From assembly GCA_914767715.1 (NCBI GenBank), contig OU612066.1, forward strand, positions 9,057,001-9,121,000: 64,000 bases of DNA, read 5' to 3'. A model generated the notes under the pieces. That model was not told where the DNA came from. It worked only from the letters and a program-made list of their open reading frames with translations, and made no database searches. Made by a program: the position numbers and the translations under genes. This document shows, piece by piece, positions 1 to 64,000 of this stretch. The first letter of the stretch is position 1; each line of letters begins with the position of its first letter. The DNA comes from Membranipora membranacea. Lineage: Eukaryota > Bryozoa > Gymnolaemata > Cheilostomatida > Membraniporidae.

Positions 1-2277
1 TCACTCACAAGTCTGTCGATGACATAAAAGTTCAAATTTAATGAGTTGAGACCGCTAATCAAAACAACCTTCATTTCTGTTATGAGCCCATGTTGAAGAA
101 GAGATTAGAAGAACCACTGTACCAAAGATTATAAATACTGACTGTACATTACAATCAATGACTATGACCCATTCCCTGTCCAGTGTCCACAGCTTTTCAA
201 GCGAGTGATTTTCATTTCATACCGCTGCGCTTGTTTGCTCTGTTTAAATAAGATTACACTGGAGCAATGGATTCTTCCTGCTGACAAAGCCTTGTTTATT
301 TCAGATTTACCTAAAAATGGTCCATACAATGCTTTATGGTTAGTACCAAATCTTGCGATAATATCCAACACTAGCCCCCCAAATAAGATCCATACTGATT
401 ACTGATGAAATAACTCAAAAACTCGACAAATTAATTTCCTATGTGACTTATGTATGCTTTGACATAGGTTCTCATATGGCATGCTGCACTCAGTCAGTAA
501 TATTGATAGTCCATGTTTAGATGTGCTGAGTATCTGTGATGCACAGATGGACAAGATCTGATGTAAAATAATATAGAAATTTTCTCAAGGTATTCCACTG
601 CTTACACGATTATCAATACTCCTCTCTTTAGGAGGCAGTCAAATTCATTTACATTTTTCATCACCCTGAAGTCCGAAATAACTAGATGACAATTTTATTT
701 ACTTCAATTTACTTTGTGACTTGTAAATTCCAGTTTTTGATGAAAACAACAAAGTTTACCCGAGAAAATCTTGTGAGTCCAAACATCAGAATATTTGCAA
801 AAATTGTTGTAAAGATTCTCAGAACTTCTAATCACTCAGTATTAAACATCGCATGCTTTGGATTTTAATATCATCCTAATGCCTGAAATGTCGAGATTTA
901 AAAACAAATTATTTTAGATTTTTGTGCAAATTAGAAAAACATCCAGTCTACATGTGAAAATTTTGTATCTTCCATTGAAATTCTATTGAAAGCCACTAAT
1001 CATAAAGCATAACGGCTGAAGACAGAGTTTGATTGGAATGTCATATCTTAGTATTTATAATCTTCAATACAATCCATGTAGCCACAATCTCATTTATTCA
1101 TCAAATAAATATAAACAAAACCTTGAAATACTTTAGCCATGTATTGATCTGCCTTTATATTACCAATTTCCATCTCGAGCAGTAACCATGGTTAACAGAA
1201 AATGTTGTGTCTGTCAAAGCACTGTGGGTTATTTCAAGTGGCCGAAATCATACAGATTTAAACTTAGGGACAGTTTCCCTATGATGATCACATGGACTCG
1301 ACGTCGATTTGCTACGATTGCCTCCTGAATGATATTCAATCTCGCTCTCACTGGATCTGTTAATCTCCCTATAATTTTCACTCTCACTGTCGGATGAGCT
1401 AGAGTTGTAATTTTTGCAGTGCTTGATTTCGATCGTTTGCTTTGTCATTCAATTATGAAATTTTATACACTATCCCATTTTACCAGCTAAGCCACATAAC
1501 ATGGGACAGATTAACTTTGCATTGTATTCACTCAGTCATTCAATAGATAAATTCTGTGTGGTTTAATATTGTATGCAGGGAATATCAAAACCACTGTGTC
1601 ATAACAAAAAGTCTTATTTACGAGATACTGTAAATTCCCATTATAATCTAAGGTACTAAAAAGGTATTATTTTCTACAAGTGATCAAAACTCCAAAGGAG
1701 AAAAATAGTAGCTTTTTAGTACCTTTTCATCCCATCTTTGAGTGAAAATAATTCTTAACTGGGCCACAGGCTGCTTTTGGACATAGCATTATGTTCTAAA
1801 CTAGACTGAGAGCTCTAGAATGATACCAAAAACCTGTTCCCTTTACAAGCACTTTAAATTTGAGATGGGATATATTCCCTGAATGACAACCGCATGTTGA
1901 TATCTTAGGATATCTACGCTGTAATCCCTAAGGTACAAATAACAAGCGTTCGAACTAAACCAGCTCACATCATTCAATAATCACAGACACTCAGTCAATT
2001 CGGTATTATCTGGATGTGCAGTGAATGCCATGTTGCGACTTTTCAATTATTGAACAAGAGTCTGTGATGTGATATCCTAGACTACTAATCAGCAGCTAAT
2101 CAGGTTTAGTTCATACAGTTCAATCAGCTACTGAGACAGAAATCCTTTCTAGGAAATCCAATGGAAAAACCACTTATTATAACTCTCCCCAGAACAAAGA
2201 TACAGCAGTCATAGAACAGAGTTTTAATTTGAAACAATCTTCACTGATTTATTATGGAGGAAAGTGTTTTCACTCAC
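1..2277. other. Presumed intron of the PTPDC1-like gene; no coding exon recognised
   Basis: This stretch follows the donor at 2277 of the minus-strand PTPDC1-like gene, so it is probably intron, and the catalytic-loop exon should lie beyond position 1. I looked on the minus strand for the expected CX5R signature and did not find it. A serine/acidic-rich minus-strand ORF at 1248-1448 has no flanking support as an exon. The only structure seen is a short inverted repeat around 1651-1727. Confidence 0.5.
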
Positions 2278-3529
2278 CAGCCAAAGTTATAAAAGAAAAC
2301 ACCTTTGTCCATAAAGTCCTGTTGGCGATAAGAGAACTGCTGATCATGATTGCCGTCCCCACAACTGGCATGCTCTCCTGCTAGCTGGACGTTAATTATG
2401 GCGGTGATATTAGCTCTAAAATATTTTGAAGAAATTCAATCTGATCTAAGTTCTATCTAAAGATGTTTTTTCACAATGCATTTTAGGTCTTGCAATATAT
2501 ATAAACACTATTAATGGATACATGCTATATATTCTAATGATGCGAGTATCAGGAAAACTGTTGGATTTACTCTTAGCATCGGTTAAGTCATCTGTTGCTG
2601 TATCAAATCATGTTGCCTGCTGACGCAATATTTTGAGCTGCTGATGATCTATTATGTTAAACAAAGTTTCACTTACTCGTTGAACTGGTCGATGATTTTG
2701 AACTCCTCCACCAATCTTGTAATAGGACGAGACATGGCAAGAATATTATCTGTTACCCTGAAATAAAAACCACACACTTCTTACAATAACTTGCTTAAGT
2801 TTGTCACTACCAAGCTGCTGGTTAATGTCATCAAAAGTTTCAGTGATATTAAAAAAATAGTTGAAACCCACATACACATTAATTTTGCCAGAGAAATTTA
2901 ATTTTAATCAACAAAGAGATCAGCTACAGAAGTGATTTAACCTCTGAGATGATCCTGATTAGGATCATAGATGCACCCTGATGTGCAGAGAGAGAGAACT
3001 AACCAATGGGAGTACAGTCCTTTGATAGCTTGCTCATCATCCTTCCATTTATCAGCACTGCAGAAGTAACATTTCTTTCCACCACAGAACATAGAACATA
3101 TTGTCTCGTGGGGTATACTCTGTCTTACAGCCTGACCAACAGGACCATAGGATCCTGTGGGACCCTGACAACGACAAGTGATTTTATCAACCATTTATCA
3201 CGTATATGTAAATATTACAAAGAAGCTTGATAAAGATAATGGTTTTTGTGATGTTTATTCTGTCATTGAATCAAGTACCTAAAATGCAGTTTAGAGCTGT
3301 ATTTTGCAGGATATTGGTTGCCAGTCAAAGAAGGTAAAAAAAAGTGTTTGTAATGATAGTTAGAGCAATCAAGTCTCACAGATTACAGTTGAAAAATTGA
3401 AGCTGATGTACTCACCTTACTAACATCAGTTTTGTCTTTGTCCACGTGGGCACCCCAATCTATAACCTCAGCAACCCTTTCTTTTTCATCTGCGTAATCA
3501 TCCATGGACATAGTGATAACTGTCTGTGA
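2278..3529 (-). CDS. PTPDC1: PTPDC1-like protein tyrosine phosphatase, partial (four exons; 3' end outside window)
   Basis: Dual-specificity-type protein tyrosine phosphatase related to PTPDC1, a family linked in vertebrates to centrosome and cilium functions. Exons in coding order: 3529-3416, 3164-3004, 2757-2677 and 2415-2278, all with GT-AG borders and matching phases (0, then TG|G, then GA|A). The segments carry PTPDC1 hallmarks: CSMFCGGKKC, DDEQAIKGLYSHW, VTDNILAMSRP, AGEHASCG and the FFYNFGW end. The first exon is open upstream of its ATG codons (MSMDDYADEKER follows), so the true start may lie in it or further upstream. The catalytic HCxxGxxR loop is not in the window because the next exon lies beyond position 1. 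The family is recognised with confidence; the start is uncertain. The gene is head-to-head with the CNOT6-like gene, about 3 kb apart. Confidence 0.88.
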
Positions 3530-6512
3530 CTGGAAAAGTATACCAAACAATGTAGAAGATTTATGTTTGCGGATATGATTGACTAAACTAAGCTAAGGCA
3601 CACAGCTTTTGGATATAACATTCAGCTTTGCTGACAGGCTGTACTAACCATATGAATACTAACAGTTGATGCGCAACGTAGTGATTGCCGCATACGGTGT
3701 TAAAACAATCAATCATAACCCGACAGTAACTCTCTCTACATTGAAGTGGAGGATCTCTACAAGTTTTAATAAGAAGGCTGTTGTGATATATCTTATTACT
3801 TTTTTATGAGTCACTCATTCAAAGGTGAGGTTAATAACAGTACAACAGTAGAGGCCAGTATAGTAGTATATCTAGACAAAAGCTTTCTCTAATTACTTTA
3901 TCAGCCTAGCACTGTCAGCATCAGTATATTTCAAGTCAGGTATAGAAGAGGCATGACTTCAAGAGGTCAGTTTCTCAGCTGTTTGATTTGTGTGCACAGT
4001 CACAATATTCACAAAATTATTGTGAAGATTTGCTTGATTAAACAACCAAACCATTTGTTAAATAAAGCAGGATCAGGCCTTCTGCGCCACCCCATCCAAT
4101 CCCTGAAAGGAAAATGTCCTTGCCATAGACAGAGCTTCCTACACCTTTGGACAGTCAGACAAAGAAATAAAATCTCTCTAATACTCTATTCTATTTGATT
4201 TCACTTTGACCAATGTTAAAGACACTTTGACCAATGTTAAAGACACTTTGACCAAGGACTATGACCAATGTCTTTAACTCCTTGCTTTGACGTCCCCATT
4301 AAATACCAACCAACTCAACTATGTTGAGAGGATTTGCAGTAGGGAAGAGTAGACCTAAGGCTTACACAGGAAAACACACCTTATTTATCTATTGTTCTTG
4401 AATCTCCATCATCCATAGGCTGAGCAATGAGAGCACAAGATTCATATCTTATGTATGGCAGGCACATGCAATTTCTTTTGGCAAAGGCAATAGCAATTAA
4501 TTTGGCAAAGGCATGTTGCTAATCAAAATGCAAACAAAAACCGAGCCCAGTAATTTTGTTTTACAATAATTTCAATTTCCGGTTACTATGATCTCTCTCA
4601 AACATTTTTTAAAACAGATCCTTGTATTTGACCTATGTTATTAACTAACCAATTAGAATTGCATGAAATTTGTGAAGAAAAAGAGTGAGTTGAAAGGAAA
4701 AAAAAAGGTGAGAGAAGTGACCAAGAGAGAAGGGAGTTAGAGCACACACTTGAAGTAATCACTGCTCAATATTACTCCCTGAACCGTATGGTGTGCTAAG
4801 GGTTGGACTGGTATACTCATAGCTGCTGACCACCAAGAAGGTAGGGACTTGAAGAAATGGTAGATTGATGATGATGGAGTTGCCAGCCTTATTAATTTAA
4901 TAATGTCAATAAATAATCAGTACCACATTTAGGCCCACTTATTTTTTAATTATTCCATCTAAAATGTTAAGTATCATGGCCCCTGGGGCTTGCAAACTTA
5001 GCCCCACCTCAAATATGTAGGCTTATAATATCAGATTAGACTCTGGAGACTGCAGAGACTGAGAGAGAGTCAGTGGTTAGACTCTGAATCTGATCATTCT
5101 GATCATTCTCCCTGATCTGATCATCATGATGATGGGGCTTTTTTTCTTTATTATTATTATATAAGCTGCACAACTTGGCTTGCACATGACTTGCACTTAG
5201 CTGAAGCCAAGTATCAGTAGGTATATACCAACCATCTTTGGGGTCACATTGATCAGGTCATGCCGCCTGATTTTGGATTTATGGATGTTGCAGTTGGAAT
5301 TTAATTGACCTTCAATGTAATATCAATTTTCTATTGATTTTGATTGTTTCTAAAAAATAAGGCTCCATTATCTACCATTATTTCACTGTGGCATATGAAG
5401 CCTCCAAAATTCTCACAGAATATCATACATCATCAAAGTCTAACCAGCTTTGGGCTGTTCGAGGGGTTAGTTTCAACAGGGTTCAACTACCTTGATCTTA
5501 CCCTGTTTGGCAGGTTGATACTGAAGGCAGGGAGTATTCTCCCTGCTGAAGTGAATGTTAAGTTAGGTCCATGTATTATCTTCAACTAGATCCTTCTCCA
5601 TAACAAAGGGTAAATAGCATAGGTGAGAGAACAATAAGGGGTCTGATATTTCTAACCTAATTATAAATTGTCGCAGTACCTTTCTTTTTTTATATACAAT
5701 CTACAGGTTGTCTCCATACTACAGTTATAAGTATACATTCTTTGAACTCTAGACACCAAAAAATTCGCGAATATCAAGGCGTAAATATTTATGATTTTAC
5801 TTCTTTGCTAAGAACACTATTCAGCAAATCCAAGACAATAATGTGTTGGTGCATTTGTGCTTGGATCATTGCTCTTGTTTTTAATTTTGGATGGTCGATT
5901 ATGAAAGATTAACATAAGGGAAATGCGGGCTGCATTTTATTTGTCAGCTAGTTGTTACAAACCACTAGATTTACTTGATGCTCAATAGCATGGCTCCCCA
6001 TATATACATTGTTGGTCGTCCTTAGCCTATACAAAGAAGGAACCCCATGAATGTGCTTACTGGAGAGCAAGTAGCAACTGCACAAACATATATCTCTATC
6101 ATCTTCTTTTTGCATATAATCCTGATGATATAACTGATGCCTTGGTCTTGAACCTGAAAATTGAAATAAAGCATCTTATGATAATATTATGCCAATATCA
6201 TTTATTTGACATACGAGAGACACTGGTCAACAAAAAAGTTCTTGGCATAGGTAAAAGCTCATCCCACATCCTGTCTACATGAACATCGAGTTAGAATGAG
6301 TGTACATCAAATACTACAACTGCTATTAAGACATACATGGTAAAAATAAAAAATTCTGTATACGGTCTAAGTAGCCAGTAGTCCAGTGTGCCTTGCAGGA
6401 TTTAGCCTGAGCCCCTCTGACCCATTCGCTCACCAGGCGTCCCCCGGCTGGGGAAGATATGGGATTATGACGCCCATATGAAGGGTGTTTGTATACTACA
6501 GTTATTTTACAG
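3530..6512. other. Intergenic region between two divergent genes
   Basis: This 3-kb spacer separates the start-proximal exon of the PTPDC1-like gene (minus) from the first coding exon of the CNOT6-like gene (plus). It must hold promoters or 5' untranslated exons of at least one of them, but I see no convincing TATA box or coding exon. It contains a short tandem repeat at 4202-4255. ORFs here have no protein-like character. Confidence 0.5.
4202..4255. repeat. Short tandem repeat, 21-bp unit, about 2.6 copies
   Basis: A 21-bp unit containing TTTGACCAATGTTAAAGAC is repeated head to tail starting at 4202, 4223 and 4244, with the last copy incomplete. A further partial match (GACCAATG) follows near 4262. 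The copies are almost identical, which suggests a recent local duplication. No function is apparent. Confidence 0.85.
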
Positions 6513-6631
6513 CGTGAGAATGGGACGGGAAAAGTATGAACCACCGAAGTCGGGTAGGAAGCATACCATTATGTCACAAGAAGATCAGAACAACGGAAAG
6601 GCAAACAGCTGGGATGAGCTTGAGATCAAAG
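6513..6631 (+). CDS. CNOT6L: CNOT6-like exon 1 of coding sequence (start codon)
   Basis: The acceptor TTATTTTACAG at 6512 precedes 7 nt of leader and the start ATG at 6520. The encoded MGREKYEPPKSGRKHTIMS followed by SWDELEIKG matches the conserved CNOT6 N terminus, which fixes the start. The donor is AAAG|GTAGG at 6631/6632, phase 1. An untranslated exon must lie upstream. Confidence 0.93.
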
Positions 6632-9600
6632 GTAGGATTCTCTAGTTCAGTGTGCTATTGGTTGATTCTTTTTTATTCCGTATCACTGACAATGAAGGTG
6701 TCTCTATTTTTGATGTGAATGCTGACGTTATTGATTGAGTGGTAATAACAAAATGGAAAAAAGAATCAAGACTGTTGAATTGTTTTGAATAAATAATAGT
6801 TTTATTTATAAAAAAAAAGTGGTATGAAAAATTATGGCTACTCAATGGTGATCAAATAAGATAATGAAAAAATGTTCAGTGATATATTACAACCCCAAAA
6901 GTCCTGAGACATCCTTTCGACTTCCATAGTTGCATGTTCGGTCTAAAATGATTATCGTTGAAATGATTGTGTATGGCAAGCTGATCTCTTGTGATTAAAG
7001 TTTCACAGCTTTTGACGGTCAATCAGTGATATTGGTTGGGATATTTCAAACGCATGAACTATGCCAAGGTTCGTTGGTGTTCTTGATTTTTGGAGATTTT
7101 GTCAATACTATTATCGGTCACTTGATTTACTTTTAGGGTTATTTAAGGACTCTCATTTTTATACTTATGTTGATGCCAGGGCCCTCCAGTAAAACATCAC
7201 TGTATTCTGTAGAGTTATCTACCATTTGCACATATCACAAACCAATAATCCTTGTTTTTGACATTCAGGGCAGATAAAAAGTCTGAGTTCTGCATTGTGG
7301 AATTATGTTCACCTGAGAGTTCTTTATCTGAATGACAACCAGCTTACCAGAATTCCAGCAGAGATATCTAAACTCGTCAACCTACAATATCTGGACCTTA
7401 GCAGTAACAGGTTTGAAGAGAAAAAGACTTGATTGGGTGTTCATAAACTAATTTTGGTCATTGGATCAAAATCAGTAATTCTGCATAAATACATGAAGTT
7501 TCAATACTGATGCAAGTAAGTGTAATGATTCTGCTGGATATCATCATGTTATCATCATCATGCCGTGTCATCATCATATCATCATATACAGCAGAATCGT
7601 TACACTGACTTGCATATCATGATGTAGCAGAAAATGGGAGTCGCCTCCTCTCTGCACCATTCTGATTGTGAGGAAGCAACTCTCATGCTATATGTAGTTA
7701 CATCAGAAGGCATGACTCTCCCAGGTATATTCAGTAAAGTTTTTGTTTAAGTACTGAGGCATGGATGCTGTTTCTGGGCTGTCAATTGTCTAGTTCCAAA
7801 CCATTCAACAGCTCCTCACTGTGTCAGTTCTTTGCATGATCGAGCAAAAAAGAGCTATAATGCTAGTTTGCTCCCCTCCATCAATCCTTTACACTAGCTT
7901 CCCTTTTTACTGTTAATGATACCGGTACAACGCCGAGTTAAAGATGTGGTAGAGGGAAGTTTGGACTATTGATAAATAGGATAAATCTTGTTTGAAAGGG
8001 ACATATATAAAGCATCGATTTTGTTTACTTTTTGTCACAGACTTCGAGGGTTACCTGCAGAAATAGGTGACATGGTAGAGTTGAGAGAATTATATTTGAA
8101 CAATAACCACTTACGGTTACTACCCTTTGAGATGGGAAAACTGTTCCAGCTTCAGAAATTAGGTGAGTGTCTAATATTTCATACTGTAGATAGTAGCCTT
8201 GTCATGCGGCTACTTTTTTTGTAACTGTGTGACAAGGCTTTGTAGATGGTACATTACAAACATCTTCTGATTTTATCCATCCCTGGGGTGAATGTATGGT
8301 TAAATACTACACACAGGGCTTCAATGATAGTGCCAATTCTTGTACTGTACCACGATATTAACATATTAGGTACAGATTAGAAAATTATGAGCTGCTTGAA
8401 AACTGTTGAAAAGATCCGTCATTACACTGAACTCACACAGGAGGAAGATAATCCCATCACCACTGTAGGGCGTTTACAAGAACAAGATTAACCCAATTGC
8501 ATTCATTCCTGTTGCTCCCTTCCACTTCCCTTCACGCCGCCGTGACCAGTGGATCGGGAGCGACTCGGAATGCAGGCAAATGCACCATACTTGATCTAGG
8601 CGTTGACTATCATGCAATCATTTTAAAGGGAAAACCCCTAAAATAAACCGATAATGCCAAATGATCTATTTATAGTGTATTTATTTTAATTTAATATGTC
8701 ATTTTTCAATTTAAATGCTTGCTTCAAGATAATAATAATAATAATATGAACTTTATATCCCATTCGGTGCCCCTTTCGGGGCAAATGAGAATATGGTTAC
8801 ATACGATACATGATACAATATACATAAGATACACTGATACACTGATACACTGATACACTGATACACTGATACACTGATACACTGATACACTGATACACTG
8901 ATACACTGATACACTGATACACTGATACACTGATACATAAGATTGATGATACATGATACGACTCATCTAATTAGCGTCGTTGTACAATGGTAGGGTGGGC
9001 AAGCTAGGCCATTGATCAGAGAGCTCACCTCCTTCAGCAGAATGGGTAGCGACCGGGATTCGAACCTGCAACTGTCAGATTGAGAAGCTCGAATCCTAAC
9101 CACTACACCACCCTGCCTGCCCTACGCCCTACAGAGGCATTAAAATACTTGATTTGAGTCTATCATCAGGGTATGAGTGTGGTCTTTATAAACTCATGGG
9201 AATATTTTCCCACAACTTAGGATGGTAGAGAGGATATATCTTATGAAGTTGTTGGTCAAGGCTTAGGGCAATAATTGTTTTGGGCAGAATACATTATAGG
9301 TTTCATTGGTATTTTGAGCTAAGATAAATGTTCAATTTCTCAAAAGATTCAACCCAGTTCAAGATAAAATTGAATTAAAAACTGATCAAAAGGTGTGGTC
9401 TGATATCAAAATTGCACAACTGAAAACGATGTCAGAACAGGAATGCTGGCTTGGACCAAAGTAATTCAGAGAAATGAAGACAGACCATCAAGATGAAGCA
9501 TTAATACTGTATTAAATTGACAGATTATTAGACTATGTGATTAAAAGTGATATGGAATAGGTGGTGACCTAAATCTTTTAGATGTTGACCACTGGTTTGA

Positions 9601-12600
9601 CAAATTATTACAAATCATTCATCTTCATAGAGCACAGAGCTTAGTGTTTTACTTTGAATTGAATCTTATTATAAAGAAAAATAGCCTCAATTATTGTGAT
9701 ATTGACCATATACGAAATAAGTAACAATAGAACAGGATAGAAAAGCAAATGTCATAAAAACTGATTTTGTATTTTTCATGCATCATTATGCAATATAAAG
9801 CTTTACTGCTTCGCTGGTACCAGGATTTGAATTCATTTCATTTTCTGTACAGGGGATGAAAAGAAATTTGAAAAAGATTACAATATAGGTCCGTACTAAA
9901 AAGTTCGAAACCAATATACTGCACTCAATTATGTGACCAGATCTCAGAAATATATTGTTTGTACTGGTAAGTTTAATATTGTACGATCATGCTCCTTCAT
10001 CACGAAGAAGTCGCCAACTGTCAACCATGCTACATTGCATTTCTGGCACTCCAAAAAGTATTGCGGACTAAAAATATCTGTTGATATATTGGTTATTAGC
10101 TAAAGATGGTGAGATGGTGCAATCGGTTAGTGCGCAAGGTGATTGTAGGCGGATTTAACAGCTTTTATATATACAAATTGTACCATGATTCACTATCTAG
10201 GTTAGCTCAGTTCTCTCTCATCTATCTGAGGAGTTTGTGCCTGGAAACCTTGCAGGTACTGCAAACAGGAGGGGTGGGAGGTAAAGCCCACCCTTCCTGC
10301 TCCAGAGTTCTACTCGCTGGTAAGGAATGTATGCTACCTGGACAGTGACTAGCCTGCATTGCAAACCAAATTTTTTTGGCACAGGCAACTTGACTAGCGG
10401 ACGTAAGGACTGTAATTATTCTGAGAATTTGAGACGTAAACAACAATTACATCAGGAAACGCTATTCATCCAACTATCATAAAGTCAACAACAAACGTAT
10501 TCACTGCAATTTGTTGGAAGCCAGTGCCCTGAGAACACCAATGATTGATCATTTATAAGTTTTAGTAGACTTGTCGACCATTAGACTGTGCATACAGTAC
10601 CATACAGAAGTGAAGGGAAGTCATATATGGCTAACTCTGAATATAAATGATGGCTATAAATATTGTGGAAATTAGAAATAGCCTATAGACTGCATTTTTT
10701 TTACTAATTTCTAATTAATTATCTTTGTAATGTATTCGTTACATTTTTTTTAAAATTGAGGAGTATAAAGGTTATTCAATTACTCACCTTCCTCAATCCC
10801 AAGGCAAATTCTAGTTCCATCCTACTTCCACTTTGGATGCAAGTGGCTTCCATCTTTTATGCACAGCCCATTAATTTGTCATTTACTAGGTCTATTAGCA
10901 CAAAATGTCTTTACTGGCTAAACCTCAAGAATTCCTCTTGGACAATAGGAGAAAAAAAATTACCATCTAATAATGCTAAAAAACTATTTGAAAATATCAT
11001 TGGCTATTTTGTTTTGGATGTTATGGGGATTACTCCCATTGCTTAAGATGATTAAACACTTTATGCTTGAATTTGTGCAAATGTGGCAAAACAGATGCCA
11101 GATGTTCTAATAGAGGATTTTTGTGCCATATTAAAAAGTATGCCTTTTCTCAAAAAATGATGATTGATGTTTTGACACAGTTCCCAATGCTAAATTCCGA
11201 CAGCAACCCACTGGTGCAATACTCAAATTTAGGCCATTTGGCCCATGAAGAGAACCCAAAATAACCTTTTCAAATATAATATCATATAATGCTTTTATAT
11301 GATTATACTAACATAATATAATATGAGAATTAAAATGATGTGGTAAAATGTGCCAAAGTTGTTTGATTCTGTCGAGTGATATTTAACCTTGAATCAACAC
11401 AGTTTTGGGCAAGAGATTTTCTATGTGGCAATATTTATGGGGTTTCTGGTGGCATGGACATCAGATAAATTGTTTGCACCTGTTTATCACCATTGCTAGT
11501 CACAATGACAATACAGCTGATATAACCTTACATCAGCAGTAGATACTGCTGTGGGTATCCCTTAGTCATTTCTATTATATTGTCATCTTTTAGAGTATGC
11601 AAATTTTGATTGTAAATTGAAATGTAAATTGCAGATGGCAGAAAATTTATTCACTTCCTATTTTTCTATGTTTCTGGGTTGGGTTTCTGTCCATCACAGT
11701 GCATAAATTATACTGACAAGGCATGGAACTTATGTAAGTTTAGGTTGTGGGTTTTACACTGCCGCTTGTAGCCATAGTTTCAGGGACTGGGGCCCTGCAA
11801 TGTAGATTAAGCTCAGCTCCCTGAAACCAATCGGTTTGAATTTAATGGTTAAAAAGTCCATCGATACTATGTGTGGTCAATTATACTAGTCAGAAACGAT
11901 TTGAAGAACCATATCATTTGACTTTCTCGCATGTTTTGAATTGTTGATGACTGAAGAGAGTGGTGTCAGTAGAATCATTTTATCCTGATTGCATATAACT
12001 AGAGAGTACTTGCATAATTTTGCACCTCACCATGCAGATCGAATTATCCTGCAGGAGTAAGGCCCCCAAAATAAACTTATGAACATAGAAAATTTCATTT
12101 CACATAAAATCTTTTGTTATTGAAATGATCAAAAAGGCATTATAGATTATGTTCTCTGTTTCAACCGGCACTGAACCCATTCTGTAATTGTGGAGGGGTG
12201 GGTGTAACACCCTGTAATACTGGTGGTGATATGGTTAACAATTCAGACTTCTGATCATTCATCCTAGCCTAGCCACTGTGTGATTACATTCCTCGAATGG
12301 AATAAAAGAATCACCCCTGCCTCTTTGGCCTAAAGTCCTGATTTCTGGTGTGAATTGGTATAAGGCCCGGATGGAGTGCTGTGGATGACAACACCTATGT
12401 TTTGATTTGAGACCCTTTTTGGCTTTTAGATTGACCATCAGAATGTATATTTAGGTGGGGACAATTCCAAAAGTAGGAAAAACGATAGGTTTGTCGCTAG
12501 TCTGGCAGTTTAATGACGGAGGAAATTCATTGGTCAGTCTGTCAATATTTGATAATAAAATCCAACTCTGATTGACCAAAGAAAACCTGCAAATGGCTCC

Positions 12601-15600
12601 TATGTTTTTTTTATATAAAGCACCAGCAGAAGAACTAAACCTTGAAACAAAAGAAAGTCTAGGCTGTCTTATCAATTTATAATCAATCCTATACCTACAT
12701 GACCAGCAAAAACCTTCATACAGTTCTTTGAATCCTTCATAAACTCATCAGATCAAATCATATTTCCTCATTATTATTTCGCAAAAGGTAAAATTTGGGA
12801 ATTTTAAGTTTTTGTAGTAGAAATTCACAATAATAATTGAGTTGTGATTGATGAGCAGCGTTCAGCTACAAACTCAAACTCAACTTCACGTTCAACTTAT
12901 ACCAAATACTTTGTTTTGCCAAATTTTTCGAGGGGCTGTGAATGAAGCTCTTTTTTTGATTAATTTCTCGTAAACATGCCAACTTTTCATATAAAAGAAG
13001 GCCCAAGTAGTGTCATCAAGATTGATATTTATGTCACTAAATTGTTGTGAAATTAATCGCCAATGACTTGTAATTTTGTTAAACACTGTCAAGTTTACTG
13101 CAGTTCAGTGACTCTGTTGAATTGGCATGGCCAAGAGTAGATGACAGTTACAACAAGCAGAATGTGCCTCAAATTTAAAATGTTTTGGTATCCACATATC
13201 ACGGAGGGAGCTGCTTTTTATGATTAGTAGGCTTATTGAGCTTTCATTATCTCAGTCTCTGGTGGATTTAGTCATGTTTGTGTAAAAGGGCAGGTAATGC
13301 TCATTTGTATATTTCACCACTTGAAAAAAAGGGTAGTAGATACTTGATGTATAACCGCATTGTCGTCTTTCCCAAATCCTACTCAAAGCCAGGTATTACT
13401 ACCATGGAGGTCTGGTTGGTTTAGATGCGGCACATGGGGATTAGCAATTTAATCCAAATTCACTGTGAAATATTGAATTAAAATTTGTTATCAAGTGAGA
13501 GATCTCGTGATATTGCAATATACATCTATGAGATCATTTATTGTTTGGTAACCTGCCAAACCTTTGGTTAAGGATTTGTATCTAATCTCTAATGATAAAA
13601 AATGAGTTCAATGCCAGCAAAAAAATCAATCTTATTATTTTATAATCGATTCTTCGCAACAACTTGCAATAATGTGTTAGTTGAGCTTATAAGGTAATCC
13701 ATGATGTTGTCAATGATAAGATCATGGTACCGAGTTGTTTTGTAGTAAAAAACTGCATTTTGTAATGATTGTACAAACCCTCCTTATAACATGAATTTTG
13801 TTTTTACCTAAGATTAGGTCATTTCATCATTAAAGTCATTTCCAAACAAAGGGGGACGTTTCTTTCTAGGCCTTTCATTAACATTTCAATATCTGTTTTG
13901 AAACACCTGCCAAAAAAAAACTTGGTAAATATGCAGTGGTTGATGGTTTAAGCGCAACAAAACATCACAGACTGTTATAGATATTATTGTAATATAACAT
14001 TAGGGTTAGGCCAACTGTAAAAATCTTCTCTATTTTCATAATATATAACACCACAGTATGTTGTGTGATACTGAGTAGTGTTTAATTGCTTTGAATGAGG
14101 TCCTACTGTAACGGTGGGAGGACTTCCTACGATCGCAAACAATATTATACTTCCACAATAAAAGCCGATTTAACTCGATCGGGGACTGACAACTCTGCTG
14201 CCATATAATTGGACAGCAGGTCTGGCCTGCCAACAAGCAATGGTGAGAAAATATCAAGTTTAATGTACTCCAAGTTCCAGAGACCTAATCAGGAAAATGA
14301 CCTCACATCTTCACTCTTCAGATAGATACGTAATCCCTCACCTATAGATCCCGCGATTTATAAGTGAAGGCGGCTATAAGAGAGTAGCATATAGACGCGA
14401 CTATCATTTGAAGCATTTTTATATTTAACTTGGACTAAAACCTATTAAAATCACATAAGCTGAATAGCTCAGTGGTAAAGTGTGCGACTTGTAGTCATGA
14501 AGTTGTGAGTTTAAAACCCACTGAGGGCAGCTTGTCCCTCCAAACTACTCATTTGTAGTGAATGTGTGCCACAAAATTCAAATTTTTCAACAATCAGCAT
14601 ATCATATCTCTCTCACAGTCTTTCAAAATAAATAAAACATGCCAAGAACCTCATACACCGTTCAGCATAAACTGGAAGTATTGAGAACAGTTGAAAAGAA
14701 TAACAACCTTGACAAGACTGCAAGGGAATTGAACATTAATAGACGCTTGATTCAAAGATGGAGAGCTTCCAAACATCAATTACCGATATGATTCACTTAT
14801 AAGACACGGTGTCTTATAGCTGTGGGGTGTCTTATAGCTGTGGGGTGTCTTATAGCTGTGGGGTGTCTTATAGCTGTGGGGTGTCTTATAACTGGAGCAT
14901 TTTTATTTTTTCTGAGGGGGGTGATTCACTTATAAGTCCGGTGACTTATAGGTGAGGTTTTACGGTAAATATTAATTGAGTTTCATCAATAAAATAAATG
15001 ATTATAATATTAATAGTTCAAGGAATCCTAGCTGTGAAATTGATAAGGATAATCTTTATTTGTTACTAGGGTCAACGACCGATTTAAAAATTGAATACTT
15101 GTAGGAATTAAACTAATACAATATCTGGTCGTTTTGATTCTTGAACTGATAAAACTAATCTATGATGAAAATGATATAATTACCTCTCTTATAATAGTGG
15201 TTAAAAAACAAGGTTTGAATCCTGATCAAAATTTGATGCTTATGTAAAAATTCATTGGCATACAGTTATTTAATCTCGCATTGAAAAGGGTGTAAAAGTG
15301 TGGCCTTCTCTTCTAGAATAAAACCAAAGTACTGAGTTCTACAATAAAACCGGCATGATAAGTGATTTAAAAATATAAATGACAACATGAATGAAATAAA
15401 CATCCCAAATTATCACCAGGAAACTACTAAGAGGAATCGGCATGATTCAACACATCTGGACATTCACTTATTACTACTTACAAAATACTACACTACTACA
15501 ACAAACATGGAAATGAGATTCATCTGATTTATTTTCCCTAACTGATAAGGAAATTTATGATTTGACGTAACTCTGAGTGTGATGAAATAGTATAAACCAT

Positions 15601-18600
15601 TAAGAAAAAGTATAGTCATCACATCTGACAGGACAAACAGGAAATAAACAGCTACCCCATTCCTGATTAACGCTACACCCTAAAGTTGTGGCCAAAGATG
15701 TTATTCACAAGCCTAAAAATAAACATGACATAAATAACAACAACTAGTCAAGTAACCATGGCAACATCAATTCTCATCGCCAAAGCAGCACTAGGAAACT
15801 TAGTTCCTGTATGATGCCGCAGATTTTCAGTTTTGGCTCAAAAACAAATAACCATCTTTTATGGATGTGCATGAAAACCAGCCACTCAAAGATTGTATAT
15901 AAATGAGTGTCAAACTAGTTGTTTGCGTCATTCTACTAGTTTTTGTCTTTTTATGAGGATGACTTCTTCATTGTTTGAGGCCAATGAATGACAGATAATA
16001 AATAATCAAATCGATGATGTATAATATAAATGCCGGTGTGCATGTGCCAAAGTTTGGCACTATATTATACATCGCACAAAATTATTGTCATCCAAGGCCG
16101 AGAACATGCTTCCACTTTGCAGATGAGAAAGTTCACAAAATCTGAGGTTTTGAATAACAGCGTAAGCTTGGTTTTTTAAAGCGAATTTAATATGCTGGAG
16201 ACCGTTCTCTGTTTTTGAATAGATCCCGACCTAAAAGTTCGTCATTAAGGTCGGCCACGTTGTCAAGAGTTTCAGCGCTGATTCTCATTAGGAAGTTTCC
16301 TCCTCAGTCTAATCTGCTCCCACGATAATTTTAATATCCTCACTGGTCTCTGCTACATTGGGATTAAATGTTTAATTGATTTAATTAAACCTATTTGTTG
16401 CTAGGTACAGTCAGTCGACCAGGTCTGATATCATCGCTCTGTAGATTGAGCGGAGGATAAGGTGTGACCTCATTGAGGTTATGGAAACAGTAATTAGGGT
16501 GGTAAAAGTTGGGAGTGGCACCGTTTCAACAAGTTATCGCTTTTCGTGAAGAAAGACCCCTTGAGGAATTAATTGTGATCCAAAGCAAAGCTTAAGCTTA
16601 AGATGGACATTTTCGACAGAATTTTCCATTGTTAGAGGATTAGTCTGGGCTCTTTTGGGGGCCCTACATCCTGGTCAAATTCTTTGCATTATCGGATTGT
16701 GGCTTTTTGACTTGATTAAATTGTCAAAATAACAGTTACCTTTACTTCGAAAGGTGTCTTAGCCATCATTTAATTGTAACTGAAATGGGGCATATTAACC
16801 CGTGTGAAACTTTGAGCATAAAGCCATAAAACTGGCGCATTAGATCTACATTAACTTCCTCATCACCATTAACCAAACTTAAACTTCCCTGGTGCAGCTG
16901 TGCATCAAAAACATAAACTGAAAACGTCAAAAACTGCTCGATCCCATTATTGTTTTGCCCTCACCACCCAAATTCAGGCTGCTAACTCCCGATCAAGCTT
17001 ATTCTAAATATAAACACTCAATGTGTCCTACTGGTCATCAATAAGGAATAAGTTAAAAGAAAAGACACTGATGACGTCTTTTTATATAGTTGTCTTTGCA
17101 GGTAAACCAGTTCGATGAAACCTTTTGCCAAGTGGCACTAAACCACAGATCACAGTAAAGGAAAACAATGTCAGGGGTCATTATTGTTGGCCTTCAGATA
17201 TATTCTTATATGGATATGAAATATTAGGTTATTAGGTCTGCTGGCAGAGGGTGAAACAGCTATCGCATTTTTGACTGGAAGTTGTATTGGTGGATATATT
17301 CTCACAAATCTAAACTGAGCCTTGGTCAAAATGAAAAGTCATTGTTGAGTCTGCAAGAAAAGTAGTCTTTGCGTGGGCTTTATGTGCCTGTCGTAACAAA
17401 GAGAAAGGCTGCCTAGAGTATTGGCAAAGGAGAAATAAATTGCCAAATAAAAATCAAATGAACAGTACTAATAGCCAAATCATATAGTCTACACTACTTA
17501 TAACTCATGAAAACTTGTGACAATGCAGTTGTTCTAGGAAACCAATCGAGAATATCAAATCTTTTGCATCCTTCCGTTATTACGTGATAAAACCAGCCTC
17601 CAAATTGAACAACAATTGCCTTTCAAGGAAATTGTCTTGGAGCTCTGGTTTTTTGAGTGCATATATCGAAATTGTCTGACATTCAAATTGGGGAAATTTC
17701 AAACAATTTGAGATGATTGGACAGGCTCCGGTACATGGAGCTGCTAGGCACGAACTGATATGCCTGACGAAAGTGTGAATGTGTTGTTCTGAGTCATATG
17801 TTGAAACCATGAGCCAACATCACTGTAGCGTTAGTTTAAGTGCTCAAACGGTGCAAGATGCTGGTAGAGGCATTTCATTATCAACCACTTTCTCCCCTCC
17901 GTTTAAGTACATACCCATAAAGTGCCATAGTTATGGCACCATGTTTAAAGAGGATAACTCCAAACATTTCGTAAAAATTGAGATGGAGCTATATAAAAAG
18001 ACTGGTCATACAAGAGAAAAAGGCTTTAAGCAAGCTAATGGATAGTTATGTATAGGCAATCAAGACATATTGTTTCATATCCATCATACCAATATGCTGA
18101 CAAGTTCTCAGGATTGCTCGATTTTGACTTGGAATGACAATATATTTTTCCTTCAAAAATTTGGTAAGGTTGAGGAATTATATGGTTTACTACAATGTAC
18201 TGTTTTGTGGCAGGTGTTATCTAGCCAGCAATTTATTAGTTGTCTCACCACAAAGAAGGGGGCCATAACTGTGGCACTTTATGGGTATGTACTTAAACGG
18301 AGGGGAGAAAGTGGTTGATAATGAAATGCCTCTACCAGCATCTTGCACTGTTTGAGCACTTACACTACTGTAGCGTAAACTTTTCTTATTTTCTCCACTT
18401 GAACATGATATTAAGTATCTGTAAAATCTAGAGTATGCTTCATCCGTGCTTGCGTAGCTCTTGAATGCCAAATTAAAATAAAAACATAAAAGAAAAATAA
18501 TGTACATAAAGCTTCATATAATTTAATATCGATGATAAATCACTTTCACTGATTTTGTTTTTGGCTCAGACTTCCCTAACCTTCCCCCCAGGTCATGATA

Positions 18601-21600
18601 GACTGTATATTTTCATGTGTTTTGTATTTCAAGGTCTAAAAGGCAACCCTTTAGCGCCGGATATACAAAGTATGGCAGAGATACATGGGACTGGGAAACT
18701 GCTACAGCACATGATCGACAACATGAGATGTAAGTTATATGTCACCATCCAATCCCCACCCTACCCTCGCCAGCAATAACAATCCTAATCATCTTTCCTG
18801 TGCTCTTCACTCTTTCCCAGCGCTGGTCTTCTCCTCGCCGATGATCTGTGTCCACCATTTGTTTTTTTGGAAAATACAAAAAGCTAGTTCACATTTACTA
18901 GTATTTTCTAAATCGGACATTTCATAAGAAACCAGTGATTGGAGATTGCTAGCAACAGCGTACTGATGAGAACTGCGGCTTGAGATGACGCTCTGCAGTG
19001 TGGGAGTGGGGTCTGTGGTGTGGCCAAGCTTCCTGATCAAAATCAAGATTTGTCCGCTCATATTCATTAACGGCGGTCTTATCGGTGTCATTGTTGGTTT
19101 TTTGTTCATCGTCTTCTCACTTTGATCCACCTATTCCCCTACACACCCCGAATAATCACTTTTATTTCTATTCATCTTGCAGGTAGTCTCATGTTTATGC
19201 CACTTTTATATGACCTGAATAGCCATAAATTGCTCCCTAATCCACTGCCAAATCATAAAACTTTTTCGTGGTGGTTTAAGCTCTTCTTGTGAACTTCACT
19301 TCGTCTTCAGACATTTATGGTCTTCTATGGATTATAATAAGGATTAATCGCCAGGACGGTTTTCAATATTTTGTTGCGGTAGAAAGATGACATTAATTTG
19401 GTGTGATTGAGGCTATTTCTGCACCAAAACAACCTCTAAAACTAGTCTGTAACCTCCTGATAGGGCACAGCTGTATCTGGGGATTAACTTAATTGATTCT
19501 CATTTCCTGTAAACTAAACACACATCAACTGCAGGTTCCTTCCCACCTCACTCCCCACCTCTACCCAAGGAGTTACTCTAACTTCTTGCTCTACCACCGC
19601 TCTGTTTCAGGCCAGCTTCTGCAGACCACAGTTTATCATTCATTAAAGGGTTGAGTGTACCATGAGAGACAGATGTCAGTGGGTTCAAAACTATGTGTGC
19701 AACACCAGCATAAAATCGTTCCAAAGCATCATCATGGGGATTTTTCTTATAAACAGGAATGGACAAAGAATTATGATTGCCGACATGGCTAAGTTTTACA
19801 CATTTTTGTACCAGCAGAAAATGCTACCGATTATCAACGCTTTGCTCCATCTTATTTGATTTGACATAACTTCATGTCACGACAAGACCACCTGACCATA
19901 TGATACCAAGGTGAATAATCTTCGGCAATGGCTGACACGTATTTTTTAACACCTCGCATCTGACATCAATGATTCAGTTAGTCACAGGTCTGGGTCAGTC
20001 CGACAAGCTACCTACAGGAAAAACTAGCCATGTTTTGTTGGGGAAGAAAAACAGGAATCTGTTGGTCCTCATATCATGTTTCTGGTGCATACTCAGTATT
20101 ATGATGTATGCATCTGTCCATAGTAATTTAAAACATAACTTTCCGTGACCAGATATGTTCTAGCAGAGATCCTTACCTAGTAATCTGCAAGTTAATTGCA
20201 TAGAGCTCATTGCTTTTGTGAGCTAGATTTTTCGAATGCCTTCCATTGCAAAGGTATTCTGCAACTGGACTCTGGAACCTAATGACATGGTACTTCTGCA
20301 TGACAAAAACACCTCACCAATCAGAACGTCTGTAACCATCGCCAAACCACCAGCAGGAATTAATGAGGACCAATCTGGACGGATCCAGATATTCTGATAT
20401 TGTCAAAAGTTATCACTATGGTAATGTTAGACACCAGCTGCAAGAAAGCAATGTTCCAAAATAAGTACAGCAATATGAAGTTTGGGAGGAAGTGACTTAA
20501 CTCCATGTTCCGTTCTGCATCTTATTGAATAAAGAGAATCAAATCAATGGGAAGCCATTGTGTTTTATTAGCTGCCAAGCAGTTATAATTTAAAGTTAAA
20601 GAGGAAGGTCATGTCACACTCCCGACTGTAGAAATAGATTGTTTTGACTTCCTCTTCACATTTTAGACAAGCGACATTATAAAACACTACTATTATATAC
20701 TACAATAGAATAAAATGATAGTCTCTGATAGTATATTAAATTTATGTGTAGTCACTGTGGGTGGTTGAAACGAAAGGAAGTGCTATCATCAAGCTTGTCA
20801 GTAGCCTAACGATGATTTTCCTGTCGAGTAAAATCCACATTCAAAAAAACGACAAAAATATGGGCCGAAGCAGAGTGAAAGGTTGCTATTCATTGGTTCC
20901 ATAGACGATGTGAGTTACTCATATTCAGCTTCAGACGATGACTTAAAGCAGTAGTACCCTCTCCACGTGGATGGTGGGAGACATTAGGTGGTGGGTAGAC
21001 CGTGTCGTCATAAGTTTATGTATTTACAGGTGCCCTGATTTCTAATCAACTCATAAAAGATTATGTAAAACAGGAGATTTGTTAATCTGATAATTCTGGG
21101 TAATCCTCTTAAATTAGAGACAATGATAGAGATGGTATCAACCCAAAATTAGGAACAATCAAATTGATATAATATTAGAAGCTTAACCTGTCAGGGCAGT
21201 GGCTAGCTAAGCTGACATGCTTCACCACCAAAACATTGGGCTGCGCAAAATTTTCACTGCCATTAGCTTTCGCTGAGAAGAAATTAAAAATAATAATAGT
21301 CTCCTTTTCTGTGCCATAAAATATAAAAACTCGCTCATAAATGGAACAACACAAGTAATAGCTTTATTAATATTGGGAAACCTGCAGTCTCCTCATTAGT
21401 TAGTTAGTTAGTGGTGCCCATTTGAGGAAAACATAACAGTTGTTAGATGTGGTACATAAATCTCTTATACTGCTAAGCCATGACATCCAGGGGCGATGGT
21501 TCTGATTGCTTAGTAACCTTCTCTGTATATCAATTTTTCCAATCTCATTAATCCCTCTCATCATGATTATAATCCTCGAGATTATTGCACCATTCTGGAT

Positions 21601-24600
21601 GCAGTCAGTACCTTGCTGTTTTTCAAAATGGCCTTCGCTTCTTAGTAATGACAATCTATGAGACGTAGTTTTAGGGTGGTTGACATACCTACTTTTTTCT
21701 TTTTTGGGGTACAGTACAAAAAAGTAGCTGTGTGACGAGGCTTTTGTTTACACACTTACACCCTTCTTCATGAAAGAAGCGCGCACCCTGAACTGTAACA
21801 GCACACCTGGCTACAGAAATGTATATGTGTAAGAAGGGAAGAATTAAGAAGGTGCTCCTCTGCACCCACATGGTAGCTGAAAACAATGTTATTGGGCAGG
21901 TTGTATGCTAATGAAGAAGACCTTTTCTACAAATTTGACAAAGTTGACAATGCCCCAACCAAACAACACCCTAATTTGCTGTTTCTTGACCTATAAGACT
22001 GTGTTTCCCACCCCACTTTAGGTATGTGGAGGCAAAGGGCTTGACCACCAGAGCTGCAGTAATGGTGGAAAATGGGTGTGCTGTTTAGTTTAGTCAAGGA
22101 GGTCTATCAATTATGATTGATGGACATATTTAGTTTTTAAATTTGCACTAATTATGATCTCAATCCACAACCTACACTGATTCAAATTTGTTGGCAAGGT
22201 GACAGATTAAAATCACCCTTCTACTTCTACCTGGTTGGCAGGCAAGAAGTATTCCATGTGCAACTGTAAAATCTTTAATGGATTCATGAAAGTCAAAATC
22301 ATTATCTAGGCAGACCTAAAAGTCCGCTCTATATTTAGGTTATATTCTAATTTTCTGGGCGGCTCTGGGATATGTCACAATTTACGATGTCAAAAATTTT
22401 CAAGAACTTTACCAAGTGGTTGAAGAGATGTCTTGTTTCAAATTTGACTACTTTGGAGATCATATGTAGTTGAGTAGTCAACTATTTCCCTTATTTCCTT
22501 ATTAAAAATAATATATGTTGATAAAAACAAAGAATCCAACATTAAATTTGCTATATTCTTGGTATCATACTGGATTTAATTCACCTTATCTTATTCCTTA
22601 AATCTTTGCACCCGTGTCCTCACCGAGGCCGCCGCTGTCTAGATCTATCTTACCTCCATTGATTGGTGCATCCATTTCCCAGAATTCAGTTTATACCACT
22701 AATTATCATCTCTCCCTATTAGTGAGGCAACTCCTGCTGCCAAGAGTTAGCATTCTATGACCATAATTGATCAATCTCAGCTCAGTAAGCATATTACCAG
22801 ACAACAGCTGATCTGTCATAATAGCTTACTCAACATAGGATTAGGCCCATATCGCCATTACTGTACTGAGGTCAGAAACTGTGTCGGAAATGCAGTCAAA
22901 ACATGTCAATACTTTTCAACAAACATTTTTAAATAGTTAACAAAAAGTACTATCTATTTCTCAACAACATCTAAACGTCACTACTCAACTCATCATCTGC
23001 AAAAATGAGACACAGCCAAGGTGTTTATACAAAGCCGATCATTAACCTAGGGTGATAATGTCATGTCAGACTCGTTCTAGATCGATAAGCGCAAGGTTGT
23101 TTACATATAATGTCCTTAAATTTAAGTTTATATTGCATACCAGTGTATGTTTATCTAGGTATTGGTTTTCTTATGAGCAAGTTTTGAGTTCATTGACTGC
23201 TACTGGAGGTGAACCCTCATGTTCATGAACTTCATTATTGCGAAATTTTTGTTTTCTAGACTATCGTTATGAGCTATTTATTTACCAGCAGTTTGTTTTT
23301 CATTTTGATGGAGTAATTTGAACGGTTACTCATCCTGTACCACGTGGACTGAATTGTTCTAGGCAGTGCTTTACGATTGAAAATGTTATAATGTTATCTC
23401 TATTCTCATTGGCTGTTGTACACTTAGCTATGTAGCTATCCAATAAGCTTTTAGCACATTCTCACAAAGCCATGTGACTTATCCACTGCTATATAAAGCT
23501 AGTGCCATGCTTTTTACCCTCTCATTGATCTCAGCAAACGGTTTTATCATTTTGGTTTTGTGACCCAAGCTAAGTAAAACTTTATAGCAAACCACGTGGA
23601 AGTCGTTTTAGTTGAATTACAAACTTTATAAAGAGAATTATTTTATGCACAATCGAGAAGAATTAAAATTTTTATCAGAAGGTAAGCTTACACTTCATAA
23701 TGTATCAGCTTAGTATTAATTAGTTTTTTTTCTTATTCAATATTTTGTTTTCATTTTGATTTGCCCTAAAAATTGTTTTTGCTTGAGGGAGGACATGGCT
23801 TCAATCTACATGTCCAGACATAACGAGATGCAACTTTTAGAAAAATGCTGGGGTGTTTGCGTCTATTATTATTACAGTGACCAGTGCATTATACAATTGT
23901 TGATATTTTCTAACTAGATGGGACGGCAGCGTCGCAGGAATAAGTCTTTACTCATGGAGCAGAATAAAACCAACACGGATAGTGTGGAGGGATGCGAGAA
24001 TTGTAGATTAGCGCAGAAAAAGAACCAACAGCATAGCCGTGCAGCGCTAAGACGCCAGCAGAGTTTGATCAGCGAGGCCAAGCAGAAGGATATTCTCAAA
24101 TACCTGTCCGACTGTGAGAGTGAGGCCGACAGCGCTATCGATACAGCTAGTATCAGCTCCTCATCAGATAACCACAGCCTGGTGTCAGACCACCACATCT
24201 CTTCTGACTCAGATCTCATCTCTAATGATGGTGACCCCTGCTGCAGCACCATCGCCATCAGAGCACCTGCCAAAGTCGCAAATGTGTCTATTGCTGCTTT
24301 CGAGGCTGAGGAGTCTAGGTTGGACATTGAAGCCCTAGCGGAATATGTCACTGGAGTGCCACTGCAAAAATACACAGCTAGAGACACTTGTGTGGAATGT
24401 GTGGACTCGTACAGGCGTGCTTTACATCAGCATCAACATGACCACATGAGGGTCTGCGGAATAGACGATTCATTTTCTATTGATCTCACTGGGCTGGATG
24501 TGGAACTTCATGTCGAGGAATTCTCCAACTGGACCGTTGGAACTGAGACTGTCCAAACAAAGGAACATGGATATTACGTTTCACCAAAAGGGGCCACGTA

Positions 24601-27600
24601 CTACACTGATATTCCGATGGATGCACAACTTCTATCTCTACCCAAACAGCTGATGGTCCCTCCTAGTGAGAGGGCGATGTGTAAGCATTACTTTGTAATA
24701 TCTCTGCGCACTAATCACCTAATCATCTTTATCCTAATTGCCTCTGATAGCTCCTAATAGAGCACCGGATCTTTATGATTCATTCTATAGCTGCACAGGT
24801 GGGGAGGTCCATCTCAATCTAAGCTCTTTGTCATAAACCTCAAAATCAATATTTCTAAACAAAGCACAAAGATAAAGGTCTCCAAAGTTAAACCAAATTA
24901 GAGTACAGCAATATTTGTACCGAAAATTAAGCTATCTTGGATATGCACATAAAGGTGCAATTGGTAGTTATTACGGCTGCTTTGGAGATCCGTTAATCAC
25001 AGCCAAGTAAGAACTGTGTAACTTAGGGAAAATCATACTGTTTTTCTATGACCCCAACTGGAAAGTATCTTTACAAAAACAACGCTGTTTATTTGTGATG
25101 CTATGTTGAAAAGTGACAGTAAACAATCACTGAACAGTATGAGTGTTTTCTTGTCATGCAAACACTCATGTCTTATCTGAAGACGCAAACCTCAAGCAAT
25201 ATCCTACAAAACAAGAAAAAAACAACAATCATTCATCTCTGCAAAGTTATTACAAACCTCTTGCGCACCACTAATCAATTTTGACAAGTATCCCCCTGGC
25301 TTTGTTTTTTAGTCTAGCCTATTGTGTGGGTATAAATGACTTGTGGTTTTGGTTGGCCAAGATTTTGTGATCACAAATACACAAACCATTTATTGGCCAT
25401 CAATCGCTATCGTCATAAACCACAGCCATTTCATAGCCATTCACTACTAAAACGCATGTAGTTGGATGTTTCAAAACTAAAAGAATTCAGCTCAGACCTC
25501 GGGATTAGCATTATTGCCTTTGTCTTGAGGAAACCACCAACTTTCATTTGGACGAAAGGATATAATTGCAGATTACTCTTTGTCTGGTTCATAGGGTTGA
25601 CAAAGTAACATTTGGCATTCTGGTCACATTCAGTGTTTTCACTGAGAAGATAAGTATCGCCTCAAGTTCTCAGGTGTTCTTCACCCCTGTAGATATGTCA
25701 TTGATCGTCGAGGTCAGTCCATCAACCTTACTGGTGTCTTAGTGGCCAGGATATTCTGCATGTCAATTACGTGCCAGAAACTTGTTCCAGGGGATGATGA
25801 CCCAAAAATTTTCCATTTTTTGGCCATCAGCCAAGCGGTCAACAATGTATTGCGTGCACATTTTCACCTGCGTCAGTCACAAGACTTGTCGCCTCAACTG
25901 AGCTCTAGGAGCCATATTGTTATTGTGTAGTTCACTTCCACTTCTCTATAACAGCAGATTATCAATGTAATAATTATAATATTGACTAGGCGAATAATAG
26001 TAATGACCTGTTTTACCATTAGAAATTTTGTCAAAGTCTGTTATTATTTTCAGTCAATGGTTATCAATTACGGGCTGATGCCTTATGCAGTTATGCCGTA
26101 TGTACAAAATATTCTTCATCATACACAATGTTTATTAATCTATAACACGGGCTCGGCCTGGCTATGAGTTTGAACCCAATAATTATTGTTGACGAAGTTT
26201 TATGTGTTTCACAATGTCGCAAGAGGCAGTGTGATTTCACAAGCCAGGAACAACAAACGAAAATCAAACTATCATTTCCCCGGATTCCTTCCTCCTGATT
26301 TTTTTCCTTCTTCCTACTCCACTGAAAGCTTAGTCATCAGTATAAGTACACTGAGTATCCAGGAACAATGATTAGGACAGAGACTTGTAAGCCTCTGTGA
26401 CAAAACAACAATCTGCATGCAGCTACAAGGCTACGCTGTGGTCTGCTCTATGGCTTGCAAGGAAGTGGTAACTGGTTGTGGGAGCCCATCTTCTAAGAAC
26501 TTGCCATCATCCTAATCATCTCGATTCATCATCATCGTTTCATTGCTATCGATGAGATTTTCATATGGCAGCAAGGATCATTGGCTTATTGTAAAAACTA
26601 TATCTCGATGATGTTGGCAGATGACAGTGGTCATCGTCATATTGATATGTGCAACCTCATCCTTCTTCTAACAACAAAGCATATTAGTTTCTATGTGTTG
26701 GCTGCACAAAATCTCGCCATTTGTATGCATTTATCCATTGCTGGCCTTTTGCAACAATCTTCTACTCTTTGTTGGAAATGGAGTGTGCTTCTTTTATGTT
26801 CATGTAGAATTGCAACCAACGCAATTACAAGTGATATGTTTTGAAGATTTTCATGCATTGCTGTTAAATCATGCTGACTCAATTGCCTCAACGGTATCTT
26901 GTACTGACGTGTCAGACTCAAAGCTATGAAGTCATGGTCACGCTAACTCTCTTCACACCATGCTGGCACAATTTCATCATGCTCTAACCCTGCACATTAT
27001 ACCGACTGTATTGTATGTTTCTATTGTAGTTGATGCCACACACCCACCACAGAGACCATGGATCCCTCTGTCACATCCAGAAAGAAACAAACCAACTGGT
27101 GAGCGGTCTCATTACAATCTAATGAAGCATATCATTAATCTTATTGTTAATGATGTCAGCCATGTGTCATCTAGTGTAGTCACATTTTATGGTCATAGGC
27201 CATGTCGCTCATTGAAGCACCAAAAATACTGCATTATAGAACTGGTAACTGTACTTTGTTACAGTAGTTTGGGATAATGGGAGGTTTTTACAATCAGCAT
27301 GGGTAAGGCAACCCTAGTCGATTTGCATCTTCTGACATCATTGTGGTAATTTTTACCAAAATTTGGTAATATTATGATCATGATTATGAACTCAAATATG
27401 TAGACGTCTGTAAGAGTTTTGACACATGTAAAAGACTTTTTATCTGAGTCATAATTAGAGCTGGTTAATCACGATGGTGACTGATAAACTAGTGCCGTCC
27501 TGACATCTATCAGCCTCAAATACTGTTATTATCCAAGTTTTGACACACCACTAAGGGTTGACAACCCACCCATTGTTGCCAAAAGTTTTGACAAGTTGTT

Positions 27601-30600
27601 TAAAAAACTGTCAATAATTGGAACTGGAAAAAAGTGGCAAACTGGTTGAATTGTATTAATTAGACTAATCAAAGTACTGGCACCTTTTCATTCTCCGTGA
27701 TTGACCCTTGAGAGACAAAACAATTTCAAAATGACAAAATTCCCTGAACTTCATACAGCAGCGCGTCATAAATACACGATGCTGTGTGATGTTTGTGCTT
27801 TGAAGTTGAAATTTTATGGAGTACTTCCTTAAAGTTTTCACTCCGCTGAGTAATGGGCATAACTCATCTTTCTTTATTGACCTCAACCCTGTAATATGGT
27901 TAGAATTCAATACATCCTCTCTCGTGTCGATTTTTTATCTCCAAATATTTGAATCTTGAAATTGGCATGTTTACGCTTCCTGTTGGCTAATAGCTTGAGA
28001 AATCACATGTCACAAGGTCAATTTGATCTCAAGATATTTTGATAAACTTCGATTGATTATAAAGTTTGTTTGGGTGAATCATCTGGTATATAAAGTTTCA
28101 ACAGCGCTCAGGTCAAGCGTAGACAACAAAGACTGGATCTAATTATCCCCACATACCCTCATGTCATCAGATCTGTGTAGATATGAAAGGTGAGAAGGGG
28201 GTGTGAACTTTTGTGAACTTTATACTAGCTGGTTATTTTTATTTACCTGTTGCTGTTTAGCTGAGCATACCTTCTAAGGGTTGAGAATTTGTATATATTT
28301 GGCACAATCTCAAAAGTGAGGACGTCTCTAATTGTTGGCATTCTTATAGCACGAAAACAAAATATTGATGTTGATTGAAAATTGAGACTGGCGCTGGGAA
28401 AAATTGAGTCTCTCTGAATGAAAATTCAAGCAAGCGGACATCTTGTTTTGAATGGCAACAACTTGCCTTTCTAGATCGCCCAGACTAATTCTCGAGTATG
28501 GAAAATCGTGGTAGCGTGTGAGGGGGTACAAACTTGGCCACTTCCTGAGTTTTCTAGAGCCTTTTGAAGAGGTACTTGCTAAAATATGAGTGAAATCTGC
28601 CCAACAAAACTGATGGATTTTTAATTATTATTCAGTCACTTATAGCTACTTGAATTAATTTTTCTTGTCGGGAGTTACTACTCTCCAAAAGTCAATGGCT
28701 CTTGTCTTTGCCCTCTGCACGTATTTTAATTTTTAGTCAGAAGGTCTTGATGATAGTTATTACTCTCTAAAAGTCAACGGCTCTTTTCTTGACCCTCTGA
28801 ACCGTATTTTAATTTACGTCAAATAGGACTAGGCGTCCAACTTCAGACAAGCACTTCAAACAGAAAACTGACCATTGGCTCCAGAAGCTGATCTTAGTGA
28901 CCTCATGTTATGGACAGGGTTGTACCCATGATTCCAATTACACCTATTTAAAGATAAGAAACAAATTTATTTGGACCATTATTGTAAGCCTGTTGGCAAA
29001 AAGCACTTAGAACAATCTTATCCCCCTTATTCATCTGCTCCGTTTTTAACAATATAATTGATTAAACTGTTCTTTCTTTTAGCTCTATTTACCGTAATGT
29101 GTTACAATGTGCTGTGTGATAAATACTGCACCCGTCAGCTATATGGTTATAGCCCATCGTGGGCGCTACACTGGGACTACAGAAAGAAAGGTCAGTGTAA
29201 AGTAACAGTAACCTTAGCTTTGTTAGTTGATGGTATGAAGATAAAAAATGGTTTGGCTTCATCCGGATATCTAAATCCATGACCTAAGCAAGCAGACAAA
29301 ATACCTAAGATGGCTATTTTATACACAACAAACAGCCACTGGTGCTCCCACCAGGTTAACTACCTATCAATTGCAATTAATTGCTCCTTTGATCACTTTT
29401 TTTTGCATTCTGTGGAGCAATTAATTGCAACTTGCCATTGCTAAATCGCTTTCTCTTTATGTCTGTGTGGGAAACTATTGGGGACATATATACTCTTAAT
29501 CCCTCAAATCGGGTAAATGATGTCTAGTCATTGCCTCGTCTCAGAATCAAAGCCTGCCGGTATATAGAGAAGTCTGTTAGGTATAATCTCATTAGCTTAT
29601 TAATGGTAAGAGAAATGCTTCCTTTTTTCCTTCTGGTTCAACAGGTAACTTGACTAACCGTTGATATCACCGGATAGGTTATTGAGCAAGAGTAGCTACC
29701 CCAATCAAAGTCTTTCTTTGGCCAATTAATCATCTTTGTCAGAAGCTGGGTCCACTATAAATTATGCAAATGAATTCATATTATTTTTATCAGCAGTATA
29801 ACAAAGTGAAGACCATCTGCTACATTTACGACATGATTGGTGCTCAGTCAAACTGTCTCTTTGTCACCTTCATATCAATAATATATTAGATGATATTTGC
29901 TTAGCATGACTGGAGAGAGTGCTTGAAATTTCTTTGTCACAACTCAGTGCGGAAATTATATTTAGGTTTTGAAGATCTTTGTGCTGAAGCTCATTAGCCT
30001 TGCCATCAGACGGCTTCTTTATCAGACTAGTATAGGAGTGCTGTGTCACTAGTTTTGATTATAAACTTGAGCCTAGTTAATTTTATGAGCCCCCTCCCGA
30101 TATGTTTTATGACCAAAATAGGGATTAACTCATCTGATGGTAATCATGTATTATGTCTGTTTGAGTATCCTTATCTTAATACAGGATTAACTTGACACCA
30201 CCCTCATCACTGCAGTGTCAAATCAAGCACAGACTTAGCAATTATACCTCAATATTTAATAGATATCCATGTCTTTGAGGCATGTCAAATGTATTGGCAT
30301 CATTGCAAGGTGCTCATGTTTCTTATGAGGTGTGTAGCAGTTTATTATCAAAGACCTGAGCTAGCGCTAACCTCTACCAATATTTATAAATTATGTTCTG
30401 TTTCACGGTCACTGGGTATAATAAGACACCATGAGTACAAAGTTCAGCTAATGCTATGTTCATAAAAATGTTGAATGCTTCCAAAATGCTAAGTTTGGTA
30501 ATCAAAGTCAACACTCAAAAAGAATGATCGCCAAAATGGCAGCTTTCAAACTGGCTAATAATACATTATTTATTGCATATTTGGATCCAAGCAAAACCAC

Positions 30601-33600
30601 AAGTATGTTTTATTTATGTTGTAGGAATTCTAGAGGAGATCAGACACTACAATGCTGATGTGGTCAGCCTACAGGAGGTGGAGACTGAACAGTTCTATCA
30701 GTTCTTTGCCCCAGAGTTTGAGAAGGACGGGTACCAGGGTATATTCGCTCCTAAATCTCGTGCCAAAACCATGCAGGAATGTGACGCTAAACACGTAGAT
30801 GGTTGTGCTATCTTCTGGAAGACAAGCAAGTAAGAAAAACATCTGTTTTAGCTTTTTTTGCCCTCTAATCCTAGGCCGTAATGTTAATGCCAAAAGGGGA
30901 GTGTTGGGGGGTGGGTACAACAACCGGTCCTAGTGTATTTAACTTTCAGAATACAAAGTACAGTGGTTGACATACATAGCAACAATTTTCACAGATAACA
31001 ATGACCAGAAGCACCAAGATATGAGGAAATCAACGCTCCAAATTCCCATCACATCAATCTGAGTTGAGTGATAAGCATTAGTGATAAATTTGTTACTCAT
31101 CAGTACTGTGCCAAAATCACCGGTGCTCATCAATGTAACATCATATAGGGCTGATGATTATGTAGTGGGGTTATATTTACACAATAAAACTCGACTGACA
31201 ATCCACTGATATATTCACCAGGCTGTAACTAAACGATCATCAATAACTCCCATAAAGTAATGATAATGTTGGTCTAGTTACGTGAATTCTGTACACGCTA
31301 TTCTGCCAAGATACGTGACTTCTCTTGGTATAAGTATGCTAAAGTAATAATATGAATTAAATGTTACAATGCCTCATTACCAATAAGGGGAGGGGAGCTC
31401 CAGGCTTGAACCTGATGGACTTTGGGCTTGAACAGCTTCACCATTAATATAGAAGCCTCATTTATTACTCGGAAGCCAAAATAAAACATAAAATTATACC
31501 CAATCTTTGATGATTTGGCAGAATAAACTAATTAAAAAATCTAACCACTGCAGTCCATAATTCTGGCAGGTCATCCATCATCGGTAGCATACTGTGTGAA
31601 GTTTGAACTGGTTAGCCATGCAGCTCCTTGAGAGATCAGAATTAATGGAGTGAACATTCCATCAGTCTTGGATATTCAAGGTGACTTTTGGCAAACAGAC
31701 TGAAAAAAACAGTTGAAAGTTTTTCCTGCTTCCTGTAAATCTTACCAATCAGAATTATCGTAGGCCTAGTCAGTCCTCCAGAAATGGACGGCACCCTCTG
31801 ATCAAGGAAAACCAACCAATAAGGAAGTCTATCGATCAAAAATTACTCTCTGGACTGCGGCCACTATAGATAGTTGAGATGTTGTAGCATTTACCCTAAT
31901 TATAGTGGAACCAGTTTGATTGGGAAAAATAAATGAAATTATCATGAGGAACAATACCATCATTAGCCCTGTAGGACACTTACTATCCACATTAAAGAAC
32001 CAAAATGCACTGACCAGTCAGGTAGTTTGCAAATACCATCCAAAGGTATGGCGGCCACCAACTAAAAAATCTACTGGTACACAGTTACCTTTATGAGATG
32101 AACGAGTTGTAGTAGCAGAAATATGTCGTGTGTATGCAGTGTGTACACAAGCATTAACACTTATTTGTAACAAGCATGTTAGGCAGTGACTCACAAAGAA
32201 GACACAACACTATAATCATGACATAAAAACATACCATTTAGCGTCTGGTCTTTGTTTGAAGTACTTGTGAAACATACCAAGGCGTTCAAAACATTTTTAA
32301 GGAAGGGTGAGATTTGTAGCTTTACAGCATTTCCCCACTCATCTACGCACACTCTACAACATATGCGTACAAGTACTCCCCTTGTTCTCCTGGCTACAAC
32401 CACAGCATCTTAACCAGATATCCAATTTGCTAACCGATAATAGTGCCAGGTAAAACCATCAAACAACACTCAATCATTCTTACACTGCTAGAAATGCAGA
32501 TGGATATTGAAATTAAGTAAATTTTTTGTGGGCAGAACCAAGCTAAAAATAGTGACGCTAATCACTATTTTCACACTCAAATTTCTTAAATGTTAATTAA
32601 TTGTCTTCTCATGTTGCTGACACGACACACAGCCCTACTTATTTTTCTCTTATTTTTAGGTTCAAACTGATAACCAAGCACGTCATCGAGTTCAACCAGC
32701 TAGCCATCGCTAACGCGGAAGGCAGTGAAAACATCCTCAACAGAGTCATGACAAAGGATAACATCGGCCTGTGTGCTCTTCTGGAGACCAAAGAGGATAT
32801 ATGGGACAATGGTACGTCTTATCAAAATATAGAGTTGTCATTTTCGGTCATTTTCTGTGGTGCGCACCGACCACATGTGTTGGCACCTGTACCATCTATT
32901 CTTGCTTTGTTATTAAAATCTCCCCATCAAATCAAGCACAAAGCTTTACTTCCATATCCTGGTTGCAGATTCCTGTTTTGATCTCTTCTAAATGCCTCAA
33001 TCCAAATAAAAATATCCAGGGTGGATGTTTCCACATTTTATTCAGATCAGTTGCCTGTTTGATGGTAACATTACACTTTTTAAGCGGAGGGGAGGGATGA
33101 CTTCTGTTGGATAATTGTAGAACTTGATAGGGCAGCAGATGCAATAAATTATTGATGCATATGTGGGTGTCTCAGCGGTAACCATGCCAGCAGGGTATGA
33201 TCACATACCATACCTCGCCAGCCAGCCAACCGCTCTCAAGTGGATAATGGCTGGTAACAAATAATAAAATCAATTTGGGATTTTGATGTGGAGGTATTGA
33301 TAGAGCCTGGGCGATTAATCAGTATTATGTTTTAGAATAGGACAAGTCGGTGTTGAGTAATGTTTTAAGAGCCACTATTTAGGATATATAAGATTAAGAT
33401 TATAATAATAATAATGGTGGTTGGGTTTGATATAATCTCTGCTTAGCCAAACCCACCTGTGATGGTAGTTCATCGTTGTGGGAGATTAGCTGAGGGTTTC
33501 AAATGAGGTAAACAGTTTATAATGCCACGATTTCAAACTTTCAATAATCCGACTATAATTTTGCAAACAGATTATGTTACTGGAATCTCTTAGTTTCGTG

Positions 33601-35125
33601 ATTAGAAAATGTCCTGTGACGCCATTGTGAATTATTCATTTCATTTCATATTTTGGTAGGATTGCCCGCTCCTGAATTGGTTAAGCAGCCAGTATTGATC
33701 TCAACTGCTCACGTTATCTGGGACCCCGAGTTCTGTGATGTCAAACTTGTGCAGAGCCTCATGCTCATGTCTGAGCTGAAGAATTTTGTCGAAAAGAGCC
33801 AGATTAGTTTTAGACCTGGTGCAGGAAAGTCAGACTGCTCTAGTATGCCTATGATCCTGTGTGGAGATCTCAACTCCCTCCCAGACTCCGGTAAGATATT
33901 CTTTTCTTGTAAAGTCAAACATGATTTTTCGTGTCAAATAATAGTATTTCATTCATTCTATTCGGTAACTAATGACAGCTTTTCAAACTGGTTTGAAGAT
34001 AGTTTCCATGAATATGGTTACAGTCGTATATTATTGTCTGGTTACCAACCTCCCCTTTCCGGTGGCCACACGGTTAATACAAAAACTTTTTTGGTTTCAT
34101 GAAATTCTTTCCTTTAAGTGTTCCTGCAGGTTTCTTTATTGATGTGTGTTATCTCTATTTTCAGGTGTTGTGGAGTTTTTATCGAACAGTAAGGTATCGG
34201 TGGGTCACCTGGACTTCAAGGATATTGACTATGAACAAGTTCTCAATTCATTCAGCCACACAAATACCAATGACTACCTCAACCATGCATTCAGCCTCAA
34301 GAATGCCTATGATGAGTCCATCATGGAGTATACAAATTACACGTAAGTTTGTCTGCGTAAGTAAGTCTGTCTGCGTTATGACGGCTATGACGGCATGTCT
34401 GGCGTGGCCGTCACACTGTCAAAGTTGTGGCTAGATAAATAAATGTGCTCTAAAGTTTTTAATTTGTTATTTCATTGGACAGACATTCCAGATGAAATAA
34501 ACCAGCCAATTTCTTGTGTATGCAAATGTATCTTCGAGAGCATAAGTCAGTGTTGAAAATTGTTAATGGAAGATGGATGTAGACCTCAGGCTCCTAAACT
34601 ACACCATGACATGTGGCTGTTATGCTAACTGTGCAATTTGGATCTGAACTGAATGTGTTATTCCTGCATTCCATTGTCTTTTTGCGTCTGTCTCGTATTT
34701 GGCAAGGATTCCGAAAAAATGAGAAAAAGTGCGTTATTACCAGTTTTTGCTGGCTGTTTTGGCTTCATGCCATCACATCATGTGACAAAGTGTCAACGAA
34801 ATGTCAATAACTAAGCATAAAAATAACCAGTATGAGAGAAAAATGTCTTGTTTCGAAACAAGAAGGATCTATTTCATCGGACATGTTTATTTATGTGGAT
34901 CCTCTTTATGTTTTTAGATATGATTTCAAAGGAGTGATCGACTATGTGTTTTTCTCTGATAACCACATGAATCCACTTGGAGTGCTCGGACCGCTCGAGA
35001 AGAACTGGTTCACAGAAAACAAAGTTGTCGGGTGTCCCCATCCTCATATCCCATCCGATCATTTCTCACTGCTCGTCGAGTTTGAATTACCTGCCTCCAG
35101 AAGTACCCAGACTAACAGGCGATAA
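6520..35125 (+). CDS. CNOT6L: CNOT6/CNOT6L-like CCR4 deadenylase, complete 11-exon gene
   Basis: Catalytic deadenylase subunit of the CCR4-NOT complex: it removes mRNA poly(A) tails as a Mg2+-dependent EEP-family nuclease. Coding exons: 6520-6631, 7269-7410, 8041-8162, 18634-18729, 27030-27098, 29083-29190, 30625-30829, 32660-32811, 33660-33890, 34165-34342 and 34918-35125. All ten junctions keep the frame and the product is 540 residues, close to the roughly 555 of vertebrate CNOT6/6L. Residues about 39-140 are leucine-rich repeats, which in this family bind the CAF1 (CNOT7/8) partner. The nuclease domain runs from about 180 to 540. Visible active-site residues are Asn189 (MCYNVLCD), Glu234 (SLQEVE), Asp405 and Asn407 (CGDLNSLPDS) and His520 (PSDHFSL). 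I cannot separate CNOT6 from CNOT6L; most invertebrates have one copy. An internal alternative start is described separately. Confidence 0.96.
7269..7410 (+). CDS. CNOT6L: CNOT6-like exon 2 (first leucine-rich repeats)
   Basis: The acceptor is GACATTCAG at 7268 and the donor AACAG|GTTTGA at 7411. The exon encodes residues 39-84 with LRR motifs LRVLYLNDNQLTRIP and LQYLDLSSN. The phase joins exon 1 through a glycine and exon 3 through an arginine. Confidence 0.93.
7511..7614. mobile_element. Hairpin MITE with 26-bp terminal inverted repeats
   Basis: Positions 7511-7536 and 7589-7614 are inverted copies (TGCAAGTAAGTGTAATGATT onward) with two mismatches in 26 bp, separated by a simple ATC-rich loop. 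It lies in an intron of the CNOT6-like gene. The size and structure fit a small non-autonomous foldback element; no coding capacity and no clear target duplication are seen. Confidence 0.65.
8041..8162 (+). CDS. CNOT6L: CNOT6-like exon 3 (leucine-rich repeats)
   Basis: The acceptor is TTTTTGTCACAG at 8040 and the donor AAATTAG|GTGAGT at 8163. The exon encodes LRGLPAEIGDMVELRELYLN and then NNHLRLLPFEMGKLFQLQ, the two best-conserved LRRs of the family. Confidence 0.95.
8729..9121 (-). mobile_element. tRNA-derived SINE with an internal octamer satellite
   Basis: Read on the minus strand, the element begins with a tRNA-like head. Box A (TGGTGTAGTGGTTAG) is at 9111-9097 and a perfect box B (GGTTCGAATCC) at 9066-9056, as needed for an internal RNA polymerase III promoter. 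A non-tRNA body follows, then a tract of TGTATCAG octamers, a unique 3' part containing GGGGCACCGAATGGG, and a terminal ATT repeat (8746-8729). Head, body and short-repeat tail are the classic SINE layout. Target-site duplications could not be identified. Confidence 0.78.
8828..8937. repeat. Octamer microsatellite (GATACACT)n, about 13-14 copies
   Basis: Near-perfect head-to-tail GATACACT units fill this interval inside the SINE, with diverged related units (GATACATG, CATACGAT) on both flanks. This suggests expansion from a short tandem already present in the SINE body. Confidence 0.95.
10105..10150 (+). other. Weak tRNA-like head, possible SINE fragment
   Basis: GGTGAGATGGTGCAATCGGT and the following TAGTGCGC resemble the 5' half of a tRNA with a box A (TGGTGCAATCGG). 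No acceptable box B or folded 3' half follows, so this is not a tRNA gene. It may be the head of an old SINE. Confidence 0.3.
14457..14535 (+). other. tRNA-like pseudogene or SINE head
   Basis: The box A TAGCTCAGTGG (14465-14475) fits the consensus exactly. The box B-like GAGTTTAAAACC is degenerate (C to T in GTTC), the T stem has a mismatch, and the acceptor arms (AGCTGAA and GGGCAGCT) do not pair at standard spacing. I call it a degenerate tRNA relic or the head of a SINE inserted in the pogo-like element. Confidence 0.45.
14639..14791 (+). pseudogene. Remnant N-terminal HTH domain of a pogo-like transposase
   Basis: A 50-residue ORF begins MPRTSYTVQHKLEVLRTVEK and continues with LDKTARELNINRRLIQRWR. 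This is the pattern of the DNA-binding helix-turn-helix at the start of pogo/Tigger (CENP-B or Brinker-like) transposases. It normally binds the element's own ends. Here it stops after 50 residues and no DDE domain follows, so it is a relic, although the HTH itself is unbroken. It sits inside matching terminal repeats, which supports the assignment. Confidence 0.7.
14809..14893. repeat. 18-bp tandem repeat inside the pogo-like element
   Basis: The unit GTGTCTTATAGCTGTGGG is repeated almost perfectly nearly five times. It resembles the subterminal CTTATA motifs of the element, so it may be an amplification of subterminal sequence. Confidence 0.9.
16016..16073. repeat. Nested inverted repeat (two hairpins)
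   Basis: GATGTATAATATA (16016-16028) is perfectly inverted at 16061-16073. Immediately inside the right arm is a second hairpin, GTGCCAAA-G-TTTGGCAC (16044-16060). It is located in the large CNOT6-like intron. It may be a tiny MITE; no coding role. Confidence 0.7.
17833..18366. mobile_element. Non-autonomous DNA element with ~105-bp TIRs and 10-bp target duplication
   Basis: The left arm (17833 to about 17938) and right arm (about 18261 to 18366) are inverted copies of each other at about 95% identity by eye, with ends AGT(G/T)TAAGTGCTCAAAC. The identical 10-bp direct repeat ACTGTAGCGT flanks it at 17822-17831 and 18367-18376, with one extra T on the left. Long TIRs with a 9-11-bp duplication are typical of Mutator-like elements. 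The 320-bp centre encodes nothing recognisable. Overlapping ORFs on the two strands share a peptide because the arms are inverted copies. Confidence 0.8.
18634..18729 (+). CDS. CNOT6L: CNOT6-like exon 4 (LRR cap)
   Basis: The acceptor is TTTGTATTTCAAG at 18633 and the donor AGAT|GTAAGT at 18730, phase 1. The exon encodes LKGNPLAPDIQSMAEIHGTG and KLLQHMIDNMR, the end of the LRR domain. It follows a 10.5-kb intron. It is the exon that the proposed alternative first coding exon (23918-24680) would replace. Confidence 0.93.
19578..19823 (-). other. Protein-like ORF of unknown origin, 81 codons stop to stop
   Basis: The open frame has reasonable codon diversity and reads LSHVGNHNSLSIPVYKKN and then DDALERFYAGVAHIVLNPLT. 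No family was recognised, and no initiating ATG or pair of splice sites clearly defines it. A possible acceptor (AAAACTTAG) precedes CATGTCGGC. It may be a decayed transposon or gene fragment within the CNOT6-like intron, or chance. Confidence 0.25.
23341..23520 (+). promoter_or_regulatory. Internal promoter: inverted CCAAT, CCAAT, TATA box, E-boxes
   Basis: In order: E-box CACGTG (23341-23346), ATTGG (inverted CCAAT, 23408-23412), CCAAT (23440-23444) and TATAAA (23492-23497). Transcription would then start near 23521. A second CACGTG (23593-23598) follows in the proposed first exon. The spacing is that of a textbook TATA/CCAAT polymerase II core promoter, and the next plus-strand signals are a clean donor, acceptor and long ORF. 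Start-site mapping is inferred, not seen. Confidence 0.62.
23521..23681 (+). other. Proposed 5' untranslated exon of the alternative CNOT6-like transcript
   Basis: It starts about 25 nt downstream of the TATA box and ends at the strong donor CAGAAG|GTAAGC. It contains one upstream ATG (23645) in a weak context; joined to the acceptor at 23917 it would make a 20-codon uORF that overlaps the main ATG in another frame. The 5' boundary is an estimate. Confidence 0.5.
23918..24680 (+). CDS. Alternative first coding exon of the CNOT6-like gene (254 codons), or nested gene
   Basis: The acceptor TTTTCTAACTAG ends at 23917, directly before the ATG. The ORF stays open for 254 codons to the donor GCGATGT|GTAAGC at 24681, phase 1. 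That is the phase exon 5 (27030) requires, so splicing would read SLPKQLMVPPSERAM-F-DATHPPQRPW into the complete nuclease domain, giving 637 residues. The segment starts with a basic stretch (MGRQRRRNK), has CxxC at residues 26-29 and 158-161, a Ser/Asp/Glu-rich low-complexity part (about 64-105) and an HQHQHDH cluster near 170. I recognise no family. Codon use looks coding, unlike the intron around it. The alternative is an independent nested gene; no other downstream exon was found. Confidence 0.68.
27030..27098 (+). CDS. CNOT6L: CNOT6-like exon 5 (linker)
   Basis: The acceptor is TTCTATTGTAG at 27029 and the donor CAACTG|GTGAGC at 27099. The exon encodes DATHPPQRPWIPLSHPE and RNKPT, matching the proline/tryptophan-rich linker before the nuclease domain. 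It accepts a phase-1 donor, either from exon 4 or from the alternative exon at 24680. Confidence 0.92.
29083..29190 (+). CDS. CNOT6L: CNOT6-like exon 6 (start of nuclease domain)
   Basis: The acceptor is TCTTTCTTTTAG at 29082 and the donor GAAAG|GTCAGT at 29191. It encodes LFTVMCYNVLCDKYCTRQLY and the rest of the first nuclease strand. Asn189 in the MCYN motif is an expected metal/active-site residue. Confidence 0.96.
29371..29430. repeat. Perfect 17-bp inverted repeat
   Basis: TTGCAATTAATTGCTCC at 29371-29387 is inverted perfectly at 29414-29430, with a 26-nt T-rich loop. It lies in the intron after exon 6 of the CNOT6-like gene. It could be a small MITE or an RNA hairpin. Confidence 0.8.
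30625..30829 (+). CDS. CNOT6L: CNOT6-like exon 7 (catalytic glutamate)
   Basis: The acceptor is ATGTTGTAG at 30624 and the donor AGCAA|GTAAGA at 30830. It encodes residues 218-284, including ADVVSLQEVETEQ with the metal-binding Glu234, and HVDGCAIFWKTSK at the end. Confidence 0.96.
32660..32811 (+). CDS. CNOT6L: CNOT6-like exon 8
   Basis: The acceptor is TTATTTTTAG at 32659 and the donor CAATG|GTACGT at 32812. It encodes EFNQLAIANAEGSENILNRV followed by MTKDNIG, a highly conserved CNOT6 block. The last residues (LETKEDIWDNG) fall in a loop that varies in the family. Confidence 0.95.
33660..33890 (+). CDS. CNOT6L: CNOT6-like exon 9 (catalytic Asp/Asn)
   Basis: The acceptor is TTTTGGTAG at 33659 and the donor CTCCG|GTAAGA at 33891. 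It encodes STAHVIWDPEFCDVKLVQSL and later MILCGDLNSLPDSG, with Asp405 and Asn407. In place of the usual AHMHWDP, this copy reads AHVIWDP. Confidence 0.95.
34165..34342 (+). CDS. CNOT6L: CNOT6-like exon 10
   Basis: The acceptor is CTCTATTTTCAG at 34164 and the donor TACAC|GTAAGT at 34343. It encodes VVEFLSNSKVSVGHLDFKDI and a segment ending in SIMEYTNYT, aligned with the family stretch that ends in YTNYT. Confidence 0.94.
34918..35125 (+). CDS. CNOT6L: CNOT6-like exon 11 (catalytic histidine, stop)
   Basis: The acceptor is TTATGTTTTTAG at 34917 and the stop codon TAA is at 35123-35125. It encodes YDFKGVIDYVFFSDNH and CPHPHIPSDHFSLLVEFEL, with His520 as the catalytic histidine. The last nine residues are a short polar tail. 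Confidence 0.96.
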
Positions 35126-35715
35126 TCACGTCGCCACCACGAGGCCAAATCTCATCTTTTATCTTTTAAACTCTGTGGTTGTGTTCTTTTATCAAGAAAA
35201 GGCATACCACAGGCAAGTCATACAGAAGAGAGTAGCCCTTTTTCCTGTCGTACCTGTGTAAATGATCGTCCTTTTGTATGAATGCTGTGCACTTTTTTTT
35301 TTACGAATAATGATCTTACCCGAATGCAGTTTACCAAAATTGTATCTCAATTGTATAAATGATGTGTAAGTTTGTAAATTCTCTATGTAGGACGCATTTC
35401 ATATACTGTTTATGCGAATCATTGCATGCTATAAATCACTAAAAATTGTTTTAAAAATATGTTCTTTTAATAATGTTATTGTTATATTGTCTGTATAAAA
35501 AGCATGTTTTATAAATTTGCGTCGCCTTACTGCTAGAGAATAATACCGAATATCAAATCTTAAACATAATCACAAAGCGAAACAATAGCAAATGATTTTA
35601 CGCATCCAGACATGCCTTGGTTCAGGCACTGTCACTATGATATCTTTTGCACATCTATTTCCATTGTTTTTATTTCGTTTTGACAGCAATGAATAAAGAA
35701 AAATATAAAAATAAT
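35126..35715 (+). terminator. CNOT6L: 3' UTR and polyadenylation signal of the CNOT6-like gene
   Basis: The AT-rich 3' untranslated region after the TAA runs to a canonical AATAAA at 35692-35697, followed by a T/GT-rich stretch (TTTTTGTCTTTCACTGG) suited to cleavage. Cleavage is inferred near 35710-35720, giving a 3' UTR of roughly 590 nt. Confidence 0.7.
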
Positions 35716-38700
35716 AGAATTTTTGTCTTTCACTGGCCTCTGTATGTACTATTTATTAAAACAATAGTCTTCTATGTGGAAACATAACAAAACTATTCAC
35801 TAAACTGATTCCGTTCAAAATGTTTAAATTTACCTGTCATATTAAAATGATCACCTTGCAATGATATTAGAGATAGGTTTCTAGACTAACAGCTGTCTTC
35901 ATGATATCAAAGTCAAGCTTACCATCGTGTCGGATGCATGTCGCTGGTATTAACTGTCAACATCAGCGACATTGATGGTGGTGATAATTATGATGACCCT
36001 AGTGTCATTTCAGGGTGGATATTGGTGTCAAGTTTGACGTATTGTCTGGTGTCAGTTTTGGACCATCAACCTCTTTTTAGATACTGCCAGAATTGTTCAG
36101 AAAGGGAATATCCCAATCATTGGTTGGTAATTTTAGTTGAAAGAATTTGTGTCATTAGGAACGAGTCTTGTATCCGCCCAAGCTGATTTAAGCTTGTGGG
36201 TTGTAGTTATTGGTCATTGATGGGTTGGGAGACTAGAAAACACACACAATTAACCAGTAACCATGTATAACGAAAAATATCAAGCTTCAAATAGCTGCAA
36301 TTGTATTAGTTTGAGCTATAGTCTGAGCACCATGTGTGTCATCGCTTCCTTTCTCAATGAAATAAATGCTGTACTTCTTACTGACTTGTAAATAGGAAAC
36401 AAAGACAATAAAGGTTTGGTTTGATAAAAATGATATTGGACTAAGACCTATAAAAGCTGTCAAAAAAGGGCTTGGCTTGACTCATAACTAGAACAACCAA
36501 AATCCTCCCAAAAGAGGAAATAGAATATGAAATCCATCAAACACTCACAAAATCCCAGTCAATATACTATCAAATATCCATAATTCATTTCGGTCATTGA
36601 ACTTTCTTGTAGCTAAATTTTACACACCTAACAACTAACATCGGATTATTTGAGAGGGCCTCACTATCCCACTTTTCTAATATTATTTCCCTTACAAATG
36701 ACCAGAGGGAGCTGAACGTGATCTAGGAACACATGGTAGTCATTGATATGTTATAAACAGATTTCCATATTCATAAAACTCTATTTTCACATAAGCCTTA
36801 TTTTTCAATGTTGCTGTAAGTTAAAGTGACATGCTCTATAACATAGCATTTAGTATAGAGACCTAAGAGTACTAACCATCAAAATAGACTAGAAGTTTAT
36901 GGTACTGACCTAGACATGGCGTTCATAGTGCGTATGATATGATAACATCAATAGTTAGATTAGCTAGTTAGATCTTGGCCACACATACCTGTTTTACTCT
37001 ACTCTCATGCAGAAGAGGGTTACCACCTTCATATTCATATAGGTAAACCAATCTTCCTATTATTTGCTAGATATGAAAGGAAACAATCAATTGTGAAGGG
37101 TTGAGGTCATAAGTTGGAAGTAAATAATTTGCCATGATAAATTCATTGATGGACTGATGACTCGCTTCCTAACAAAGGTCAGCAAAATCTGAACATATGA
37201 TAGTGAATGTCAGCTTCCACTTCCTTGCCTGACATAAAGTCGCTGATGTGTTTGCTCTACGTTCATTGCCTGTTTGGCACCAGCCATCACATGGGCTAGA
37301 CTAGACACAAATAAAACTGAAAAATGACGAGTTATGGTCACAACTCTGGACCTAACCCAACAATGTGCTTGTTCCATTGGTACAGGTACCATGAACTGTA
37401 AGTTAAACTATTTCGTCAAATCAGGTTAGTGTAACTGAAGAGTTTCCATGGTACTCTATGGTAAGGGTTGAAATTGAAATCCAATAACTGCTCGTTCTTT
37501 TCCGTACATTCGAGTTGCAATAAGGAGGGCAATTATTTTTATATTAGCCAGGATAGTTTTTCTGTGTACCAATATCTGGAAGTGTTGCTGGAGCTGCCGC
37601 AGATCTAAAATAAGTCTGTAATGCTAGCCTGAGTAACTGGATCATAAATATAACACTTTTCTAAATTCAAGCCAGCGACACTCCTGCCATAGAGATCGCC
37701 TAGGTCTCAAAACGATGCTGTAGGCTGAATTACAAAAGGTCTTGGCAACAGAAAGCATAATACCAATACCCACATTACTAGGCTACAAGAAGAGCGTTAG
37801 CTAGACTCCTATACCATAAAGTCTAGCTCCTTGCATGTCAACGAAATTCTGTTCCCTTGTCTTCAACTCATTAAACTTTTAATGAACCGAACATCAAGTC
37901 ATAAATATGCTCATGTTTATAAATATCAAAGCATTGAGACCTGTCATGGTCGATGGCAACAGGATTTCACCCACGGTACAAAATAAATCACTGCAACAGG
38001 TATATTATTTTTTGTCCAAAGGTTGTTTTTTGTTTAAATATGATAACATCACGCGGGACTCGGCAAAAAACAAATGCACAGACATTAACAGAAATGAGAA
38101 AACTTGGCAGAGATATTTATCAGAGAGTCACATCATCATCACGAACAATTAAACACAAGCGACTGCTCCCTTCAGAGATTTCAACATGGGTTTGGTGTCT
38201 AAATTAGTCTGTAAACACTTCAAAATAAAAAGGACTGAAGCGTTTGATAATAAGTTATGCCCAAAAAGGTCAGATCAACAACTATAGAGATTACAATAAA
38301 GAACAAGTCACATTCATACAATTTACATGACATTACAACCCCCCCCTCCTCCCGCCCCCCCCCAAATGTTGACAGGATAAAGACACATAATATGCTTTAG
38401 ATAGAGATAAAGTTCACTACTGGCTCTCATAATTAAAACAGTTCAACAGAAACAGCCCGACTTTTTTGGTTAAGTGAAATGGCAAAATCTCCCTGCGATT
38501 GTAGAATGACTTAGTACAAGACTTGTTGATGTTCAACACGTTTTTCTCCTATGTACATCAGAACCTGTATTATAACTCCAGCCTGCAAAAAGAGAAGCAA
38601 TGCTTTAGATACATAAGGTAAAATTGCGACCAAAAAATTTAGTTGAATATACTCTACTGAAGGGAGCATTGGACGCAGTGGTGTGAGAGTCCAACAGTTC

Positions 38701-39017
38701 CATGAAATGATATAATTTCTCACGTGATGTGACCATCAGGCTAGCCTAGCGATGAAATAAGAAAGCCTTTTTCACATGATCATATTCGAAGAAAGGGATG
38801 GTCGATATATTTTAATATGACATTACACTGATGTTATGATCTTCCTTTCTTTTGAAGTCCGTAATTGCAAGTGAAAGTTATATTTGGTGCAGTATTTTGC
38901 TCCATCAAGATATTAACTCAGTGAATTTTGATCAAGACTGTGTGCTAAATAAATTTAACCTTAGATAACTTCTTACTGTAAGGATCACCTAGCTACTATT
39001 GCCAAGCCGATCAGCTG
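35716..39017. other. Intergenic region between two tail-to-tail genes
   Basis: This is the space between the CNOT6-like polyadenylation signal (plus) and the stop codon of the TMEM72-like gene (minus). It must include the TMEM72-like 3' UTR; the minus-strand ATTAAA at 38816-38811 is a possible poly(A) signal. A C-rich tract lies at 38339-38363. No supported exon was found. Confidence 0.55.
38339..38363. repeat. C-rich tract (G-rich on minus strand)
   Basis: A run of about 25 nt is almost entirely cytosine (C8, T, CCT, CCCG, C9). On the minus strand it reads as several G tracts that could form a quadruplex, and it would lie within the 3' flank or 3' UTR of the TMEM72-like gene. Confidence 0.85.
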
Positions 39018-42000
39018 TCAAGCTTCCATAATACCATCCTGCTCAGCGAGGGATCGGTCCTGAGCGTTAGATAAAAGTGCAGCACCACTCTGTATGGATA
39101 TAGTGTCGGATTGGGGAGGCATATCGTTAGTGATAGAACCAGAGCCTAAATCTTCACCAGTTCGGTCAATCCTGAAAAATTAACCAAACTATCATTATAT
39201 ATAGAATATATACATTGTAACAGCAATGTCGTAGCAGCGATTCGGGGCAGAAGTATTAGCATCCATCTTGATTTTAGGTTAATCTGGTCAGGTAAAATAA
39301 GTAGACAAACAACTGCTGTATTTAGGTCTCAATTATCTTTAGTTCAAGTAAATTAAACAATGAGCGATGTTAAAATAACAGGCAAGCATTTGGGAGTTTT
39401 CCCCTCAATTGTACAAAGCACATAAAGGAGATAACTCCCAAGTTTGACATGAATATTTTGAGCTGCAGTTGAAGTCAGGGGTAACAGAATGTAACATATA
39501 CAAGGTTTACCCATTTTTAGTCCTGAAAGATAGGAATGAATAAAACTGCAATATCCTTGACATGATGAGACATGTTCAGCTACATCAATAATACCTCAAT
39601 CAATAATACATCAATGAAAACCTCAATATAGCTGTCAGTCTGGGATATATATCAATCTGGACCCATGCATTTAAACACGCAGCACAACATGCATTGAATT
39701 ATGACTAAGATAAGATCTGAAATTATATAAAGTTAGGGCTAGCCCTTGTTCCATGTATCACACACAATTATATCCCAATATTATTATGACGTATTATGCA
39801 AGGAGACATCATAACGCTCATCTGATAGCCATTTTTGAGCATAACCAATATCATCACAAATATCCCACAGACAGCAGACGCTTGGTGCTTGGTGCTTGGT
39901 ACTGGGTACTCCACATTAAGTAATTATCTCTGCAGTTTTATGTAATACCAAGACAGACTCAGAATTCGAAGATAGAGGGTAAATTGGGGATTCTAGGAAA
40001 CAGTACTTATTTTAGATTGAGACATGATAAGACCATGTTGCTTGTGTGTATGTGCCTACCTGCTATATGTGTTGTTAGTGGCATGCCTCTCTCCTTCCAC
40101 CATCTCTAGTTTGCTATCTGTGAAGCTTTTGATGAAGTAAAATACGGCAGCAAGAACTAACATTGTTCCTAGAAAATCCATAATGACAACCATACAGATA
40201 GACAATCCAACGCTATTTTTTGGGATGTTTTACAATGACATGGAGGCTGTGAGAGGTATGCTTTCCACAGTACCCTACCCACTTTACACAGTACCCTACC
40301 CACTTTACACAGTACCCTACCCACTTTACACAGTACCCTACCCACTTTACACAGTACCCTACCCACTTTACACAGTACCCTAGAGGAGTTGAGGATTCAC
40401 AAGAAAAAAGTCTGTAACTGCTTGGACTAGCTTACTTTGGGGCTAGCTAACATTGATTCACCCTGATTACTTTAGATACATTCCGACCGCAGCTAAACAA
40501 AATTTAGTGTTAGCTAACATTAATTCATCCCGAATCTAGGCTGCTCAAGGGTATACTTTAGTAGGAGTATGTAACATATGTCTTTCTCTAACTCAGTTGC
40601 CAAACCTCATCAATCAGGTGCTCAATACAGCCTTGATATTTTCATTATCTGTTATGACAACAAGTTGGTTTAATGCCAAATAGACAACACTTTCAATGCA
40701 CTGCAAATAGTGTCTATGTCACTATCTTATCCTGACTCAACATGATTGTGGGCAGCTTAAATTAGGGACAGAACAGAAGGTATTGAAAATGATGAATTAT
40801 TGGAGGTCGCCCAAGTTGAAGTAATGACGCACGTATTCTCAAGGAAGGATTGACCACCAAGGACGGATTAATATTTTAACATACCTGCGATGATGGAAAG
40901 CCATGCTTCTCCTTGCAGAAGGAAATTTCTCACCAAACAGAATACAGATAATAATATATACAATATTGACTTTTTCCAATCATCCACTGTGATCATACAT
41001 CCCCAGCAATTAGTACAAGACTTGCTCAACTCCCTACAGAGCGATAAATTAAAATATATTGTACTATCAATGTAAATGACACAACAGGTATATCCATCAA
41101 CAGTGCTACACATTGGTTTCAAGTATAAATCATAGGTACTGGTACTGGGTAGTGTTTTAATTATTAGCAGTTATACTTGTGAAATGTTAAAATGTCAAAG
41201 AATGGTTGGCCAGTAGATTTAAAAGTAAAAAATAATTTGACACATTTTGACAGGAAATCCAAATGCTTGAGCTTGATAAAGCTTACATGATGCATAGATT
41301 TTGGAGGCCTGGTCAAAACTCAGAGAGACTCACCCATGGCACTCTTTGACTAGTAGATGAACGAGGAACACTGTCTCTAACGCTGACATTATACATGCTA
41401 CCCCTCTACAAACATAATGTAGCAGCACTCAACATTTATCATTGACAACAAACAATAAAACTCCAAAAATAATTTCCCCAAACAATATGAGGCTGACATT
41501 TTGCTTCATTTGGGCTGTTTGCCATGCACCATTCAGTTAGCTGTCAGAATTTTATGCAAAAATATTTCATTGGTGGTGTTCTCGACAGCTCACTAAGCCA
41601 ATTTTTATGACAAGCTTGTCAAAGTAAGATGATTGAAAGGTTGAGATACACTCAAAATTCTTTGAGACCAGCGCATTGTAGGGTAGAAATAGATTTGAGG
41701 AAAAATTCTACCGCGAATAACTTTTTATTTTAGCATAGGGTCCAAAAGTCTATTAAGCTGAAAGCTGATGGCAAGGTACGGAGCATTACTGCATTGAGTG
41801 TGCTGTAGGACTATAGCTGAAAATACTTACATTATGTAATAGCCGATTATTTCTTTATCAAAGGCGATTTCAATCCCAATCCCCCACAATACTGTAAATA
41901 ATATGTTTACATATGAGTGTAAGTAAGTATGTCACAAGCAAAACAAAAGCGTCACTGCAGCAAAAGGAGGTCATTAGAGTTTGAAAAATTAAGCTTGACA

Positions 42001-42206
42001 AAAGATCTGATCAGATTCAGCAAATATTATTAAACAGAGCAAGATCTTGTTCCAAAAGTCACAAGAGTTAACAGACAAAAAATAACATAGAACATGGTAG
42101 TTTCGGCTTTTGTGCTACCCTCACCTAAGGCTGAAGCTATTCCCCATATTCTACAAAACCAGACAAAATAGTCTGCACAATTTTGTTTACACGCAGCATT
42201 TCCCAT
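39018..42206 (-). CDS. TMEM72: TMEM72-like four-helix membrane protein, complete six-exon gene
   Basis: Exons in coding order: 42206-42125, 41891-41831, 41405-41334, 41033-40885, 40168-40060 and 39171-39018. Every border is GT-AG, all five phases match, and the product is 208 residues. Hydrophobic segments lie at about 13-38, 42-66, 94-111 and 116-134. The order of motifs matches TMEM72: FCRIWGIASALVLWGIGIE, then ACIMSALETVFLVHLL, KKSILYILLSVFCL, and AGTMLVLAAVFYFIKS. Vertebrate TMEM72 is poorly characterised and has a longer cytosolic tail; here the tail is about 74 residues, Ser/Asp/Glu-rich. The N terminus MGNAACKQNC has Gly2 and nearby cysteines, compatible with lipid modification (inference). 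No exon reaches 60 codons, so the gene is invisible to simple ORF scanning. Confidence 0.85.
40268..40382. repeat. 21-bp tandem repeat, about 5.4 copies
   Basis: Near-identical 21-bp units with the core CAGTACCCTACCCACTTT are arrayed head to tail in the TMEM72-like intron, 100 bp upstream of its fifth exon. Because 21 is a multiple of 3, both strands show spurious repetitive ORFs here. No function is apparent. Confidence 0.95.
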
Positions 42207-45200
42207 GTTTTCTGCTGATTTCTGTCCTCAGCTGGGCTCTTGTTATCTGTCAATGGTTTGCTGCCATGTTATCTGTAAGAATAAAAAAGCAAATGGATTG
42301 AGCACAGCGTTCTGGTGTTTAGACTGGCAATGGTTAGGCCTACATGCCTCATCAAGGTTGGACAATGTGGTTTGAGTATAGGGATCAATAAACATTTGTC
42401 ATTAGAGATACTGGAACTACCAAAGATACCCAACAGTACCCAAGGCTTCCCTAAACAGAGGCATTTTTTTGTGTTAGTTGAGTTTGGTTATCAGTAGGCT
42501 ATGCTACGTTGACTCAGGGATAACTTTGCAGTACCCGACTCAGGCTCTTTTGGTCACTGTAACCTGTTTTAATTCTATGTCTCTCTTGTTATGAGTTGAA
42601 GCGTGAGGTGATATTTTCAGGGAAGGCATAGTCTGATGGCGCTCTCAACAAGCAGCCCAGTATGCAGATAATGTGATGTAAGATAAGATCTTTAACTCAT
42701 AGAGATAGGTAGCCTGGCTGGGATATATTGGTCTTTTTATCCAGTGATGCAGAGGCCTTGCCTCGTTTAGCAACTGACAGTTTCTAATTTTGATTTTGGA
42801 TCAGAACGCTCCAAGCCAGACATGATTGCTCGAGCCTAATGGATGTCTTGGTTACTGATTTCACTTATAGAGGTTTACGGATAGTGAAGTTTTGTAGTTG
42901 TTGGTTAATTTCGGTTATGTCACATGCAAGTGTGTCCATTTGCAGGCAGGAAAGACCACGCCTGAAGCCCTGGCACATGCAAGCCTGTTTTCTGCCATGT
43001 ATAGTATTGACCACCCAACTTGGACCACCCATGGTTAACATTGGACATTAACAATACAGGCTTGCAAGTCCCAAGGTCCCCTGACCTGGGGGTCTACTAA
43101 CAATCCCCATTCAATGGATCTCAATGATTGACTTGTTCATATTCTATAATTGAAAATACAACAGTCTCAGGCAACATTTACCAAGTCAGATTCTGGAGTG
43201 TTTTGTGAATCTATGTATAATCCCTCACTAGCCTAGCTTGTCCTGAAGCTGTACTGTCTAGACCAAGGAGTACACTGATTTTTATCATAGTCAGTTAGTA
43301 CTTTTAGCCCTCCCAAATAAGCTCACTCATCTGTGAGCAATACTCCAATGGGAGTTCATTGCTTACTCAGTGTGTGGATTAATTAAACTTATTAAGCAAG
43401 GAGGACTCCTTGATAAAAGAAAAGGTTGATGTAAGAACTAACTATTTAGCTAACCAAACAGAGAGTCAGTCCTTTGCCCATTGACCGTTATTGGATTTAG
43501 ACAAGTCTACTAGTACTATCCATTACTATAATTATTATAAATATTTATAATAATAATAGTATATTATTCTAGTAAGTTTGGTAACCTATTTATTTGGTTA
43601 GTAACACAAGGGATGGACTGAAAGAATCAACCTTGGATTAAATATGGACAGAATTAAACTATGAGCAACTTATATATAACAGGGGTTAACAGATAGTGAA
43701 GAACTAGAAGTTTAGGTTCACAGTTCAACAATATGTTAATAAACTAGTAGGGAGTAAGGCATTCTTACTCAACTCTGCCAAAAAACAAGCTTTTTTCAAC
43801 TGGTTTTTACATATGGCCAGAAAGCCGTAATTTTTATAAATAAGTGTCAGATTCATGTTTACCTGCATTCGGGTGGTTCACTGCTATATGGCCTGACATT
43901 ATGGACTAAGAGCATGACTTAGTATTTATCACTTTGAGGGTAGAACAGGACGTCTCCTCTTGACGGAAGGATCACAACTCTACGTTGTTACTCGGAGGAG
44001 ACAACTCACAGTATTATTTACAGCAAGAAGTTGACTTGTTCAGACCAGGGAGTAACCCCTTGTTTTAAGTTCTAACCAAGGCTCAAACTCAAAGTTTTCA
44101 GGAGCCTGCCTTGACAAGGTTGTCAAGACAAGCTATGGTTTCAGATACTCATGAAATCCAAATACTATTCCTTAATATTGTACCACGATCACTAAACACA
44201 AACAGCCTCTTGCTATTAGAGTGTTGGCACTGATGGCTTGGTGCTGTTCAGTGTTCACAACATCAAATTTCACATGCCATATCAAACCTACCAGATTCTA
44301 ACTATGCGGATAAAACTGGAAAATTATAATTCAATATAATTCACTAAATACATTTTAGAGATAATGCTCATCTAATCCAATCCATAAACTGGTTCATCGT
44401 CATTTTTTCGAGTTTTGATATTTAATTTATTAACTCAATGCTGCATCGGCCATCCTATGTTAATCCACATAGATTTATGTAGGTTTCCACTCGTATTCAA
44501 TCAATTTTATGTTTGAAACTGCAGCCTGATTGATATACTTCTCACCGATCAGGCGCATCAAATTCAATTATTGAGCAGCTAGACTTATATTCATAAGGAG
44601 TCCCCTTCTGTGATCGATGTAGTCCAACAGACATATCAGCTAGTTTCATTGGTTATAACAAAGTTGCAAATGGAGACAGGAAATTCGGAGAGCAATTTTT
44701 ACAGAAGGGGACATAAAATAATTGATAACAAAAGAACGCGAAATTTGTATGTGGAATGTGGATACTACATACATACATACCTTTGTTAGGCTTATGATGT
44801 TATCTTTCTATTGCATGTTGATGCAATTTTTTTGATTTCTGATGACCGCAGTCAAATAAGTGTCATCTTTGTGTTACCGAACTCATCCTGTCCTCTATCT
44901 ACACTTGCAAGAAGTGACATCTGGCATTATCAAAGCTATAACTTGTTATTCCGAATATTATTGCAAAAACTTGATTAAACTTTGACCATTGTCTATGGGA
45001 TGGTTTGTATTTCTGAAATTGTTCCAGCAGGATAGATCAGCAACATTTAATGGAAATACTATCAGTTCAATTTTTGGGATTTATGTGCTCGTGATCAAAA
45101 GGACGACAACTACAAAGAATCCATATCTTATATCTCATATCCATATATATTGAATTGATAATGACAATGAGATATGATTATATTATCCTTATTACGAACA

Positions 45201-45969
45201 GATAGACTAAAAAATAATTCACAAAAAGACAAAATGAGTGACATGATCATATCATCGAAAAAAACACAGCCAGACTTCAGATTCTGCATTCATTTATCTG
45301 ACGAAAAAAATCTACAGCTTCTGATCATTTCTACATATGACAGCTTGTATACTATGTTTTTTCATGTAACAGAATTCTACGTGCAGGTCATAGTGTTATA
45401 TGGCATTGATATTGACAGGATATTAACAATATATCTCATCTAAGCAGTATTTATTTCTTTGTCAACACAAGTATTTCAGTTCAGTTGTGAGCATAGCCTT
45501 TAAGAATTCATGTTTTGGTACTTTCATGCAATTTTTTGTGTTATGTTTAAATTGTTAAAAACCGATGCAAAATACAAGTTTTTTTTATATCTTTCCACAT
45601 GTCTGTAATGGTTGTTAAACTTACCTGCATGAATGCAGTCTAATCCGGCATTCAAAAATCAAATTCGTTTTCAAATGCAAATCAAAAAGTTCAAAAAGAG
45701 TATTTTTGCATACTCTGTTGACTTAGTTATAACTGTCACGGTGTCAGTCTGAGAAACATCTTACCGCTTTTGAATTTGCAATCAAAATTTATTAGAATTT
45801 TAGGAGGAGCTTTTAATTTGCAAAAGCAAATAATACAATTTGTTCTAATTAGAATTGCTCAAAAAATCATATTGTTATGCTTACCGCGTACATTGAATTC
45901 TTGTTAACATACTCGCTTAATATTCTAGCCTCACAATGTATTGATTGCACTTTTTTTTCTTCTTTTCAG
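42207..45969. other. Intergenic region between two head-to-head gene starts
   Basis: This lies between the TMEM72-like start (minus) and the first exon of the unrecognised gene (plus). I see no supported exon, and no obvious TATA box near either start. A short CATA repeat is at about 44767-44780. Confidence 0.5.
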
Positions 45970-47259
45970 ATTATTGGCATAGGTGATGCTAATATAGCAA
46001 CATAACTTTTTATTACTCATCCTAAAGAGATGAATTTGGCAACATCGTATCGATTACGAGACGTTGAGTTAATGGAAAATAACCTATATAAAGCTACAAA
46101 GAAAACATCTATTATGCGGTACGTTATTTGCAAATTTCTTTTGAATTTACTCTGTGTTGATATTTGTAATCAATATTTCATATAATATAACGTCACTACA
46201 GTTTACATATTAATTTCACAACTGGTAAAAATATGCTGTCCCTAAGATCCTTTATGAACTAAATCTACAAAAACATTTAATTTAATACATTCTTTCCCCG
46301 TATATAATTAAAGATCTGCTGGTCAGTGCTCATTGTGATGAGAAGGCTTAATGGCCATATTCTTCCTTTATTACCACGTGGCCAGTCCAACCGACACAGA
46401 AGCTCGTGTCTGTAAAGGGGTTGATAACCGGAGTAAGTAAAAACATAGACTTCATTTAAAGATTATTAGTAATATGCATGATGTAGTAATAATCCCTGAA
46501 AGACAATATCCATATGTTTTATTGCTTCCAATAATGATAAATGATGACAGCATATCCTATTGCTCCAGCAAGTCATAGGATGTTGCAATACTATTATATA
46601 CTATTATATATTATATTATACACTATTATATACTCCATGTTGAATTTTATGTTTTTAAATACATTAACATTCATTAACTCTCTTTTCTAGCTAGCGCCTA
46701 TAAAAGATCTCGGCACACTGGGCAGTGTGAGCCGGTGAGGACTGGGCAGTGTGAGCCGGTGAGGACTGCCTACATTTCATCCTGTGCCAGTCAGGTGATT
46801 ATCAACCTCTGGAGAAATATGGCCAATACTGCTACTACATTTGGGCAGCCAGTAGAGGCGTGGGATGTGGCACAGAGATACATCAAATTTCATAGCTGCC
46901 ACATTCTGCACATTAATAACAACTACGAAATAAAGGTAAATACGCCAAATCCTAATAACTTTAAAAAATCTTTCATCTTTCACGTACTCCAAGAATTTTT
47001 GTTTGTTTGCCATTTTTCATTAATTTGCCATCACTCTGCCTCATATTTAATACTGATATAATATGCAATGTGATAATTAGTTGAAAGTGGATCATTTGGT
47101 TTTTCTTATACCTTCTGTCATATGCAATTGCTATTTTTTCAATTGGGAAACCTAAAGATCGAAATAACAACTGAATTGGTAGGAGTCCTGGCAGTAGACT
47201 CAGACACCATAACATTAGAAGATGAAAACGCAATGCCTCTGAAACTGCTAAAATCATGA
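45970..47259 (+). CDS. Unrecognised four-exon gene model, 160 residues (CDS 46030-47259)
   Basis: Acceptor TTCTTCTTTTCAG (45969); leader; ATG 46030; exon to 46118 with donor GTACGT; 47-nt exon 46386-46432 with donor GTAAGT; exon 46691-46935 after acceptor CTCTTTTCTAG; final exon 47158-47259 with TGA. All three junctions keep one open frame. The protein begins MNLATSYRLRDVELMENN, has a tandem 8-residue duplication in exon 3, then WRNMANTATTFGQPVEAWDV, RYIKFHSCHILHINNNYEIK and, in the last exon, TELVGVLAVDSDTITLEDEN. The C-terminal half looks like a folded alpha/beta domain. I do not recognise the family. The last acceptor (ACCTAAAG) and the tiny second exon are the weakest parts. Confidence 0.5.
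46725..46772 (+). repeat. 24-bp in-frame tandem duplication
   Basis: Two identical 24-bp copies containing GGGCAGTGTGAGCCGGTGAG sit in the third exon of the unrecognised gene. The unit is a multiple of three and adds RTGQCEPV once more without breaking the frame. The identity suggests a very recent duplication that could be polymorphic. Confidence 0.85.
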
Positions 47260-47880
47260 TTCCCTTCTTCACTCTTTTCTTCAGTTTCAGAGAACTCCGT
47301 TTGCCAGGCCCTACCAATACAATTAACTTACTCCAAAAATGCAGGAACTGAAGTCGCCGATGTTGTAAACATCTTTTTAGCCTCTGACAACACCTAACAA
47401 CATCAATCAATCTATTATTCTTTTTATTGAAATAAATTATCAAAACACATACAAAAACCAATATAATTAATATATTGGGTTATCTAGCAGCCGGAGATTG
47501 TAATGATATTCTGATATCAAAATTATCATAGGCAGCGTACAACATCTGCCAACTGTACTTCATAATTGTGATGTCACCAAACTTTAGGGTATTTACAATT
47601 TATAAAATGTTCCAAGGTAATGAAGCCAGTATTGATGATGATGCAATTGAAACTAGATTCAATCGTCGGATCTCACTGAAACTTTTTTTTCATAGTTCTA
47701 ATGTTTGTTATGGCTTTGGTTCAGCTTAATTGATTGATTAAGTTAATATAAGATTTTATTGAAGCTCTCGCAGAAACCATGGGGTTTATAATAGAGTAGT
47801 TGTTAAATGAATAAAAGGGAAAAATTAAAAAATGTGGTGTTATGTCATGTAGTGTAGTGTTACTCAAAAATGTAGTGTAT
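47260..47880. other. Region downstream of the unrecognised gene; nothing else supported
   Basis: AT-rich sequence after the TGA at 47257-47259. A minus-strand ORF of 162 codons (46973-47461) overlaps the last exon of the unrecognised gene antisense; I see no family and consider it probably a shadow. Confidence 0.4.
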
Positions 47881-48439
47881 TAGGTTGTATTGTGAATATA
47901 GCTACGCCGTCTCTATTTATTATTTATTATCATTAATTATATATTATTTTTATCATAATATTCTTTCCTTTTTCTAAAAAAGGTCTACATTAATGGTTTA
48001 GGGATACCAGTGCTCAGGCACACAGCTTTGTAGTCTTGTACAAAAATGAAGTTGCCCCATTAATTAAGTTGCTCATTAATTGTATCACTTTAAATTATTA
48101 ATAATCATAATTTCATAAAAAAAGGTATTATGATATTCATTTTATTTGCCATCAATTATTATTTATCAATTATTTCATATTATAATTTAAGCCACTTTTC
48201 TATCTTAGTGTAATCCATTCCAATAGATTTAGTATACATATACATCAGGCATCATCCTTGTAGGCTCATGTCACTATAAATTATAAATTATGATAGGAAA
48301 CGTGTTGTTACTAAATTTACAGGTACGATATCCGTCATAAAGTTATTATTTATTATCTTTAATCATAAATTATTTTTATCATACTATTATTATTTCCTTT
48401 TCCTAGGAAAGGTCGATTTACCTTGCGGCTTCATCCATA

Positions 48440-48655
48440 AGCTGAATAAGGTGAATGAAGAAACTATAGGAGATGACAGGCTAACATGGGATAACCATGT
48501 CGCCTAAATCTGTAGGAAAGTAGCAAAAGCAGAAATTTCCTCATAACTCTGTTATGCATTAGAATATAGTAGTGGGCTGACCTAGCTCTATGTTCCAATC
48601 CTAACTGATCGGTGATAAATAAAGTTAATATCTATCTATCTATCTATCTATCTAG
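48440..48655 (+). mobile_element. Remnant 3' end of a non-LTR retrotransposon (LINE)
   Basis: The plus-strand frame reads VNEETIGDDRLTWDNHV, then a stop, then ICRKVAKAE and another stop. LTWxxHVxxICRKVxK is the familiar segment after the reverse transcriptase domain in many LINEs. The remnant then runs into a 3' tail of TATC repeats (about 48630-48655), as at LINE 3' ends. It is truncated and broken by stops, and it sits inside the AT-rich repeat cluster. Confidence 0.6.
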
Positions 48656-51600
48656 ATGCACAGGTCACAACGATAGTGCATTAGACACACCGAACACTCA
48701 GATAACAACGCATCATCATCACAAGAATCTCCGATGCTATCATCCCACCACACAGAAAGGGCGGATCAGAGGCAGTTCAAAGCAAGCAGACGTCGCAACC
48801 AGACTCTGCAACCAGAGTGAGAGCAATACTATGGGTTACTGAGTCTTCACAGCGATTTCTTGCACCCATCTTGTTGCCTTATAACAACAAAAACATCATC
48901 AAAATAATAAGCACAAACACGTGAACAATAAAATCATTCACAATCAAGATCAATATCCGTAATAACTACTAATACAAATACTACATCTTTGAATTCATAC
49001 AATCATTCTCTATATTAATGTTCAGAGGTATCAGCACTCAGGTGCTGAGGTAAAACGCACAGCTTTGTAGCAATGAACAATAAAGCAATTCACTCCTTGT
49101 AAGCTCGATTCACTAAAAATTATCATTAATCATTATTTCATAAAAAAATATTAAGAAATTCCTTTTATTTCCCATTATTATTTCATTTAATTATTTTTGC
49201 CACTTTTCCATCTCAATAATATCATCCAATTTAGAAGAATTAGAAAATTTTGACTGTCATATCTTACGGATAATAAAATTATTCGTCTGTGTACAATAAT
49301 GTTAATATATTTATTAATTTACTTATTTAGAATGACTCATTTATACCATTTTAGTTTTACATAACAATTACTTTTCCCACTCACCATAACAAGTGATGCA
49401 ATCCACGAATATCCCTAAACTACAGCTCCCCATTCTAAGCTCTTCCCCTAAGATGAGCTAAGCTACATAAAAAAATGACTTGTGATAGGCAACAAGTGAG
49501 TTATTGGTTGATGAACTATTGGGCCACAGCTGAGAGGAATATGAATTGTTACTTTTACCTATAGGCTCCGAGATGAGATGCTGTGAAGCAAAACCTGGGC
49601 TTGCTTTCACAATGTAAGCAATTAACATAGGAACCAGCCCTGAGCAGCAAAGACGCAAGGCCTCAGAAAACATTATCCTCAAACAATTTTCTTCTTCCAA
49701 GAATAACAGGAAAATACTTCCTTTACTCAATATTAAACTTTGATATGGATGGAAGCGAGCAGTCTTCGCAACCTGAGCAGGAGCAATATTGGGTCTTCAC
49801 AGAGAAATGATGTACCCATCTTCTTATCTTATCACCACAAAAACATCATAATATGAACATTTACAAACACAAACACATGAATAGTATAATCATGCACCCT
49901 CAAATACAAATACAATATCCATAATAACTACAAATACTTATACTACTAATACTACATCTCAGAATTCAGCGATTCCAATCCTTCTCTATATTAATGTTTA
50001 GGGATACCAGTACTCAGGAACTGGCGTAAAACATGCACAGCCTTGTAAGATACAACAGTTGTCCCTTTGTATTAATCAATTCACTATAAATTATCAATGA
50101 TCATTATTTCATAAAAAAAATGATGACATTCCTTTTATTCTGCAATTTTTTATCATTTCAATCATTTCATTTAATTAGTTTTGAAATTTATCCAACTGGC
50201 ATGTCATCTTATCTGTTAATCTTCATTATAATTAAGTTATTCATCACCATTATATAATATTATTCATATATTAACTTATTTTAGCTGAACACCATTACCC
50301 ATTGTCTAAACTTACATGTTTCCTGATATTCCAGCTTTTATTTGCCATAAATTGTTTTTTATTATTTCGTTTAATTACTTTTTGCCACTTTTCCATAGCA
50401 ATAATATAATCCAATTCAGTAAATTTAGTAAAACTTTGTATTCATATCTTACGGATAATAAAATTTATTGGCAAAAATGTTGCAGTGTTCACCTTTAGAT
50501 AAGAAGTTGTTTGCAATCACTAACAGTTTTAGGCGACAAACGACTGTTGAGCTTGTCTCTCTGCAGTCCTATTAAGAGGTGAGAAGGCCAAAGTCACTTA
50601 GCAGTGTAGAGAAAAACCAGCGCTGTAAATCATCATACAACAGGCCCGCACCTGTACTAACATCTGCAACTATTCTCTTATTTATGTTACTTTTGCGAAA
50701 AACCCCATACATGATAACAACAATGGTGAGCTCAAAGTCTAACACCTCAGTCATATTACTCTGGTACTGGTGTTAAGCACTCACCCTTGTAGCCTTGTAC
50801 AATAAAAGAGCTGCCTCCTTGTAAGCTCATTAATCTATTCACTATAAATTATCAATGATCATAATTTCAAGTAAAAACATTATGATATTCCTTTTATTTA
50901 CAATTCATTATCATCCGAATTATATCATTCACATATTTTTGCAATTTATCCAACTGGTATGTCATCTTATATGTTAATCTTTCATAATATAATTAAGTTT
51001 TTCATCCATATAAATATATAACAATATTAATATTTTGAAAGTTTCTTTTAATCTATTTTAATTGAACACCATTACTCAATTGTCCTAACTTACCTGTTAC
51101 CTGATATTCCTTTTTTTGCCACTAATTGTTCTTTATTATTAATTCAATCAATTATTTTTGCCACTTTTACATCGCAATAATATAATCCACTTTAGTAGAA
51201 TTGGTAAAAAATTCATTTACACCATGTTAGTCATACATACCATCACTTGACCTACAAACCTGACCTTAAAGGCATACATCAGCTAATTCAAACAGATAAA
51301 TCAATCAGAAACTCGGATTTGGTCAAACTATGCAGTGTTCATCTTTAGATACAAAGTTGAAGCTCCTCCCTGTTTCAAGGCTGTATCCACATTTATACAA
51401 CATTATCTGCCCATGAAATACCAAAATTTGAATGAACGATATATTATAAGCATGCTCAAAATGGTAGTTTATTTTGCCAAAGACTCGGATTGGATGTTGC
51501 AATTAAGCCTACTATCTACTGTTTGTCGATAACACCAGATCGCAATCACTAACGGTTTCAATCAACAAACAACTGACGATCTAGTCCCATTGTAGTACCA

Positions 51601-54123
51601 TAAAGAAGCAAAATGGCCAAAATCACTCCACACTGAAGGATGTACCCTCACACTCAATGCTTATCCCTTGGTTTAGCTCCTATGAACAGCCAAGAAGCAA
51701 AAAACCTCTTCACAGTCACACCACCAAGGTACTATAGAGAGACTTTTGCTAGTCAATCATCATTTAAAGGCCTGCATGCCTAGTATAATTATGTTACGAA
51801 ATGTCATGAATTTAGTGATAAAGTTGAGCTGTGTACTACATATGAAACAATTCTCTTATTTATGTTACTTTTGAATAAACTCTTACATGGAAACGACGGT
51901 GGTGAGCTCAATGTCCAACATTCAAATCCGCCTAAGTTATAATAATGTCATGCGGTCATATTGGCATTGAGGTGATGAACAGCCCCAACAAGAGCACTCT
52001 ATCCCAAGGTGTGACTTCTTCACCGCTCCTGCTTCTCTCACCATAACAAGTGATGACAGCAGTGGACATCCCTAAACTACAGCTCCTCCTATTACACTCT
52101 TCCTCTAGGATGAGCTATATACATACAAACACGGATTGTGATAGGCAACAGGTGGGTCAGCTGAGGGGAATCTTCAAATAATTCACTGCTTTTACCGAAT
52201 AACTTGGGCCCGCTTTCAGAAGACAAGCAAATTAACACAGGAACCAGCTCTGAGAAGCAAGACACAGTGCCTCAGGAAAACACCATCCTCACACAGTTTT
52301 CTTCTTCCTTTTCTCTATATTATTAAACTTTGATACGGCTTGAAACAAGCAGTCTTCGCAACCTGAACAGGATCAATATTGAGTTCATCTTCTGTACCCA
52401 TCTTCTTATTATCTTATCAAAACAAACCATCATAATATACACATTTACAAACACAAGCACATGAACAATACAATCATCCAACATCAGATACAATATCCAT
52501 AATAACTACTAATACAAATATTACATCTCAGAGTTTAGCTTTAACTACCATAACAACGACAGCTAATAGAATACTACATCTTAGAATTCAGTGAATTCCA
52601 TCCTTCTCTACATTCATGTTTAGGGATGTCAGTACTCAGGTACTGCTGTAAAACACAGAGTCTTGTAGCCTTGTTAATAAAACAGCTGCCTCCTTGAATG
52701 CTCATTAATCAATTCTCTATAAATTTTCAGTAATCATAATCTCATGAAAAACATGTCATTTCTTTTATTTGCAATTTATTATCACCTTAATTAATTAATT
52801 AAATCACTTTTGCAACTTTATCCATCTGGCATATCATCTTACATGTTAATCTTACTAATAATTAAGTTATTCATCTATATACATTATTACTATTTAGAAA
52901 GTGTCACTCATACTATTTTAGTTGTACACCATTACTCATTTGTCCTAACTTACCTGTTACATGATATTCCTTTTATTTGCCATTAATCGTTTTTAATTTT
53001 TAATTCATTTAAATATTTTTGCCACTTTTCCATCTCAATAATATAATCCAATTTACTAGAGTTGGTAAAATATGACTTAATTTAGAATATTTTGTTTACA
53101 CCATATTAGTCATATATACCATTACTTGACCTACATACCTGACCTTAAAAGCATATATCACATCAGCTAACTTAAACACACAAACCAATCGGAAACACTC
53201 AAATTTGGTCAACCTTTGCAGTGTTCATCTTTAGATACAAAGTTGAAATTCTTCCCTGATGTAACAGAAGTCTTACTTGTTTCCAGGCAACATCCACATT
53301 ATCTCCCCAGGAAATACCGAAATTTGATTGAACCACATAAGCGTTCTCAAAATGGTGGCTTATTGTGCAAAAGACTATTCTGATTGGATGTTGTAATTAA
53401 GCAAATATCTATTGTTTGTTGATAACACCAGTTCGCAATCACTAATGGTTTCAACTGACAAACAGCTGGTACTCGAGTCCCATTGCAATATCATAAAGAA
53501 GCAAAACGGTCAAAATCACTGCACATTGAAGGATGCACTCACACTCAATGCTTATCTCTTGGTTGAGCTCCAATGAACTCCCAAGAAACAAAAGAACTCA
53601 ATCAATCATCATTTATAGGCATGCATGCCTTATTGAATTATGATAGGAAACGTCAGGATTTAGTGATACAGTTGAATGTGTACTCACATCTGCAACTTTT
53701 TTCTTATTTGCATTAATTTTGTAAAAAAAACCCTGACATGGAAATGAGACTGTGGTTAGCTCAACGCCTATCAATAGTCATCCCTCCAAGTTGTAGTAAT
53801 GTTATAACAACAAAACATCATCAAAATATGCACATTAACAACCACCAACTCTTGAACAATATAATCATGCGCCTTCAAATACAATATCCAAAACAACTAC
53901 TAATACTTCATCTCAGAATTCAGTGATTCCGATCCTTCTCTATATCAATGCTTAGGGATACCAGTAACTCAGACACTGATATACAATGAGCAGCCTTGTA
54001 GTCTTGTACAATAAAACAGTCGCCTCCTTGTAAGCTCATAAGTCCATTCACTATAAATTATCAGTAATAATAATTTCATAAAAAAATATTAAGATATAAT
54101 TCCTCTCATTTGACATACGGTCG

Positions 54124-54667
54124 TCATGGGCAAAGACGGGCTATCTGGGGATTAAAAAATTCACGGTAAAAGTAAAACACTTTTCCAAATTTCTAATTTT
54201 CTAATTATCATTAAAATTATTGCAAATATACGTTAATATGCGAAAAATTAAGACGATTCATTTGGCGTTAATTAAATAATGATCAAACAAGCAGTTCAAA
54301 AGATATCGCAAAAAAATTCCGATTTGGCTATTTCCACGGGCAAAAATAGTCTATTGTCATTCAAAACAAGTCATTGTTAGCAAGCGTAGTCATTAGAATC
54401 GTAATTGCATTGTTCAAATGAATGCATTCACATCAATTGAGCATGGCTTTCATTGTATTTGAGAAAAAAAAAGTTATAGACCGTTTTTGCTCGAAGCTTT
54501 CTGGCTATTTGTAAACAAAAGAAATTTCAAACAGGTTTTTTTTCCACTTTCTGGTAGGAGTTTCAGAGACTTTTTGATAGCGTTAAATAGCCCAAAAATA
54601 GCTCAATTTAAACAACAAAGAAAAAGAAATTTTGAAAAAATTACATATAGACCTTCTTTGCACATGA
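54124..54667. mobile_element. MITE-like insertion interrupting a repeat module
   Basis: The repeat module stops near 54115 (after CTCTCATTTGACAT) and resumes near 54668 with its next landmark (TTTTTGCTGCCTTTCCGTCT). In between lies unrelated DNA. Its ends are imperfect inverted repeats of 24 bp (TCATGGGCAAAGACGGGCTA at 54124 and TCATGTGCAAAGAAGGTCTA from 54667 backwards; about five mismatches). No transposase is encoded and exact target duplications are not clear. Confidence 0.55.
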
Positions 54668-57600
54668 TTATTATTTTATATTTCATATAATTGTTTTTGC
54701 TGCCTTTCCGTCTCAATAATAATAATAATAATCCAGTTTAGTAGAAATAGTAAAGCTTGGCAACCATATCTAGATAGATAGAATGACACCACTTTTTTTT
54801 ACCCCTCAAAATAGTACATGGTGACATGGCTATCATAATATGGATAGTAGAATTATTCATCTAATGAACACACAAGAAGCGAAAGACCTCATTACACCAC
54901 CAAGGTACTATACACAGCACCAAGGAAATTCTTGCTAGTCAATTATCACTTTACAGGCTTGCAGGCTCTGTTGTAAAACACATAGCCTTGCATGATAAAA
55001 CAGTCACCTCCTTGTAAGCTCAATTCACTAAAAATGATTAATAATCATATTTCTATAAAAAAAAAACATGACATTCCTTTTAGTTGCAGTTTATTATCAT
55101 CTTAATTATTTCATTGAACTATTTTTGCCACTTTTTCATCTAACATGTTATCTAAGATGTTAATCTTACTAATAATTAAGTTATACATCATATTCATATA
55201 ATATTTATAATAATTAATCGGTATAACATATTATTTAAATTTTAACTTATTTAGAACCTATCATTATACCATTCCAATTGTACATACCATTACTTGGCCT
55301 AATGATTTACATCAGCCATTTCAAACATTAAACTTCAGTGAACTGATTGACAAGAACCACTGCGATTGTGGCCAGAGACTGCATGAAACATGAAATTTCT
55401 CAGTGATGACTCAAATATTGCAACATATGTCTTACCTGTTTTCAGGCTTTACCCTATGACATTTATTTATACTACATTTATCATCTTAATAGCTTCATTT
55501 AACTATTTTTGCCACCTATCTGGAATTTTATCTTACATGTGAATCTCACTTATAATTTAGTTACTCATCTCCATGCAATGTATTAATATATTAATATAAT
55601 ATATTGTATTAATAATTAATAGATAAAATATGATTTCATTCTATCATATATTAATATTGTTAAGAGATATTATGATATTCCTTTTATTTGCCATTAATTA
55701 TTATTTATTAATTGAGTTAATTATTTTTGCCAATTTTCAATCTCAATAATATAATACAATTTATTAGAATCAGTGAAACATGACTCTCATATTTTACGGG
55801 GAATAAAATGATTTGGCTTTGTACAATAATATTAATATATTATATACTAACTTACTTATTTAGAAAGTATCATTCATACCATTTTAGTTGCACCTACTAC
55901 TACTTGTCCTACTTACCAGTCCCTAATGCCATACAACAGTCAATTTAAAATTTATAATACATGAAACTGATCAACAACAAGCAACTCCCATTTGATCTTA
56001 ATTTGAAGTATTGTTCACACGACATGAGGCAGAATATTTTTCATGAGGTGGTAAACTTTTCTTCATGAGGTTGTAAATTTTCCATAAATTCTGATGGTTC
56101 AATTGGCGCAACAGAAGTCTTACCTACCCTGACTATAACCACATTTATACTACATCGAAAATTGCCCAGGAAATACCAAAATTTGAATAAAAGGTACAAG
56201 CATGCTCGAAATGGCGGTTAATTGGCCATAGGCTGCGTTTAAAATTAAAAAACAAATGATGATAATACGCTCTCACTATCAATTGTCAAAACTGCTATTA
56301 TCTTGAACGCCGAATGCTGCCTTGATAATGCCCATAGTATAGATTCTGACAAAGAAAAGCGATCAGAAGCTGCAGATAATATAATAAAAAATGTTGACTA
56401 CCTTTACTTTAAGAGATGCTCTTTGTCTGCAGTGAGACATGGCTGATTGCTGATTGTCCGTGGTAACGGCTAGTGATGCCGCTCATATGCAACTTTAGTT
56501 TTTATCTAAAACATAGAACACAGAATCCTGAGTCTCAATCAGTTTATGTTAGGATCACCAAGTGATTTTACAAATATGATGTATGATGGAGGGGAGAATT
56601 GTGAAGCTCATACATATTCATAATTAATCTCCAACCAAGTTTTAGTAACACATTAATGGTACATCTTAACTTTCTTTCAACACAAGATGACAGCATTATC
56701 GCTCGAATCTTGACCTTAAAAAGTGCATGATCAATCAGGTATCTGGAGCAAAGCAGACATTACAAATGCACTTATTCTTTTGGGGGTGTATTTATAGTAC
56801 CATGCCTTGAGTATCTCTTACTGTAATAAATTCGTGAATCCCAAAGACTTGTGGTCAAAATTTTTTCATTTGCATGCAGTCCGACAGGATCAACTCTGCA
56901 ATAAGAAACAATGTTATAACATAAATGGCGAGCAGTGTTGATGAAAACTTTTTTTATCTACTCATGTATGTTGATCCTTTTACTTGTCACAGCGTTATGT
57001 TAAGTTATGTCCCAAACTACCTGCAGTGTATAATGCGAGATCCATATAGAAAAAGGATTTTTAGGATTTCTGCAGAACATGATCATTTTCGGGCAATATT
57101 ATAGTAAAAAATTATTAACAATAGCAGCAGTCACATCATCCATTGAACTACAAGTACTCTAAACCTTGTAGGCTTACCAATCATAATATACGGCATCTTG
57201 TTATCTCGTGTTAGAAATGCTGCTTTTGCATTCTCATAACCATTCAAAAAAAAAGAATTCACATAATTTATTGAATTTAATCTACCTTGATACTGCAGCA
57301 GCTGGATAATACGTTTAATTTAATGTAGTTCAGGTAAAATTCATGCTAAGTATTCACTATCATATCTACTGGGTAGTTGATTATTATAACTGTAATCACT
57401 ACTCTATACCTGCAAAACCCCTTCACCGATCCAACATTCCCTGTAACGAGGGAAAAATTGGATTGAAGATACGTTATAATGAAGTGTTACTGTAATTTTT
57501 GTAATAACTAATAAGCTAAACTCAATTATCCTCATAAGTTGGTTACTAACCATAAAATGGTGGATCCTGTTATTGCTAAGCCTGTCACATCATCAAAACA

Positions 57601-58341
57601 TGTGGGCAGGTTATCTCAACCCTCCTCTAATCATTATTGAATGAAAAGTGAGAGAGAGGAGTCGTCGGTATGTACGCACTTTTCTTTTATGGGTTGGTCG
57701 TTGCTCAGCTACCTGAAACCAATCGCTATATTATTGCTGTTTTGCCAGTAAGAGATGAGAGTCGAAGGTTGGGTGGTTTGTTGTCAGTGCTCGTCAGAGA
57801 GCACCCTTGAATCTCTACTACATCTCTGGCACATTTTGTTAAATATTTGAGGGAATTTGATCACATGTTCGGATGTCAGTCGGATTGTAGAAAGGGGACG
57901 GTATCATTATCTATGCCACGCTAGCACATCCCGTAGTGCATCTCCTCAGCTTGGGATTACTTGAGCCCAGTCCCTGTTCTTGCATGAGATGAAACTTTGA
58001 GAGGATGTGATCATTAGCCAGTGTGAACTTCTTGAGAGGTTAATACTTATTACTAATAACCGAAAAGTTTAGTGTTTCTCTTCAAAACTCAGATTGGCGA
58101 GAGCCATAACATGGTAAGTTGGTCCCTTTTTAATTGGAAGCCAACCTCTTTCTTAGTTGATGCAAGGAGACGATAGTCGGCATTGCTGAGATTGCAAAAG
58201 GTTTTTGTACTTCGGCATGTTATCACCCTCTGTATGATCAACAAAAATAGGCGATTGGCAATCAGAACTCTCCATTGGTGTGTCAGACTAGTTTTGATCA
58301 GCTCTTTGTGGCCCCTTATCCATGATTGAATCTGTGCAAAG

Positions 58342-58443
58342 ATGGGAAAAAATTTTCCAAATCAGGAAGAAGCTCCTGATATGGATGAAGTTGACAGCTT
58401 CGGGATGGATAACGAGCTAGTGTGTGAAGTTCCGCTCTTTCTT
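58342..58443 (+). other. Possible start exon of an unknown gene
   Basis: An ATG opens 34 codons (MGKNFPNQEEAPDMDEVDSF, then GMDNELVCEVPLFL) ending at a plausible donor CTT|GTGAGG, phase 0. The acidic, non-repetitive composition looks coding, but I could not find a following exon with matching phase. Chance is a real alternative. Confidence 0.22.
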
Positions 58444-59569
58444 GTGAGGGAAGCTCATACTGCCTGTTGGTGTCCTTTTCCAGCTAGGAGTTGCCCCTCT
58501 TTTATTAGTTATTTTTGACGAGGTGAGGATGAGAAAGGAGGTCTTGGTCATTCATGCCTCATAAAGTGCAGTTTTTCCCCTCTCAATAATGTGTGTGGTT
58601 GGTTGGTCATAGATAAATATGCTTTGGTGTGATCTGTTAGTTTGTTGGAGCTTATGGGAGTTATGCACTCTCCCTCTTTTTGTATGTTGAAATATGGGCA
58701 GCAAGCATATCGGTGGGCGGTTAGATTATCAATGGACAGCGAAGTTAGTGGCGGCCGCCGAGCTCCTTGATGTGCAGCATGCTGTGTAACAGCTGCTTAT
58801 GTCCGAATGGAGCAAGCGAGAGAGTCACTCGGCCATTATCCATAAGTATAGCCTTCTTTTACTAATAGATCTGTGATTGAGGGCAGATTGCTCGTTCACA
58901 TTGATGTCTTTCGTCCCTTTCTTCGCTGTTTCTGTTCTCACCAACTGCTGTCTGCTTAGCAAAAAGAAAACATCAGTCGAATAAGTATTACTGAAGTATC
59001 AAAGGCACTGCATCAGTTACATCCTAATGTGAAACTTTTAATTAAAAAAAGCTAGTTAATGTGCATAAACTGAGATGAATAAAACCAATCATAGTTTGTT
59101 TCCACTGTTAAGAAGACGGTCACCATTTGCATCCGGCTATTTTTCTGTTACTTCTGTGTAACATGCACACCGTAGAGGCATATCACGAACGCCATCTATT
59201 CCCGCCCAATCTAAGTGATCTTTGATAATCAAAAGGCACATCATTGTGCTTGGGCTACAATTAAAGACGTTGCTGAGTTTCACAATGGGTTTTGCGCGCC
59301 ATGGTTTTTTCAAGTTGACCAATGGTAAGCAAGCTGACAGCGCAGTATGCAGTGTAACACAGTAAAAGTGCTGGTGACTTTATTCATATTGAAATTGATG
59401 GGTGACAATACTATAAAAATACGACAGTCTATCTTGCAAAATAGTTTGATCAAGTATGATCCTAATTGAAAGCATTTGGTGTTGCTCGCCTTTGAGCCGT
59501 CATGAAGACAGACAGACAAATTTGATCAAATTCATCCATAGAAACATGAGGCGAGCAAACTGTGACTGT

Positions 59570-59624
59570 GACTACCATGGCTCATATATGTTGCTCGGAG
59601 CAACATATAGGAGCCATGGTAGTC
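59570..59624. repeat. 55-bp near-perfect palindrome with almost no loop
   Basis: Positions 59570-59596 (GACTACCATGGCTCATATAT onward) are inverted at 59598-59624 with one mismatch and a single central base. Such loopless palindromes are unstable in many hosts and usually recent. It may be the joined ends of a small inverted-repeat element or a cruciform-forming site. Confidence 0.9.
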
Positions 59625-60564
59625 ATTGCATGAAAACTGTTAAGGTGTAGTTTACAATCTAATCATTATATGAGTAGCTTACCCTGGACCTACTGAGTTA
59701 TGAACAAGTGGGCAACTCAGGAATTCTGATTTGTGTGTGCTGTGGTTTGGTTCTATGTCATTGCAGATCCCATAACTCCATTGACTCTAGTATATTTAGT
59801 ACTGAATCATCACCTGGATTATCAAAAAAAGTTATTGGCAGATTATTAGAGTCTATCAGCATTTTCTAAGACCTCTCCAGACCTGTTGTGGTCAACTTTT
59901 TAAATGATGATGATGATCTTTAAATTAGTGGATCAGCCTTCATCCAACAATATTTTGCCTGAAACTGAAAACTCAAAAATAGTTCATCAGTCCCCTGCCT
60001 TTTAAAATTCAGATTAGGGTACCATTCCCATTTCCTGTAGCTATAATTATCATGGAACTAGATTAAAGGAACTTTAACCACGTCCATATTATTATCGATG
60101 AGGTTAAATAAAGTGATAGCGTTTTTAATGATAACTCACTGCCAAAATTATGATGTTCTGTATTTCCATCCATGGTGCATCATGTCTTTGGTAGAAACAG
60201 ATACTTCAGAACTGAAGGAAGTCAGAGAGGTAAATTTCTTCAATGCACCACAAGCTTGAAATCTGGGTGTGTTTGTTTATGTATTGTTGGCTTCATCGCC
60301 TAGAGACACCACATAATGTTGTCAAATTCCTAGTGGTCATTTTTAATGTCATCAGGTTGCTGGGCGTAGCTGCTTTTTTTTTATAATGTTCATTATGCCA
60401 TTTGAGGCACATAATTATGGTAGGGGTGCAGTTAACAGAGAACGGAGTTATCATTTTGCACGGGTGGAAGGTGAATTTCTGTGGAGGATTTCTGTGCACA
60501 AGCTAAAATGTTAAATTCGTAAGACCATATGGTGAGAAATGTAAAGATAAATATCAAAGAGGAG

Positions 60565-60665
60565 TAAATGTTAGCTAGGCCTAGTGTTTATATTTGCTAG
60601 TTTGGGAGTGACTAAATGTTAGCTAGCGTTTATATTTGCTAGTTTGGGAGTGACTAAATGATAGC
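60565..60665. repeat. Short direct duplication
   Basis: The block TAAATGTTAGCTAG...TTTGCTAGTTTGGGAGTGAC occurs twice in tandem (about 50 and 44 bp; the second copy lacks a few bases), and a third partial copy (TAAATGATAGCTAGC) begins at 60655. No function is apparent. Confidence 0.8.
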
Positions 60666-60865
60666 TAGCACTAGATTTTGGCTGACTGAGGTGGGAGTAA
60701 TAGTAGCTTAAAATTTAGATAATTTGCCTAAGCAAGCTGCCTGTTTCCTACTAAACCAGACAGCTTATCAAAGCTATCCTTAATAGGCCTAAACCCAAAA
60801 ACTATAATCATGATTTATTAATTCCAATATAGCTCTAGACTTTGTAAAAGAAATCACCAGCATGA

Positions 60866-61586
60866 ATGAGTACTAAATCTATGGCAAGTGATTTCAATGT
60901 GATGATAATGAAGTGTATTATGAGAATGATAATTACACCAAGGCACAATGTGGTATCTATAGAATTTATGATAAGTTTGATTTTGGTTTGCACACTGCTT
61001 ACAATTTGCGGTTGCTTCTTTACATCTGTAGGTTGCTACCGCTATCCGTTTTTTTTTATATCCAGCGTTGTTCCCATCATAACTTTGCTTCTGTGGTTAG
61101 TCGTGTACTATCTAACCATTGTTAGAGGGTGGTCTGAATGGAAAGTTCACTCTCCTTGTTGCTTTCAGATTTCAAAAGTGAGATGGCTTCATATAAGCAA
61201 CAGTGGGAAAAAGTTATTACAGTATGTACATTATTGTGCTCATTCCTTGCATTGCAAGTATGAGGTGCAAAGTTGTCTTCTTTTCTGTGTCCGCTGCGCT
61301 AACAGTGATACGGAACAATAATTCAATTAAAGTTTTTTTTTGCAACAGAATTTTACATGCTAGAAAATGCCATGTATTTCTTGGTGTCTATCCTGACCTG
61401 GCAGGATGGGTTTTTGCACTGTCCATGCTTTGTTTTTACATTACCAGCAACATTTGGAACAAGAGTGATAGTGATATTCACATTGACTGGAAGCGAAGTA
61501 TTAAACCACTCAAGGACAATACTGCAGCACTTTTAGGCACCCGGAATATAGAACTAGTATTTACAATGGTTTCTCCTTCGCTCTGA
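60866..61586 (+). other. Two overlapping hydrophobic ORFs; possible frameshifted membrane-protein relic
   Basis: A 151-codon ORF (60866-61321) contains two strongly hydrophobic stretches (LILVCTLLTICGCFF and ITLLLWLVVYYLTIV). A second ORF in another frame (61203-61586) adds more (YIIVLIPCIAS and LAGWVFALSMLCFYIT). Together they could be a four-helix protein broken by a frameshift or an unrecognised intron. AT-rich DNA easily gives hydrophobic ORFs, and I recognise no family, so this is weak. Confidence 0.25.
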
Positions 61587-61957
61587 TTGACTCCCATTTA
61601 TGAATTTACCCTACCACCTTAGAGTACAGTGTAAATTTAAAAGTTCACAAAGGTTTTTATCTCTCATTGCAGAAACACCGGGGCCAAAAACCTTGTACTA
61701 TTCTACCAGATGATCTTATAATCTATGTAGTCTGGTGTGATTGCTTCACTATCAACGCTATATTTTACTAAACTAGAGCAGATTATCATAGCCAGTACTC
61801 AAATTATCTATTCTAATTCGCCAATCATCACAGTTTGTACAATTGACAGTTTTTACATTCAATGTCTCTACATGCTTTCTGAAATTAGAATCGTTGCTTT
61901 AAAAGACTGTAAGCACCAGTGTCCAGTAGCCTGAAGAATTGGTCCTCTCTTTACAAC

Positions 61958-63828
61958 TTAAAATTTGACTTCAGTGAGAAGAGGTTTGCCTTCACAGTAT
62001 GCTTTACCATTATCTATCATCAGCTGTATCATCTTAGTCCGTGTCTGGAAATCGAACAAGAAAACAGATAAAAAGGTTTATTGCTGGGGGCAAATCAATT
62101 AATGGTATCTATTCATTTTTGTACCTATTCCAGAGTAAACTAAAACTAAAACACCTAGTATAAACATGGCGCATCAATGATGAGAACAACTAAAATCTTC
62201 ACAAGTCTTATGTCAATGCTAAAATTGAACGCTGCCAGAGAAAACCCTTAGCAGCGGTGCCATTCAGCTCTTAAATTGGGCCTTCAATATGTCACCTGAT
62301 ATAAAAGAAGATAATGAAAAAAATATGCAAATAACTCCACAGTGACATAGTAGAGACTAACCTGTATTGTAGCAGTTCCCCAGTGAGGAGCGATGATTGC
62401 ATTATCTAGCTGATACAGAGGATGATCATGAGGCAGAGGTTCTGGCTGTGTTACATCTAATCCAGCAGCAGCAATATCACCACTCTTCAGAGCTTCATAT
62501 AAAGCACCAGTATCAACTATCCCTCCTAGAAAAGACGAGTTAAAAGTGATGAAACGTCATGAAGACAACAGAATACATGATGTGAAGGAGAAAACACAAA
62601 TGAAGACAATGGAATATAATATATTGGAGAGCAGGCGTAAAATTTGTTAAATGGTGGGAAGATCAAGTTTGATCCAATTCGCCTGCTTAGGATTGCTCCC
62701 TCCACCATCTACAGTTAAGCTGCAGGAGGGGGAGCAACTTGCGAATGCAGGGAACCTACCCAATTGGACTTGTGGCTTGAGCGATTAACTCCAATTCTAA
62801 GTTTGAATCAAGTTTAGAAGGAAAGTGGATTCATGGACAATTTGACAGTTACCTCTGGCGATGTTGATGATATGGGCCGTATTCTTCATAGCATTAAACT
62901 GTGGTTTAGAAAACAAGTTTTCAGTTTCCGGTGTAAGCGGGCAAACTATCACCACAAAGTCACACAGCGGCAGCATTTCCATCATATCGGCAAAGTAAGT
63001 GGCTCCAACAGCTGTCTCATCAGCTTCAGGTCTATAATTGCAGAAATCATTATAAAAACGAAATACCTTCGACTGTATTTGGTATGAGTCCACAACAGTA
63101 ATGATTGATGCTGATTAACATAGAAGTTGTCCTTTATTCCTCAATGTGGTGAAAACTTGAATTTAACTTCAATGGACTTGTGAAGTTAGTCAACATTTAA
63201 TTGAAATTAGTTGCAGAGAAAGCTGATATTTAGGACATAGAAAGTTTTGGATGAAATCTGCCTACGACCTCACAGATAATGGTTGGCATGGCCATTGGCG
63301 ATGTGGTTTGACCTGATGCCTGAAGACATTTCATATTCTAGGAAACCTTACTGATCAATTTCATATTCACCACACAGCATTTTCAAAACCTGAGGAGTGA
63401 GGATTCATTGATACTAATATTCTTTATGTGGTTAAAGATCAGTAGTGGTCATATGAGAGAAATGGCTATGGAACATTCTTACATAGTGCCAAGTCAAATT
63501 GTGATGTTCTTGAGGCAAGCAAATGAGCCAAGCAACTAGGGTAAGTTCAGAACGACATACTTCACAGCTAATTGGGGGGAGGGGCACCCATCCCAGACAG
63601 AGAGCCCAGCTATTGCTGTATGCAGCTTATGTATACAAAGCAATCAATCAAACCTGCGACTTCGGTTGTGGTATAAGATCTTCATGTTGAAGGCTTTGGC
63701 TCTTTGTGCAAATTTATAGCCAATGCTTCCCATCCCTACGATGCCTACTGTTGCATAGCATATATCTTGTCCTAAGAATAGCTCTCCAAAGAGCTCTTTG
63801 TTGTTCTCCGCCTTCAGACGATCCATAC
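61958..63828 (-). CDS. GRHPR: D-2-hydroxyacid dehydrogenase, glyoxylate/hydroxypyruvate reductase-like, 3' part
   Basis: NAD(P)-dependent reductase of 2-keto acids. Exons in coding order: 63828-63654, 63031-62853, 62525-62362 and 62044-61958 (TAA at 61960-61958); all phases match. The window covers the cofactor domain and C terminus: GIVGMGSIG is the GxGxxG dinucleotide loop, [10 protein letters not shown] and INIARG follow, with the Arg of the catalytic triad. [11 protein letters not shown] supplies the Glu and APHWGTAT the His. All three catalytic residues are present, so the enzyme is probably active. The N-terminal substrate-binding part lies beyond 64000. It could be GRHPR itself or the related 2-ketogluconate/glyoxylate reductase-like family; HWGTAT instead of HIGSAT favours the latter slightly. 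Confidence 0.88.
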
Positions 63829-64000
63829 CTGGAAGGCAAAGTTGAGAGAAGAGGTGACATTGTACAGTTTAATGGCCTCAACACCTGTACTGTACCCAGG
63901 AATCAGAACAGCCCAACCCGTACCAGTAAATATCATGTCGCCGAAATGAAGTACACAACAACTTCGCGTAAACAGTGGTGGCAAAAACTGGCATACACTA

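Follow-up and report, generated by a model that had tools for sequence, protein, structure and literature searches.

A probable alternative first coding exon in the CCR4 (CNOT6-like) gene of Membranipora membranacea and related N-termini in other animals

The CNOT6-like gene and an open frame within its intron

The window, a stretch of 64,000 nucleotides of Membranipora membranacea DNA, carries on its forward strand a CNOT6-like (CCR4) gene with LRR exons at its 5' end and nuclease exons at its 3' end, as delineated by exon joining and by tblastn with a CNOT6L sequence as the query. The canonical 5' half consists of the LRR exons at 6520-6631, 7269-7410, 8041-8162 and 18634-18729 (+), placed by tblastn, exon joining and Pfam, and exon 4 (18634-18729) ends in phase 1. 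The exons shared by both proposed forms, at 27030-27098, 29083-29190, 30625-30829, 32660-32811, 33660-33890, 34165-34342 and 34918-35125 (+), encode the end of the linker and the EEP nuclease, and close with a TAA stop. Joined, the canonical exons gave a 540-aa protein with Pfam matches to LRR_8, LRR_4 and LRR_14, and to the nuclease family PF03372. The active site of human CNOT6 is listed in a passage of PMC8216464 as N195, E240, H361, D412, N414, T480, D491, S529, D530 and H531, and the window gene keeps all ten residues. The original prediction, of an alternative CCR4 that loses its LRR, held that the nuclease would be retained, and this agrees with the shared exons 27030 to 35125 and their 10/10 active-site residues.

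In the large intron before exon 5 an open frame runs from an ATG at 23918 to 24680 (+; 254 codons and 1 nt), where it meets a phase-1 donor, GTAAGC. This candidate alternative first coding exon shares its phase and final base with the end of exon 4 (18729), and joining 24680 to 27030 leaves the frame intact (T|TT, Phe), which bears out the proposed fit to exon 5. Its assignment draws on homologues, a fusion protein and the N-termini of other LRR-less CCR4s. An open frame of 254 codons arose in 0/100 first-order Markov simulations of 64 kb (longest 194). The protein search of the 254-residue segment that had been proposed with the prediction returned seven homologues besides the exon itself, at 49-85% identity; in 7/7 conservation stops at the read-through phase-1 donor, and the C-K read-through of that donor was likewise found in 7/7. 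By simulations and homologues together the exon is more than chance, and a chance open frame was rejected. The exon gave no match to PDB sequences up to E 10, and Pfam found no LRR in it. The antisense frame at 23914-24426 (-) gave a single Pfam line (E 0.43), which amounts to nothing.

An alternative promoter and a first exon with a good donor had also been proposed. The promoter motifs are present (ATTGG at 23408, CCAAT at 23440 and TATATAAAG at 23490; 23408..23498, +), but the window has 20 CCAAT/TATA-type pairs, 13 on one strand and 7 on the other, and 60 simulated sequences had 7-26 each (mean 14.2), so that the motifs cannot be told from chance. The proposed donor held up better: a possible 5'-UTR exon at 23521..23681 (+) ends AAG|GTAAGC, among the top 0.27% of GT sites. 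An ATG at 23645 within this exon opens a short frame that would overlap the main ATG if the exon were spliced to 23918. The 23918 acceptor is weak: it scores 0.93, within the top 27% of AG sites, where the ten introns of the gene itself reach 8.0-14.4. The donor at 24680 (2.44, top 21% of GT sites) likewise falls below the 7.5-10.6 of those introns, a low score owed to its exon-side bases; as the splice matrix was trained on the same ten introns, the contrast with the alternative sites is inflated.

The fusion protein P0009 and LRR-less CCR4s of other phyla

One longer protein bearing the alternative exon was found, P0009, with 631 aa on a 2026-nt contig that was judged transcript-like from its size only. 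In this full-length protein of a relative, the exon homologue gives way to the CCR4 nuclease at the very point predicted, 24680^27030, so that an LRR-less CCR4 joined at this point does occur. P0009 and the predicted fusion are collinear end to end (398/642 identical), with no gap at the junction. P0009 contains the PF03372 nuclease with 10/10 active-site residues, and Pfam found no LRR in it. Its best PDB match was CNOT6 (7ax1, 411 bits), with Angel2 and PDE12 at 95-99 bits and Nocturnin at 78, placing the nuclease nearest to CNOT6.

Among the 120 proteins listed, 16 of the 19 other long LRR-less CCR4s (600 aa or more) carry, as a group, a homologous N-terminus. The 16 come from molluscs, the brachiopod Lingula and one further source; most of the mollusc rows are database gene models, and 11/16 are named 'uncharacterized protein' in databases. 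The mollusc and Lingula forms use the same junction before PPxRxW. Comparison of the bryozoan-type and mollusc/brachiopod-type N-termini as group profiles gave a score of 89.9, against 28.1 for the best of 40 column shuffles, and in the joint alignment, which favours shared columns, 23 residues common to both groups passed the thresholds set, whereas sliding one side left 1-7 columns. When the bryozoan-exon profile was compared with the 16 single proteins, the full-sequence E was up to 0.01 in two and the best-stretch E up to 0.01 in nine. Most of these individual matches are weak, and it is the comparison of the groups, chiefly one block of 35 columns, that carries the case for homology across phyla.

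Long CCR4s without an LRR, spliced at the same point, occur in three arthropods too (P0022, P0061 and P0077). Homology of their N-termini to the lophotrochozoan ones was not significant, with hhalign E-values of 0.11 to the mollusc/brachiopod profile and 0.68 to the bryozoan profile; the best-stretch E against the bryozoan profile was 1.3-2.8. By eye, the order of their short motifs resembles the lophotrochozoan one.

The lophotrochozoan group signature is present in the window exon: two CxxC, LA.YTTG.PL, IDLT..D, PP.E and the junction before PPxRxW. The first CxxC (C26 and C29 of the alternative protein; 23993..24004, +) is invariant in 9/9 bryozoan-type and 16/16 mollusc/brachiopod-type rows. 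The second (C158 and C161, also invariant) belongs to the core block L..LA.YVTGVP...C..C (24326..24400, +), the best hhalign block, and the four cysteines of the two pairs are thus invariant in 25/25 sequences. A second collinear block, IDLTGLD (24479..24499, +), has D189 and D194 conserved and came from a second hhalign alignment that is weak by itself; in terms of significance only the core block stands on its own. At the IDLT block [VI]DL[TS] occurs in 6/9 bryozoan-type and 13/16 other rows, and the block resembles a SUMO-interaction motif. Before the junction lies the LPKQLMVPPSERAM block with the donor T|GTAAGC (24638..24680, +), where M246, P248 and P249 are shared and the read-through is C-K. 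A by-eye search found neither PAM2 (PABP-binding) nor eIF4E-binding motifs in clean form.

Structure prediction of the exon with 25 residues of read-through gave a mean pLDDT of 42.5, and that of P0009 gave a mostly good nuclease with a low N-terminus. A confident N-terminal fold was obtained from neither prediction (pLDDT 28-57 by blocks), and so only the conserved cysteines point to zinc binding. The alternative N-terminus is acidic and probably mostly disordered.

Probably two enzymes from one CCR4 gene, and alternative explanations

The exon is conserved, the junction exists in a relative and the N-terminus is common across phyla. The alternative CCR4 of the original prediction therefore keeps its architecture, which recurs at the predicted junction in a relative, in molluscs and in a brachiopod; the promoter named for it is only a candidate. 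We consider it likely that one CCR4 gene gives rise to two enzymes with common nuclease exons; the LRR-less one would act outside the usual CAF1-NOT1 attachment. The canonical mRNA would bear the LRR exons. A second mRNA would start upstream of 23918, in the intron before exon 5, begin its coding sequence with the exon 23918-24680 and join 24680 to 27030, giving a predicted 637-aa protein.

Passages in PMC8216464, PMC4033318 and PMC3870282 state that the LRR of CCR4 binds CAF1, in line with what the prediction had said of the LRR half, and the LRR is believed to be indispensable for the entry of CCR4 into CCR4-NOT (in a passage of PMC4033318). The isolated human nuclease domain is described as active, with a short flexible linker to the LRR (in part of PMC8216464), and a figure legend in PMC4033318 mentions that fly subunit sizes can vary through alternative splicing. 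In the second protein the N-terminus would substitute for the LRR at this flexible linker, and its two CxxC pairs may coordinate a zinc ion and so keep together a short island for docking. An enzyme without the LRR could not bind CAF1 in the known way; it would thus be a deadenylase off the CAF1-NOT1 attachment, brought to RNAs by partners of its N-terminus.

Compared with canonical CCR4/CNOT6/CNOT6L, the alternative form has the same gene and nuclease with all ten active-site residues, but an unrelated N-terminus in place of the LRR, and the known CAF1 docking surface is absent. Nocturnin, Angel1/2 and PDE12 are also EEP nucleases without an LRR and with N-termini of their own, but they are separate genes with a far more distant nuclease. 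The LRR-less isoforms of molluscs and Lingula have a homologous alternative N-terminus and the same junction, although theirs, at 475-564 aa, has roughly double the length of the 254 aa found here.

It is possible, if rather doubtful, that the isoform is real and its N-terminus is an alternative CCR4-NOT docking module as in plants, so that the enzyme stays in the complex and is regulated differently. Plant CCR4s, which lack an LRR, attach to CAF1 by a zf-MYND-like N-terminus (as described in part of PMC7105381), and LRR loss therefore need not equal docking loss. Like the alternative form, they combine a CCR4-type nuclease with a Cys-bearing N-terminus in place of the LRR, and the invariance of the four cysteines fits a docking module, as do passages of PMC4033318 and PMC3870282 reporting that Nocturnin, which has no LRR, may associate with the complex. 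However, no zf-MYND match came from Pfam, whether for the exon (E up to 10) or for seven full-length proteins (E up to 1). Plants lack the LRR form; here the tail alternates with the LRR inside one gene.

A rare or non-functional transcript of no importance would suit the weak acceptor and donor scores and the finding of a single fusion, P0009, but is quite improbable given an N-terminus conserved at the protein level, at 49-85% within the bryozoan-type set and also between phyla.

We regard it as very improbable that a gene duplication, with an old LRR-less paralogue as one of the two copies, accounts for the fusion and canonical forms. The P0009 nuclease is just ~65% identical to the shared exons of the window, as such a duplication might leave it, but it is 84% identical to the Watersipora LRR form and the two group at 100/100. 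On the nuclease tree the LRR and LRR-less forms interleave, the well supported branches requiring 13 or more changes of label, and a single LRR-less clade was rejected (p-AU 9e-48), a pattern that gene conversion could mimic in part. The interleaving therefore argues for isoforms of one gene and not paralogues; with both exon kinds sitting in one gene in the window, the old paralogue was rejected. The LRR and LRR-less forms of Panonychus have identical nucleases and source contigs of equal size, and the pairing of the oyster forms P0052 and P0086 likewise rests on identical nucleases. Among the rows compared, no contig of the named lophotrochozoans carried both forms.

That the 23918 exon belongs to a separate gene lying inside the intron, its splicing to CCR4 misread, is barely credible and was rejected: a start codon of its own on the same strand and the promoter-like motifs (no better than chance) would suit this reading, but P0009, contrary to this outcome that the prediction had itself raised, links the exon with the nuclease at just the codon predicted, and 16 other LRR-less CCR4s carry the homologous N-terminus.

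A probable differently steered CCR4 in several phyla

A description of this isoform was not found among the open-licence papers listed for CCR4/CNOT6 isoforms, and it seems to be undescribed so far. As the arrangement recurs in molluscs and a brachiopod, a second CCR4 with different steering is probably produced in these animals as well as in the bryozoan. More tentatively, in bryozoans, brachiopods, molluscs and perhaps all protostomes, one gene may provide a lineage-wide CCR4 with a zinc-binding disordered tail, steered independently of CAF1-NOT1. Database entries labelled 'uncharacterized protein' can now be grouped as one isoform class recognisable by its motifs, and oyster, mussel, limpet and Lingula are accessible animals for testing an LRR-less CCR4. 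A conserved isoform without the LRR, probably in three phyla, raises the question of what role CCR4 has without CAF1.

An alternative exon in the CNOT6-like gene

On its + strand the window carries a CNOT6-like (CCR4) gene, whose coding parts were placed by local tblastn with an approximate human CNOT6L sequence. When the canonical exons are joined, they encode a clean 540-aa protein containing LRR repeats and an EEP nuclease. Exon 4 (18634–18729) and the alternative exon (23918–24680, +) both have phase-1 ends in which a T precedes the donor, so that each can join exon 5 at 27030 through an identical split Phe codon. Just before LRR exon 4 lies an inverted repeat (17832–17940 and 18259–18367; 109-nt arms, 96% complementary, 318 nt apart) resembling a small foldback element. 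Tandem repeats with units of 8 (8805–8937), 18 (14808–14894) and 21 bases (40261–40382) were also found, and an open frame at 62797–63114 (−), matching a 2-hydroxyacid dehydrogenase NAD-binding domain (PF02826, E 1.4e-16), is probably an exon of another gene.

The open frame of the alternative exon, 279 codons from stop to stop, is the longest in the 64-kb window; none of 100 simulated 64-kb sequences (first-order Markov) held a 254-codon frame, the longest being 194. The original prediction had proposed a protein search of the 254-residue segment. Carried out against ~5.8 billion proteins, this returned eight hits at E up to 10, namely the window's own and seven homologues covering the full query at 49–85% identity (54–86% over the exon only, 128/238 to 216/250). 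In 7/7 the similarity stops at "...PPSER.[ML]CK", the final C-K arising by translation through the donor T|GT AAG; beyond it six homologues show no more than 1 match each, and P0002, the nearest, shows 9/23. As similarity ends at C-K in every homologue, coding sequence, donor and phase are all conserved.

At the 5′ end, the motifs of the proposed CCAAT/TATA promoter are present, but 20 TATA sites with an upstream CCAAT/ATTGG occur in the window (both strands), compared with a mean of 14.2 (range 7–26) in 60 simulated windows. The proposed first exon does have a strong donor, but the acceptor is weak. After splicing of the 5′ exon the main ATG context would read AAG ATG G. An upstream ATG at 23645 in that exon opens a 20-codon frame, which overlaps the main start if 23681 joins 23918, and could dampen translation.

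Joining to the nuclease and relationship of the two forms

A search for the fusion used residues 1–254 of the predicted 637-aa protein, with the length filter taken from the whole protein. Of 3416 candidates, one matched at E up to 1: P0009, a 631-aa protein encoded on a 2026-nt contig. Its alignment to the predicted fusion begins at residue 1 and extends over the full length, with 398/642 identical positions. It crosses the predicted 24680^27030 junction without a gap (...PPSERAM-F-DATHPPQRPW...), supporting the proposal of an exon whose phase-1 donor fits exon 5 to give an LRR-less CCR4. From the 631-codon frame on 2026 nt we infer that the contig is a transcript assembly; whatever its kind, the joined form of alternative exon and nuclease exists.

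P0009 carries PF03372, and all ten active-site residues named in excerpts of PMC8216464 are present in both P0009 and the window. In the bryozoan Watersipora subatra the LRR form, P0010, has a nuclease 84% identical to that of P0009, and the shared exons of the window cluster with the two (support 100/99). In plain identity the window nuclease is marginally closer to Lingula (67%) than to P0009 (65%) or Watersipora (64%); P0009 and Watersipora sit on a long branch. An HWDP-loop change is common to the window, P0009 and P0010 and found in no other of 121 aligned CCR4 rows; this and the grouping at 100/99 indicate that the window is probably bryozoan. His363 (human CNOT6 numbering; shared exon 33660–33890) is kept in 118/121 sequences and replaced by Ile in the window and by Thr in P0009 and P0010, thus in both isoform kinds of the bryozoan clade. 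According to excerpts of PMC8216464, this residue may help to fix the penultimate nucleotide, and the bryozoan change is possibly a lineage-specific shift of poly(A) recognition.

A tree built from the shared nuclease (41 rows, three more having been lost to the cutting pattern) shows LRR and LRR-less forms interleaved, with at least 13 changes forced by well supported branches. The LRR and LRR-less forms of Panonychus have identical nucleases, on contigs of equal size; the long forms of Patella and Dreissena match shorter LRR-less or partial entries at 100%, again on contigs of equal size; and the nuclease of the oyster LRR-less form is identical to that of an LRR protein. A separate LRR-less paralogue is opposed by the interleaving, by the rejection of a tree in which the 16 LRR-less rows from bryozoans and lophotrochozoans are forced into one group (p-AU 9e-48, with one identical pair unconstrained) and by the presence of both exon sets in one window gene. 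Given the interleaving, the identical nucleases and that shared gene, alternative first exons of a single gene are the simplest explanation.

LRR-less CCR4s in other phyla

Searching with the whole of P0009 scored 7993 candidates and gave 550 matches. Among the 120 listed, there were 19 further LRR-less proteins of at least 600 aa, the analysis covering entries of that length. Sixteen of these 19 belong to Lingula, 14 molluscs (bivalves, gastropods and a chiton) and one JGI contig, and 11 of the 16 bear the name "uncharacterized protein".

The N-termini of the 16 (475–564 aa) align collinearly with the bryozoan type. Profile against profile, the two matched with probability 97.6 and score 89.9 over 35 columns; none of the 40 column shuffles exceeded 28.1, and the reversed control gave 25.7. 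A further collinear block, IDLT..D, scored 29.8, barely over the shuffles, and the PP.E block preceding the junction was weak when compared alone. Against the 16 single proteins, the bryozoan-exon profile reached E 0.01 in 2 by full sequence and in 9 by best stretch; protein by protein, the link is thin. Residues conserved on both sides numbered 23 on the joint alignment, which favours shared columns, and 1 to 7 with one side slid. C26, C29, C158 and C161 are invariant in 9/9 bryozoan-type and 16/16 other rows. All 25 proteins contain exactly two CxxC motifs.

Three arthropod forms (P0022, Panonychus P0061 and Leptodora P0077) have the same splice point as the lophotrochozoan LRR-less CCR4s. 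Profile comparison gave no significant relationship between the N-termini of these three and lophotrochozoan ones, and their best-stretch E with the bryozoan-exon profile was 1.3–2.8. By eye, GxPL[IV], CxxC and D-L-E-I-K-F-like stretches occur in similar order, not all motifs in all three.

Domain swap and likely function

In human CCR4 a short flexible linker, G159–R163, joins LRR to nuclease, and the isolated nuclease domain is active (excerpts of PMC8216464). This linker corresponds roughly in position to the exon junction, which lies just before PPxRPW. That the LRR half of CNOT6/6L contacts CAF1, as in the original prediction, is stated in excerpts of PMC8216464, PMC4033318 and PMC3870282.

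AlphaFold2 gave no confident N-terminal fold for the exon with read-through (9 sequences, mean pLDDT 42.5) or for P0009 (25 sequences, 28–57 by blocks over the first 240 residues), values which may also stem from few sequences. In the P0009 model low-confidence helices begin at each CxxC. We interpret the modelled N-terminus as a disordered tail in which cysteines hold together a small island, and its CxxC pairs may bind zinc.

At the level of sequence, these comparisons establish a conserved, alternative, LRR-less CCR4. Granted the isoform, it would deadenylate, would not attach to CAF1 through the known surface and would gain other partners through its tail; we lean somewhat towards this loss of docking and change of partners. 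The main rival reading, which we consider appreciably less probable, makes the tail an alternative docking module, like the zf-MYND-like N-terminus that binds CAF1 in plant CCR4 (excerpts of PMC7105381).

In the open-licence literature on CCR4/CNOT6 isoforms and LRR loss we found no paper on such an isoform, and as far as that literature shows it seems undescribed. The mollusc LRR-less sequences are already public in databases, mostly without a name.
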